NCBI GenBank assembly: GCA_003194525.1
Contig: NBIV01000064.1
Location: 186,001 to 250,000 of the forward strand
Origin: Gracilariopsis chorda
Taxonomy: Eukaryota; Rhodophyta; Florideophyceae; Gracilariales; Gracilariaceae
Direction: 5' to 3'
Length of the DNA stretch: 64,000 bases
Shown here: piece by piece, positions 1 through 64,000 of the stretch
How the letters are laid out: each line of letters begins with the position of its first letter
Position numbering within the stretch: position 1 is the first letter of the stretch
Notes under the pieces: generated by a model
The model's input: the letters and a program-made list of their open reading frames with translations, nothing else
What the model was told of the DNA's origin: nothing
The model's database searches: none
Program-made: the position numbers and the translations under genes

Positions 1-423
1 GACGCTGTTCATAGTGGCCGTATAGGGAGCAAGAGTCTTGCCAGTGTACTTTATCTGCTGGGCGTTTCCGGTCATGACTTTCGTACCGTCACGGCTCACT
101 AGCTGGTTTTGAATTGACTGTCTGTCAAGTTGATAATCGGCGCAAGAGAAGCGCCAAACTGGCTATGTGACAAGCGTATGCAGGCGCGTGCTCACCATAT
201 CTAGCTGGAAGTAGCAAGAATTGTAAAAGTACAATGTACAATTAGAAGCATCGAGCAGCCTGTTTCCGTCCCCCTTGCAGCAGCGCAAGGAGAACAGAGC
301 GGCGGCGGTACAAACGGGTGTAGCAAGGAGTGAAGTTGTTTAACGCAAAAAGGGCAGAAAAAAGGTGAACGACACAACATGATACAGCTGTTGTGTTAAA
401 AAAAAGGGAAGAGTGCAGGCAAT
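1..423. other. Intergenic, left edge
   Basis: I see no gene, RNA or repeat here. The last 120 bases lie downstream of the minus-strand starch-binding gene and are A-rich, consistent with a 3' untranslated region. Confidence 0.5.
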
Positions 424-1164
424 CTACTGCACAACAGCCGGCATGGCGGTGACAGTTTTGACAACTTTGGAAGCGGGAGGCGGTTGTTCCACAGCATCGG
501 CAAGCGGTTGACGTTTCAAGTCCGGATCAGAAGGGGATATGTAACGTACAACACCGGCAGAAACTTGATACTTTCCCGGACAGCCAATGAGATAGTTTTT
601 GTTCAAACGAGAATCCCAGTTTTCGCCGCCGTCATTAAAGGCGCAGGCCATTCTTGAAGCCTCGACAACAATTTCAAAGTGACGGCCTTCCGAGGGTGTC
701 GAGAGCAGTTTCATAAGCTCGCCCGGCGCCTTGGTCCACTCCAGGTCATCTCTCTGGTAAGAGCAATAGCAGGTGTGCCACAAGTCGGCGCGGAAAGAAA
801 TCTGAATGAATTTGTCGAGCGGCCTGCAAAGCGTTTGGAAGCACTCATTCGCATCTGCATCGGCGACGCGGCGAATTCCGTGCTCCACGACGTAGCGTCC
901 GGGCTGCTGGATGGTGTAGTTGTGGCCGTTGTTGTCCTCCCAATTGCGGTCCGTGCCGTTGGTGAGCACGAATTCGATGGGCCGAAAGGGCAGACGGAAG
1001 ACGCGGAAGCCGTCGCGGATGTGCGAGGCGTCGCGTAGTTGGTTTTGCGCGGACGGCTTTGTGAAGGAGCTGTCGGGCAGCTTCTCAAGCAGGTAGCAAA
1101 AACGCATGGACGGCTTGCTGTGAAAGATCTCGATCCACTGTTGTTGCGGGGGGGCGGAGCTCAT
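424..1164 (-). CDS. Tandem starch-binding (CBM25/CBM53-like) protein
   Basis: A 246-residue intronless protein with two copies of one carbohydrate-binding fold and no visible catalytic domain. Copy 1 spans about residues 64-97 with NGTDRNWEDNNGHNY followed by a Gly-Arg-Tyr strand. Copy 2 spans about 176-206 with FNDGGENWDSRLNKNY followed by Gly-Lys-Tyr. The W-x-N/D...N-Y pattern is that of CBM25/CBM53 modules, which hold alpha-glucans through tryptophans. The start MSSAPPQQQ is the first ATG and is not a signal peptide, so the protein is probably cytosolic, where red algae store floridean starch. It is divergently arranged with NUS1, with less than 300 bp between starts. Likely role: a free-standing starch-granule-binding or scaffold protein. 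Inferred from motifs; the exact CBM family number is uncertain. Confidence 0.72.
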   Translation of the reverse strand: MSSAPPQQQWIEIFHSKPSMRFCYLLEKLPDSSFTKPSAQNQLRDASHIRDGFRVFRLPFRPIEFVLTNGTDRNWEDNNGHNYTIQQPGRYVVEHGIRRVADADANECFQTLCRPLDKFIQISFRADLWHTCYCSYQRDDLEWTKAPGELMKLLSTPSEGRHFEIVVEASRMACAFNDGGENWDSRLNKNYLIGCPGKYQVSAGVVRYISPSDPDLKRQPLADAVEQPPPASKVVKTVTAMPAVVQ

Positions 1165-1446
1165 GGCGGCGGGGAGTGTGTGAACTGTTTAGGTGTTGTT
1201 TGCTTGCGGCGGGCGTTGCAATCTCGGCACGAAGAAGGGCAGCTGCGAACGCGGAGCGCGAAGTGCACATGACATGAACCGTGAGGGGGATCACGACGCC
1301 ACTTGTCACGCGCTAATTGGCGCTGGCACCCGCTGTCAGCGCTGTCAAATCGCGAACAAAAAGAACACTTCTCATACGGTGCGCCACGGCCGGGCGCCAT
1401 CGCCGGAGCGCCCATCGCCGCCCCGCACCCGATCGCGTCCGCTGCC
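1165..1446. promoter_or_regulatory. Shared divergent promoter region
   Basis: The 282 bp between the start of the starch-binding gene (minus) and NUS1 (plus) must hold both promoters. An in-frame NUS1 extension to 1303 has no ATG at a plausible site and looks like leader. No clear TATA box is seen. The 3' part before the NUS1 ATG is C-rich, like the leaders of other genes in this window. Confidence 0.45.
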
Positions 1447-2232
1447 ATGACCGTCTTCCTCAGCAGCGCGTTGCACGTCGCCATCTACGCCGCGCTGCGC
1501 CTCGTCTTCATTCTCCACGACGCCGTCACCAACGCATCCGCCTTTCTCCGCGCCCACGTCGCAGATCGTCTTCAAAAACAGGCGCGTAACAATCGCGCAG
1601 CGCTCAACTTGGACACCCCCCGTCACATCGCCTTCTCCGGCGCGCTCGCCGAGCATCTCCCCCTTCTTGTCGACCACATTCACACGCTTCTTCGCAGCGG
1701 CACGCAACACTTCACGCTGCACGATGCCAGTTTCCGCATCGACCCCGACCGACTTCAACACCTTCTTCAATCCAACCGTAACCGTCAGCAATACACGCTC
1801 ACCGAACTGAGCGCCAAACGCACCACAACAAAGCAAGTCCACACCCACGCCCCCAAAACGCAACCCAACGCCCAACATACAACCATCATCACCGTGGTCC
1901 ATCCCGCCTGCGGACCAAGTCTGTTAACGCGAGCCACCAAACATCTCATTTCGTCGCCAGCTTTTCAAACCGCAAGCCTCAACGCCCAAACAGTCACAGA
2001 GTGGCTTGACAAAGATCCGCAAAACTGTATGCTTCCGTCTGAGCCCGATCTGCTTTTCATTTTCCCCTCATCAGCCTCAACATTCCTCCCCGTTTTGAAC
2101 CGCTTTCCCGTCTGGCAACTCCGTCTTACACAGCTCATTTTTCTCCCTTACCCCGTCTCAAAACTCACCACTCAACAACTTTTGAAAACAGCAATCAACG
2201 CTTCAAAAGCCCCAAAACGATTCGGTCGATAG
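1447..2232 (+). CDS. NUS1: NUS1/NgBR subunit of dehydrodolichyl diphosphate synthase
   Basis: A 261-residue intronless protein. The N-terminus has one hydrophobic segment (about residues 2-22) that would anchor it in the ER. The C-terminal third holds the family signature: EPDLLFIF, then a Phe-Pro-x-Trp-Gln-x-Arg-Leu-Thr block (PVWQLRLTQLIFLPYP), ending in ...APKRFGR with the RxG motif at the extreme C-terminus. In animals and yeast NUS1/NgBR is the non-catalytic partner of the cis-prenyltransferase that makes dolichol for N-glycosylation, and its RxG motif completes the partner's active site. The ATG at 1447 is chosen because the anchor begins right after it and a C-rich leader precedes it. 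It is convergent with the GRWD1-like gene, 53 bp apart. The middle (about 95-170) is Thr/Gln/His-rich and poorly conserved. Confidence 0.8.
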   Translation: MTVFLSSALHVAIYAALRLVFILHDAVTNASAFLRAHVADRLQKQARNNRAALNLDTPRHIAFSGALAEHLPLLVDHIHTLLRSGTQHFTLHDASFRIDPDRLQHLLQSNRNRQQYTLTELSAKRTTTKQVHTHAPKTQPNAQHTTIITVVHPACGPSLLTRATKHLISSPAFQTASLNAQTVTEWLDKDPQNCMLPSEPDLLFIFPSSASTFLPVLNRFPVWQLRLTQLIFLPYPVSKLTTQQLLKTAINASKAPKRFGR

Positions 2233-2285
2233 CACACACACTTCTATTTACACTCAACTAAAACACACACTCCACACACAACTCC

Positions 2286-3962
2286 CTACGAACCCAACGA
2301 AGACGCCGTAATATTCGACGCTTGGAATACATTCAAACCGTCTTCAGCCGTGCTAACAATTAAAGAAGGGCAACTAGGATGCCACTGAGCTTCCTTCACA
2401 TTCTTCTGTCCCATGTGAACAAAAAGCAATTGAGCCGGAAATTCCTCCGCTCCACTCAGAACAACGCCCTCTCGAAGTTCCTCTTCTGCGTCCCGTTCAA
2501 CAGCAAGGTCCCAAACCGACACGCATCCGTCCTCCGAACCAGCGCACAGCATAGAAGCATCCGCATCATTCCACTGCACACACGTGATTGCCGCGTTGTG
2601 TTGCTTGAATTCCGCAGCCGCAGTGGATACACTGTTACTTCCACCCGTCAAGTGTCGCAGATCCCACACTTTGATCAACCCTTCATCACCCCCACTCACA
2701 ATTAAATGCGTCTCCATCCGGTTCCATGATATCACGTTCACGTCCGCGTCATGGGCTCCATCTACCACAAGAGCACTGCGTCTTCGTTCTCGTGTGTCCC
2801 AGATGCGTATCGACTTGTCTGAACTGCAACTAGCAAACACGTTTTGTTCATTAGGAGACCACTGAATATCCTCCACTGCTTGACGATGTCCAATAAACCG
2901 ATCTGGAACCGTGGTGAACGCCGCTCCCTCGCGGTTTGTCGCCTTCGTCATATAGATGCTTCCATTTAATGCTCCTGTCAGTAGATTTGATTCTACTACA
3001 CGACTCCAGTCCATTGCGTACCCTTCCACTCCATGCCCCCTGAACGAGTACATGGGCTTGATGTTCGACGGTGAGATTGAAGTGGAGGCGCTCATTCTTC
3101 GACCCTTGTCCACATTTAACACGTCTAGAGCGGGCGCTACATCGGTTATGTAAAACCGTCCCGATGAGCTCCATGCTGCTACGATGTTTGGGTGCTGAGG
3201 CATTGTGCGAACTCGGTTCACAATCGAATCAAACTTGATATCGATGTTTTGTAGTATGGTATTTCTACTTGGAAGCATGTGCGATTCATCACTCATTTCG
3301 TCATCGTCGTCATCATCTTCATCTTCGGAACTGGATTCATCAGATGATGCCCCCTCCGCTCCTACACTCTTCGCTGCAGTCTTCTTTCCCTTTCGTGGAC
3401 GTCTTGTCCGGTGCAGGTTACTCATCTTCAAACAGACCAGTTTGTTCTTCGCGCTCACATCCGCCTGCGTACCCAGCACCATGGTAGCGGTCATCGGATA
3501 CGTTTGCATAGCAAGTGGAGAGATATTATCATAGGCGCCACTAGCATTCATACAAACAAAGTCAAATGAAAGAGAAGGCCATTCCAATGTACAACGATGA
3601 AACTGATCGTACGCGCTTTCATCGTATACCAACTTCTCTCCCGCTCCGACTTTATCCTTTCCCGGTCGAAACACAACCGCATCGTTGACCATCATCGGAT
3701 CCCTGATCTCACCGTCTGGTTTTTCACCGCTTGCAATATGCTCCTCCTCATAGTCGTCGCCATACGCGTCTTCAAAAACGGTTTCTGTGTCGGGTTCCTC
3801 AGCGTTACGCTCGAGTTCTGTTTGTGCTCTTCTTTTCCTCGAGACGGACGGAGAATGTCCTACGGTTGCATTCTGCGATGCTTCTACTCTTGCGCGTAAC
3901 TGCGAACGTGTCACCTTGGCCTTTCCACGAGCTCTTGAGTGTTTGTTGCGGGCCCCTGCCAT
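2286..3962 (-). CDS. GRWD1: GRWD1/Rrb1-type WD40 ribosome-assembly protein
   Basis: About 558 residues without introns. The N-terminus is basic (MAGARNKHSRARGKAK), followed by an acidic stretch and the histone-chaperone-type helix region around EWPSLSFDFVCM seen in the RBAP48/GRWD1 family. A second acidic block (SSDESSSEDEDDDDDDEMSD) follows. At least three clear WD repeats come next: GHRQAVEDIQWSP...IWDTR, AHDADVNVISWN...VWDLR and QHNAAITCVQWN...VWDLA. Rrb1/GRWD1 is a nuclear/nucleolar chaperone that carries ribosomal protein L3 into early 60S particles. An upstream in-frame ATG at 4022 would add 20 non-basic residues; the inner start is preferred because it gives the usual basic N-terminus. 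It shares its 3' side with NUS1. Confidence 0.88.
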   Translation of the reverse strand: MAGARNKHSRARGKAKVTRSQLRARVEASQNATVGHSPSVSRKRRAQTELERNAEEPDTETVFEDAYGDDYEEEHIASGEKPDGEIRDPMMVNDAVVFRPGKDKVGAGEKLVYDESAYDQFHRCTLEWPSLSFDFVCMNASGAYDNISPLAMQTYPMTATMVLGTQADVSAKNKLVCLKMSNLHRTRRPRKGKKTAAKSVGAEGASSDESSSEDEDDDDDDEMSDESHMLPSRNTILQNIDIKFDSIVNRVRTMPQHPNIVAAWSSSGRFYITDVAPALDVLNVDKGRRMSASTSISPSNIKPMYSFRGHGVEGYAMDWSRVVESNLLTGALNGSIYMTKATNREGAAFTTVPDRFIGHRQAVEDIQWSPNEQNVFASCSSDKSIRIWDTRERRRSALVVDGAHDADVNVISWNRMETHLIVSGGDEGLIKVWDLRHLTGGSNSVSTAAAEFKQHNAAITCVQWNDADASMLCAGSEDGCVSVWDLAVERDAEEELREGVVLSGAEEFPAQLLFVHMGQKNVKEAQWHPSCPSLIVSTAEDGLNVFQASNITASSLGS

Positions 3963-6155
3963 GGCTTTGAAGTGAAAAGAAAATAGAGAAACGAGGCGAA
4001 GTGGGTTTGCATGCACCTCCACGGCTCTACCTGAGTGCGTTCAGCGGCGCACTTCGTTACCTGTCTGTTCCTTCAGCGCTGCATCTGCCGCTATCTTGGA
4101 TAGAAGCGTTGTGCATGTGAAAAGCACAACGGACGACGGAGTCTCCAAATCGAAATATCTTATATCCAAAACAAAGGAATTGAGGATTATTCGACCATTG
4201 CGGATTGTGTATCATCGCTGGCTCTCACAGCAGCTGCGCAAAGTGGCGCACGAGTGCTTTACACGCGTCGCCCATCGCTCGATGGCTATCGTTGCGCGTC
4301 CGATGCTGCTCTCTCCGCATCGAGTAAGATCATTTTGCGAGCTTATCAGTCTCAGCTTTCGAGGCAGTTCCTCCGGCTTTCTCTGCCGCACTTGAAAGAT
4401 GAGATGCTTTGTGATGGCTTACTAGACCTACCGTAACATGGATACCTATTGCCATTCCGCTCCCACGTGTACAAGGATAGTCTTCCAAGCTGTAGCCGAA
4501 GACCAGTATGGCTGTAGCCACCAATCGCACAGAACCAACTTCAAATCGAGTCCGACGCCTGGTTGCGCAAGATATTAATACTCACTGAGACACAGGCGTG
4601 TCCCATGGAGAAAGAAAGCCGTCCTCGCTACCCGTTAGTATTCCCATCTCTGGCGCGGAGCCAGGTTCTGGTCAGCGTGCTGCCAGACGGCTCATCGAAC
4701 AGCCCGTGGCCGAGGTCATGTTTAACGATAATCGTACATGGGAGGACCACATATATTGGAAGTCAAAGGGAGATGCTTCAGCTGTTGTGTGTTCGATGGA
4801 ACAAGTAGTTGAGCACAACAACCGCTTCCTTCACGTATACGTGTGTTTCTTTTCTGCAAGCTTGCGGTTTTGCGATGCCCGCCTTTGGCAGCGAACGCTC
4901 AACAGCAGCGTGAACGGTTCGGATGTGCATTTGTATGTTCAGGATGCTCCCACTGCGCATCCTGCACGCAGTATCTGTAAAGCGGGCTATATTTAGTTTG
5001 AGCCTCCGCGTTTTCTTTGGGAGAACCGTGACGCCACTTCATATGAAAGTCAAGAGCCTATTTTCATGGGCATGGCGGACAACGCATTGGACAGCGAGGG
5101 TCATTAACCGGATGCCCATGATGGAAAGAAACATTGCGGGCAGATGTACAAGTGCAAAGAAGCACTGCCACCCTAACGGCAACAGTGAAAGGTTTTGCGA
5201 CAGACAAACAGTGCACGACGCGTCGGAAAAGTGTCATTGTTGACACCAGACATCGTTCTTCTTTACCGTGGGTCCTTGATATGTGATTACAACTTCGGGG
5301 CAGAAGCTAGCTGGTTAGAGATGCGTTTCTTTCCGCAGGAAAGCAAGACAAACATCCTAACCCACAAGTGCTGTGCGGAAGCTGTTAGAAACATGAAACG
5401 TGCTCTTCAAGAACAAGCGTTGTTACGACATTGATGGTACTGCCGATCGGTCACAAACAACCGCTGGTGTAACGTACATCGTGTGGACTAGTGGTATGCG
5501 AAAAGCTTGCGTCTAGAGCGAGAGCTACATGATAAACGTAGGGGGGCGTCACAGTTGTCGTAGCGCATCTGGATACCGTTGTGGTGCGGGACGACTGCAA
5601 GGTAACCCTTTACTAGCGAGTCGTGCTCAGGGCACATGCAGTTCCGCCCGTCGAGGTGGTGGTAAAGCCAAATGATAGATAATAAAGAATTTACGCACAG
5701 GCGACTTGACACAAAAATTCTCAACTTCTTCACTATGCGACATACTGTATCAGAAACGGCATCAGAATTCTGATTGGTGAAGAACTTACGCACTCCCACA
5801 ATTCTGTTCGATATGAGTAATACAGTCCTTACCAGCCAAAAAGGGTCTCACGCGGCTTCAATATTTCTGTGAACAAGTGTGTGGCCGGCAGAAAGAACAG
5901 AATAGACTCTATCTTTTAATTTTTTTGTTAGCCTAATTTAAGGAGAGTACCGAATGCAATTTCGACGCATTTCAGGAAAGGTACTCACGCTTTTGCGTGC
6001 CATTTCTTTACACCGATGCAATGTGTACGACCTGTATCACAATTTTGTCTCACAGCCTACTAGTAGTGAAGCTGCTGTGCGTAAAATCCCTAATTAGCCT
6101 TCTGTTGCGCGAATACTGTTGCCTTGGAATTGGGGGCAAATGCCCGTAGTTTAAC

Positions 6156-6187
<32 letters not shown>

Positions 6188-6485
6188 TACAACTGCGGAT
6201 GACGGTCACGCCGGAAGAATGCGCGCTATTTTAAGCACGTGGCACTCGCGTCAAACACGTGGCGCACCCGAAATAGCGCCGCGCTCCCCCCCCAAAACAA
6301 CATCTCCCCACCACGCACCCACCAGCACAAAAGCCGCGCGCCTTGCGCCGCCCCTCGCGCCATTTCTCCGCTCCCGCTCCCGCCCCCCCCCCCACCCCCT
6401 CCCCGTACTCATCCCCAACCCCCGCTCCCACACCTCCACCGCCTTTACCCACCACCGCAACTCCCAGCCCCCCAACCCGCCCCAA
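3963..6485. other. Intergenic spacer
   Basis: About 2.5 kb with only short ORFs that lack start context, motifs or coding bias. It contains a (CA)n tract near 6155-6183 and a short repeat shared with 13929-13980 (listed separately). The last 250 bp are very C-rich and lead into the PP2C start. No tRNA or other RNA gene was recognised. Confidence 0.5.
6109..6183 (+). repeat. Dispersed repeat copy 1 plus (CA)n tract
   Basis: A segment starting GCGAATACTGTTGCCTTGG and ending in TTTAACC(AC)n matches, in inverted orientation, 13929-13980. About 50 bp align at over 80% identity by eye, including the border with the CA tract. Class unknown; it could be a MITE end or part of a conserved spacer element. 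Confidence 0.6.
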
Positions 6486-7619
6486 ATGTCCGCGAAGGCC
6501 CCTCCCCCTCTCGCTCTGCGCGAAGCCCTCCCCCCAATCACAGACTCCATCCTTCTTTCCGAGCGCCTTTCCCCGTCGTCCTCACCGTCCGTCGTCGCCT
6601 CCCCCCGCAACGAAACATCCCTACCCACACCCACCGCTCTGCCCACCATGACCCCCATCCCAGGCGTGCCGTCCATCATTCGCGCCCGCGCAAATCGAAA
6701 GCGTTCTCGTCCAAGGATTGTCGTGCCGCCCTTTGACTTCGTGCCCACGCCAAAGTTGTCCTCGCTCCCCACGTCGTTCTACCCGCCCGTGCTGTCCGCG
6801 ACCGAGCACGACGTCATGGTCGGCCTGTGGAAAAGTCATGCACACTCCGCCTGCGCCTCTCGAAAGGGCTCCAGGAGAAACCAGAACGAGGACCGTGTGT
6901 TTTGCGATCACCACAACCGTATCTACGGCGTGTGCGACGGACACGGCGCTGGAGCGGGTCGAGATGCACCCACGGAGCAGATTGCCGCCGATACTGCCAA
7001 AAATCGTCTGCCTAGTTTGCTCTTGCAAATGCCCGTTGCTCAAGCGTTTGAGCAACTTGACCGCATCGTGCTTGCCAAGTTTGACAACCTGTGTGTGCTG
7101 GGAACCACCGTGGCGATGGTCCGTGTGTACGATGCCAGCCGCGTTATGCAGGTGGCGCACGTGGGCGACTCTAGAGTCATGGTCATTGCAGCGGACGGCC
7201 GCGCAACCACGTTGACCACAGACCACTCCCCGAACCGCCCCGACGAACGGCATCGAATTGAAAACGGCGGCGGCTTTGTGCTGGAAGGTCGAGTGAATCG
7301 AATTTTGTCCGTGAGTCGCGCCATTGGCGACAACCTGTTGAAACAGATTGTGCCACCTACGCCGGACGTGACCAACTACGCTCTGAACGACGACGATCAG
7401 TTGGTGGTGCTGGCTACGGATGGACTCTGGGATGTTGTGAGTGAAGACGAAGTTGCGCAATGTTGCTTACGAACGAAACAACGCGAGGGCGCTACTTGTG
7501 TGCCGCTGGATTTGCAGGCGGCCGCGGATGCTGTCTTGGATCTGGCTGCGGAACGCTGTTCCCGAGATGACATGACGGTGGTCATGGTGGACGTTCGAGC
7601 GCGCATTTGTAGGAAGTGA
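6486..7619 (+). CDS. PP2C-family Ser/Thr protein phosphatase
   Basis: A 377-residue intronless protein. The first 115 or so residues are Pro/Ser-rich. The PP2C (PPM) domain fills the rest, with its motifs in order: NEDRVF, CDGHGAGAG (metal-binding Asp and Gly), LGTTVAMV, VAHVGDSRVMV, LTTDHSPNRPDE, RILSVSRAIGD, VLATDGLWDVVS and CSRDDMTVVMVDV. The metal-ligand aspartates are all present, so it should be an active Mn/Mg-dependent phosphatase. The frame is open upstream to an ATG at 6219, which would add a Pro/Arg-rich 89-residue leader. I prefer 6486 because the preceding C-rich, G-poor sequence resembles the leaders of neighbouring genes, but an N-terminal targeting extension cannot be excluded. 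Target unknown. Confidence 0.88.
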   Translation: MSAKAPPPLALREALPPITDSILLSERLSPSSSPSVVASPRNETSLPTPTALPTMTPIPGVPSIIRARANRKRSRPRIVVPPFDFVPTPKLSSLPTSFYPPVLSATEHDVMVGLWKSHAHSACASRKGSRRNQNEDRVFCDHHNRIYGVCDGHGAGAGRDAPTEQIAADTAKNRLPSLLLQMPVAQAFEQLDRIVLAKFDNLCVLGTTVAMVRVYDASRVMQVAHVGDSRVMVIAADGRATTLTTDHSPNRPDERHRIENGGGFVLEGRVNRILSVSRAIGDNLLKQIVPPTPDVTNYALNDDDQLVVLATDGLWDVVSEDEVAQCCLRTKQREGATCVPLDLQAAADAVLDLAAERCSRDDMTVVMVDVRARICRK

Positions 7620-9345
7620 CACCTTTCTATTTTTCTTTTTTCGGTGCGTCTTGTAAAAAGCGCTGTGTCAGCACGCCCGCCTCCCCCTCTTCGCGTCGGT
7701 GAACGCTTGTGTACAACTGTTGCAAATTCGGGGAGCTTGCGTGTGTTTTTTTTTTTTGCGTTCTTGTTGCCGGTGGTGGGGTGCGCAATCTCTCCATCCA
7801 AGTGTGCCACAGCAGCAGCGGACGCGCTGTTTACACTGGCCCGTTACACGCCGATTTTTTGAGCGCTGCGTGCCCGGCGCTGGTCCCTGACGTCCGTCAT
7901 AAGTATCGTGGGCGCGCACACAACGCGGGTCTACGTATTGCTCAAATACAGTATATCGATTCCGAAGTCGATGAATCTGGCACCGAATCAGTAAACCTTT
8001 TTAACATTCGTTTTCGAGATGAGCATCTTGTTGAACAGCCTGTTTGAAACTGCCGTTTATTGTCATTTAAAGCGACCGAGCACAATGGCGTCTTTGCGAA
8101 GAAGCTGAAGAACGAGCTTGTCTGGCTAGTCCATTGCAATAGTTCACTGCATCTACGCAGCTTGCTGCGATGGGATCCTGCGAGTGGAGGACAACATTGC
8201 ATCGTATTGCCGTACTGCAGTTAAGCCTGCAATGAACCGCAGTAGAATTGGTGGGAGCCCTGCTTTCGAAATCGTACTGTTTGAGCCCGAATGTGCATTT
8301 CTGCACTGCGAAATGGCGAGTTCGGCCGCCTCCGTTCTCAAACCTCATTGTTCTTCTCTCGCAGTGGTATTGAACGCGATTGCAATGGCTGGCTCAAGGT
8401 TCAGCAGTAGTACATATTACCTTCAAAGCGGCTCGAACAGTACTAGAACGTTAGACCTGGTTGCTTTCACTGGATTCTTGTGCAATCTTCCCTGCCGGGG
8501 AGCGGCTGCACAAGAACATGCGGTCATCATGCGATTGCGGCGGCACTGAATCCAGAGAAACATTTCCAGATCTCTACTGCTACCCAGGAGCCTGCAAAGT
8601 ACTTAAAATGTGAGCAACAAACGCGCTGTTTATTTCCTGTTCACTCGAGCGCTGTGAACAGGGCGCACGACACTACAATTACAAACGCTGTAGTGTGTTC
8701 TGCGGCTGGGGCTGTCAAACACCGCAGCCTTACCTCCCTGCCAACGAAACCCCGTAGCAACGTTCCCCCTTCGCATCACAACAGTGAATTCTGCCTCCTG
8801 CGGGCTTTACTGAGACGGATGGGTTCGTGGTTTTCGTTGCAGCACTTGAGTTGAAGAAGATGTTGGTCAGTGATGATTTCGGAAGGGTTACTCACAACCA
8901 ATATACAGTCTCAGACAATTCAGTGTACCTTTAACGCTCGGGCCAGACCAGGCAAGTCTAGCAGCAAAAACACTACTACGTCGCATAGTTCAAAGCATTT
9001 TGTTCTGAGAAAAGTGTTCGAGTTGGTCATGAATACGCAGTACCAACTGTAAAAGGTTAGCAATCCCTTTACCACGTCTGAAGCATGGATTATATCCCTG
9101 TCAACGCTTGTCATTCCGAAGCATAAACGGGCTAGCGTTGCAGAGCTCATCTCGCATCATGGTGATGTGAGTAATGAGCTTAGCTTCTGAATTCCGTGAA
9201 AACTGTCTCAAGCTGAAACCGATCTGAGGTCCTGCTGGGCCCTTACGAAACGATTCCGCAGTACAGTGGGCTCTTTCGGGCAACGCCTCTTCGGAAACAT
9301 ACAACTTCCCAAGCAGCAACGTTTAAGATGCTTCCGCCCACATCG
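7620..9345. other. Intergenic spacer
   Basis: About 1.7 kb between the PP2C stop and the stop of the zinc-finger gene. Only short ORFs with no recognisable motif; a T14 run lies near 7746. It should hold the 3' ends of both flanking genes. Confidence 0.5.
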
Positions 9346-9870
9346 CTAGCGTGAGGCCGATGACTGGTTCTGTAGATAGGCAGGTTTCTTACACTTCTTA
9401 AGATGCCTTGTCAGGGCAGCTTGCGAACCCATTCCGCCACCGCACTGTGGACACTGAAGCACAGACCAAGCAGCATTTTCAGGTTTGTGTATCTCGATAT
9501 GTTTTCTTAAGCCAGCCCGATATTGGAACACAGTTTTACATACGGGGCATGTCCGAGCCGCTTCGGTCATGTGAAAAGGTACGCTGCCACCACTTGACGA
9601 GCTTCCTACGTTCATGCCGCTACTGGGCTGAGGAATGGAGTTATAGACATTATTCCTTCCGCTTATAGATCTTCCAACGCTCGAAGAAGTATGCCCGACT
9701 GCTCTGTCACCGGCAACGGCAGAACGAGGATTCATCGCAACTCCAGAACTTGACCAAGAAGAAAACTGTCTTTGAACATGATTATGTGCCAAATGGTGTT
9801 CTAAATCGTATTTACCCATGAAAGCCTTGTTGCACCATCCGCAGCTATATGGGTAAGGGTTCGGATCCAT
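9346..9870 (-). CDS. Three-finger C2H2-type zinc-finger protein
   Basis: A 174-residue intronless protein. Finger 1 (Cys10, Cys13, His26, His31; loop NKAFMGKYDLEHH) is at the N-terminus. A Ser/Gly-rich linker of about 75 residues follows. Finger 2 (Cys108, Cys111, His124, His128) is a standard C2H2, and finger 3 (Cys140, Cys143, His156, Cys160) ends in Cys, giving C2HC. The small size and spacing suggest a DNA- or RNA-binding regulator, but the target cannot be read from the sequence. The ATG (MDPNPYPY) sits just before finger 1. No neighbours share an operon-like arrangement. Confidence 0.75.
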   Translation of the reverse strand: MDPNPYPYSCGWCNKAFMGKYDLEHHLAHNHVQRQFSSWSSSGVAMNPRSAVAGDRAVGHTSSSVGRSISGRNNVYNSIPQPSSGMNVGSSSSGGSVPFHMTEAARTCPVCKTVFQYRAGLRKHIEIHKPENAAWSVLQCPQCGGGMGSQAALTRHLKKCKKPAYLQNQSSASR

Positions 9871-10316
9871 GTTCGAATATGTAGTGCTTTGTACTTGTGC
9901 GCGGATGGCTCACTTCGCTGAACACTGCGGGTTGCAAGACGCTAGCGACTGACTACAACAGCGCGCATGCTGCTTTTATAGTGCGGGTTGCCCCCAACGC
10001 TGCCTCTTCTTGAGACACGTCTGTTGATGCAACGAAAAGCATCTGCCGATACCATTCCATAACACGCAGCGTGATGTGGGAGAGACTGGGTGGATAGGCA
10101 TGAGTTGTTCTGCTATCAGTGTCTGTGCATTGACAGACAGCAGGAGTATCGAGTACGAACAGCGGCTGGACTCTAACTTGAGATACTCAGCATTCCGTGC
10201 GAACTACACGATCCTGTTCAATAGAATGCACCATTTTGAACTCTTGCGTAGTTGTTCCTCACTCGGCAGTAATCACAACACGTGCAGGTACCGTTTACGT
10301 GTGAAACGCATCACGA

Positions 10317-10590
10317 CTGTGAAAATGTGTACAAGCAAAAGCAATGTTAAGGGTTAAGGATTAAGTTTTAACTGAAGAACGCTAGAGCGGAAGCGATATT
10401 TACGCTTTGGTATTCTTATACCTGTTCACACAATAATGCGTCAAGTGGCCAAACTGCGCTCAAAGACCACAAACTAAACACATTGCAACTGTGAAAATGT
10501 GTACAAGCATAACCAAGGTTAAGGTTGGGGATCGCTAGCTTTCAACTCAAGAACGCTGGAGTGCAAACGATGCTTGCGCTTTGACTTCCC
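10317..10590 (+). repeat. Diverged direct repeat, period 172 bp
   Basis: CTGTGAAAATGTGTACAAGC occurs at 10317 and again at 10489. Both copies are followed by similar sequence with GTTAAGG, CAAGAACGCT/GAAGAACGCT and CGCTTTG blocks over about 95 bp. This is an old two-copy tandem duplication in the spacer. Confidence 0.65.
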
Positions 10591-10797
10591 TATACGCGCA
10601 TCGGTGGAACGCAAAGTAGTATACAAGAAAGCGGAAGAACGTGGACAACGATAAAGGTTAGTTAAGGCTTGATGTGCACATCTCCCACACACCTGGTGGC
10701 CTGGCGACACGGACAACACGTTGTGGTGTAGCTTACGAAGTTTGCGCCTGTATGCAGCGTTGCCCTCCGCCCAGTCCTTGCTGTCGCGCCGCTCTCG

Positions 10798-10833
10798 TGA
10801 CGTCAGCGAGGGTCCTCGTCGCCACCCCATTGG
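10798..10833 (+). promoter_or_regulatory. CRE-like TGACGTCA and inverted CCAAT box
   Basis: A perfect TGACGTCA palindrome (10798-10805, bZIP/CREB-type site) and ATTGG (10829-10833, CCAAT on the other strand) lie 170-200 bp before the kinase ATG. Placement suits promoter elements; function is inferred only. Confidence 0.35.
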
Positions 10834-11000
10834 TCGCCGCCACCACGCGCCGTGAGAATCGCTCTCCGTTTAGAGTTTACAGCCCGTGCGTGCGCACCGC
10901 CCAACGGAACTCGGTAAAGTGCTGATGAGCGTCTCGTACCGCTCCCGTCCACATCAACCCCCGTCCAGCTCTCACGCCCCTTATCCAAACCAAACCGAAC

Positions 11001-12890
11001 ATGGCTTCTCCCCCCCCAAGCCCCGCCCGCCGGCCGCGTATCCGCCAGCACCATCCCCTCTCCTTAACCACACCGGGTATCACGCCCTCCCAAGTCGAAG
11101 TGAGCGCCAGTGAACTTGGCAGTGGCTCCTTCGGTACCGTGTACAAAGGAACCTTCTGCGGATGCCCAGTCGCGGTAAAGCAAAGCAAGCTTCCCACGAA
11201 CTCGAGAACGCCCGCCTACATCCAATTTCGCCGCGAAATGTCCCGCTACAAACGTCTACGTCACCCGTGTATAACGCAGTTCTTCGGAGTTTTACATCAC
11301 CCCCAAACCAACAACCTCTTGCTCATCGTCGAGCTTATGCGCGGCGGAACTCTTTTCACCGCTTTGCAAAAGCTGCGCCAAACCGGTCATACCTTCATTC
11401 CCCACGAATCCTTGCTTCGAATCGCACAGAATATCACCAATGCGCTCACTTATCTGCACGCGTCGCACTTTTCGTTTGGCGATTTGAAGACAATGAACAT
11501 TCTGCTTTCTGAGAAACCCGACCTCAAAACCGCCACGTTCGCCCCTACTGCGCACGCAAAGTTATGCGATTTCGGTCTCTCACGCAACTTGAATCACCTC
11601 ACAAACCGCGCAGCAGCCTCCTCAAGAATACTGCATGAAACTCACATCCCGGCGCATAATGGACCGGCTGGTACCTACGCTTATTTAGCCCCAGAATCCT
11701 TTCACGGTCTTCCAATTGACGATCCTGATGCCCCAAAAGCAGCCGACGTCTACGCCCTTGCCATTGTGTTATGGGAACTGGCAACCTTACAGAAGCCCTG
11801 GCCACATCTTCAGCCGTTACAGCTCATCCATCTCGTCGCGAAGCAGCGCCAGCGTCCCCAGTGGACACCATCCTCATCCACCTTACCTCCGGGCTACGTA
11901 CATCTTGTGGAACAGTGTTGGCATCATGATCCGGCTTGTCGTCCAACAGCCGGTGAGGTCGCATCCCGTCTTCATCACATGTACCAACGTTTACCAACAG
12001 CAAGTCACCCATCTCAGCGAGCGCTGCTACGTGATTATTCACACGTTGAACCTATCTCCGAGTCTGTCACCGACCCCACAGCTCAGAACGGTTTGGACGA
12101 TCTATCCGAATTTGATGCCATTTTCGTTGACGATGATGAAGTACGAGAAGATTCCTCGAGAAATCAACACGCTCAGCGTCACGTACGCCCTGTCAAGATA
12201 GATGAACATCTTGCAACCATCAAGCACGTGCAGTCTGTGCGACTGTCTCCGGAGGAGTTGCTTTCCATATGTGACAACATGAGTCACGTTACTTCCGATA
12301 CTACCCATGCCCCACCCCTGCAACGAACTCGAACAAGCAGGCCTTCCTCCAGACAATCATCTGATTCCGATATAACATCTTCCTCTGGCCGGCCGCATAT
12401 CTCTAACCAACATGATGCCCATCAACCTAATCTCCCTCATTATCAATTTCATCAGCACGGTAATAACTTTTACAACTCTTATCAAGGAATACGGGCAGGT
12501 GCTGCTGATTCCGATTCATCGCGCCACCACTCGCCTCGACGTTCACTGAATAATTACCATCACACGGCGCAACACTCATCGTGCGAAACGTCTTTCGAAT
12601 CATGTATAGCGGCATCCTGCCACGATGCCCGCACCAATCAGACCGACCCCCAAACAGTTGAGAACAACATAACCTTACAAAATCGCGATACAAACACACC
12701 AAAACTGAGACCATACGCCGAGGAGCCTCGCGCATTCGTTACATCAACTAAACGGTACAGCCTACCGCCAAACTCAGCACTTGACAACAACATCGAGAAC
12801 GAACTCGAACTGTTTGACCATGACAACTTGCCGAGCGTTGAGCAACTTGGAATCTCACTTCAGAAAAGGACCCTAGATAGTTTTTGTTAG
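11001..12890 (+). CDS. TKL-type protein kinase with altered HRD motif
   Basis: A 629-residue intronless protein. The kinase domain (about residues 33-325) has LGSGSFGTVYKG (Gly loop), VAVKQSK (ATP Lys), CDFGLSR (DFG), GTYAYLAPESF (activation-segment end), ADVYALAIVLWEL and CRPTAGEVASRL. The tyrosine-kinase-like features (LWEL, CWHHDPACRP) point to the TKL/Raf-like group. The catalytic loop reads FGDLKTMNIL instead of HRDLKxxNIL: the catalytic Asp, Lys and Asn are kept, but His and Arg of HRD are replaced by Phe and Gly, so it is a non-RD kinase that may not need activation-loop phosphorylation. The C-terminal half (330-629) is low-complexity, rich in Ser, His, Asn and Thr, and probably regulatory. 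The ATG follows a C-rich leader. Substrate unknown. Confidence 0.87.
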   Translation: MASPPPSPARRPRIRQHHPLSLTTPGITPSQVEVSASELGSGSFGTVYKGTFCGCPVAVKQSKLPTNSRTPAYIQFRREMSRYKRLRHPCITQFFGVLHHPQTNNLLLIVELMRGGTLFTALQKLRQTGHTFIPHESLLRIAQNITNALTYLHASHFSFGDLKTMNILLSEKPDLKTATFAPTAHAKLCDFGLSRNLNHLTNRAAASSRILHETHIPAHNGPAGTYAYLAPESFHGLPIDDPDAPKAADVYALAIVLWELATLQKPWPHLQPLQLIHLVAKQRQRPQWTPSSSTLPPGYVHLVEQCWHHDPACRPTAGEVASRLHHMYQRLPTASHPSQRALLRDYSHVEPISESVTDPTAQNGLDDLSEFDAIFVDDDEVREDSSRNQHAQRHVRPVKIDEHLATIKHVQSVRLSPEELLSICDNMSHVTSDTTHAPPLQRTRTSRPSSRQSSDSDITSSSGRPHISNQHDAHQPNLPHYQFHQHGNNFYNSYQGIRAGAADSDSSRHHSPRRSLNNYHHTAQHSSCETSFESCIAASCHDARTNQTDPQTVENNITLQNRDTNTPKLRPYAEEPRAFVTSTKRYSLPPNSALDNNIENELELFDHDNLPSVEQLGISLQKRTLDSFC

Positions 12891-14303
12891 TATACCGTAC
12901 AGCGAAGGTTTTGTCCGAAGACCGTCCATCATGCTTGGGTCAAGAAGAGGAACGCACTCTTCAGGCCAGCTGACCCGCGTGAACTGTGCGTTTTCATTTT
13001 ACGGTTCGTGTTACGCACCACTGGTTAAGAAGACTTGTTCCGAATGTCTTTCCCAGTGGGTGTATGCTGTGGACCTCTTAATAAATATCTTGTACAGGTA
13101 CGATTCCTGTACCAACTTGCCCAACAGCGAATCCATCCGAAAACCGACGGAGCGACACTTAAGACCAAGACCTGCCTCTCTAGTGCCACAAAATTTACTG
13201 TCAGATGACGCAAGTGGCTATGCGTTTGTGGAAACTGCATGGCCGTTTCGCTATGGACTATCTTTTGAGCCCGTATAATGTACACTTGAGATTCGAAGGC
13301 GAGGGTATAGGCACCAAATGTTATTTAAACACAAAATCGTAAAGCTGTACCCCTGGTACAGAACACATGAGGACAAAGGCAAAAAGGGTCATGGCAAAAT
13401 GAGTAGGTTCGTGTTGCTCAGACAACCGAACACACTGCAAAGAGGGACTTGAGGTTACGCGTAAACTGGGATCGAGTACTGTGTGAGTTATGGAGAACAT
13501 GCATTTGTGGCAGTAACGTGGGTCATAGGAACCCGCCCCACAATCTTTGAACCACTTTCAGCGAGTGAAGCGCCATTGTGGCAGTTTGTACTGATCAAAG
13601 TTTGCCAAAGTGTCGCTCTGTCGGTTTTCGGATGGACGTTCCATCTAACGTCTTTCTCTTCCTTGACTTGACCACCACGCATCAACTGGCCACTTCCTCG
13701 CGAGATCGTACGGGTGTATCTAATGCAGTGAAGGGAGAAAAGTTGTCCTGAAGGTCACGAGCGCATCAAATGTAAGCTAGACTGCCTTTCAGAATGTCCA
13801 TAGGAGCAATAGCCTTTGAGGCGTTCGCTTTATCCCTTCGAAGGGCCAAAGTACAGCTTTATTACCCCTTCCGGAGCGGGGGTGATCACTGATAACTGAT
13901 AACTTAAGCTACAAACCCACCTGGAAAGTGTGTGTGTGGTTATGGGCACGTGCCTCTAATTCCAAGGCAACGGTATTCGCTTTCTACAAGTAGAATGCGA
14001 ATTAACTATTCGACGGCTAAATTCCCCTAATAGACCCAATCGCATCTCCAGACCGGGAAAGAATTTGCTCCTTTATCCGTCGGTCCTTTTCAAAGGGTTT
14101 GCCAAAAAGTAAGCTAATGTTACTCCTGGTACCAACAGCTGCGAGGAACTAATACTTTGTATAGCGCTACGACATGGCGGCAGAGCCGCATATAGAGGTC
14201 AATACATGACTGTTGTGTTGCACACCTGCAACCGGAGGGTTTATGCCGGTTCATGTGCAACAGGAACGGCGGGCCTGCGTGAATCTCGTCCTAGATCAGA
14301 ACC
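12891..14303. other. Intergenic spacer
   Basis: About 1.4 kb between the kinase and FKBP stops; only short unsupported ORFs. It includes the second copy of the dispersed repeat at 13929-13980. Confidence 0.5.
13929..13980 (-). repeat. Dispersed repeat copy 2 (inverted relative to 6109)
   Basis: Reads as GTGTGTGTGGTTATGGGCAC...CCAAGGCAACGGTATTCGC on the plus strand, the reverse complement of the copy at 6109-6183 with a few changes, and again joined to a GT/CA run. Confidence 0.6.
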
Positions 14304-14895
14304 CTACGCACCAACCCTGAGAAGCTCGATATCGAAGTAAAGAGTAGAATTCGGCGGAATAACTCCACCTGCGCCAGCGGCACCGTAACCCAATTCCGGA
14401 GGGATGATAAGACGTCTGCGACCACCGACTTTCATCCCAGTGACACCTGAATCCCATCCCTTGATAACGGAACTAGTGTCATAACGGTAGCTGCACCCCA
14501 ACACAACAGGAAGAGCATTACAAACATTGCGTTAGAAAGGGTGAATCAAAGAACGCAGCTGCGCTAAAGGGCACGAGCATAACCTACCTGAAAGGTCTTC
14601 CACGTGATCTTGAGCTGTCAATAACCTGGGGAGAATCAAAGGCGCCGAGCGTGAGAGTGTAGTGAACAAAAATGGTGTCACCAGACTTGAACGCTGCGCC
14701 AGTGCCCACAACAAGATCTTCCTGTTGCACTTCGGACTGGGCAGCAGACATTTTCACTGGTACTACACACAATGCGGTGGCAGCTTTGAGAAAGGTTCGG
14801 CGGGAAAAGGTTGGAACAGTGATGCGGGCGCACACCGGTGAACGGATACGAGTCTGGGAAGCAAAATCTGCTTGTGCTGAGGATACAAAGGCCAT
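14304..14895 (-). CDS. Thylakoid-lumen-type FKBP peptidyl-prolyl isomerase, two exons
   Basis: Exon 1 is 14895-14588 and exon 2 is 14490-14304. The 97-nt intron (14587-14491) starts GTAGGT and ends GCAG. The join gives [20 protein letters not shown], the usual FKBP sequence, and a 164-residue protein. The N-terminus looks like a plastid transit peptide followed by [15 protein letters not shown], a clear twin-arginine (Tat) thylakoid signal, so the mature enzyme should reach the thylakoid lumen. The mature part shows [43 protein letters not shown] and [14 protein letters not shown], a full FKBP fold that isomerises X-Pro bonds during folding of lumenal proteins. A precursor using the ATG at 14895 fits plant lumenal FKBPs in length. 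Confidence 0.9.
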
Positions 14896-15501
14896 TACCG
14901 AAGTCAGGGGCGTTTATATGGCGCTATGGACGAAAACCCCTGGCTAACCAGTTGCAGTGTTGCCGGATAAGTAGACGCAGGCCCTTTCCGTCGATGCAAA
15001 CGGAAGCGTGGGTGATGACGACAATTCGCACGCATACGTGCGTATCATATGTACCGAAGGGTAAACGGTACCCTTGTACTTTGCGGATCGGGCCCAGTCA
15101 GAGCGCCATTGCTCGGGTATTGTTGAAGATCTGCGGATCTCGGAGAATCAGGGTTACCAGGGACAACCCAGGCTACTACACAATCACCTTCAATAAGCGT
15201 TTATCTTGCTCTCCGACATTGGTCGAGGAACAAGACAAACGCTTACGGCGGTGATCGGCGCCATCTGCAGGCAAATGCGTTGATGATCATCATGATCAAT
15301 GATCGGTCTGGCTACGTCACGGCTTGCTTTGCGGTTGGTCGACGTTCTTTTCCAGGGGCTACACATATCCCTTGGTGATGAGGAAGCACGATGGGACGTC
15401 AGCGTGACGTCGCTGACACCAGTCTCTTTCTCACAAGTGAGTTTGACCGATGCCTACGGCCGTGAACTTGTTTTGCAATGAATAGCGAAGAGCTACACTT
15501 G

Positions 15502-15533
<32 letters not shown>

Positions 15534-16105
15534 GGGTACGCAAGTTTAATTCCTACTCAGCGCAGAGCGCTTCATATGAAGTAGCGCTCTCTCACGAGGT
15601 AAACCAGCATTCTTTCAGGACATTTCTTGATGATCTTCATCTTCGTCAGTCTGAAATATGCTGGTCTCCGCTGGAGACCCAACCGCAGATCCGTTTCGCT
15701 TCCCTAGCTAAAGGAAAGACAGGCACACCACGTGAAGGCGGACACTTATCTCTACAGCGGCTCGCAGGCATACCGTTCTCATTGATAATACGACCGGAGT
15801 CCTACACTTAATGCTTTGCACCTTTGGGTGGTGCAAGCCCTTATTCTGTGTTAGGACAGACTGCAAGCCCACGACACATATCCAGGATCATCGAATGCAC
15901 CGGCGTCTACGAGTCGTATACTTTCTGCATCACAGTTCCTATCCATCAACACCGTAATTCGACAGAAATCCCAAAATTGTCAAGCCCCTTGTTCCAACTT
16001 TCACGATTCTTGCTCATACACTCACCGAAATTCAAATAAATCCACCAAACCGCCTGCCTTGCTCGTGAAGAGTAAGGCCGGTAGAGGAGGAATAAGTGCA
16101 GTAAC
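14896..16105. other. Intergenic spacer up to the transposon block
   Basis: About 1.2 kb with no supported gene. A (CT)n microsatellite lies at 15502-15528 and two close GACGTC motifs near 15396-15412. The host block ends here; the first transposon terminus is at 16106. Confidence 0.5.
15502..15528 (+). repeat. (CT)n microsatellite
   Basis: About 13 TC units in a row. Confidence 0.95.
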
Positions 16106-16120
16106 ATATCCCTAATGCCG

Positions 16121-16200
16121 CTATTGATCACTATACTGATCAATAGCTGATTTTGGCTTCCTGCCGTTACACGCCTATTGATCAGTATAGTGATCAATAG
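16121..16200. repeat. Two subterminal 26-bp palindromes, left end
   Basis: Palindromes at 16121-16146 and 16175-16200, each CTATTGATCA-n-TATA-n-TGATCAATAG and differing only in the centre. They match two more near the right end of the same element. Likely transposase-binding sites. Confidence 0.75.
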
Positions 16201-16232
16201 GGATCCAGAATTGGGTGTCATGACTTCTCTAT

Positions 16233-16440
16233 TGTGAAGGGTGAAGGGGGTCTCCCTCCGGCTGATGGTGCTCAGGTCAGCGCCGCCGACCGCTCTTTAT
16301 AGTCCTACAATTCTAATTAAAATGTACGTAATTACGAGAGGTCTGCATTTGTAATCAAGAGAGTTGGACAAGATTACAAATGCAACGGACACTGGATTAA
16401 AACAGCCGATAGTGCAACCGTACAATTGCGTGTTCTCACA
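16233..16440 (-). repeat. Copia 3' LTR
   Basis: 208 bp, TG...CA, about 96% identical to 22200-22406. In the element's minus-strand orientation this is the downstream LTR. Confidence 0.96.
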
Positions 16441-19400
16441 CTTTTCCTTGCAAACAACTCTAAAGTTATTTGCACATCGTTTATGTCACCGTTAAAAACC
16501 AAAATATCAGCAAAAACCATATAGAATGAAAAACTGCATAGTTAGGAAAAGGTTTAGCAATCTAATACTTCTCGAAGTTCCAAATAGTGTTTTCAAGAAT
16601 AGATAATCTGGATAAAACGCATAGAAACAAAAACATTGGTCAACAAATGTTCAAAAGTTATTGTAGTACGCACAAAACAGAAAGTTGATATAAGCTTTCT
16701 CGGTTAGCAGCTTTTGTCATTATGTCAGCCGGTTGGGAATCAGTTCTGATCTCAACTATTTGCAGCATTCCAGACTTCACTAGGTCTTTGACATGATGGT
16801 ATTTTAGAGAAATATGTTTGTTTCTCTCAGACGTTTTCGAATTCTTTGCGATAGAGTTTGCCGTAGAACTGTCTGTATAGATACAGACGGGATACATTCC
16901 GATAGGCTCTTCTTGCAGAATTTAGCAATGATGAAGCTCCTAAAATAGTCTTCGGATCCAAGTCACTAACCTAGCGGAATACGATAAATCAACTTATTCA
17001 GCTTTTCCCGAAGACAAAGCCACGATTGTCTGTTTTTTGCTAGTCCATAGGATTGGAGCATCTTTGACTTTAATCAGTACTCCCGTCGTTGACTTCCTTG
17101 TCTTTCGGCATCCTGCCAAGTCCGCATCGCAAAAACCTTCCAAAGGTGATAAAATGGTTGCGGAAAAGTGCATAAAAAGGTTCTTTGTTCCCTTTAAGTA
17201 TCTAAGCACTCGCTTTGCCAAAGCTAAGTGCCTTAAACAAGGTTTATGAACCTGTCTCGCCAGCATTGAAGCTGCAAACATGACGTCTGGTCTAGACGCG
17301 ACGGCTAGATACATCATTTGTCCAACCAATTTCCGATATTTCCGGTGGAGTGGAGGAGGCAGCTTCCGTTCCTGTTTGTTTGTACCCATGATAGAGTAGC
17401 CATGAGGCAACGGTGTTTGCACAGGTTTTGCGTTTCCGAGGTTATATTCTCGTAGCAGCTTATCCACATACGTTTCCTGACTAACCTTGATGCCATGTCT
17501 GTCCCGACTGAGATGAAGTCCTACGAATGATTTGGCTTCTCCCAATAGTTTCACTTGAAAAAGTCTCTTCATTTCGGCTTTAAAGTCGTCCAGAAGAGAC
17601 CTCGAGTCAGACAACATCAGTATGTCGTCCACGACGATGACGAGAATCAGTATCCCACTGCTTGATCGATATATATAGAGACGGTAGTCCGTTTTCGATT
17701 GAAGGAATTGCAGTGTGATCAACGTCGTGTGTAGAAACGATCCCCAGATCTGTCCAGCCTGCTTTGCCCCGTATAATGATTTCAGCAGTAGACATACTTT
17801 TCCCGGAACGTATGAAGTTCCAGACGAGTTCTGGGGTTGTTCCATGATCAATGGTTCATCGAGGTCGCCGTATAGGTAGGCGTTGCTGATATCCATTGTT
17901 TCCAGCAAAAGGTCTTGCGCAGCAGCCTTTGCCAATGCCAACCTTATTGTCTCAAGTCTTGCGACTGGGGCATAAAGGTTTTCAGGGTCTTAATCGATGT
18001 ACGGTTTCTGCATGTCCCCTCGCGCTACACAACGTGCCTTAGGAAGGATATCCAAAGGTTTTGCGCTGAGTTGTTTTGCCGTAAATGTCCAAAGGAATGG
18101 GATTGGATTCATTCCTGGTTTCCTGTCAATGAGCTTCCATGTTTTGCGTTCGATGAGAGCATCATACTCTCGGTCGATTGCGTCTGCCCATTCCGGTGTT
18201 TTCCTTGCTTGGGAAAATGTCTTTGGTACTTTGTCCAGCTCACTGTTATTTGTTGAACGAGTGTGTGCCACTAGACAATGTTCCAAAGCTGAGTCCAAGT
18301 GTTCTTCATCCACTTCGTCATTACGTTCTTCTGCTTCTGTCCTGCCCGAGGACGAGAAGTCGAGAAGCTCGTTGATGGAAGGCAGTCTTTTCTTGGCCAC
18401 CTTAAAGTCCCTTTGCCTCACCATGATTACTTTCTTCTGGGAAGGTATGTATACCCGATACAATGATTTAAAGCTCTCCATTCCAACGAAGTGGCCGTAG
18501 ATGGCGCGTGGGAGCATCTTCTTGTTGGGAATGGTTTCCGACCTGTATATAAAGGCGTGGCCATCTTGTCCAAACTTCAGTAATGTATCGAACGATGGAT
18601 TTTGTCCAACCCACTCTTTATAGGGGATTCTCATGTCGAGACATGAGTTTGGAAGGCGGTTACGCAGCCAGTTTGCATGCGATATCGCTTCTTCCCATAG
18701 TTCGAGTGGTAATTTTGATGCAAAGAGCAGAGTTCTGGCCGTTTTCCATAAGTCTTGGATAATTTTCTCCGCTGCGCCGTTAGACTCATGTGCATGCGGA
18801 GGAGTGTACTCCAAGATGATCCCGTTATCTAATGCATATTGGATAAACTCATTAGACCTATTCTCACCTGCTCCGTCGAGGCGAACGCGGTACAAACGGT
18901 TTTGGGGTTGTTCGTTTTCTGCGAGAGCCTTGTACCAACGTATTGACTGCGTGAATTGGTCTTTCTTAGTCAGGAAGTATATTGATGATGCCCTTGTATT
19001 GTCGTCAATTAGTACCTGCATGTACTTTGATCCTTGTAACGAAGGTGAGGATATTGGGCCTGTGAGGTCTGTGTGTGTCAAAGCCAAGGGGTGGTTTGCC
19101 ACTGAATGCGAGCGTTGGGTTGGAGATCGCCTCGATTTTGCTTCAATGCATGGACTGCAATGTGTGTTTTCGATTTCCATCTGCGGCAGGTTAGAGATTC
19201 CTGAAGATTGCGGGATTGTGCGAAGCAACCTGTCCTTGCCGGGGTGTCCGAGTTTTTCATGCCAGTCAATTGATGCGTTTCCGGGCATGACTTGTGCGGT
19301 TTGGGCTGTCGGTGGAGCGATCGGCTTTGGTAGTGGGTACAAACCGCTTTTAGCTTTGCAGCAGTGAAGTTCTTTCCCGGTTTTGACGTCACTTAGGACA

Positions 19401-19495
19401 AATCCATGAAAGGAGTCTTCGTTGGAAAAGGAAACGTTTGCGTGCTGTGATAAAAACGTATAATGAAATAAGGTTTGAGTCAAACGAAGGTGTGG

Positions 19496-20309
19496 TGCAA
19501 TGCCCCAAAGGGGAAAAACACCGAAAGACGTTCGGGATCTTCCTCTCACGAGGTGAACCCAGTTGGGTAGAGCCCTCCCAGAGGTGTCACGGCGAAGCCG
19601 GTTTGTAAGACCAGGGACACCTGTCGCGACTCGCGCAGGGAGGTGAAGGCGAAGAATCGGTATCCGCGTGAGCGGGGTGTGATCCTCAGTAGAGGTATGT
19701 TTCCACGTAAGTGGGGGTGTGTGAGCGGATGCGCACACGAGGGCCGCGGATAGCGGGAGGTGCTACACGAAAAAGGGGAAAAGGAAGGGCGAAGAGGAGG
19801 AAAAGAGGACGAAGTGAGTCGCAAGAGCGACGAGGACGAACGGCGATGCCAGTAACAATATCCCTATACAGGGCGAAACACCAATGCAATTGGAATATTA
19901 TGACTCCCAGTGATGGGTCCCTCTAGATGTGCAAGGGGGTTAAATGTCCCGTGGTTCACGGCGTTTCCCTCCAAGGAGGAGTAGAGTACGCGCGCAAGCG
20001 GCAACAACTAGAGCCAATTACCCAGGTTGGGGTCCCTTGTTGGGGAAGGTTTACTGGTGCGACGGCAGTGCGCCGTCGCACAAAGTACTAGTTTCCCAGA
20101 AATGGGTGTGAAAATAATAAATATTATTAACTAAAATACTCCACGTTTCGTGGCAACATCCACTACTGTGGCCAACCGCCAATTGACCCAAAACCGTGTC
20201 CCACGTGTCCATATCCACCATAGTGGGGCGTAGTTCATATACACACTACACAACCGATAATATCGGGAAAGCGTTCAAGTACCAAGAATCCCTCCCTGAG
20301 GGCGTTGCA
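19496..20309 (+). repeat. 0.8-kb repeat copy 1, nested in the copia element
   Basis: 814 bp beginning TGCAATGCCC and ending GGGCGTTGCA, so its ends are imperfect inverted repeats. A diverged copy lies in the opposite direction at 25659-26443. Shared blocks include CACCGAAAGACGTTCG, CCCAGTTGGGTAGAG, GTCGCGACTTGCGCAGGGAGG-like and CAAGTACCAAGAATCCCTC. No coding signature was found. It could be a solo LTR (TG...CA) or a non-autonomous TIR element; no target duplication could be identified with confidence. Confidence 0.75.
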
Positions 20310-22199
20310 CTACAGAATGTGTGTGCTTCGCAGGTAACCTTATTCCGTCTCCTACTGGCAGCATAATTGTCCCTGCTCCAACTTTTTCCGATTGTCTGTC
20401 GCATGTTCGGACGGACTCATTTTCCACAGGCTCATAATCCCAGAAGAGATTTCTGTCGTTTACAAACACATGAGTCGCTCCACAACCCAGGCAGGTTGTA
20501 GTTCCATTGTTCACTGAACAATATTTAGCTTCGGCAATAGCTAAGAAACCTCGGGGCTTAGGGTTGCGGTTGTAGTGACTTGAGGGTTTTTTTGTTCCTC
20601 CGTTGGAGTCCCAGTTCCTGTTTCCAGTACTAGATGGTTGGTGTTTGTGTTTGGTTGCTTGGGGACCCCTGCCATGGTTTTGGTTGGGGTTGTTTTCTTT
20701 TCTCAACTGGCATTCGGAACGAATGTGACCTAGTTTTCCACAATGCCAACATCTTACGGCTTTAGACTTCCTTTTCTTCACAGAGGAAATTAAGGATGTC
20801 TTTCTCGCAACCATGTAGGGTTGCTGTGTATTTGGTGGTGGAGGTGCGGAGCTTGTTTGGTTTCTCGAGTCCCTGTGTTTGCGTCTGTCCATTTCTGATA
20901 TTATCAAAGAAGCAACTTGGTCATCTTCTATATCGTTGGCGTCTGCGAGTAGCGTGATAGCCATAAGAGAGTCTGGTAGAGTTCTGAGTAAGCAAGCAGT
21001 TCTCTCCTTATCGTTGAGAGCATCTCCTAGGCGTGCCAGTTCTAGAAAGATTGATTTCATTTCGTGGAGATGTTCAAGGATATTTCCATCGTCCTTGAAA
21101 ACGAGATTGTTCAGGCGCTGTCGAAGGTTCATCTTGGTTTGGATGTTATCCTTCTTGTATGTGCCCTCCAGTTTCCTCCAGAAGTCCAACGCAGAACATT
21201 GTTCGCGTTCCAGTAATTCAGAAACGGCAACTACTTGTTGCGTTCCAAGGTTTTGAACAAGAATCGAACGAGCTTTTCGATCCGCATCATCCCATCGGCG
21301 GCGGGCTTGGGCTGAGCGTTCGCCTTCCAATGGTATGGGTTCGGTTAAGACGAAAAGAACTTGGTCAACATTCATCAGGTCCCTTTTGTAAATCCTCCAT
21401 GTGTAATAATCCGAGGATCCTTTAAGGCGGGGAATAGTGCGCTTGCCTTTTTCTCTTTCCTCACTCATGTTGATGTCTTGTGAGTAGAGAAAGAGTGAAT
21501 TGACCTCTGGTTATCGAGGTACATTTTGTTAGTCTTCTTTCCAGCGGGCACACTGACAGGAGATACTACCTCCGCTACCCTAAGGGTTCAACCCCTGGAA
21601 CCGGGTCACACTCTCCCGGTGAGTTGCTTTGATGTGCCTGCTAAGCTTCCTGCGGAAAGAAGCAAAGTGCCTTGAATCCTTACGAAGCTTCCAAGGGAGG
21701 TTACTAACTGAAGATAAGTTTTCACCAGTTGACCCCTTCTGGCCTCTTGCAGGAATGCTGCACGGCGTTCTGCGGAGCGAGAGGTTGAAGGAGATAGTAC
21801 AAAACTCCACTGGCGTATGCGGTAGCTTGGGCCGAACGACGACACATCGTGTCACCACAAGCAGACAGAGCCTCCCCCAGCAGAGCCGGTTATCCGGACG
21901 GATGTCAAATCTAGCAGATTACTTCAAGTGCCCACTCGATTCCCGTCCTGGTACTCAGCTTGCAAGCTACCACGCCTTTTTCCGTTCGGCGTAAAGAGAT
22001 GAGAAGAAGAAGAAAAAGAAATACCACAAAGATGCACGATTAACGAAGCTGGTTATCAGCGAGAAGAGAAAGGTTGTAGGTTGATGCTTCCGTGGGTCAA
22101 AGGAATGGTTCGATACAGAGCGTTGCGGAGCGCCGGTTGAAGGTTGGTCAGCGGTTGTCGAGGGGAGAGGCTGCGGGGAGGGTTGAGCGAGTGCTACCA

Positions 22200-22406
22200 T
22201 GTGAAGGGTGAAGGGGGCTCCCTCCGGCTGGTGGTGCTCAGGTCAGCGCCGCCGGCCGCTCTTTATATTCCTACAATTCTAATTAAAATGTACGTAATTA
22301 GGAGAGGTCTGCATTTGTAATCAAGAGAGTTGGACAAGATTACAAATGCAACTGACACTGGATTACAGCAGCCGATAGTGCAACCGTACAATTGCGTGTT
22401 CTCACA
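22200..22406 (-). repeat. Copia 5' LTR
   Basis: 207 bp pair of the LTR at 16233-16440, and the upstream LTR in the element's orientation. Followed inward by the primer-binding site. Confidence 0.96.
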
Positions 22407-22528
22407 TCTATAGCCCCCAAAAAAAGCATTCAATCACTGAGCCGTGATCTGTATCTCGATTTGCATGCTCTTCGGAAGCATCTCTAATTTCAAGATTTGA
22501 AATCCGTTGGGTTGCGGCTGAACGGCTA

Positions 22529-23884
22529 ATGCATCCGCAACATTCTCTCAACATTGCCACTGTTGTTCCTACGACCGCCAACGGCGGTGAAACTACGCCC
22601 CGTATCTCCTCTATTGGAGGGGTATACGCCACCGTTGGTACTCAGGAGACAGCTGGAATGTCGGCGCATGGTCTGGGGGCCCCTTCATCTCCAATACGCT
22701 GCACCCTGGGACCTCAGAGAAGACGGGCTATACCAGCCCGGGGAAGAGGTCGTGGTAGGGTTGGACGTGGCGGTGACGGGCGCAGAGAGACTAGGGCGGC
22801 ATCTGGTCGTGGAAGAGGTCGGGGACGTGGAAGTGGACGTGGACGAAGGGGGAATGAGAATGACCCAAGTGAATGGTGGACGCTTTCTACGTCCCCGTGC
22901 GCCTTCATGGTCATGGAGAAGGACTTCGTCGAAAGGCTCATTCAGCACCGTGCGTGTCTCCTTTGCGACACCGCTGTGAACAATATGAAGCTTGAATGCA
23001 GTGTAAGAGGCCTTCCCTTTACTCGCTGTGGTTTTGTCGTTCTTTTCATGCATGGAGTTCTACATCAACTTTTGGAGTGGCTCAACGCGTTTAGTCGACT
23101 AAATGAGCTAGAAAAACCAAGAATAAGCCTCACTGACATGTATCGCTACGTCGCTGTCCTCCTCGTATCCCATACAACGGGATTGAGCTTCGATAAAACG
23201 GTGTCTGTCTTGCATCAGTTTGGAAGCTTTGTCCCATCTGTCTAAAGGGTCCGGTTTATTGCGGAAAACATCTTAGCATACTCTCCTACAGGACGGGGTA
23301 CAGATGGGGAGTTTCAGTGGAGATCTCAACCGGACCAGCCCCCCCAGCTATCTGAGTTTGAACATCTGGCCTTCCGCGACACCAGAAAGGTGTTCTTTTC
23401 CCCTTTGCATTTGCTGGCGACCCTCGATGATGACCTCTTTGGGACGAGGGCAGCGGAAAACTAGGTCAAGATGATAAGCTCCCGCAAAGCAGACCGCGAA
23501 GGTCACTCAGCAGACGTGCTTGTAGACGCCCTTTTTCACATATTTTTGGCAATACGGTTTCGTCGAAGGGACGAGGCTCAAACCGAGTCGGTCCGCAAGA
23601 TGCTGGTGACGTTCATGGACGGGCGGGGGGAGGAGACCGTGAATGGTTGTATAGTTACAGCGGACAGGGGTTACGGGAAGGGGGCTTTTATGGAAATACT
23701 GGCTGAGTTCGGTATGGGGTCGGTGTTCGTGATGCCAAATCACTTGCTAAGAGTGCACCTCTTTGTCGGGTTGTCGTTTCTAAATCCCAGTAGGGGGGAC
23801 ATTGCCGAGGAAGCTGTAGGCGATGTTAACGTGGATAGAGAAAGCAGTATTGAGCCAACTCTGCGAAGGCATCGTCGGACGTGA
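22529..23884 (+). pseudogene. Broken DDE transposase (DRGY type) of the ATATCCC element
   Basis: The N-terminal piece (22529-23245) carries an RGG-like tail (ARGRGRGRVGRGG) and a helical region (VMEKDFVERLIQHRACLL). After the stop at 23245, coding similarity goes on through FSPLHLLATLDDDLFGTRAA (first catalytic Asp candidate). A further stop precedes 23471. The last piece has RKADREGHSADVLVDALF and then IVTADRGYGKGAFMEILAEF with PNHLLRVHLFVG. The DRGY motif matches the second catalytic Asp region of IS4/piggyBac-like transposases. There are at least two stops, so it is not functional. The 3' end, expected to hold the third acidic residue, is not recognised. Confidence 0.65.
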
Positions 23885-23940
23885 ACGCTTCGCGGTCTCC
23901 GCGACGCTATTAAAAAGAACTGCCTTCCTTAGCGGTTCGC

Positions 23941-24170
23941 GTATTGATCACTATAGTGATCTATAGACCCTTTCGACCTCCTTAGAGGTGGGTCTGATCG
24001 CCCAACTTTGCGGGGCTGCCCTTCAGTCATTATTTATGCGTTAAGCCTCAAACTTGGCAGACGTGTCAGAGAAAATGTCCCAGACGGCTCTACGTACTTT
24101 ATTTTTAACGAGCATTTCATGCGCCGAACTACTGTGCTGTCAAAGTCTATGATCACTATAGTGATCAATA
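23941..24170. repeat. Two subterminal palindromes, right end
   Basis: TATTGATCACTATAGTGATC occurs inside 23941-23966 and 24147-24170, matching the two left-end palindromes of the element. Confidence 0.75.
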
Positions 24171-24270
24171 AAATCTGGCATTAGGGATATAGCGACTGGT
24201 GTAGTTTACTTAACAGAACAGCTAAAGCATGCACCTTAAGCTATACAACACACTTGTACACACTTTTGTA

Positions 24271-25499
24271 TGTGAAATATAAAATAAGTCCATGAACTTC
24301 AATAATCCAAAAAGTTCTTTAATGTGTTTTGGCGCTTTTTTGTCGTATCTGAACCACAAAACGGCTACCGCAACAACAAAGCCATGCTAAACAGTTCTTG
24401 AACAAGAAATTTTAAAACAGCGTTACAAATAATGCCTCGCGGTAAAGCCCTAACTGACAGAGAAAAAGCCATCATTCTAGCCTTACAACATGAACAACTC
24501 AGCGAACGAGAAATTGCTGATGCTGTCGGTCGATCCAGGGAAGCTGTTAAAAACGTTCTGTCCTGCTCCAACAAATCCAAACGCAAATATTCAAGAGCTA
24601 ACAACCGTAAGCTTACCATAAAACGGAGCGTCGAATCATTCGAAAAGCCCTGACTGGTAAGTTTAGTGCCGATGACCTACGTCGTGACATGCAACTACCT
24701 GTCACAACCCGTCGTGTTCAGCAAATAATTCACAATGTCCCTCACCTCAAGTACAAGAAAATGATGAACGGTCCATACATGAAGGCTTCACACAAAATTC
24801 GAAGAATGGAATTTTGCCAGGAAGTACCTTCAATCAGAAGCTATTGACTGGAAAAATGTTATTTTCACGGATAAAAAGAAGTTTAATTTGGATGGACCCG
24901 ATGGAAATTGCATGTATTGGCATGATTTACGAACTGAACCAAGGTGTTTTCCTAAACGCAATATGGGAGGAGGATCTGTAATGGTTTGGGGACCCATTTC
25001 TTACTACGGTGCTTTGCAGATTGTGGAACTAATTGGTAATCAGAATTCTAATGACTATTTGAAACTACTTGATAAGAACCTATTACCGTTTGCTGCGGAA
25101 ACACTGCGAGAAAACTGGACTTTGGTTCATAATGGGGCTTCTATTCATCGTTCTAAGGTCACCATAGAGTGGATAGCACGCAAGAAGGTGGATGTTCTAC
25201 AGTGGCTTGCTCATAGTGCGGGCCTAAATTTAATCGAATATACCTGTGGTACTATGGTTCGAGATGTCTACCAGGGTTTCAAGCAGTTTGGAACTGTAGA
25301 AGAGCTATGTGCAAAGATTGAATGAGTTTGGAATAATATCGAAGAATCTTTTATAAGGAATCTTTACCGTTCTATCAATAACCGTCTACTGTGCGTGCTG
25401 GATGCAAATGGTGGGCCATCAGGCTATTGAATGTGTTGTTTTGGCTTAGAAGTCCTTTTTGGACCTATTGAATATCGTGGATTTATGGTAAATTTCACA
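24271..25499 (+). mobile_element. Tc1/mariner transposon
   Basis: A 1229-bp element flanked by TA (24269-24270 and 25500-25501). Inverted ends begin TGTGAAAT on both sides, and about 44 bp align imperfectly, including TTCAATA and TCCAAAAAG blocks. It encodes a decayed Tc1-type transposase on the plus strand. Confidence 0.88.
24432..25325 (+). pseudogene. Decayed Tc1-type transposase
   Basis: The N-terminal helix-turn-helix is intact (MPRGKALTDREKAIILALQH ... SEREIADAVGRSREAVKNVL). The second domain and the catalytic core follow in shifted frames: KKFNLDGPDG near 24880, then GGGSVMVWGPISYYGAL. The second catalytic block reads LVHNGASIHRS where active copies have QDNA, so the Asp is replaced by Asn. 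The third block reads GLNLIEY for DLNPIEN, keeping Glu. At least one frameshift and one stop separate the pieces. Non-functional copy. Confidence 0.85.
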
Positions 25500-25658
25500 T
25501 ACTAAATCCTATATTTGTTGTTGTTTGAGTTTTACTTTGTTATTTCGGTACTATCACTTTGAATGCTACTCTACTCCACTTTCTATGAGCTACTTTTTCG
25601 ACTTTTATCTGCCTTGCTCTTCACGAGGTAGGCCCGTGGTCTACTGGTGAAGTGCAAG

Positions 25659-26443
25659 TGCAATTACCTCAGAGAGGGATTCTTGGTACTTGATTGATAT
25701 CCCGAATGTTTCGGTAATGTAGTCATTGCATGAACTACGACCACTAATAGTGGATTTGACACGTGGGACACGGAAGAGTCAATTGGCGGTGGGCCACAGT
25801 AGTGGGCACGAACCACCAAAGTGGAGTAATTAAGTTAATTCTATTTATAATTTTTACACCCATTTCTGGGATGGTTAGTACTTAGTGCGCCGGCGGGTGG
25901 CCGTCGCACCAGTAAACCTTCCCCAACAGGGACCCTAACCTGGGGAATTGGCTCTAGACCTCACTGCCTTTGCGTGTTCTCTACTCCTCTTTGGAGGTAA
26001 GCACCGTCGCATACGGGAAATCTAACCCCCTTGCCTATCTAAAGGACCCGAATACTCGGATTGTTATTCCAGCTGTCTTGGTGTTCGCCTTGTATAAGGT
26101 TTATTTACCGGCACTGCCATTAGTCTTCGTCACGACACTCGTGACTCAGCTCCCCCTTATCTTTCCCTTTATTGGGTGGCTTTCCCGCTACCCATGGCTC
26201 GTGTTCGCGCGTGCCACTAACTTGGAAACTTCACCTCTCTAGAGGACGACCACCCCCATACACCGCTCCTGCAGATACCCAATTCTTGCCTCAACCTCCC
26301 TGCGCAAGTCGCGACGGGTGGCCTCGGCCTTACAACCCGACATAGTCGTGCCACTCCTGGGAGTGCTCTACCCAACTGGGCTCACCTCTAACGAGGAAAG
26401 ATCACGAACGTCTTTCGGTGCACTCCCGTTTCCGGGTATTGCA
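25659..26443 (-). repeat. 0.8-kb repeat copy 2 (inverted)
   Basis: 785 bp, with ends TGCAATTACC and GGGTATTGCA. Diverged reverse-complement copy of 19496-20309. It lies 40 bp from the left end of the 26483-31924 transposon. Confidence 0.75.
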
Positions 26444-26482
26444 TTACAACTGGACTTATTTGAATTTCGCGGAGTGTAACCC

Positions 26483-26648
26483 GGGTGATGAAATTTCATC
26501 ACCCCAATTTGAGGTGAGATTTGGGTGATACGGTCCCATGTCACCCTTGCAGGGTGAGTGAGTCCCACCGCACGATGAGGCTCACCCATCATTGGGGTAA
26601 CATCACACAACCCATCACCCGCCTCGAACTGGAACTCACCGCGTGGGA
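26483..26648 (+). repeat. Left terminal inverted repeat of the 5.4-kb element
   Basis: About 165 bp pairing with 31760-31924; it starts with a 22-bp palindrome. Confidence 0.85.
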
Positions 26649-26695
26649 CCAGATAACCCTTCGTTAAAGACACCTGTCAATAAACCCCTCTCTCA

Positions 26696-27358
26696 ATGAC
26701 AAGATCTCCCATTGCTTCAACGACAACCTGCAAACAACGCCTGCGAACTATTGATACCTACACTCCACGTACAGGCCATAGAAATTCGCCATGTTTGTGT
26801 CCTATTGTATCTTACACCAACGAAGTTGAAATGATTTTTTCGCCTACATTAGGCAGATTTAAATCACCACCTATTGACTTAGATGACAACAATGAACAAA
26901 AAATACCTTCTAATCTACGAAACAACTTGGCACTGCATAGAGAATCTGATTCAAACTCCATAACATCAAGCGCTGGATTTAAAGCCAATATTAACAAGCC
27001 GCAGGAGATGATAACATTTTTTACGTTGGTTTTAGTTGGTGACCCCGAAGATACCTTCTACATTTTTGATGACACAGATGACAGCAGTACTGGCAGCAAT
27101 TGCACAAAGATTATTTCAACGAACGTAGAATATGAATCGCATATTCCGGAGCAAGAGCTATGTCAACTACGTGTTGAAAAACATATCAGGAGGGTACCTA
27201 GACGATCCCAAGTGGGCAGTTCTAACGAAAATGATGCTTGCCAGATAGCCTTAGATGACATTTTGTCTTCACTTTTCAATGATAGCATTGGTGCTCTAAT
27301 GGAAGACACATTGGAATGCTGCAATTTGACTGAAAACATTTCCATTAGTATGTGCTAG
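26696..27358 (+). CDS. Transposon-encoded protein, unrecognised
   Basis: A 220-residue ORF starting 48 bp inside the left inverted repeat. Ser/Asp/Asn-rich, acidic in the middle (DDTDDSSTGSN) with a C-terminal Cys-containing tail (LECCNLTENISISMC). The reading continues past the stop in the same frame with a plausible block LLSIDIDGINKRLGKKF, so this is probably the 5' part of a longer transposase. I recognise no domain. Confidence 0.5.
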   Translation: MTRSPIASTTTCKQRLRTIDTYTPRTGHRNSPCLCPIVSYTNEVEMIFSPTLGRFKSPPIDLDDNNEQKIPSNLRNNLALHRESDSNSITSSAGFKANINKPQEMITFFTLVLVGDPEDTFYIFDDTDDSSTGSNCTKIISTNVEYESHIPEQELCQLRVEKHIRRVPRRSQVGSSNENDACQIALDDILSSLFNDSIGALMEDTLECCNLTENISISMC

Positions 27359-28708
27359 AGAGATCGAGAACTACGTGCAAGAACAGGTGGGCTTCAAGAA
27401 TGGAATTATACCTCTCCGTTTCAATTGTTGTCGATTGACATAGACGGTATTAACAAACGGCTTGGAAAGAAGTTTGTCTCGGAGACCAACCATATTCTAC
27501 GAAAAGTAACACGAGAATTTCAAGAAAAGTTTGGCATAAAAGGACCTTATTACTCAGACAAACTTGAGTAGAGTGAGTTTATTGGATGTTTTCTTGCCCG
27601 AATATGTCCTTATGAAGATCGTATTAAGTTTGAACCGAGTTCTGAAAATCAAGTATAAAAATCGGACCACAGCCTTTGAATTCAAATTTATTCTCATTTT
27701 ACATGTATTAGCCGCATCTTACTCATCAACTGTAGCGACAATTACGGCGAAGCGAAACAAAAAGTTCTTTTTTCAAATGAATATCTCAGTTGATCAATAC
27801 TCTGATATATGATCAACTTTTTCCTGTGCACAGGGCAGGAGACTAAGAGTTGAGGACTTCGGAGAAGGATGCTTCAATTTTCCTCAGAGGGCAAACGCAA
27901 TGATGACAGAACTCGAGGATGAGTTGGATGCGGTCAATCGGTTCTTCCTCTATATTCCTGTGGGAAAGCGACCGTCCGAAATGGATAGCTCAGTTGGTAT
28001 CTGGGTGTTGAGGTGACACCACACGAATGGCAAACTGGCAAGATGGCCCGACAGCGGAAGGACGTACACACGTGGACTACAGAGGACAACACTGTGGTGT
28101 GCACCAGCCCGGGTGGAGGTGCCAGACGTGCATCTTAGAATTTTATTTACTTTTAGACGCACCGTGGTTAGGGCTCATAGACGGGCAGTACCAGTCGACC
28201 CGGGGAGGTTTACAGTTTATCTGAGATGTATCTCACCTTCCAATACCCCCACGGGCTGACCGAGATATAGGTGCAGTATGTTTGGTGGCATCCACCGCCG
28301 AGTAAAGACAGGCGTCGTTGGACCAACCGGACTAGCACCTGGTTTTAACCCGCAACGCAGGCCACATGCTAGCTTGCGCTGCTATTTCCGCACGGTCATT
28401 TCCCAAAGGTGTCTGGCCACCAACATTCACTGCGTGCGCACTGAAATCGCCTGACGTAGTTGCCAGCCCGGTTCCACTCCCTGCCCCCGACGCCTCCTGA
28501 CTCCCAGCACGTTTAGATTCTAGAGATCAGTCCCCGTTCCGGCCTCTCTAGGAGCATTGCAAACACCAGCCACCCAGCCCACGGCCGACAAAATGGTACC
28601 CCACCCCTAACGGTAAAACGCCTTTCCACAATTCCAGGCGCTACAATTTTTAGTCTTCACGAGGACCACCAGCGATTGCGATCAAAGGCAGTCACACAAT
28701 TGACCACA
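27359..28708. other. Internal region of the 5.4-kb element
   Basis: No long ORF. Plus-strand coding remnants occur at about 27380-27950. A more GC-rich stretch, 27960-28600, has no recognised content apart from a box-A-like TAGCTCAGTTGG at about 27985; no complete tRNA fold follows. Confidence 0.4.
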
Positions 28709-29710
28709 ATGTCCCACGTCAACAATCCGCAGAAGGCGCTTGGTCCTGTACATAAAGCGATACGCTCCGCCTTGAATCATGTCTCTTTGGTCAGTCACTG
28801 CTCGAGACCGGGCGAGAAAGAAACAGATGCATGGGAAAGATTGATCCGGCTCATTCAAGATGTTCCTACTGCAGGTCCTGTGAGACCCATGTCAGACGCA
28901 TTGTCTGCCTCTGACAGAGGCCATAATTCGAAAGGATCTATCGATAACATTAATGATCGCATCGGTGCAATGGTAATTGGGACGCAAAAAAGGAGTTTAG
29001 ACTATCCGTTTGTTTTTGGGGATGGCGCTATACGAAAACAACACAAAGGGATGGTTCTAAGTGAACAACGTTGCGGAGCGATACATAGCGCACGAAAAGA
29101 ACAGAGCACATTGTCTGGAAGAGATGTGAAAGCAATGGAATACCACAAGAGCGTCAGCAGCCTTATTACAGCCATTTATCATAACAAAGACCACCTTTTC
29201 TCTGCTATCCAGTTCACTTTGATTCCAAAAGCTGTTCATGAACATCAGCGAACGCTAGCCGAAAGAGAACAGTTTCACTTGTTCTACGATCGCTCTGTTT
29301 CACAATCAGCACACGAGAGAAACCTTAAAAATGGTGTCAGCGCTATGGCGCCAAGGATGAAAGTACGCCAAGCGCTTGCTAGTGTTGAGGAGATAAAACT
29401 ACTCCAATATCAGGACCCAGGCTGGTTCTCGGGCCGAGCCTTTCAATTCACATCGCACACATCTCAGGCGTTTCTCTGTGCCGTAGTTGAAGATCATGAA
29501 GATAGCATTGAAGCACTTTCTTACCTTGTCAGTGGGAAACAAATAGACAATATTCTTGTCACATTTTCGACAAGCGAGGATGAGACAAAGCAAAAACCTT
29601 ATATCCAAACTGATTCTATTGTGCCACTCTTCGAATCTGCAAGTAACGTCTACGCCGACCCCGGATCAGCAAGAGCACGCTATGTCTTGCCTCATGTCTG
29701 CAACAGTTGA
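28709..29710 (+). pseudogene. DDE-like transposase segment with DRGH/DRGY-type motif
   Basis: About 333 residues. Key stretch: ALSASDRGHNSKGSIDNIND, then GTQKRSLDYPFVFGDGAIRK and KGMVLSEQRCGAIHSARKEQ. The pattern Asp-Arg-Gly, a short helix, then a Pro-Phe-Val block is shared with the transposase remnant at 23.7 kb (TADRGYGKG ... PNHLL...FVG), so the two elements appear to be relatives. The usual Tyr is His here. Downstream, a coding remnant in another frame (KNVILSILTVFGHRQSPALR, to 29924) probably belongs to the same protein. The upstream frame is closed before 28670. Confidence 0.5.
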
Positions 29711-29957
29711 GAGCTCTCAAACAAAGACTAAGAATGTGATTCTTTCTATTCTTACTGTGTTTGGCCACCGACAATCCCCAGCTCTCCGAAAGTCTCAATT
29801 GATCGATGAGGTAATGGAACTTAAATCTAGTTTTGACAATGGTGCGGTTCTATTGGTAACTTCCACAACACAAGACTTCACACCTGCACAACAAAGAGAG
29901 ACAAAGAAAAGAAAACTTCTGTAGCGCATTTACAAAGCGTCACTCTCTTCTTGGATT

Positions 29958-30527
29958 ATGAAACCTCTTATCACTACATCAGGAATAAAGGAGGGTAGTT
30001 TCAACGAATCACAAGTACTGAAGGCTCTACCAAATTTTTCTGTAGACAATGCTGTGAGAAGTGGAAAACTGTTCTGCACTGAAGATTCTGCACTTTCAGA
30101 AGAGCAGTTTAAAGTGGATTATATACAAACAACAGGCTTTTTGTCGTCGAAGATAAATCCTATGGTTTCCGACAGTCCAGACGCTTTGTTGTGCTTCAAT
30201 CATGATAAGAACGAGCTAGTAGTATGCTCAGTTGAGATTAAGGCGATGTATTCCCTTAAAACGATTGAAGAAGCATGTGGAAAAAGTCATAAGTACTATG
30301 CTGCTTCCTATATTAAGGATATTGGAAGTAATGAAGAATCTATCGAACAGTTTCACGACCTGGTCCAATGTACAGATTATGGTATCCAGTGTTTGCATCA
30401 TGCGTTGTGTTTGAACCTGAAAACTGTTATGTATGCTGTTGCTAAAGGCAGCAATTGCAGTGTTAGAGAGATACTTAAAGTGGCCATCGTGAATTTCCAC
30501 CACAGTCTAACTTCAATATATAACTAA
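29958..30527 (+). CDS. PD-(D/E)xK (YqaJ/exonuclease-like) nuclease segment
   Basis: 189 residues. The core reads MVSDSPDALLCFNHDKNELV (Asp in the PD position), then CSVEIKAMYSLKTIEEACGK (ExK), then QFHDLVQCTDYGIQCLHHAL, which fits the helix with the conserved Gln. Asp...Glu-x-Lys with this spacing is the PD-(D/E)xK active site as seen in YqaJ/lambda-exonuclease-type nucleases. It lies between the DRGY segment and the KGGV segment of the transposon's transposase, so it could be a domain within one large protein or a separate gene. All key residues are present. Confidence 0.55.
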   Translation: MKPLITTSGIKEGSFNESQVLKALPNFSVDNAVRSGKLFCTEDSALSEEQFKVDYIQTTGFLSSKINPMVSDSPDALLCFNHDKNELVVCSVEIKAMYSLKTIEEACGKSHKYYAASYIKDIGSNEESIEQFHDLVQCTDYGIQCLHHALCLNLKTVMYAVAKGSNCSVREILKVAIVNFHHSLTSIYN

Positions 30528-30639
30528 ATTCTTGCTGCTGTGCGAGGTGGTGCTTTTCAATAGATCGGAAAAGAGTCGTCAAGGATACCAAATGAGTACG
30601 AAGAGCTTCTGCAGAAATCTCATGCGTCAGATTTGTATT

Positions 30640-31269
30640 CGTATGCATCTTAATACAGTTTGAGCCAAGCATACCGCTCACTTGCCCGCAAGCGTGGCAC
30701 TCTGCCTCTGGCACAAATGATACGACCAACAGCATTTTTATACTGGAACTACCTTAAAGGTGGAGTCAGTGAATGTAATTGGGCAATGACTAACCTTTGC
30801 TACACAAAAGTTGGCGAAAACCCTATTGTGAGTATCATTGGCCACTTCTTGTGTGCTTAAGTCAATAATGCGGCTGTTGTACATCGCCTGTCATTGGCGA
30901 AGAAAAAGGGACATCTACCACAGAGATACGAAAGCGATTTTAAAAAACGTTACAAAGCAATGCCGAAAAATGTGTCTTAGTGCTTGTGGTTTGCAGATTA
31001 TGCTCGACAACTCGCAAAGAAATACGTTTAAGAAGCTCAAATGAGCCCCAAAACTTTAACTTGCGCAAGTACGAATGTAAATGCTAGTATATCAGCTCCA
31101 AAATTTCCCTTTTTTTGTAGGTGATCCACTATATCGCCGTAACATTATTGAAATGTACAATCGTGAAGAGGACAAGAAGCGAAGACTCGGAACCAAAGAT
31201 TTGCATAGAAAGGTGAAAGGAAAAGACACATACTGTTACCTTTGCTCGTACATTCGATCACTTAAGTAG
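30640..31269 (+). pseudogene. C-terminal DDE transposase remnant (KGGV motif)
   Basis: One frame reads LPLAQMIRPTAFLYWNYLKG followed by Gly-Val-Ser-Glu. This matches the piggyBac/IS4-like block near the third catalytic acid (KGGVD), with Ser where Asp is expected. A short second piece at 31081-31269 ends in TYCYLCSYIRSLK with a CxxC. Broken into several frames. Confidence 0.45.
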
Positions 31270-31759
31270 AAGGGAAAGTCGTTCAGAAAGAAAGGTGGAG
31301 CTCGTCGAAAATTGTGGTGTAGCCTTTGGAAGCAAGCAATTTGTTCTTAATTTTGGCCAATGTGGCATTCGGAATCAATCTTACTACGAGCAGAGATACC
31401 CGATGATGAGCTTGAGAAGCTGAACGGCAAAGCACTGCAATCGTAGGCATTTCTGAGATGACCGAGTGCAAACTTTGGAAGGTTTAATAGCTCTAGATGT
31501 TATTGCGTGCTTCTAACTGCCTCAATCTGACGCTCTAATATGCACGTAAATTGTTGATTGTTGATTTGAATTCCCATTCGTGGTTTTCTTTGTTAATGTC
31601 CGAAGTTGTGTCTCCGTTGGTGCATTGGTGATAAACGGAAAGAATGGGTTTGTAACAAATGGTGTTCATCAGGGAGAAACAGCGCTTTGAAGCGTTCTTT
31701 ACAATGAAATGCAATGTACAAAAGAAATTGTGATCCCATCAGCAAGGAGTGATGAGGCC

Positions 31760-31924
31760 GCACGTGGTGAGTTCCAGGTCGCAGTGAGTGAGGGATGGGG
31801 TGATATCACCCCAATTCTGGGTGACTCTCAACGCGCAGTGGGACCCACTCACCCTTGAAGGGTGATGTGGGACCGTATCACCCATATCTCACCTTAGATT
31901 CGGGTGATGAAATTTCATCACCCC
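31760..31924 (-). repeat. Right terminal inverted repeat of the 5.4-kb element
   Basis: Reverse complement of 26483-26648 with scattered substitutions; it ends in the same 22-bp palindrome. Confidence 0.85.
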
Positions 31925-32919
31925 ATGGGAACGGGAATAAGGGAAAACGATGGCAACGTCGAAGTAGTTCATCTCATACTGTGAGCTATCTATTCTTAGG
32001 TTAAGGATAGAAAAGACATATTCGAAAAGCGCGGCCCTTCTTCTTTCAAACAATATGTATTGCAGCCATCGGCTCTACAGCATTTGTGAGCAACGCATTG
32101 AACACTGTTCCAACACGAAACGATGGAGCCTTAATATGCGAGACTGAATTCAGCGGTCTTTGAACGCTTTCAGAATGGCCTGTCGTGGGATGCTTTATCA
32201 TGCATACAAAAAGTGAATTTGGCAGTCTTGAGATGTGTGTAAATCTCTTGGGTGAGTAATTATCCTAAATCACAACCATAACAGGCCAAGAATATTCATT
32301 TGAGCCTTTTCACAAGAGGACAACCACCAGCATTGAACTCGTACGAAGAACATATTATTGTTCAATGTTTCCTGTACCTTGCTGAGAACACACACCGATA
32401 ACACAACAGGGAACTCGTGATCTTGTTGAAGACTATGTTTATATACTACCGGAAGTACGACAAGATTGAATAGGATTTCTTCACAACCGTCCGTCTAACA
32501 ACTGGGTATCAGGATATTCAAAGCGCAATGATCTGCAAGTGCAGCACTTCCAAAGGATGGAGGACTTAAGAGTTAACGCTGTCACATCAGATAATTTTAC
32601 TGAGCATATATCCCGAGTCAAAGCAGCAATCAAACGCTAAAACAGCACAGATTTTAAGAATACGTTCAATACCGATCATTCCGATGCTTCGTTTGAAAAA
32701 ATGAAAGGGCGTAGCCTTCGAAAATAAATCGGAGAAACAATGCGCGACTGGTGCAAAAAGCCTTGACGACAAAATTCAGCCTTGATAGGTTAACCATCAG
32801 GTCACTTGCTTCTGCTAGTAGAGAAACTTACAAACCGCCGATTGTCTTTCCAGGAAGACTCGTGCACTATAGAAAAATTAGAAGACGTATACAATTGATG
32901 CACTAGGTACTGCATCCAT
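31925..32919. other. Degraded sequence
   Basis: About 1 kb of AT-rich sequence with no ORF of note. Probably the decayed 5' part of the DDE_1-type transposase that follows. Confidence 0.35.
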
Positions 32920-33759
32920 GTTATCCTTTCCAGCGCAACCCGCCAGGCGTCACCAAAGATATTATTTTAAATTGGGTAAAAGAATTTCTGGAAGAGACGA
33001 AAGACCTGCGTAAGAACAATTAGCGCTTGCTTCTTCTATTGGACAGATACGGAGCCCATTTTCAGTACAAAAAAAGATAATAACATCATTGTCATCGCGC
33101 TTCCGGCGTACACACCTCACATAACGCAGCCATTACACATTACGATTTTTAATTCGTACAAATCAAACTTGCAGAATGAACTGCATAAAGTGTCAAGGCA
33201 GAAGCAGAACCGGAACGTATTTGACGTCTCGCAGTGTCTCATTAACGCGTAGGCCAGTTCTTATACCGCCAAAAACATTCGACAGGCTTCCACAACCCTG
33301 GAATTTGAGACATGGAGTTAATAGATCCAAACTTTGCCCCGTTGAAAAAGCATATGATGGATACACGCGGAAAGATGGTGTATCCAGTCAAAATAGAACC
33401 AGCTTCTCGTCAAGTTTGACCAAATGCACCGGATACTTCTTCGAGTTGCTGTGGTTGAAGAAGACGGCCATCTGCGCATAAATACTACCGCAGGCGCTCA
33501 TTGAACTTCTGAAGTAGTTCTGGAGGCGGTGAACCAGCGATAGTCGGCCCAAGAAGGGAGACGCAGAGAGGCTGAGAAACGTGAACTCGCAACGGCATAT
33601 AAAGATACAATAGCAGACATCAGGCGTTTAGTGCAGCTTGCACACGTTCAAAAGATTCAGCACTGTCGTCTTGTGCAGACCCACAAGGCATGGGGAGAGC
33701 TGCGCCGAGCTAGAGGGCGCATGAAAGAGCTCTCTTGTGGTAGGGTGAAGGGGCTGTAA
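32920..33759 (+). pseudogene. Decayed DDE_1 (pogo/Tigger-like) transposase
   Basis: Reading the plus strand across several frames shows the family order: PGVTKDIILNWVKEFLEET, then LLLLLDRYGAHF (canonical LLDGYGAH...), a stretch like NNIIVIALPAYTPHITQP, and DVTIFNSYKSNLQNEL-like sequence. This is the DDE_1 layout, with the catalytic Asp followed by a His-rich strand and Gln-Pro-Leu/Asp. A C-terminal coiled-coil piece (EKRELATAYKDTIADIRRLV) ends at the stop at 33757-33759. Several stops and frameshifts make it non-functional. Confidence 0.6.
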
Positions 33760-35524
33760 ATGAAGGTTTGGTTTGGGGTTTTAGAGACCGTAAACGTTCA
33801 TATGGCCAAGAAGGCGCATATTTCTTGCCGATTTTTGGTGAAACCGTTTTCTGAGCTATATGATAACGTTGTCTGTGGTCAGCGTAGCTCGCCTTTTGTA
33901 TGAGATTTTCACCTTTGTTCTATATGAGAGCTAGAAGATGGGTCTTTCTGGTTGCTGAACAAGGTTGAAGCCAATTAAGCAAATTTATTAGGAAATAGAC
34001 GCAGATGTCTGCGGCCGTTCCGCAAAAATTTTCATTCGTTGTGAAATTACGGTTTGGACATATTCACAAGCCATCAAGGCTGTAGAAAAGATGTGGTGTG
34101 CAGATGGGATCGCTCGTCCCCCCTCTCTCCTCAGCAGTGCGACGGTGCCGTCTCAGAGAGGGCATATTTTATTTAGATGCGCCGCAACGCACATCTGGCT
34201 TTTGCTGAATCAATATAATCTACAAAATATAGAATTTTCACCAATCAGGGAACAGATTTCAGCCTCAGCTGTACGTAGAGGTCTACCATTACATTTCAAA
34301 GGAACGTATTTTGTGCACAGCGACCAGAACGCAGAGTTCAGCCTGCACAGGGCCCGTGTAGATATATATCCACTCATCTTGTGCCAAGCCATTCTGTAGG
34401 ACCTAGAATGTAGTCAGCTCTGGGTCCTGCGGCTTGTGCCAAGCACATGCCGCAGCAACTCAGCTTTGGATTCAAAAGCGCAAAAAGCGCGCTATCGCAC
34501 TGTCTTCATTGTTCGATCTCGGGAAAACCATTTCTTTCCTCTTCATTGCACTGCCGATCACCCTGCCAATCCGCCGTATACTCCCTCAAGCAGGATCTTC
34601 GGGTTTCTTCACTGCTGATATTAATTTCCATCACCCTGTCGACTTGCCATATCTTCCGATCACTTTCCTCCCTTTCAAACTGCCTATTACCATGCTGACG
34701 GGCCATATGCTCGGATCACTATTTTCCTCGTCGAACCGCCCATCAACTTCCTGACTGGCCGTATTTTCTATCTCACAGTGTTTTACCAACAATGCACTCT
34801 GTTTGGACTTTTACTTGGCGTTCTATGCTATGATTTCTGAAACGTACGGCTTTCGATCTTGACCGAAGTATCTTTGTATCGTTTAAGCCTCGTTTCGAGC
34901 GCGTTTATTATTTTCTTCCCACCTTTTTCCTGGCAGAATCAACCGGGAATCTTGACTTGCGCGCGTCTGAACGGCTTGGTTGCCTCACAGGCACTATCAT
35001 TTGATCTTGGCTTTCGAATATCATTCTTTTTGTAATTTCTTATCGAAGGATTATACCGCTAACCTCTTGGGCTTGCACTTGTTTATACTGCTCGCCGCCA
35101 CAGGCTATAAAACTTTTCAATGTGTGTGCCGTTATTTCATCTTGTTTTTAGTTGCCTTAAGCACGCTGTCACAGCTCTTGTTTTGATACGACTATCTTTG
35201 ACCTCTTTCTAGTTCTCTATGTTACGGTTTGCTCATGAAATAACCAACATTAGGTGTTTTACCACTGCGTTCTACCACTATGTCTCTTATGCTTGCCCGC
35301 AGCTCACTTTTACCGCTCACATATAATCAAATCAACATCTAATGCCCACTTTTGCAAATGCATTGCTGCATAATAGATACTTTGCTCTATTCCTTTCAAA
35401 ACTCGGTACTTCCTTTCGTCAAAGTTAATCATAATATTAGGTCACGTAAGTTCTCGTTTTACAAGTTTGTTGGTTTAGGGGACTGGTTCTGAACACTCCA
35501 CTGTTGTATCTTTTGTGGTAGGTT
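33760..35524. other. Transposon-region spacer, unidentified
   Basis: About 1.8 kb of AT-rich sequence with short ORFs only. A stretch at 34440-34760 repeats imperfectly the phrase CTGCCGATCACCCTGCC / CTTCCGATCACTTTCCTC, a local degenerate repeat. Probably decayed 3' sequence of the Mutator-like element to its right. Confidence 0.35.
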
Positions 35525-36130
35525 TCATTTTGGATCTCTTCTCTGTATGCGAGCCGTTGTATGGTGTGTGCCACAAATGGTTGAAAGGCATTTGTCGATT
35601 TCACTATTAACATCTTCTTTGGAAATCAGAGTTGACGATCCACAGTTGTCCTCAAAAACGCTACTCTGGGAAGATATCTGAGACTCACAGGGATGCCACT
35701 GCTCTGATATTACAGAGTATTTTCTCTTCAGTACCTCTATGAATCCTCTTCTGCGGTTTTCGTTGCGAGTGATACCCATGTTGGGGTTTTGAATGATGCG
35801 AACAAGTTCATTATTATCAGTTTTCTGGCTTGAAAAGATCTCTTTGAACTCGAAGTTCAGTTGAGAAGGGTTCGCAGCAATATTTGGGGCTTGGCCTTTT
35901 GCCAGAGCTTGGATAGAAGTTTCTAGCACCCTCTAAATTCTGCAAAATGCGATTGGTCCAAGATCTTTTGTTAAGCGATGCATCTTATAAAACACTGCCC
36001 GTCCATCAGACCATGAAAGCACGTTCTTAGCTTTTCATCGATCTGCAAACTAATGTTGTTCCACCAATTATCCTCACCCACCGTCTTGGCTGTTTCCCTT
36101 TTGGAATTTTGATTGTCTGGCCTGCTCATG

Positions 36131-36352
36131 TTATTTTCCGATCTTCCGCCTAATTTTTGATAGCTGTATCTTTGTGTGTTCGTCGTCGTTTACTTTCCAA
36201 TACGATTCAAAAAGAGCCTCTAACTGCACTCGATTGCCAATAACACTCATCAATTGCCGTTTTTGGTATAGCAGCTCTTGATACGTAAGTGCACATCTAA
36301 CTCTGTGTCGGCATGGAAATCGAGCCACAGAACACTGATCACAGGTGCACAA
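36131..36352 (-). pseudogene. SWIM zinc finger of the MULE transposase
   Basis: CTCDQCSVARFPCRHRVRCAL fits the SWIM pattern CxC...CxH: Cys-Thr-Cys, then Pro-Cys-Arg-His. SWIM fingers mark the C-terminus of MULE transposases. The rest (LTYQELLYQKRQLMSVIGNR) is helical. Fragment of the same decayed gene as 36377-36928. Confidence 0.7.
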
Positions 36353-36376
36353 TGCTACAAGGGCTTAAGCGCTACT

Positions 36377-36928
36377 TCAATTTTGATTGGAAAAGTTCGT
36401 GAGAAACACTCGGTAGAATGGTGCTATAACTGATCCTGTTTCCGAAGTATTGTGACCTGGTTGTAATGTTCTTGGCCATTTCACCGAGAACAACACTATA
36501 TTTCTCAGAAGAAATTCATCATTAAATCTAGTACCAGCCCGTCTTACACCATTCAATGGCTCAATGCTTAAGTCGGAGCCCACGTAATCTCTACTTGGAT
36601 TGAAGCTTAGATCTATAATTTTGTGCAAAGAGTACGCACTGTACTCGGTGATGAGCATATGAAGCACTGCTTGTGGTATAGGCAGCTGAAAGGTTTTTAT
36701 CTTCCGGTTTGTGAGGCTCTCAGACTTCAAAGCTCTGGAGCTAGAAGCGAAATGACTATTACGCCTCCTGTTGGTTAGTCGAAGCATCTCGCTGGGCATC
36801 CTCCACAATGGTACTTTGCGCTGCAATATATTTCTGGGGTAAGAAGAGTTCGAGCATTTTGTATACCCTGTCCCTTGGAAAAGAGAGCAGAAGAGCACAA
36901 ATAGGTTGCAATAGTTAGCGACAAACAT
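36377..36928 (-). pseudogene. MULE transposase C-terminal fragment
   Basis: The block MLRLTNRRRNSHFASSSRAL ... LTNRKIKTFQLPIPQAVLHM resembles the region just after the catalytic core of MULE transposases (TNN/R..E..N...K). The frame is broken relative to the SWIM piece. Confidence 0.5.
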
Positions 36929-39757
36929 TTCAGAACTTTTTTGATATAAATGCTTAAACCACTGCGGCTGTTCTTGTTGAAACTGAAAATAGTACTTCCT
37001 CTCAAACTCATTCAGCCTGTAAATGAGTTTTCTTTTGGTCCTTGTTTGCCTAAACCTGAAAAGGTACCTTCACATTTCTTCTGAAATTCATCTCCACCCG
37101 ATCTTTGAGCACCAGATCCCACAATTATGGAGTTGATTCTGGTTCAGGTGCCAATCATCAAGGGCAATGAATGACGTTGGGAGGACCTTCTTAGTGCGTT
37201 TATGCATGGTGTACTCTGGTCCATTGCAATCATCGCTGGGAAAACTTGAATAACAGAACAAAACTGGGATAGTATTCAAATAAAGCTTTCTTCAGTTTCA
37301 TTGGAAATAAAAGTCATAAAAACATGGGCACACAGGTCTTGATTTCTCTGCCATTAACGGTCAAAAACAGGATTCCAAACCGATTGGATATGGCTTTGAA
37401 ATCGTTACTAATGCCGGGAACAAATCCGTACCGTGCGTAGTCATCCATTCAATTTCTATACGCCCCCACCACAAAATCCATTCTATCCTCCTCCCCAACT
37501 GTGAGAAATACCCGAATCTGGTTTTCTGTGTCTCTGATCGCAATTTTTTCCTTGCGAAGTCTTATAGACGCCTCCTGGAGTGGGGTATGCACGTCTTTGG
37601 CTTACGAATTCTTATCTGTAAGCCTTTTGTGTCGATTGAGACATTGTAATCTTCCAATAGTGCAGTAATATGTTTGAATGGAATATGAAGATCGTTTCAC
37701 GTATTCAAAGCTTCTTTCTGAAGCCTTGACCGTAGGCTGCTCATGGTCGGCTTACGGACTGGCCCGGGATTGTGAGACCAACTCCTCATTCTGCATCTGT
37801 AGCCCCTCACAGTGCTATCTTCGTCATCCATGCCGGCAAGCTTATCGAACATTTTTACCACGAATGAGAAAGAACAACCCCGCATTTTGCATTCTACGAA
37901 GGCACGTTTAAGTACCCAGTCAACATAAGTATTGTCTGAGCTAGCAGTGGCTGCTGGAATGTGCTTATGATATGACGACTCCCAAATTCGCAGTTGGTGT
38001 CCAAAGCTATTGCCAATAAACTGACGTCTGTCATAACTTTAATACGGGAGACGTTTTCTTGTAAGCATGAAAAGAATGAGCTTAGTGCTCTCTTTAAGAG
38101 AGCTTAACCTTTCTCCATACGCCTTACCTCAAATGATGAGCCATCTGAGCTCTCCGTTTCACATTTTTCTATAGCTTCAGATTCTACTTCAGTCATATGC
38201 TTTACAAGTTCAAGTTGAGGCGCACTACGTGTATCAACTTGAAAAAGGTTGTACGGCGGAGGCTGCTCATCTTCGAGAAATATGTCTATCGCAGTGAGAA
38301 ATCTTCATATTCTCCACAAACTGAGCTGTCTGAACACGCAGACTGATCATCTTGCTTTGGTCTCAACTCTGAATTTTTCTCAGATCTTTCTTCAAGATCA
38401 AGGGGTAGACTAAAATCAAAACCTTTCTGATCCTAGCATGCATCTGAGCTGTCCGCCACATCCAAAACTGTGCTATCTTTTTCGATGCGGATTTCATGCA
38501 CAAGACCTATGTTCTTCACTCGTATTGGAAATTTGTCTGTCTCCAACTTCCCAGTCTGTGAAGTTTACTGCAGTCATTGATACTAATAGGAGCAATACCT
38601 TGGACTTCTATGATTTCACTATATCCAGAAGTACTCATATCATTGCTACATCACTTTAAAAGTTCAGAAATTGCTCATTCTGACTTTTCAGTACCTTCCA
38701 CAAGCGATATTGACATTATTTCTAAACTGGGAGACAATCTGCTGTGGAATGGAACTAGGTTTGTTTCGAATACCTCCCAGGGTAGTTTTGTGCCCTGAAA
38801 TATGCTCTTCGAAGTCCATTCCTTAACCTTACTTTGCAAAGATGTTACAGCGGAATGATATCTGGCTAAACATATGTCGTTTTGGAATGGGCTGAGCTCA
38901 TGTGTGTGTGGATAGTTTCTCAAAATTTGCTACATCATTTTAGAACAAATGAGGTTCGCAGAAATCATGCTTCTGCATGCGTGGGGCGGCTTATATCGAG
39001 TACAACGAAGCCTTGCAATGATCAAAGTACTTGTTTGGACATGTGTTTTACAGCTTGGTCTGAAATGATGTACCCGAACCACTTCCCTATCTATTGATAG
39101 CTGGTGCACAAAGTACGGAAGATCCCGTGTTTCATTAATATCTGGCACACGAGTTAAGGTTTTTTATTGCATGATCTATGTCATCCACCTTTCAAAAGAT
39201 GACTTTTCTCTCGCTTCTTCTCTTCTCCTACGTAATGGTCAATCCACCACCTTTCCTGTTTTCCACTAGAGCTGTTTCCGTCCCCACATTTTCATTGGCG
39301 GTCAGTACTAATATCAATAAACCTTCAATAATTTCCGAAACCGTTACAGAGCTATCCTTGAACTGAAAGTTTCTCCACCTACGGTGATAAAATGGTGCTT
39401 TTTTGGAAATATGAGAATAACAAGTCTTCTCAGCGTTACAAAGCGCTTCAATCGTCTGCCGAAGAGCGTCCTCTTTTGCTCATTTTTCTCTTTCCCCAGC
39501 GTTTTTCACTCCTTCCGTTCCCATTTCAATTGCTCCGAACGCACCCATGACAAATTCTGTTGGACTGGAACTCTCTTTTTTTGGTATCCGTACTCACCAT
39601 CATTTCTTTTCCCATCTACATTACTCTGCGAGACGTATTTCTGCGTACCTCTCAATACCTTCTCTATCCTTTCATTTCTTCTACAGAGCCAAATTTCTCG
39701 TTGCTAAGGCTTAAATATGGAAACTTCAGCTTCCATCACTTCAATATTACCATTCTT

Positions 39758-40135
39758 CTAGTATGCGTATATGATGTTCATCAACCTACATCTGTCCGAC
39801 GCCCACTTGTACTTACTGGGATAGATGGATTCATAGCGGAAAGCAAACGTTTCTTCAGGTTCATGCCCAGTATCTGAAGCAAATGTATTGCATGCAGCAA
39901 GAACATATGTCCCACAGCTATAGGAGCGGGGCTGCTTTTCGCATTTAAGAGCATGAAGAGGATAGCTCTTTTTAAATGTATTCCACTGAACTCTGTTACA
40001 AAGAAAAGCATAGTCAGATGCTGCCTTCAAGAACTCAATAACGTGTATGGGGCATTTCCAATCAATTCCATTACAAAACGTCACAACTGGCTGCCCATTC
40101 AACTGTCTGTAAAGAGTTTGGAATTTGGCGAGCAA
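39758..40135 (-). pseudogene. Ulp1-like (C48) cysteine protease fragment
   Basis: 125 residues with KCEKQPRSYSCGTYVLAACN: Gln, a short gap, then Cys-Gly, the oxyanion Gln and catalytic Cys of SUMO-type proteases (usual form PxQxNxxDCGxxV). The usual Asp before CG is Ser. The catalytic His would lie upstream and is not in this piece. Part of the MULE. Confidence 0.6.
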
Positions 40136-41617
40136 CTATCATACCCCAGTATTTGTTTTCTAAGTTCAGCGGAGTTACAAACGAATTAGGTTCCGCATTT
40201 TTTCAAGCAAACGCCTTTGAGGACGCTCAAAGAGTGTTTAGAGTTGTTCCCCCTTAGATATAGGCCTAATCTTTTCAGCATAGAACGAATGAGACATACC
40301 CATAAGGTGAGTCCTGGTGACACAGCTGCAGAGTACTACTCTTTCCTTCAGTCTCAGATGCGTTATTTCTGCACTTATGAGCACATTACACATGATCTAT
40401 TTGGGATAGAAGTTTCGCACGAAGATATTAGAATGGAATTGGTTTTGATCGTTGATAAAAAGTTAGGCAAGATGGCCCTGAACTGCCGTTCGTGGCTTCG
40501 ACAAACGCAAACAGTTACAGGTAGGCCCTGAAAATATTTCTAAATCGCATAGAAATTTACCAATCTCCAGTCTTTCAGAACGTTTGAAAAGCTCATAACT
40601 TGGATGACCATTGCAGTTATCTTTCGTAGTACTCTTCATGGCGATAATATCGCTTGACACCGTGCTAAACGCAATTTTCAACACTAAAAACGAGTTTAAT
40701 ACAGGGGACCTAGCACAATCATACCATAATAAGATGACGCAAAACCATTCTCAGACATTCCAACGAAACAGCGACGCATGTAACGTTCTAATAACCATGC
40801 ACTTCAAATCAATCCGATGGTCACAATGTACACCAAAATAGTTAGATATATGTAGATATCTTAAAAATGACTGACAGCAAGAAGTCTCCGATGTGCTGTC
40901 GTAATCGTACCAGACAAAAAATCTGGTGATCAAAGCATTGCCCGCACCACTGTAAAATAAAAGCTCCTTGCTTTATGTGGCGTACGCAGGCTTGGGTGAG
41001 ATGGAGCAAAATTCAAGAGAAAAACAAGATAAAAGAGATGCATTGTACCTCGTCGGTGTTTTCGGAATGCTAGTTTGACAATCAAAAGGGAAAGAATTGA
41101 AATGGACGGATATCGACTCTTAAAACCCACTTTTGAATGAATCAATTTCCATCAAAATATTTTCACACATTCAACACTGCTAGTTTTTTGAAAGTATAAA
41201 CTAGTAAAGCACTTCACATTTCCAAGTTATTTCGGACCAAAAACCGAGTCCGGACTCCGCGAAGTGGAGTCCAGACTCCACTACTACATACCTTCACATG
41301 TGAACGTGAGATTGAAAATCTGACCGGACCACCGGAACTGCCCCTTCAAATAGAAGGATAGGATGCTCAGATAAATACATATATAGGAAATACATTAGAG
41401 TTTACAAAACATGATAGCCCTCGCTATCCTTCACTCGTTGTCAGTGTCTGCGGCCTTGCATAGCATGCACCAGTCCACGAGCCAGCGCAAAACGCTCGGC
41501 ATCACCTGCTCCACTTCATCCCCGTGCGCCATAATAATTACGCTCCCGCATTTCGCTCTCCAACAACCCCTTTGCTCCCCTTTCTCCTTCCAATCCTTCA
41601 ACTCTCCTTCCCGCACC
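40136..41617. other. Spacer between the MULE and the GC-rich transposase
   Basis: No supported gene. Near 41250-41285 is a hairpin (GGACTCC ... GGAGTCC). The composition changes from AT-rich to C-rich at about 41.4 kb, where the next gene's leader begins. Confidence 0.4.
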
Positions 41618-44134
41618 ATGTTCCCCTGTTGCTACCCTCGCTGCTCCTTCCACGGCCGCACCACATACTCTCTTCAGAGTCACCAACGCAGGTGCCCCCA
41701 TCGCCTCACCGCCAACAAGCGTTCCTCCTCCACAGCCACCGCTCCAGTTCAGTTCCCTCCCAGGACCAAGAAGCGAAAATCCGTTCCCAACCTCTCCATC
41801 AATTCTCCTCCCCTTCCCTCTCACCGTCCTTCCGACAACGTCCCCCTCGCCGATGATGATCCATATGAACTTCAACAGGCTTCCCTCTCTCTTCAAACCC
41901 AAGACGCTTACCATATCGCAAGTCACGCCATCGGCTCCGTCTCCTCCTCAAACTCCCTTCTCCCGCCCCCTTCTCGTTCCCCTTCCCCTCTCGCCGACAA
42001 CCCTCATCTCGAACAACTCGTCCTCTACATCTCCTCCATCGCATCCTCCGTCAGCACCCGCAAAGCAGACGAGCTCATCTCCATCCTCAACCATCCAGAC
42101 TTCTCCAAGTCCTCCTTCCAGACCTCCATCTCCTCCGCCAGGCAGTGCCTCGCACTGCAAGAGGACCTCTTCAAGCAACGCATCAGCTCCAACGGCTTCA
42201 TCCCTTCCACCATCACAGACAAGCGCAACACCTTCTCCGCAACCCTCTTCCAGAAACGTGCCATCGACGTCCTCAAGCAACAACTCGCACTCGCACACCT
42301 CAACAACACCTTCTTCCAGCCGGTATCTCAATCTTCCTCATCTTCTTCGTCTTCTGGTCACCCGGCTTTCGCACATCCCATGGCTGCAGCCCTCGGAAAG
42401 AAAGTCGTCCCAGCCATCAAACAGGAAATTATGCAGTCCCCCGTCGATGACATCGTCTGGCACACCCCCCAGGAAACCGGTATCGAATCATTCATCGGCC
42501 TCGTCCAGCTCTACTCGGACAAGTCCGCAACCTCCCTGAAAAGCTCCTCCGTCAATTCCTACCCCCTCCACGTCACGTTTCTCAACTTCTCCGATGCCCT
42601 CCGCCGAAAGTGTATATCCGAAAATCTCACACTCCTCGGATACCTTCCAACCTCCTTCTCCCCGTTTACCGCCTTCGACGACGGCGGCGACTACGTCCCG
42701 AAATCATCCTCCAACATCCCACGCGAGACCAAAATGAACCTCATTCAGCGCGCCATCTCTACCATCCTCAACCCACTCCTCACCTCTGCGCTCCCAGGAT
42801 TCTCCTTCCGTGACGCTCACGGTGTCCTCCGCCACTGCCACCCCATCCTCGCCAGCTATTGCGCAGACATCCCCGAAGCAAAGGACATCCTCGCCATCTC
42901 CCACGGAACACGGCCGCAGCACCCTTGCCCGAGATGCACCGTCCCTCGGGAACACCTCTTCCTCAATACAGATCCCATCCCCTTCCGCACACAACTCCAA
43001 ACTCGAACCAATCGCAGACAGCACACCTGCCTTCTCCGCGAATCCGAGGAAGCGCAACTCGCCCGGAAACCAAAAGTGGCACGCACCAAAAAAGAAGAGG
43101 CAGCAACAGCACTTCATTCTCTCTCCCTCGCAAAGTACACTTCTCTCTTCGAATCATACCCCATCTTCAACATCACTCCGCTTCTCTCTTCTTACAACAT
43201 CTTCGCCTTCGAGCCACTGCATAACTTCCACCTCGGCGTCTCTAAACTCATCAAAGCCACCGCAATCGAACGTCTCCGATCCGATTCCCTCTTCTCCATT
43301 GTCGGTCCCAGCAAATCCAAGAGATCCTTCCAATCCATCCGCACCTCCATCCTCAAACACTCCAACTCCATTCTTGCGGCCATCGAAAAAGATTCCCCTG
43401 CAACTGGACTCCACATAGACTTCTCCACCTCCGACAACGCTCAAGCTCTTAACGGCTTCTTCACCACAGAAGGACTCCGTGGAATGCTCGAAGCAAAAGA
43501 TTACCGCGCACTCGACATGGTATTCCCCTTCATCGGAGCATTCTTCGACAGATGCTGCAACGAAATCGACTCCTCCCCAATCACTTCCGTCTTCACCAAG
43601 TACACAGATCTCGTTCTCTACGCCATGCGATACAACTCCACTTCCGAATGGACCGAAGACTCTCTCAAATCACTCGAACGACAGATCAGATCCTTCAAAC
43701 TCACAGCCACCACCGTCCTCGGACCCTACCACTCTTCGCACCTCGGTACCCTCAAGTTCCATCTCCTCGATCACATCGTCGACGACATACGTAGATACGG
43801 AGGTCTGCACTTCAACGACGCAGGCATATTCGAACATGCCCACGTCCTCTTCAAATCTCACTACTCCAAGACATCCAAACATTCTCCAATTCCTCATGGT
43901 GCCGTTCCCTCACTCTCTCCCATGCCACCCCAATTATGTTCTCCAGAGCAAGCGGGAGATACTCACCAAACAACTTTGAAAACAATAACTGCCGTTTTCC
44001 TCCACGGCCCACATTCGTGTCCAACGCAGTCAAAACACATCCGATCCAAGCATCCAAGCGTGCCAAATGCATCACAGTTCCATCCACATAATCTGTCTTC
44101 CCTTCGCCTCCCGGTACCACCTCATATCCCATAA
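41618..44134 (+). CDS. Zinc-finger transposase-like protein (CACTA/Plavaka-type suspected)
   Basis: An 838-residue ORF, much more GC- and C-rich than the flanking transposon debris. It opens with a zinc-finger-like block MFPCCYPRCSFHGRTTYSLQ ... SHQRRC, then a Ser/Pro-rich linker. A central region follows with a Cys-x2-Cys knuckle in HGTRPQHPCPRCTVPREHLF, then FEPLHNFHLGVSKLIKATAI, and a tail with RRYGGLHFNDAGIFEHAHVL. An N-terminal C2H2-like finger, a central CxxC 'PRC' block and a His-rich strand are reminiscent of Tnp2/Plavaka (CMC) transposases; this is inference. The ORF is unbroken. The ATG at 41618 follows a C-rich leader; an in-frame ATG at 41411 would add 69 residues with no motif. 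The last 90 residues may be out of frame, since the opposite strand is open there. Confidence 0.6.
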   Translation: MFPCCYPRCSFHGRTTYSLQSHQRRCPHRLTANKRSSSTATAPVQFPPRTKKRKSVPNLSINSPPLPSHRPSDNVPLADDDPYELQQASLSLQTQDAYHIASHAIGSVSSSNSLLPPPSRSPSPLADNPHLEQLVLYISSIASSVSTRKADELISILNHPDFSKSSFQTSISSARQCLALQEDLFKQRISSNGFIPSTITDKRNTFSATLFQKRAIDVLKQQLALAHLNNTFFQPVSQSSSSSSSSGHPAFAHPMAAALGKKVVPAIKQEIMQSPVDDIVWHTPQETGIESFIGLVQLYSDKSATSLKSSSVNSYPLHVTFLNFSDALRRKCISENLTLLGYLPTSFSPFTAFDDGGDYVPKSSSNIPRETKMNLIQRAISTILNPLLTSALPGFSFRDAHGVLRHCHPILASYCADIPEAKDILAISHGTRPQHPCPRCTVPREHLFLNTDPIPFRTQLQTRTNRRQHTCLLRESEEAQLARKPKVARTKKEEAATALHSLSLAKYTSLFESYPIFNITPLLSSYNIFAFEPLHNFHLGVSKLIKATAIERLRSDSLFSIVGPSKSKRSFQSIRTSILKHSNSILAAIEKDSPATGLHIDFSTSDNAQALNGFFTTEGLRGMLEAKDYRALDMVFPFIGAFFDRCCNEIDSSPITSVFTKYTDLVLYAMRYNSTSEWTEDSLKSLERQIRSFKLTATTVLGPYHSSHLGTLKFHLLDHIVDDIRRYGGLHFNDAGIFEHAHVLFKSHYSKTSKHSPIPHGAVPSLSPMPPQLCSPEQAGDTHQTTLKTITAVFLHGPHSCPTQSKHIRSKHPSVPNASQFHPHNLSSLRLPVPPHIP

Positions 44135-44408
44135 ACTCTGCCAGCACTTCTACCGCAGCTCCGTTCTTAAAGTACATGTCCTCCCCACCAAAGTCCCTCA
44201 ACCTTCGAGCAACTTGAAATCCAGAATATGTAAGATCGTCAATCGCACTCATTCTCCATGCACATAAGATTCGGCTCTTCTCTACCTCCTTTCCCATTAA
44301 CTTGCTTCTCGCTTCCTCTAACTGCTTCTTCAATTCCACATCAAGCTCCGTCCCCTCCTGAGGTCTCACACGTCTTGCTATCAAGTCATACCCAAGTAGC
44401 GAAAACAA
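43851..44408 (-). CDS. Unrecognised ORF downstream of the methyltransferase-SET gene
   Basis: Up to 185 residues on the minus strand with no ATG at its 5' end; it overlaps the tail of the methyltransferase-SET gene by 28 bp in another frame and the last 280 bp of the plus-strand transposase ORF. The sequence is well mixed and looks coding (SAIDDLTYSGFQVARRLRDF, then EVLAEFMGYEVVPGGEGKTD). Most likely it is the 3' part of the methyltransferase-SET gene after a frameshift or small intron, or a second exon. No domain recognised. Confidence 0.45.
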   Translation of the reverse strand: MFSLLGYDLIARRVRPQEGTELDVELKKQLEEARSKLMGKEVEKSRILCAWRMSAIDDLTYSGFQVARRLRDFGGEDMYFKNGAAVEVLAEFMGYEVVPGGEGKTDYVDGTVMHLARLDAWIGCVLTALDTNVGRGGKRQLLFSKLFGEYLPLALENIIGVAWERVRERHHEELENVWMSWSSEI

Positions 44409-46168
44409 CTTTTCCCGTGCCGCCCTAGGCCAGGTGAACGTTTCATCCGCACGTTAGCCTCACGCTTTTGCACAAGGCCATCTACCGTAGCATCTAAGTC
44501 CTTATCGCCTTCGACATACTTAGGGTCGTTAATATACCCTGCAACACAAAACGGAGCTGGAACAACCCAAAGAATCGGGTTGGTTTGTTTTCCATGGTTC
44601 AGTGTTCTCCGATGAGGTAGTGCAGAGAACTGATGCCCATGAACATCCACCTCCACCGCATATTTTCGAAAGCGATCCTTCGTCACACCCATAACTCCGT
44701 CCCCGTAGGTCTTGTGCACTTCTTTACGGTTCGTCAGATCATGATACACGAGTGTCCCATAGAAGTAGCACACTACCTCCCCTACAGCAATTCGACGAGT
44801 TGCAAACACTCCAACACCAGCGTTATCGTGGCGAATAGTAGACTTGCTGATTCGTAGTCCATAATGCACAGCTTCCATTGCCAGCAGCGAGTTCATGTTC
44901 TCCAGATTCATCCTACCCTGCAGCACGCTAGGCCATTGATCGAAGGTCCTGCTCTTACCCAATTTGGCTACCTCTTCACTTCTCCACAGCGTCGACAGGA
45001 ACTGGACGACGTGTGGGGGAAGCATCTGGTACGGAGAAAAGCCATTGACTGCCTTCCATGACAAGGTATGCCTCAATCTGCCCATTGGAAATGCGATGAC
45101 AACAGTATGGGCCATCTTCCTGAGCTCTTGGTTCTTCTCAAGATTGGTGTTTCCCTCCCGGATTATAGAAGCAAAACGAACAATAGCAGCATGCTTTGCG
45201 TGTTCAAAGCAAGCTTTATCGTCTTCACATCCTACAAATATCCGGTGCTTCGGCAGTTCCATGCATGCCATCGCTGTAGAGAACGTCCCCGCAAAGAGGT
45301 CAACCACTAGGTCTCCTGGCTGACTAAACCTGCAAATGAGTTCCTTCAGCAATGCCCTACACTTCTGTTCCGGTCGCACCTTTTTCCTCGTAGTGATTCT
45401 CTCCGAGTTTGTCACATTCCATAGCAGAGTTTCGCCATAAGACATAGGCGGCACCTGGTCTATGATTGCGTGATATGCCGGGTAGCGTGAAGGGATAAAA
45501 TTAAAGTTCTCATAGTTCACCATTCTGTGCTGTTGGGAATACGGGACCCCAGAGCGCACTGCATGTACGGCATACTCCGACGTCTGGTACAGCCGACAGC
45601 TCCGCCTTCCCGGATTACCCATCGAGTTCCCCATGGATCGTACGAACTGGAGGGGTTGTTCGTCCACGACAAAAGAAAAACGAGTTGTGCCAGAGTCATC
45701 TGTGTACGTAACACTCCGCAGCACCTCCCGCCACTTCTGTATCTGATCCCACGAGCAGAACAATATAACATGCCCACCGGGACGTAGCAACTTTGAAATT
45801 CTTTTCCCTGCCCGGGCCATGGTCTTCTCGGTGAGAACATCATGACCACTGTTCTCCCGATTACGCTCCGCACGAGTCCCATATGGGGGATCCGAAAGCA
45901 CGAACTGTACCCTTCCTTCAATGGATAGTTCGCTGTCCCCGGACTTGTTGTCGTCGACTTCGACAAGGTCTTGGAAACTGCAGTTGTGAAGACGGAAGCT
46001 GCGGGACATCTGCCTCTCACAGTACTCGTACGACATCAACTGATCTAAAGTCTTCGGATACGGTGGAGGTTGAACACCAGTCTCCTTCACGCTGTACGTC
46101 AGTCTCTGAGACAATGTCGTTGTCTGCAGACCAGTAGTAGCTCTTGGAGCAGCCACACTCTCCACCAC
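44381..46168 (-). CDS. DNA amino-methyltransferase fused to a SET-like region
   Basis: 595 codons in one open frame. Residues 93-96 are DPPY (motif IV of N6-adenine/N4-cytosine DNA methyltransferases) in FVLSDPPYGTRAERN. Motif I, PGDLVVDLFAGTFSTAMAC, lies later at 285-302, with the usual lead-in RPEQKCRALLKELI (265-278). The order IV then I is that of the beta class (MT N4/N6, Pfam PF01555-like). From about 436 a SET-like segment begins: HDNAGVGVFATRRIAVGEVV (448-467), then CVAGYINDPKYVEGD (541-555) and ANV (571-573), the places where SET domains bind SAM and substrate. The closing GEEL/DY motif is missing, so the SET part is cut short or continues in 43851-44408. There is no ATG near 46168; the frame begins beside an AG (46198-46199) that could be a splice acceptor, so an upstream exon is likely. 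Predicted role: DNA and/or histone methylation. Confidence 0.72.
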   Translation of the reverse strand: MVESVAAPRATTGLQTTTLSQRLTYSVKETGVQPPPYPKTLDQLMSYEYCERQMSRSFRLHNCSFQDLVEVDDNKSGDSELSIEGRVQFVLSDPPYGTRAERNRENSGHDVLTEKTMARAGKRISKLLRPGGHVILFCSWDQIQKWREVLRSVTYTDDSGTTRFSFVVDEQPLQFVRSMGNSMGNPGRRSCRLYQTSEYAVHAVRSGVPYSQQHRMVNYENFNFIPSRYPAYHAIIDQVPPMSYGETLLWNVTNSERITTRKKVRPEQKCRALLKELICRFSQPGDLVVDLFAGTFSTAMACMELPKHRIFVGCEDDKACFEHAKHAAIVRFASIIREGNTNLEKNQELRKMAHTVVIAFPMGRLRHTLSWKAVNGFSPYQMLPPHVVQFLSTLWRSEEVAKLGKSRTFDQWPSVLQGRMNLENMNSLLAMEAVHYGLRISKSTIRHDNAGVGVFATRRIAVGEVVCYFYGTLVYHDLTNRKEVHKTYGDGVMGVTKDRFRKYAVEVDVHGHQFSALPHRRTLNHGKQTNPILWVVPAPFCVAGYINDPKYVEGDKDLDATVDGLVQKREANVRMKRSPGLGRHGKSCFRYLGMT

Positions 46169-46191
46169 CTCTTCGACCTCATTATCCCCAC

Positions 46192-46330
46192 CCAGCTGTT
46201 CAGAAAATCAAAAAATTAGTGTAAAATGAACCATGCATCTTCCGCCCATGACCTACTAGGTCGTACCGCAGATGTCCGTTCATTCCAGACACTAATTTTA
46301 AACTAATTTTTTGATTTTCGGAACTGCTGG
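46192..46330. repeat. 139-bp foldback (MITE-like) element
   Basis: Arms of about 36 bp: the left CCAGCTGTTCAGAAAATC... pairs with the right ...GATTTTCGGAACTGCTGG with about three mismatches, continuing through AAAAAATTAGT. It sits directly upstream of the methyltransferase-SET frame. Confidence 0.7.
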
Positions 46331-46339
46331 CCGCCACGT

Positions 46340-46425
46340 GGTGGAGGTCCGTGGACCGGAGTGTCGTGGCGCTTCATCAGGCGCCTGATGAAGCGCCACG
46401 ACACTCCGGTCCACGGACCTCCACC
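46340..46425. repeat. Perfect 86-bp palindrome
   Basis: Every base from 46340 to 46382 pairs with 46425 to 46383 with no spacer (centre CAGGCGCCTG). Checked base by base. Ten bases separate it from the 139-bp foldback. Confidence 0.95.
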
Positions 46426-46836
46426 CCCAAAAACAAACTTCGAATACCAATGCAAAATCATTACAGGTGCATCGCAGCGCCGCCTAAATGAACTTAATGG
46501 TTGTCAGGAAACGTCTTCAATACCATGTATTTCAAAAGTATAGATGCTCACGTCGCCTGAACCGAGCAGACGTGATCACGAGAGCATCTTACGCGACTGG
46601 GTGCCACGACAACTTGATCACGCGAACGCTTCAAGATTGCAGCGTGGTTCTCGGCCGGAATAAGAGTTCTACGAAGACGAAGAAGCATTGTCCCAGGAAA
46701 TCCGCTTCGCTGCGAAGGCCTGACATAGAAATGCCGACTACGCGAGGAAAAGCGAAAAGCATGGGCTTGGTGCGCATATGCGTTTCTGTTTTCATTAGCC
46801 ATTGGTGCTCTTTATGGGGTATTGAAACCGCTTTTG

Positions 46837-47592
46837 ATGCATTATGTGGTAGGGGATGTTCGAATGTCTCCGAAGATGTTGATTGTGGTAATTCTGGAGA
46901 CTGTTTTGCATTTGTTTATCTTCGATATGGTGTTTGCATTGCATAGAAGGCATTTTGGTTCATTGGCATACGTACCTTTGCGGGACAGCCAGCGAATGGC
47001 ACGGATTTCTGTGATTCGAAACAGACTACTTGGATTCACGATGGCAGGTCTTTTGCCGTTGAATGTTTGTATTTTTGTTGGCTATCACTTCTTGGAAGCG
47101 CCAATTTCGATTGGAATGGAACTTAGGACTGGTGCTCTTGCATTTTTCACTGGTGGTTTCATGTTTGGGGGTATGTCGTATGTGGTTGAACGGCTAACGA
47201 TGTTTTTTGTGACTAGGGACAGCATTAACAATGAGAGAGAGCTCCCATATGTGCAGAGAGGTAGTGTTGGGCTGATTTTGGATGTGTGCAGGACCGTATA
47301 CGGTGGTTTGAATAAGGTGCTTGGGTTTAGAGATGGTGTGGCTACTATGAGGCTCTATATCGGAAGGGTGTTCCCTGTTGTGTTTACCTACTTGATTTTC
47401 ACGTTCCTGAGCGATACTTCTTTGCACAAGGTAAGGGGACTCGCGCCTGTAGTGGAGAATACTATCTTTTTCGTGCTGCTTCTTTTGGGTATGGCTGTGG
47501 ATATGGACTTGGAGTACCATTTTCGAAGGTATGTTGCGAATCTAGGAGAGCACTGTAGGCCTGTTGGTTCTCGTTTTGAACCATTTCTTTAG
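46837..47592 (+). CDS. Multi-pass membrane protein, unrecognised
   Basis: 251 residues from the first in-frame ATG. Hydrophobic segments: MLIVVILETVLHLFIF, LLGFTMAGLLPLNVCIFVGY, ALAFFTGGFMFGGMSYVV, VFPVVFTYLIFTFL and TIFFVLLLLGMAVDM, so about five passes. The frame stays open upstream to 46729 and reads YAFLFSLAIGALYGVL, a further membrane-like segment without ATG, so the true N-terminus probably lies in an upstream exon. A TAG at 46726-46728 could be the 3' splice site. I recognise no family. Confidence 0.6.
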   Translation: MHYVVGDVRMSPKMLIVVILETVLHLFIFDMVFALHRRHFGSLAYVPLRDSQRMARISVIRNRLLGFTMAGLLPLNVCIFVGYHFLEAPISIGMELRTGALAFFTGGFMFGGMSYVVERLTMFFVTRDSINNERELPYVQRGSVGLILDVCRTVYGGLNKVLGFRDGVATMRLYIGRVFPVVFTYLIFTFLSDTSLHKVRGLAPVVENTIFFVLLLLGMAVDMDLEYHFRRYVANLGEHCRPVGSRFEPFL

Positions 47593-47834
47593 ACACGTTC
47601 GTAGTTCTACCTGTACATACCTAAGTTAGTGTGATAGAGTTGTAAACTGAAGGAAGTGTTAAACTAATGTCGTTCTAAATTTTTCGTTTCAGATTATTGG
47701 TGGGACACGACTCGGTGGGAAATGGCGCGAAAACGGGCGAGTGAAAAAATGCGGTTGGATAAGTACCTGGGGAGTGCTCGCTTGGTGGTTGGGTTAGGAA
47801 CGGGAGCGCCGTTGTGGTGGGGCGTGTAGTAGCC
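47593..47834. other. Intergenic spacer
   Basis: About 240 bp; the last 100 bp (promoter or leader of the next gene) are G-rich. Nothing else seen. Confidence 0.4.
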
Positions 47835-48095
47835 ATGTCTAGCGAAGACGTGAATGATGAGGAGCTACTGGCGTTGTTGGATAAAGCGGAGAAGAGGGAG
47901 GTCCCCGAGACGCCTCCAAGGACGAAGAAGGAGGAGGAAGGGAAGGGTGATGGTGAAGAGGGCAAGGGAAGGAACGTTGTTGGGTTCGGGGAGCTTGGGG
48001 TTGGGACGATGATGGGAGGGGATGGGGGGAGGGAAGTGAGGGCGAGGGAAGTCGAGGAGGACGGGGAGGAGGAGGAGGTGGGGCGGGGCGAATGA
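47835..48095 (+). CDS. Small acidic protein, overlaps next ORF by ATGA
   Basis: 86 residues from MSSEDVNDEELLALLDKAEK, then PETPPRTKKEEEGKGDGEEG, ending in a Glu-rich tail. Its stop TGA (48093-48095) overlaps the ATG (48092-48094) of the next ORF as ATGA. The N-terminal helix and charge pattern look like a real protein. Because the two ORFs abut with no gap, they may be one gene joined by a frameshift, an alternative start or a very small intron. Confidence 0.45.
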   Translation: MSSEDVNDEELLALLDKAEKREVPETPPRTKKEEEGKGDGEEGKGRNVVGFGELGVGTMMGGDGGREVRAREVEEDGEEEEVGRGE

Positions 48096-48592
48096 GTCGG
48101 TTTTACCGCGATGTGAAGAAACTGGTGAGGAGCGTGGGCGGAGGGCTTAAGGAGCGTTTGGATGAGTGTATCGAGGAGGTTGTGGTGGAGATGGGGGGGA
48201 TGGTGCTGAGTTCTTCAGAGGAAGGGGTGCCTATGGGTGCTGTGGCTGAGCTGCGTAGGAGGGCAAGGGAGGCTGGGGTGTGGGCGGAAATGCATGTCGA
48301 TGGGGTTGTGGCGTGTGTGGGTGAGGAGCTGAGGAGACTGTGGAAGGAGAACGAGGAGATGCGTAGACGGGTTTTGGTGTTGGAGAAGCAACTTTTACTG
48401 GTTGGTAGGGCTGTGCATCTAATCGAGGAAATGCAGAAGAAGGTGTGTGATGCGGAAGGGAGAGCTGTTGTCGGGGAAGGCACTCCTGTTACTCCCGGTC
48501 GAGGGGCTGTAAGGAAGAGGTTGGAGGAGAAGGACGACGAAGGAATAGAAGGTGAGAGTCGGTTGAAGAGGAGGCGTGGAATGAGAGGATAA
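48092..48592 (+). CDS. Coiled-coil protein, unrecognised
   Basis: 166 residues from MSRFYRDVKKLVRSVGGGLK. Residues about 60-115 are a long amphipathic helix (AELRRRAREAGVWAEMHVDG ... ELRRLWKENEEMRRRVLVLE) that should form a coiled coil. The C-terminus is basic with TPVTPGRG and ends RLKRRRGMRG, a possible nuclear localisation signal. G-rich codon use like the preceding ORF supports a shared gene. No known family recognised. Confidence 0.5.
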   Translation: MSRFYRDVKKLVRSVGGGLKERLDECIEEVVVEMGGMVLSSSEEGVPMGAVAELRRRAREAGVWAEMHVDGVVACVGEELRRLWKENEEMRRRVLVLEKQLLLVGRAVHLIEEMQKKVCDAEGRAVVGEGTPVTPGRGAVRKRLEEKDDEGIEGESRLKRRRGMRG

Positions 48593-49168
48593 GGAGAAGA
48601 AGGATGGTAAGGATGGTAAGGGAGGTTTTATGTTTGGTGTTCAAGAGTGTGGGTGCCACCCAGTGAGGCTGAGAGAACAGTTGGGCTCCAAACTTTGACA
48701 ATTTGAAGTTTGAAATCCACGAGATGGAAATATGTAAGTTAATTTGGGTTGCATGGGGGTGGGGCCGCTGGCCGCTACGCGGCCAGCGCCATTTCGAGCC
48801 CTCTAACTAGCGTTTAGTGAGCAAAGAACTTGCTCTAAACTTGAAACTAGCGAAGTGCGGTACTAGGGACGGATGACAATAGAAAATATGAAAGAGTGAT
48901 TTGCGAAAAATTTTTTTTTTTTGCTTGCCAACCACCACGAACTAGCAGAATCTAGCGTTTTCGTAGTTTTTTTGAGTGATTGCCTAACAAACTTGCGATC
49001 TAGCACCCTTATCTAGCATTCCGAGAACACCGACGCTCTAATGGACAAATCGGGGGACTGCGTGAGTTATTGTTACTTATGCTGATTTTAGTGGCCAAGC
49101 CAACGACTAAAATCATACTGATTAGCGTCAATCGCAGACAAAATCAAAAATGCAACCTCTTTTTGTAA
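48593..49168. other. Spacer with hairpin and CTAGC cluster
   Basis: No gene. A hairpin CGCTGGCCGC-TAC-GCGGCCAGCG lies near 48763-48790. Between about 48806 and 49020 the word CTAGC recurs six times at irregular spacing. A T12 run is near 48911. Confidence 0.45.
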
Positions 49169-51108
49169 ATGCCACTTATGCAGTGTGATGAGTTTTTAAT
49201 GGGCCGACGTATTGTTCCAACCGTAAAATGGAGCAGACAAACGATTTTAGATCGCAAGATTTTGATTACAAAAGCAAGAAACGCTATGTCAATGATATGT
49301 AGCCGTACTACAACAGCAGGCCGTCGTCCAAGAGAGAATATACAGTCCATGCATCATCGAGACATAACCGATGAGCTTGCGCAGGTGGACTTAGGAACTA
49401 GAACCGAGCTTCCCCAAAATGTTATGGAACCCCATAACCCTGAAGAGATTTACTTGAACTCCTCGAATTCTTCAGGCATTTAACAGCAATGAGGTAGGAT
49501 GGTTATGCGGTTCACTGGGAGTCGTCGCAAAGGCATTCAATGTGGAGCAAAATATGTCTGGGATGCAAGGGGAGAAAATATTCTTCAAGGCATCGCACGT
49601 CCGAGATCTTCATATCCGGAGTACTAACCAATCACTGGCATACTTCCAGCTTGTTGTGGTACGTGCGCTGCAAACGGCCATTTAGCACCTTGGTGTCCTC
49701 TCAAAGATATGGGATGGGTGCTTCGTATTCGTATGTGCAAATATTGTGGCGCAGTTCTGCTTGGTGCAGATACCAAAGGAACATGCTGTGGATATAAAAG
49801 CTCCAGATCGCTTGGAGTTTCTTTCAGACGAGTGCATATCAATTCGCAACTTGAAGACATATATCGCTTGCGTTCTTTTCAAACGCTATCCACACACATA
49901 AATGTGTTATTTGCAAACGTTGTCACATTCATGGATATAAAGTACGTTCGGGGTGGAGGTCCGTCCTTTCTTCGACTTCAAGGCAACGTATCTCTTTCTG
50001 TTCAAGGCCAGGACGTGCGCTACACATATTTGTGGTCGGAAGGTCCTCCCAGTCTTACTTAATGGAAATATTCTTCTTATTTCACGAGAAGAATGGTGTG
50101 TAACCCGAATAATCGATACTTGGTTCCAAATTTGTACGATCTCATGCAACCAAGAACAGATATTGTCCGACAGAGATATAGAAATTTGTTCACACCAGAC
50201 AAAAGTGTTCGCAGGAGATCAAACGCGGACGAATCTACTTTGGACATCTCTGCAGAGGCTATTGAGGACGGAATAGTTGTCCGGAATTATGAAGGTGCCC
50301 GTGAAGCCCAAATCGAGGTGAGATCCGGTGCAGGACCGTTACGAGAAAACGGCCGAGGCGGACCTCTTGCAATGGGAGCTTTCGTTTTAGATCCAAGTTG
50401 ACTGATCAGGTCGGAAGCCCCAGTTATCCAGCTGGTAGAGGGAGGAGAATTCCATCACATGTCAACCAGAAATCGTCAACGACGAGTTTTCAAGTACAAG
50501 CGTTGGAAGCCTGGCTCAATGGAAGCTGAGAAAGGCGCTTCTCCACTGCTCTACCCTTACGGTGAGATTCATGCTCTGTATGATACAGCAACATATATTT
50601 CGTCAATGGATGCACAAATCCGAGACGATAGGAGCCTAACATGGACAAAACACTCTAAGTGAAGACTGTACACCGATAATGTGCTGCTGAACTCTGTTAC
50701 TCTTCTTAAGCAATAGTTGCTTCGTACTAGCACAAACATTGAAGACTTGAGACTTCGTTACTTGGAAACAGAACAGATTAGAATGGTTGAAGAACGGGAG
50801 CTGCGGGTTGGAACCCATACCGGAACAGATGAACTTGGCCCTCCCGGTAAACTCTTCCTTCCAAGTAATCACAAAAACTCTCCGGCGTACTGGACACAGA
50901 AACGACTGAATGTGCAAGCAATGGTCGCTCGACTGGACTCCTTGACGCTTTCATCACAGTCACAATGAACGTATGGCGGGAAGAGATTAAAAGGCTTAGT
51001 ATGGACAACGAAAACACCGGAGCATTTTCTCCACAGGGAGACAGAAGCCGTCTTTTTGATAGCCTAGATCTTATTGCAAGAGTGTACAACCAGTAGGCAA
51101 TTTCAATT

Positions 51109-52203
51109 TTGAAGGATGTACAGAATAGTTCAGAAGAGCCATTTGGCTTGAAATGCATTGGGATTGCCGCCAAACTTGAGTTCCAGGAGAGAAATACTCC
51201 ACGTCATCACATTCTTCTTTGGTTGAAGAGGGGCGTCATTGAAGATCCTGAGATCATTGACACTTTGATCAAAGCCGAACTGCCTCGGGGTGACTCGCAT
51301 GAAGACAAGGAACTCCGGTAATTGTTGAAGAAATTCAATATGCCCAAACACTCTCCATATTGCCGTGGTCGTACCTCTGACGGGAGCTGCGGGTTTAGGT
51401 ATGATCGAAAAGAAATTGTGGTTGAAACAATGATAAATGAGTACGAAAACCGCGTGACCTACCGAAGAAGAAGGACAGAAGATTTGGAAGTGGTTACGTA
51501 GAAACCAGATTTCACAATGAAGTACAAGGCTCACATCAATGTTGAAAGAACCAAAGGTGGCAAAGTTGTAGCATACCTGATGAAGTATGCTTTCAAGAGT
51601 GCCAAAGAACAGATTTTGGTTGTATCAAGTCGAATACAAAGCCAATTAAGTGCACAGAGTGACATGCTTCAAAATGAGATCAGGGAGTACATGAGAGCGA
51701 GAGTGGTGGGCAAGGTTGAAGCAGCATGGAACCTCTTTGAGTTCAGGCATGTTCGCATCAATCTTACTGCGCAGGCACTTGAAATACATATCCATGGAGA
51801 GCGACAGATTTTCATTCGAAACGTAAGACTGTCAAGACGTCTGAGTTCTTCCCTGCTCGAAAGATATTTCAAAACACCCTCCCGCTACACGTACTTGGAG
51901 TACATGAAATACTACGAGAATATACGTGTAAACAGTAGGCTATCCCGATCTGTACCAGAGTCTGAGTCTACTCGGGATGGAGGAAGTCCACGAATGTACG
52001 TGGTGCAGCTATCCGAAAATGATCGAACTGTGACTCGAATTAGATTTGCTTCTCCCGCAAATCCCGAACTCTCCGCTCTTCGAATATTGCTTATGAACTC
52101 TGCATTCAGCTCTTTTGATGATCCGAAAAGTGTTGGGAGCGAATCGTACTCAATTTATAGAGAAGCGGCAGTAGCCAGTGGACTATATATCCATGGTGAA
52201 TAG
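51109..52203 (+). pseudogene. Helitron Rep domain remnant
   Basis: Covers LEFQERNTPRHHILLWLKRG, where the HUH site reads RHH instead of HAH, then DPEIIDTLIKAELPRGDSHE. After a break it continues MKYKAHINVERTKGGKVVAY with YLMKYAF, and FEFRHVRINLTAQALEIHIH. These match the Helitron Rep and the following helitron-like N domain in order. The changed HUH and internal stops show it is dead. Confidence 0.78.
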
Positions 52204-52639
52204 CACGAAACGGCTTTTGATGAGGCAGTAAGATACCATTCTACTCCTGCTGAGCTGCGTTGCTTGGTCGTTAATTCCTTTCAACAAGAGGTAAATCCTA
52301 AAACTGTGATTGAAAAGCACGAACGAGCTCTAACTACAGATATAAATGAGGAAAACAGAGCACAAAGAAGAGAAAAACTACTTCGAAGAATCATTGAGAT
52401 TTCGGACAAACATGGTGGTCGGCTTATCAGAAATAATCCCTTCTTTCATCATACTTTATCACAACTTCATCTCCGAGAGAGAGCGAACTGCAATTAGCAG
52501 AGAAACGAGCTTAAGTCGTCGAAGCTCTTCCTCAAGGTCCAGGCGAAGGTTAAAAGAGAGATATGATGATCTGAAAGAAGGCCAGAAGCAAGTTTTTGAC
52601 AAAATAATGAGATAAATACGATACCGAGAGAGAATGGGA

Positions 52640-53923
52640 GAGTCTGAAATACTAAAAAAAACATGGAAGCGTTTTCTTCTTACAGGGACGAGCGGGGACA
52701 AGGAAGACCTATCTCCTATTTTTGCTGAGAGATATTGTTGAGCACGAAGGCCTATTGGGGCAGATGACAGCCACGAAAGGTATTGCTGCTGCACTATATG
52801 AAGGCGGAAGACCTTTGTGTAGTTTGCTTGGATTGGGTGTCGATGAAAACAAAGATTCGCAAAGTAGAGAGCGTCGAACACTTTCCAAGTACGGACCACG
52901 ATCACAGAGAGCAGAATTAATACAGAAGACTGTTTTGCTGGTACTTGATGAAGCTTCAATGTGCCAGAAAATTCTCTTCGAGATTGCGCACACCCTACTG
53001 GAGGACCTAAGAAACTCTACGAAAGACTTTAGAGGCATGGTCTTAGCTATGGCAGGCAACTATATTCAACTGCTTCCAGTCGTTCCAAGAACAAGAACAG
53101 TATCCGAAAGGGATGGAACAATTCTTTTTGTTCCAGTGAGTCTCCTACGGGAGCTTCCATGGTACTCTTGCGAGCTTTGGGACAGAAGAGTCAAAGTTCT
53201 TCGACTTACAGAACAGGTTCGTCAACAAGATGATACAGTTTTTGCAAAACGTTTGCTCAGTCTTGTCGTGGGGCGTTTATAGCATCTGCGGGGCTTCCAA
53301 TCATGTCTACGTATGATGTACACGAAGCATACAAGTTGCTGTGGAAATGGTTTACAACACGGAAGAAAGAAGATTTCAAGCTCAACACATTGATTGTTGC
53401 GCCAATAAATCAACTAGTGGAGGAACACTACCAGAACGCATTGGAGTATTTCCCAGGAAGTATGTTTGACTTAAAGTCTGCAACGACGATGGTTCCAAAT
53501 TGAGAGCCAACAGGTGAAAGCTTTCACCCAAAAAGTATCATTGGACCTGAACTGACGTATAATTACGCTCCAACTGGAGTCTCGCAACATCATTTGAAAC
53601 TGAAGTTAAATGTTTCTGTTATGGTGATTCAAAATTTACTTCATCCGCACTTGCTGAATGGAAAGATGTTTATTGTTACCAGCGTTTCTCGCAGAGTGAT
53701 TCGACTTTCGGGCATTGACAAACATCAGAAAATTCACCGAAGCTTTTTGCTGCACCGCATTGAATTTGTATTTGAGTTTGGAGATGTGAAAATCAAACAA
53801 CGGCAGTGTCTGATCAGATTGGCATTTGCAGCAACTGCGCATAAAGCTCAAGGACAAAAATTGAAGAAAATGATAGTTGAATTTCGGACAAAATTGTTTT
53901 TCGCCTGGTCAGGTCTATGTTGA
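52640..53923 (+). pseudogene. Helitron Pif1-like helicase remnant
   Basis: The block GLLGQMTATKGIAAALYEGG follows the (broken) Walker A region. LVLDEASMCQKILFEIAHTL is Walker B with its neighbouring Ser/Met. LTEQVRQQDDTVFAKRLLSL matches the RLTxNMR...F motif. The end LAFAATAHKAQGQKLKKMIV fits the C-terminal helicase motif. Pif1-family helicase of Helitrons; several frame breaks. Confidence 0.8.
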
Positions 53924-54198
53924 ACTTTCGCGTGTAGCAACATCTGGTTAGGTGTTACTGCTTCGTAATCAAGGCGAAACGCCCCAAAATGCGCAATATT
54001 TTCGTCAAATGCCGATAAGCATCGAAAACCTGTGCTACAAGAAGCTGTAGACTTTGTAGAGGGGCGTCCTTAATTTGTAATAGTTTCGTTTATGCGTAAA
54101 CCAAAATTTCTGTGAATATCTTATGCAAACTTTCGGCCGCGGCGTGGAGCGCCACCTGCGGCCGAAGGCCGCTTTTCCTTTTCTGCGGGCTAAGAACT

Positions 54199-54216
54199 TG
54201 GGAGCGAAAGGGTTAA
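54199..54216. mobile_element. Isolated piggyBac-type right end
   Basis: TGGGAGCGAAAGGG followed by TTAA, identical in its last 14 bp to the right end of the piggyBac element at 60890-60903. The matching left end was not found upstream, so this is the remnant of another copy or a related MITE. Confidence 0.6.
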
Positions 54217-54271
54217 GTCACAAAGGCCAACTGACGGGAAAAGGTGTGTGTCGGTCGCAAAATTGGTAGAA

Positions 54272-55300
54272 TGTTCCATCACTGCTGGAACACACGTGTA
54301 GAGTGCTCCAGCAGTGTCTGGAGCATTCTAAGCTTCCCTGGCCTAGCATTACCACTGTATTTCGGTGATGCAGGTGCCAGTTGCTAAATTAATATAGGTT
54401 AGTGTGCAGCTCCAGAGGCTTCTGGAAGCCAATGGAGTAACCTAGACGCACACATGAGTAAGTCGAAAGAGTAATGCGTTTCTGTGTTGTTTTGCATGCT
54501 TTTTGACTCTATAAAAGGGCGAGTTGAGTCCCGAACTTCGGTTTGGACTCATCTCAAGGAGAACTACATCTCAAAGTCCTCACCCCCGCAACTATCTCAA
54601 CTATTACTATCAACCATCAACTCTCAACCGCACTTCGTGAGGCGCTTGCCGCTTCATGCATACTCGGGGTGGGGCATTACCGTCGCTGAGACCGGTTGAA
54701 GTGCCCTAGGCGTGGACGGGAGACGGATAGTGTGTACCAAAGGCGCTTCTGTCGTCTGTGAGCCCCCACCGGAGCTTTGCTTGGATAACGGTGACGGTCG
54801 AAAGACCTGGTGGTTTCCGGACGGAGGTGCATGACGGGAAGCTGTCCAAAGGCGACTTGCCGTGCAACCTCTCCTGCAAAGGGCCAGATTGGGTATAGAG
54901 TGAAAACATATCCCGCTGTTAGTAGCTCTTCTTTGGAAGCCTTGTAAGGATTGGACGCACCTGCTTATGGTTGGTGGAGAAGTGGGTAGGCTGCAGAAAT
55001 CACTTCACATCCGGAGTGTCTTACCGGAAGCCGGGAGTTTGACATCTAGTGACCCTTGAAATAACTTTCGGGTTGTGTGCGGTTTCAAGAAGTATCAAGA
55101 AGTTTGTATTTGGATTGAGCCTTGTGCTCTCCTTTTGTATTTGTTTTTATCGTTGCAGGTTGAATCCTTTTGGTCCCTGCATTGGTTATTCGTTTGATCT
55201 TTTGTTCGTGTCGTTTCATCTTTTTGGGGCTTCGAGCTACGAGGAATCTTTTTAGGCTAATTTGTCATTTATTTTGGCCTCCTGCGTCACCGTCTCGTGA
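54272..55300 (+). mobile_element. LTR-like fossil
   Basis: Starts TGTTCC, with a hairpin of GAATGTTCC...GGAGCATTC arms (54268-54329). It has a TATA box (CTATAAAAGGG, 54508-54519) like an LTR promoter and ends just before TGGCGCCCAC (55301-), which resembles a lysine-tRNA primer-binding site. No second LTR or coding part is seen, and the piggyBac element follows at once. A retroelement LTR remnant is the best guess; limits are uncertain. Confidence 0.35.
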
Positions 55301-55738
55301 TGGCGCCCACAGTGTGCAAGAGTCAATGCACGGTAGCTTAACCCTTTCGCTCCCAAAACCGTAAGTGATATTTATAGGCTTTAAGGCGACAAAGAACTGA
55401 ATGCCGATTGGCTTTGAAGCGCTATATGTACCTAACAGAGGCCTGACTGCCACCTGTCCCAGGAGATATTTACTAGGCATATATATAGCGGATAATCGCT
55501 TGATTTCGATTGGGTAGAAATCACCTGGGTAGCCATGACACTACGTTCCTGACGTCCGAAATGTTGCAACTGATTGACCATTCACGAACACAGTACGCTT
55601 TCAACGAATACAACGGGGGTGTAACTCAGTTGTAGCTCAAACGACATCGTCGCAATTTGAATCCAACTTACTCATGTGGCTTCCGCACTACCACAACTCG
55701 AGCGAATGTAGTTTAGCAAACGGCATCCCGACAATCTG

Positions 55739-57429
55739 ATGGCCAACGAAATGCAAACCACCATCGACTTTGACAGTGACACTATACTTTCATCGCCGCA
55801 AGTCTCAGACACCGAATTATTTCTGGCCGAGTGTAATGAAGAACAATTAGTAACCATGCAAGAGCATATCGATGATTGCTTTGAAATCACTCCCTTAGTA
55901 CCGGCCGATGTTGACAAGCTTGATAGCATTCCTTATTGCAAAAAATGGGCTTCGCATTCAGGACTACATATTCTGAAGAAGGGTCTAGTTCAACAAGCGC
56001 TGGATAGCGAGCGACGAGAAACTAAGCTTATGAACTTATTTCTCAACTCTTCTTTCATTGAGTGTATTCGGGCATGGACAAGTAAGGTCCTCGCCAGGAG
56101 AGGCAAGAAGTGCCTTAATACGACCGAACTGAAAGCCTTTATTGGTTTGGAGATAGCCACATCATTGTCAAGGATGAACAGAATACAGGATTACTGGAGT
56201 ACGAAGATGTTTGTGGGTCAGGTTGATTTTCAACGGACTATGTCTCGTAACCGTTACCAAGATATCCGAAGTTCCTTGCGCCTTTATTGTTCTTATGAGC
56301 ACAGTTCAGCTGTTACGGACCCTCTGTGGCATTCTAGGATCATGATTGAACATTTCTTGAAAAAGCAACTTCTATTGCAGTACCCGTTGGTGTCACAACC
56401 TTGGACGAGAACACAATACGTTGCAAGGGTAGGACAGCTGCTCGATCATATATTAAATCGAAACCTGTGCGCTTTGGCATCCGATTGTACGTTGTCGCGG
56501 CTTGGAAATATGCTTATATAAACACGCTGTGGGACAACGGATCAGGAAACAAAACTGGAGTGGTGCCGGCGATTGCATACACTACATTGTTCCGCACCCT
56601 GAGGGGTGTGTTTCATGGTAACTTGGATGGAAAGTTGATAAAAAAATCCAGTGCTTCTGCGCTATGGTGTAGTATGTTGACACATCAATGTCAGGCTACA
56701 ATAACAGGGGACCAAGAAAGGCTTGTCGTGATGGATAATTTTTATACGAGGCATACATTCGCCAAGCAATTGAAAAGTATGACCGACAAGAAACTGAAGG
56801 TACTGGGCACTGTGCGGCTGAACAACATTGATAATATCAACCGAGCAGCTGTTAAAGAGGCTCTTGAGCACCTAAAGGAGAGACCAAGAGGATCCTGGGT
56901 TTTGTGTCAAGCTTATGAGAGATCCAGTGAGCCATATGTCGAGCCCACGGTGGCGCAGTCGTCTGGATACATTGCATTCAAAGACAGGAAAGTCGTCATA
57001 TTCTACACAAACGACCTTGCATGCACACCGAACTCTAGAATTGTGGAGTCCAACAATCATGCCATTGAATGCGTAAATGGAATGGCCCCACTTGAGCGAT
57101 GGGTCGGAGAAGAAGCCTTACATCGAACTACATTTGCGGTTCCGGCGGTCATTGTGGCTTATAACATGTTTAGGAATGGCGTCGACCGTTTTGATCAGCT
57201 GCGGTCAACGAATGCTATCGTGCGAAAGGAGCAACGTGTTCCAATGAGTGTATTTACCTTCCTCATTGATGCTAGTATACTAAATGGGTTTGCCATTCTA
57301 CAGGCATCTTCAAACGGGAACTTTGGATGCACGGTGCATGATTTCAAACGCAAGTTAGCTGAACAAATTGCTTCTCCACTAATAGATTTTCGAACGGCGA
57401 AGATTGCTATTCATTCACCGCTTTCCTAA
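55739..57429 (+). pseudogene. piggyBac transposase, one frameshift
   Basis: First frame (55739-56521): MANEMQTTIDFDSDTILSSP, then FIGLEIATSLSRMNRIQDYW and TMSRNRYQDIRSSLRLY, the piggyBac N-terminal layout. The second frame (56401-57429) begins MDENTIRCKGRTAARSYIKS, has VVMDNFYTRHTFAKQL with the second catalytic Asp, and YNMFRNGVDRFDQLRSTNAI with the third (usual YNxxMGGVDxxDQ). The frames overlap at 56401-56521, so a single frameshift separates them. All three catalytic aspartates appear present. About 550 residues when both parts are counted, close to family length. Confidence 0.88.
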
Positions 57430-57465
57430 TCGACAGGAGAAGTTGCGGAAAGATCGCCGGTCCAT

Positions 57466-57774
57466 TTGCTACTTGAAACTACGGGCAAACAACAGGGACA
57501 GTGTTACTTGTGTAGGATAATGCAGAATTCTAAGAGAGTGAGGACATCCATTTACGCCTGTTCAGTTTCCTTGCTTGCGTTCCACGTTAACTGCTTTGCT
57601 ATATATCACAATCTTAGTGAAATTCGTCGTGACCGGGTCGAAGTATTCGAATTAATTCAAACCGCAATGACGATAAGAGAGAATTGTCTGCGACGGAAAA
57701 GGACCATCAAGTCCGCCACGTCCCTACAGCATGCCAGGTTGCCATTTCAATCTTTATTCATTATTGCTCCTTGA
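57466..57774 (+). CDS. Cys-rich C-terminal piece of the piggyBac transposase
   Basis: QQGQCYLCRIMQNSKRV, then YACSVSLLAFHVNCFAIYHN: paired Cys/His residues as in the zinc-binding C-terminal domain that many piggyBac transposases use to bind their ends. It follows the transposase stop after 36 bp and has no separate start of its own family, so it is probably the separated tail. Confidence 0.55.
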   Translation: MLLETTGKQQGQCYLCRIMQNSKRVRTSIYACSVSLLAFHVNCFAIYHNLSEIRRDRVEVFELIQTAMTIRENCLRRKRTIKSATSLQHARLPFQSLFIIAP

Positions 57775-58072
57775 AACCCATGTACCTGTCATTTGGGTCT
57801 GGATAGCTTGCGCGAATTGCCGCTACGACACAATGCGGAAGTCTGATTCGTCTTCTTTTACCAAATATGACATGTCTGTGGTAAGTGTATCTTCGATAAG
57901 CGCGTTTTCGTCGCGCAGAGTTGTCAGATTTTGACGAGTTTTGCTCAGGATTGTTATTCACATCCTCCATGACCTCGTCACCATGCTGCAGCCCGTAACA
58001 CGGAGTTCCACAGCATTGTAAACACATTTGATCTTCCTCAGAGGATTGCCTCTCTAGTGCTTTTTCCTCCAT
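57761..58072 (-). CDS. P2X7-C-like small zinc protein carried by the piggyBac element (antisense)
   Basis: 103 residues with a true ATG (MEEKALERQSSEEDQMCLQC). Features: a Cys cluster CLQCCGTPCYGLQHGDEV near residues 17-34, a basic block, then RRRIRLPHCVVAAIRASYPD followed by PNDRYMGFKE. The LP-x-CVV-x-x-IR-x-x-(F/Y)P...Y-x-GF ending matches the intracellular 'ballast' domain of P2X7 receptors, a zinc/nucleotide-binding domain that also occurs without the channel in many proteins. It is convergent with the transposase tail, overlapping by 14 bp. Role unknown; it may help the transposon or interact with host factors. Similarity judged by eye. Confidence 0.5.
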   Translation of the reverse strand: MEEKALERQSSEEDQMCLQCCGTPCYGLQHGDEVMEDVNNNPEQNSSKSDNSARRKRAYRRYTYHRHVIFGKRRRIRLPHCVVAAIRASYPDPNDRYMGFKEQ

Positions 58073-58706
58073 TTCCTTTAAATCGTTACTTGTCTCAAAA
58101 TATCCATGAATCGCTGTGATTGTTCAGTTTCTAAAGGTTAAAATCGTAGCTCGCACGGAAATTGAGCGTTAACAAGAACATACCTTGGTTTGAGTTTTTC
58201 TCTAAGTCTTCATGGGTCTCATTATCTCTTGACAAGGGTTTGCTCATTCTTGTTTCGCTGCGTTGCAAAAGGGCAGTGCGCTGTCGTTGATATGAAAGAT
58301 CTTGTAGCCGGGGTAGTTGTAATTCCAAACGTAGTGGTGGCCGTGAACAAGAACCCATTTCAAGTGTGCTAAGACGGTACAAGCAGAGTGCAGTGAAGTT
58401 GCACGTGAAAATCTCACACCTCTGAATACTCGTACTTGATGAATGAAAATATCTTAGATTCAAGCTATTATATTGGCTGACTGGTTTGGCTTAGGCCCTT
58501 TCTACATATGGACATGGACAATTCGACACCGAGACACTCATTCGCGGGAAATTGTCCTTTGGACATTTTTTAGAAAGGTGCCCATTTCCCGCCATAGTAT
58601 AGAAACACGACCAGACATTATCAGTCTCCACGCCAGCAGCTCTTCCAAGTCGCACGCCCACCTCGAGACCAGTACCGTCGCAGTTCTTTCGCAAGCTCTT
58701 CTTTCA

Positions 58707-59432
58707 ATGACCTACAATTTTCAATTCTCAGCTCCACCACAGCCTGTAATTTGCAACCAGCACTCTGCTCCGGCCATCCAAACGGCTACTGACGACAACA
58801 ACGTTCCCAATGCAGAACGTAGTCACGTCAATCAACATGCTGTCGCTCTAACTGGGAAAGAAGCAGAAGCGGATGCTAATTCCAACTCACCGACAAAACC
58901 AAATTACGATAGCGACACTGTTATTTTATTGCTTTCAATGATGAAAAAAGCTGGGTACGGTAATCGTAAGCAACAAAAGAAAAGTTTGAAAGACGTTTTC
59001 TCGGATGCTGTCAAGCTAGCTGAGCAAAGTCATGGCATCAAACGCACTCCCAAAGGATGGCAGAAAAAGTTTACGAGAATCAAGCAAGAATATTCTTCTT
59101 TCATTTCGAAATTGAAACAGTCTGGTCGAGATGGAGATGACGAAGATCTCTTCAACACTCCGGAATGCTTTGGAGAAATGCATGAACTGGAGAAGGGCAA
59201 GGCAAGATATGATCCTCCGGCACAATATTCTACAGACGAAGGTAGCAGTGCTCTTGAACGTCCAGCCACGAGCACGCGGAAACGCCAAAAGATGTCTCGA
59301 GATGAGTTGCTTTCTGCATTTATACAGAAACAAGAAGAAACGAATGCCAGTTTGATTTCAGAGCTCAGAAAAGGAAACGAGGAAAGGGAGAAAACGCGCA
59401 GTGTTTTGGAACGTTTGGTGGAAAAGATCTAG
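58707..59432 (+). CDS. Harbinger Myb/SANT-like accessory protein
   Basis: 241 residues from the ATG at 58707 (MTYNFQFSAPPQPV). The middle carries a helical Myb/SANT/MADF-like region (DSDTVILLLSMMKKAGYGNR ... GIKRTPKGWQKKFTRIKQEY). The C-terminus is helical and charged (MSRDELLSAFIQKQEETNAS). In PIF/Harbinger elements the second protein binds the ends and brings the transposase into the nucleus. The frame is open further upstream but without ATG. Confidence 0.8.
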   Translation: MTYNFQFSAPPQPVICNQHSAPAIQTATDDNNVPNAERSHVNQHAVALTGKEAEADANSNSPTKPNYDSDTVILLLSMMKKAGYGNRKQQKKSLKDVFSDAVKLAEQSHGIKRTPKGWQKKFTRIKQEYSSFISKLKQSGRDGDDEDLFNTPECFGEMHELEKGKARYDPPAQYSTDEGSSALERPATSTRKRQKMSRDELLSAFIQKQEETNASLISELRKGNEEREKTRSVLERLVEKI

Positions 59433-59438
59433 ATCTTC

Positions 59439-60680
59439 TTACTGTTCATCAAGTGAGTTCGTAACGTAATAAAGAAGTGCATCTCGTTGCTTTTTTCCAG
59501 CGCTTTTTTCTGCGGTTACTACAGCATTCGGATCGTCATCATCATCGGCAGGCAAGTACGCTTCGTTGATATCCCCGCTATCGACACTCCAGTTGTGTAG
59601 TACCACACAGGCATATGTAAACAAAACGATATCATTCTCGTGGTGAAGCTTGATCCCCTCCTTTAACACCGAGAAACGTTGTTTTAGCATTCCGAATGCG
59701 CATTCCACCGGCTTCCGCGTCTTGCTGGCAATCTTATCCCACGTTCGAAGAACGGGGTTAGCGTTCTTTTCCGGTTCACTGCAAGTCTTCATCATATTTC
59801 TGTTGAGCTGGAAAGCACAATCACCAATCAAGTATGGTCTCACAAATACATTCGCTATCTTTAGATGCGGAATTTGAGCTCCAAGCCAAACACCCTTCTC
59901 TATATTCTTCTTTAACGTTGACTGTTCGTAAATAGTAGAGTTTCCTAATACCCCAGGCTTCCCAATATCCACGTACACAAACTTCCTATCTGCCGTCACC
60001 ACTGCAAATAAAACGATGCTTGGATACCCCTTATAGCATCTGTATTCGTAAAACTGCTCTTCTGGACAAGACAGCCATTTTATATGGGTCCCGTCTATGG
60101 CTACGACACAGTACGGGAGCCTGTTGATGCTCTCAAAGCCTTTCATGGCGAGCGCAACGTCGTTCTCCATAGTAGGAAATCGAACAGAGTCTTGGTAATT
60201 CTTCGTGATGGCATTCGAAATCATCGTAACGCTCAAGGAAACCGTGCTTGAGCCTATTACATGATGAGATGCTGCTTTTTCGCAGGTGCAACCAACAGCG
60301 TAAAGAAGAAATGCAGCCACTTTTAGTTCTGCAGGCAACGCTTTGTGAAATGTTGTGTTGTTCGCTTCTATATAAGGAAGCAATTCGTTTGATAAACGTT
60401 GAAATATGGTGTAGGAAACGCGAAAGAGGCTTCGCCAGGATGAGCTTCCAAGAAAATCTTGCGTGACTGCATAGTCAAAAAACCATGAAGGAGTGTTTCT
60501 GGACCGCTTACATGCCCGTCCGGGCATGCTACGTCTATTGTCAGTAGTGGAAAAAAGGCGCAGAGCGATTGAGTTAGTCGACAAAACTATTGCTGCTGCA
60601 ATGGGCTCTTGGACATCGTCATCGGCTGCTAGAATGGCTGCAATGGCCATGGCCAAGTGTCGACGGCGTTCGGTAGTCAT
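59439..60680 (-). CDS. PIF/Harbinger DDE transposase
   Basis: 413 residues from MTTERRRHLAMAIAAILAAD. N-terminal helical part (SSWRSLFRVSYTIFQRLSNE), then the DDE_Tnp_4 core with all three acids: VVAIDGTHIKWLSC (Asp), YLIGDCAFQL (Asp) and KPVECAFGMLKQRFSVL (Glu). Also GYPSIVLFAVVTADRKFVYV and CVVLHNW, all family blocks. It cuts and joins the element at TWA targets. An upstream in-frame GTG could extend it by 12 residues. Uninterrupted and of normal length, so probably functional. Confidence 0.93.
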   Translation of the reverse strand: MTTERRRHLAMAIAAILAADDDVQEPIAAAIVLSTNSIALRLFSTTDNRRSMPGRACKRSRNTPSWFFDYAVTQDFLGSSSWRSLFRVSYTIFQRLSNELLPYIEANNTTFHKALPAELKVAAFLLYAVGCTCEKAASHHVIGSSTVSLSVTMISNAITKNYQDSVRFPTMENDVALAMKGFESINRLPYCVVAIDGTHIKWLSCPEEQFYEYRCYKGYPSIVLFAVVTADRKFVYVDIGKPGVLGNSTIYEQSTLKKNIEKGVWLGAQIPHLKIANVFVRPYLIGDCAFQLNRNMMKTCSEPEKNANPVLRTWDKIASKTRKPVECAFGMLKQRFSVLKEGIKLHHENDIVLFTYACVVLHNWSVDSGDINEAYLPADDDDDPNAVVTAEKSAGKKQRDALLYYVTNSLDEQ

Positions 60681-60907
60681 GTTTGGGTGACGGGAGTGGC
60701 TATGATCATGGGTCACGAGTTGGGGTCGCTTTCAAGCGACCCCAAAATCAGGGGTATTTTGGACAGGAGAGCCTGTGTCCCATGCATGTCCTAAGAAATG
60801 GGAAATCCCCAGGATCAAGATTTTGGACGAAATGCACCGTGTCCTGGGGTAGTGTAGAAAGGGCCTTATATATATCGCCTATCGTTTTCTGGGAGCGAAA
60901 GGGTTAA

Positions 60908-62057
60908 CCACAACGATGCCTGGAAAGCACTGTAGTGCTTGGCCTTGTTGCGATCACACGATGCACAAATGTTTCTGTGCTCTCGCTCTCCATACGGCAA
61001 CTTTTGCCCACGAACCAGCGCAGATGGGCGGCATCGATAGGTGTACGTAGCGTTGGTCAACCGCGCAGAAAACTATCGTTCTGTGTGATGATGGATTCGT
61101 TATCACTCTTATACTCAATGCTTGTATTTATTCCTGACGTGCTCCGAGCTTCAATGCAAGTGTACGGCTAGGTTGCATATCGCATGTTCATGTTGAATCG
61201 TTTGCTAGCATGTGCCGCCGCCATTCAGCAATCACTGCGTGTATCGTTCGCGCAGGTTGATCCACCAATGCGTACTTTGCAGAAGCCTCGCTGTCTTATC
61301 CGTATCACCACGTTGTTGGGGCTGTTCGTCATGATGCAGGAGCCCCAAAGTGGCGTACGACAACCCTAGAAATATGTGACTCTGAACACCATTCGCACCT
61401 GGTTTAACATCTCCACTCACAACAATATTGTGCGCAGTTTGTTCGCGGGGAATCTACAACACTGTCTCAGCAACTTTGACGACGTGCACAGTCGTTCTCC
61501 CTGCGTACAACGACGCTACACTGAAACCGTCGTCCATTTCCCAAGCACAAACTCCCGACGAATTCCATCTCCATTTCTCGGGTTATTTGCGCGGCGATCC
61601 GTGACGAAAACACGGCTCGACTTGCCACTATGGCTTCTTCACCTCGCCGGTTTTCTACACCCGTAACAGGACATGACACTGGTTGGCCCCGGAAGTTAAA
61701 TCTTTGCTAATTTTTGAGCCATATTACCACAACGAAGTGATCAACTCAAAGTCGAGAAAATGGAAATGGGTCTCGCACATCTTCCGTGGACGCACAATCG
61801 TATCACCCGTGCACCGCGTTCGTTTAAGAAGCGCCATCTCCATCCGTAAGAGTCTCCGTCAACACTCCGCACATACGCAATACATACGTAGAGACCTGCA
61901 CAGCCGCGCGCCCCCAACATTCAGTCTCCAGCGGTTGATTGCATGCGATAACACAACGACTGCTGCTGTCGTTTCCACTCGAAAGGTCAACGTTTTTTGT
62001 GCTTCGCCTCAGTCAGCTTTTCGTCAAATTGGCTTCCTTTCTGTATCAGCAAGAAGA
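60908..62057. other. Spacer between the transposon block and APRT
   Basis: About 1.15 kb with no supported gene. AAGCACTGTAGTGCTT (60929-60944) is a small palindrome. From 61683 the APRT frame is open but has no ATG before 62058, so this is more likely leader or promoter than a targeting peptide. Confidence 0.45.
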
Positions 62058-62858
62058 ATGTCTATCTTGCAAACCAATCCCACCTCGCTCGAAGCGACAG
62101 CTCCACCTCCGGAAGACTTCAGCGATAATGAAGACCCGAAACGCCCCGAAATCCCCGCACCACCCATGCCAAGACTCGGCTCCCTTGGCGTCCATGAGCC
62201 ATATGTTCGCTCTTTCGTCCGTAAGACACCAAATTGGCCTCGCGAAGGTGTGACTTTTCTAGATATCAGCTCTCTGCTTGCCGATGTGCGCGCGCTGCGG
62301 CACTGTATCGACAGTCTCGCGGAGCGATATGGCGGAGGCCATCTTACTCACATCGCCGGAATTGACGCTAGAGGATTCACTCTTGGCTGTGCTCGTAAGT
62401 TGCTCGTACAAGTGCTCTGACATTAGCAGCTCAAATGACCCGCTGTGCTGACACACGCTTTTTGACAAACAGTTGCCTACAGACTTAACTGTGGTTTTAT
62501 CATGATACGGAAAGCAGGCAAGTTGCCACCAGGAGATGATGAATCGTCCTCTCTTGTATCGGAGGAATACGAAATGGAGTATGGTCGGGGACAGTTACAG
62601 GTGCCAGCAGATCTTTTCGAAAGCTCAAGTGTCACCACTCCGCGTGTATTGCTTGTTGACGACTTACTGGCTACAGGTGGTACTGCTTGTGCAGCGTGCA
62701 ATTTGTTGAGAAACGCAGGAGCGACGATTGTTGAGGTCGCTGTACTGATTGAATTAAGTTCGCCAGAAATCTGCGGAAGAAGACGTCTCAAAGAAGACGC
62801 TTACATCGACCTCCATTCCCTTTTATGTTTCTCCGAGGATGGAACTGTACGCTTATAG
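62058..62858 (+). CDS. APT1: Adenine phosphoribosyltransferase, two exons
   Basis: Exon 1 is 62058-62394 and exon 2 is 62473-62858, with a 78-nt intron (GTAAGT...ACAG). The splice yields GFTLGCA-LAYRLNCGFIM, as in known APRTs, and a 240-residue protein. Motifs: WPREGVTFLDISSLLAD (residues 60-76), IAGIDARGFTLGCA (99-112), IRKAGKLPPGDDESS, YEMEYGRGQLQVP, and the PRPP loop RVLLVDDLLATGGTACAACN. It transfers phosphoribose from PRPP to adenine, making AMP in purine salvage in the cytosol or a plastid. A 40-residue extra N-terminus precedes the fold. Start at the only ATG before the domain. Confidence 0.93.
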
Positions 62859-63340
62859 CCGAGGCCCCTGCAGCACAACCTTTTGACTTACCTGTATCTG
62901 GATCCAAGCTTCTGCATCTGTTGGAACAGCAACAATGACGCTTCTTCGTTCACGCTACATCTCCAGCGCCGGACGCTTTTCGCGATGCGCAAGTTGATAT
63001 CACCGTATGTGAAGCTTTGTCAGCATGGTTGTCTGTTTTGCTGCCGAGTGCATCGCAGGCCGGTTGTTGATATGATTCCCAAGTTCCTGACGTGGGACTG
63101 AAATCAACAATGGCAAGTAGACGTAGCCGTTGACTCAAATAACGGCAGGGCGTGATCTATAATAGACGTGCAATAGAATCAATTGTTATCTGTACATCAT
63201 CCGACCCACCGTAGAATGCACACAGATCTTCATGCAGGCGCCGTTGAAATTGCGAGCATCTTCAGGAAGAGAGATATTCTTATGACTGTACTGCACAGTC
63301 GTAATCAGGCATCTCCGTGCCCAAAATAAAGAAAAGGAGC
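62859..63340. other. Intergenic spacer
   Basis: About 480 bp between the APRT stop and the next start. No feature recognised. Confidence 0.45.
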
Positions 63341-64000
63341 ATGTCTTCCGCGCTGGTGAGTTTGGATGCAGACTCCGTTTATGCGTCACACCAACAGGAC
63401 GGAGTCTTTACTGCTCCACCAAAACCTTCTGGAACCAGACTTCACAATCAGATCACACGGGCATTTCCAGCGTCGCAGTATCGGTACGATACTGTCATCT
63501 CTCTTTCTCCGAGGTGTGCCCTCGGATGCGTAGCGGCAGCAATATCAAGCCCTGAGGACGATGAAGTGATCTTCATTGCCACCGACAGACCTTACACCAT
63601 AAGGATCACTGCAGCCAAACAAAACATAATATGTTTATTTGTGTTCATTTGATGGTGAATCTCTTATAGATATGACAGCCACAAAAAAACTGAAGCAACG
63701 TTTTCACCCTGTGAGCCACCAAGCTACATTTAACAAGGTCGACCGATTAATTCTTCACACATCTTCAACGGCTTCAGGTAGGTCGTTCCCTTGGTAACAC
63801 GAAGCAGAAAAGGCGCATCCAAATTCTAGTTTGCGGAATATCAAAGCTTTTTCTCAGGACGTTCATCACCAACCTGCAGCAGTTCCACGGGACTTGGATA
63901 AATGCGATAACCTCTCACAAACGAAGACAAGATGACCTCGCTTCGAAACATCACGAGGAGTGTATCTTCGAGGGGCTGGCAGCTCCCTGCAGCATTCCTG
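63341..64000 (+). CDS. 5' part of an unrecognised multi-exon gene, cut by window edge
   Basis: First coding exon from ATG 63341 (MSSALVSLDADSVYASHQQD), with a well-formed stretch CALGCVAAAISSPEDDEVIF before in-frame stops. A likely second exon starts at 63670 after CTCTTATAG and reads MTATKKLKQRFHPVSHQATF, ending near a GTAGGT donor at 63778. A third open stretch starts at 63858 after TTTTTCTCAG (TFITNLQQFHGTWINAITSH) and runs off the window. The first intron would be only about 37 nt, so the exon limits are tentative. I recognise no domain; the protein is incomplete at its C-terminus. Confidence 0.4.

Follow-up and report, generated by a model that had tools for sequence, protein, structure and literature searches.

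The methyltransferase-SET gene at 44381-46168 on the reverse strand has, in our judgement, an even chance of being cargo of a cut-and-paste Plavaka/EnSpm-like DNA transposon of about 8 kb (41051-49035) in a eukaryotic genome. The elements backed by sequence are a DNA amino-methyltransferase, N-terminal SET homology, a convergent transposase, a pair of inverted repeats and a motif cluster at the right end. As the gene adjoins a Plavaka transposase inside terminal inverted repeats, a role as cargo of a transposon is more probable for it than one as an ordinary regulator of the host. Transposons with captured TET, SET and C5-methyltransferase genes are already known. If true, a bacterial-type amino-methyltransferase fused with a SET-like module and set next to a Plavaka transposase would be a novel way of countering host silencing; writers of 6mA or 4mC could plausibly reach eukaryotic genomes along such a route. 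Positions are those of the window, i.e., the whole 64-kb stretch of DNA that was analysed.

Methyltransferase and SET-like regions of the open frame

44381-46168 (-): methyltransferase-SET open frame, 595 codons; no stop from 46207 on, earliest in-frame ATG at 46036
45194-45910 (-): class-beta DNA amino-methyltransferase domain, residues 87-325; PF01555 E=1.3e-18, phrog_67 E=4.8e-23
44579-44818 (-): N-terminal SET core, residues 451-530 (~80 residues); PF00856 below cut-off, 22.0 bits on a separate profile

A first-pass annotation had described one unbroken frame with the motifs DPPY (residues 93-96) and FAGT (residues 292-295). The frame is indeed open over 595 codons, compared with a longest open stretch of 343 codons in dinucleotide shuffles of 41051-49035 (n=100), and both motifs lie at these residues. 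The GTG start of the frame is a product of the bacterial code. Its first 44 codons contain no ATG, and the ATG at 46036 lies upstream of the methyltransferase motifs. Directly 5' of the frame is a MITE-like hairpin (46192-46330; 36-nt arms, 92% complementary), which may separate the frame from its true start.

In the Pfam profile search PF01555 scored 68.2 bits, above the curated cut-off of 26.7, and DPPY precedes FAGT; the assignment to the beta class, likewise made at first pass, is thereby confirmed. As judged from its sequence, the methyltransferase half of the frame is certain. The order of catalytic before AdoMet motif (class beta) is common to the four phage and plasmid enzymes compared. 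Within FxGxG of the AdoMet motif, the second Gly is replaced by Phe in the protein encoded here. Among the matches listed, all 164 loci with a match have the first Gly, and the second position is occupied by Gly (138 loci), Ala (15), Phe (5) or other residues (6); the positions of DPPY were comparable in 44 of the 164 loci. Relatives in the PDB include DpnA-named enzymes and CcrM. Prokaryotic relatives share approximately 21-31% identity across most of the domain and more over short segments only, and no close donor was seen among the matches listed. Nor was a prokaryotic methyltransferase-SET fusion seen among them: the SET part and the C-terminal frame described below were unmatched at E<=0.01 in the 164 loci listed. 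The domain is predicted to be a bacterial/phage-type class-beta enzyme. Because its motif is DPPY, N6-adenine is more likely than N4-cytosine as the predicted target, given the motif usage stated in the available text of PMC8885841.

Behind the methyltransferase, an SET-like block, GVGVFATRRIAVGEVV, had been noted. The block is present, and PF00856 matches residues 451-530, albeit under its cut-off of 22.4 bits, which was missed both with the whole protein (17.4 bits) and with the fragment (20.2 bits). In a shuffle control of the SET part against Pfam, SET was matched in none of nine shuffles and some unrelated family at E<=10 in three. One of the nine reached E=0.0012 for an unrelated family, and Pfam alone is therefore insufficient to settle the presence of SET. 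A separate SET profile was made from 50 bacterial SET domains; as these were gathered via PF00856, it is not wholly independent. On this profile the N-terminal core, which bears GxGxFA, scored 22.0 bits versus 8.6 bits for the best shuffle, and none of 1000 shuffles (833 of which returned a score) reached 22.0. When the SET region was compared with the PDB, all 23 matches at E<=10 were SET lysine methyltransferases (one of them a cDNA named as similar; best E=0.013). Since the separate-profile score lies beyond the shuffles and the PDB matches are all SET enzymes, homology of the N-terminal SET core is taken as real at the sequence level.

The catalytic C-terminal SET segment (GEEL...Y, with the catalytic tyrosine) was not found in the open frame, where the respective sub-profiles did not exceed shuffles. 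LNHGKQTN aligns with NHSCxPN, the SET NHxC motif, with differences at the Ser and Cys positions. The block NDPKYVEGD...NV, which had also been attributed to SET, was not confirmed as such; in the alignments the NH motif falls on LNHGKQTN, which immediately precedes this block. Structure prediction of the SET part by unaided AlphaFold gave a pLDDT of 34.5, and this model was discarded. With 13 bacterial SET relatives aligned, a low-confidence model (pLDDT 53.8) was obtained; of its 248 structural matches, the 50 listed were without exception SET proteins, none of the matches reached E<=0.001, and the outcome is biased by the alignment.

We consider it very unlikely that the sequence following the methyltransferase is something other than SET, with a local resemblance only. 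Such an explanation would agree with the PF00856 score below cut-off, the shuffle at E=0.0012, C-terminal sub-profiles that do not beat shuffles and the failure of unaided structure prediction, whereas it conflicts with the absence of any comparable score among the 1000 shuffles, with the uniform PDB matches and, subject to its E-values and alignment bias, with the structural matches of the aligned model. The SET half of the 44381-46168 frame is, by homology, real but partial. The first-pass annotation had named a score for the methyltransferase part only as one result that would speak against a two-domain gene. What was found lies in between: SET scores, yet under the Pfam cut-off. Its dual-domain reading stands insofar as a methyltransferase and an SET-like region share one frame, but not for the writing of both DNA and histone marks, as the catalytic C-terminal SET segment was undetected.

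44381-44453 (-): a switch of frame has to occur here; stops bound both frames
43851-44453 (-): putative C-terminal continuation in another frame, ~200 codons; codon-position composition like that of the main frame

Frames were compared by codon-position composition; codon-usage scores trained on four genes of the window failed to separate them. The 43851-44453 frame has GC contents of 0.54/0.40/0.52 at codon positions 1/2/3 and a first-position purine content of 0.65, the corresponding values of the main frame being 0.54-0.58/0.39-0.42/0.52-0.57 and 0.57-0.61. At the end of the main frame, the final 29 codons (a small sample) diverge from the composition of the gene. Because the composition of the 43851-44453 frame is near that of the main frame while these last 29 codons depart from it, the protein probably continues in this frame for up to 200 residues. 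No known domain was found there (Pfam unmatched at E<=5, NCBIfam at E<=0.1); GTEL is present in this frame at a score not above shuffles, and the C-terminal SET segment was not detected with the sub-profiles. Given that the main frame stops in or just after SET and that composition shifts, the gene is probably longer than earlier described, and probably no single frame holds its SET region in full. The frame change may be due to (i) mutation; (ii) an assembly error; (iii) an intron; (iv) a programmed event. The 44381-46168 copy may be defective at its SET end.

A related explanation, which we consider unlikely, is that of a decayed relic, in which the methyltransferase-SET gene worked once and the present copy is dead and without function. 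The frame change at the SET end, the lack of an ATG in the first 44 codons and the hairpin just upstream would all be consistent with decay. However, the methyltransferase frame has remained open over 595 codons with coding composition kept, the transposase frame described below is also open, and the frame change could stem from an intron or from an error of assembly.

Transposase and termini of the putative element

41051-49035 (no strand): putative Plavaka/EnSpm-like DNA transposon, 7985 bp; inverted repeats, CT/CT flanks, transposase inside
41051-41073 (+): left terminal inverted repeat, 23 nt; preceded by CT at 41049-41050
49013-49035 (-): right terminal inverted repeat, 23 nt; followed by CT at 49036-49037
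48807-49017 (no strand): subterminal CTAGC cluster, six copies; six within 210 bp, while elsewhere in the window no 210-bp stretch has more than two
41411-44134 (+): Plavaka transposase ORF; PF18759 E=1.6e-21, 77.3 bits, cut-off 26.3
46822-47592 (+): internal ORF without assigned family, hydrophobic on inspection; Pfam unmatched at E<=1, PDB unmatched below E=0.47
47814-48095 and 48092-48592 (+): internal ORFs without assigned family, charged on inspection; Pfam unmatched at E<=5

The Plavaka transposase ORF and the methyltransferase-SET gene are convergent (tail-to-tail). After approximately position 43940 the transposase frame looks non-coding, as seen from a shift in composition in its last 65 codons. 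The two terminal repeats match at 22 of 23 positions, compared with 19 of 23 in the best of 40 shuffled flank pairs, and, with up to three mismatches allowed, the 23-nt repeat was matched nowhere else in the window. CT is found on both flanks of the element, and Plavaka has a target-site duplication of 2-3 bp; for one copy, a 2-bp agreement is expected by chance in 1 of 16 cases. With low-complexity 5-mers excluded, only one 5-mer of the window was more strongly clustered than CTAGC. Two copies of the reverse complement, GCTAG, are found at the left end (41069 and 41179); taken alone, this pair is not exceptional. Provided that 41051-49035 are the true ends, the methyltransferase-SET gene lies inside the element. 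Neither the transposase nor the inverted repeats had been noted in the first-pass annotation of this gene.

Several observations count against a transposon. The termini, CGTCG..CGACG, mismatch those published for Plavaka (TGT..ACA or CATCA..TGATG) and EnSpm (CAC..GTG), as given in the available text of PMC12730594. A single copy is visible, two ORFs without assigned family lie inside, and other inverted repeats are present in the repeat-rich 64-kb window; the inverted repeat pair could come from two different elements. The gene might instead be a host chromatin gene, i.e., a laterally acquired methyltransferase joined to SET and used by the host, whose position beside or between transposon ends is due to chance. 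The atypical termini, the two further ORFs in the interval and the fact that a second copy was unseen in the 64-kb window would fit such a gene, and a beta-class enzyme with a chromatin domain recruited by its host has a precedent in N4CMT (PMC8885841). On the other hand, the tail-to-tail arrangement with the transposase, the location inside inverted repeats of a quality not given by shuffles and the subterminal CTAGC cluster speak against such a gene, and we regard a host gene as an improbable explanation.

Scans of viral contigs with single sequences, the reach of which is close relatives only, returned no relative for the methyltransferase-SET protein in full, for its methyltransferase or SET part, for the C-terminal frame or for the transposase, and no match to the terminal repeat.

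An 86-bp perfect palindrome (46340-46425; two 43-nt arms, zero spacer) is located just upstream of the methyltransferase-SET frame. As a candidate transposon end it was rejected, there being no matching partner near the left end.

Related systems and proposed mechanism

According to the available text of PMC12730594, captured TET genes are carried by fungal Plavaka and other elements and SET genes by HarbingerS and MuDR; DNMT genes are carried by retrotransposons, as described in the accessible part of PMC5890265. The putative element was compared with five systems: (i) fungal Plavaka and EnSpm elements with TET/JBP (PMC12730594) likewise have a Plavaka-type transposase beside a captured epigenetic enzyme and are thought to escape silencing in this way, but their enzyme is a dioxygenase and their termini differ, whereas a DNA amino-methyltransferase with SET is found here; (ii) HarbingerS and MuDR of oomycetes (PMC12730594) are also DNA transposons with an SET methyltransferase gene, but belong to other superfamilies, and a DNA methyltransferase is not mentioned in the text available; (iii) retrotransposons of Symbiodinium and charophytes (PMC5890265) share with the putative element the carriage of a DNA methyltransferase, but are retroelements with C5-cytosine enzymes and, in the part of the source at hand, without SET; (iv) N4CMT of bdelloid rotifers (PMC8885841) is similar in being a eukaryotic fusion of a class-beta bacterial amino-methyltransferase with a chromatin domain, but it is a host gene with SPPY and a C-terminal chromodomain (a reader), as opposed to DPPY and an SET-like module beside a transposase; (v) SETMAR resembles it in joining an SET domain with a DNA-transposon protein, but SET is there fused to the transposase itself, in the description available without a DNA methyltransferase. 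No chromodomain was among the Pfam matches of the main or the overlapping frame of the gene studied here. A published fusion of a DNA amino-methyltransferase with SET, or a transposon carrying one, was not found among the results listed from the literature searched, which left out most subscription papers and Repbase.

If the gene is cargo of a Plavaka/EnSpm-like transposon, the methyltransferase-SET protein would be made from the element, and the encoded methyltransferase would methylate the element's own DNA. The SET-like module would act on, or dock to, chromatin. By analogy with the systems above, the element might then stay expressed or escape host silencing; alternatively, methylation might time the binding of transposase. 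The accessible part of PMC12695648 ties 6mA to transcriptionally permissive chromatin across eukaryotes, for MT-A70 enzymes, which are of a different class. In the most far-reaching version, the element would carry a dual writer in a single polypeptide, combining a DNA amino-methyltransferase with an SET lysine methyltransferase, and would impose its own permissive chromatin, countering silencing at two layers of the epigenome at once; this we consider decidedly doubtful.

Other elements in the window

Several further mobile elements were recognized. A copia-type retrotransposon with RVT_2, gag and integrase is located at 16994-21468; a 194-bp direct repeat (16247-16440 and 22213-22406, 96%) is probably its LTR pair. 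A PIF1-like helicase fragment (52656-53282, E=4.9e-29) is perhaps of Helitron origin. At 55739-57429 two overlapping ORFs match the two ends of DDE_Tnp_1_7 and possibly represent a frame-broken piggyBac-like transposase. The window also holds DDE_3 and IS4-like elements, as well as a PIF/Harbinger-like DDE_Tnp_4 transposase (59439-60716, E=3.1e-22) that adjoins an ORF without Pfam match (58473-59432).
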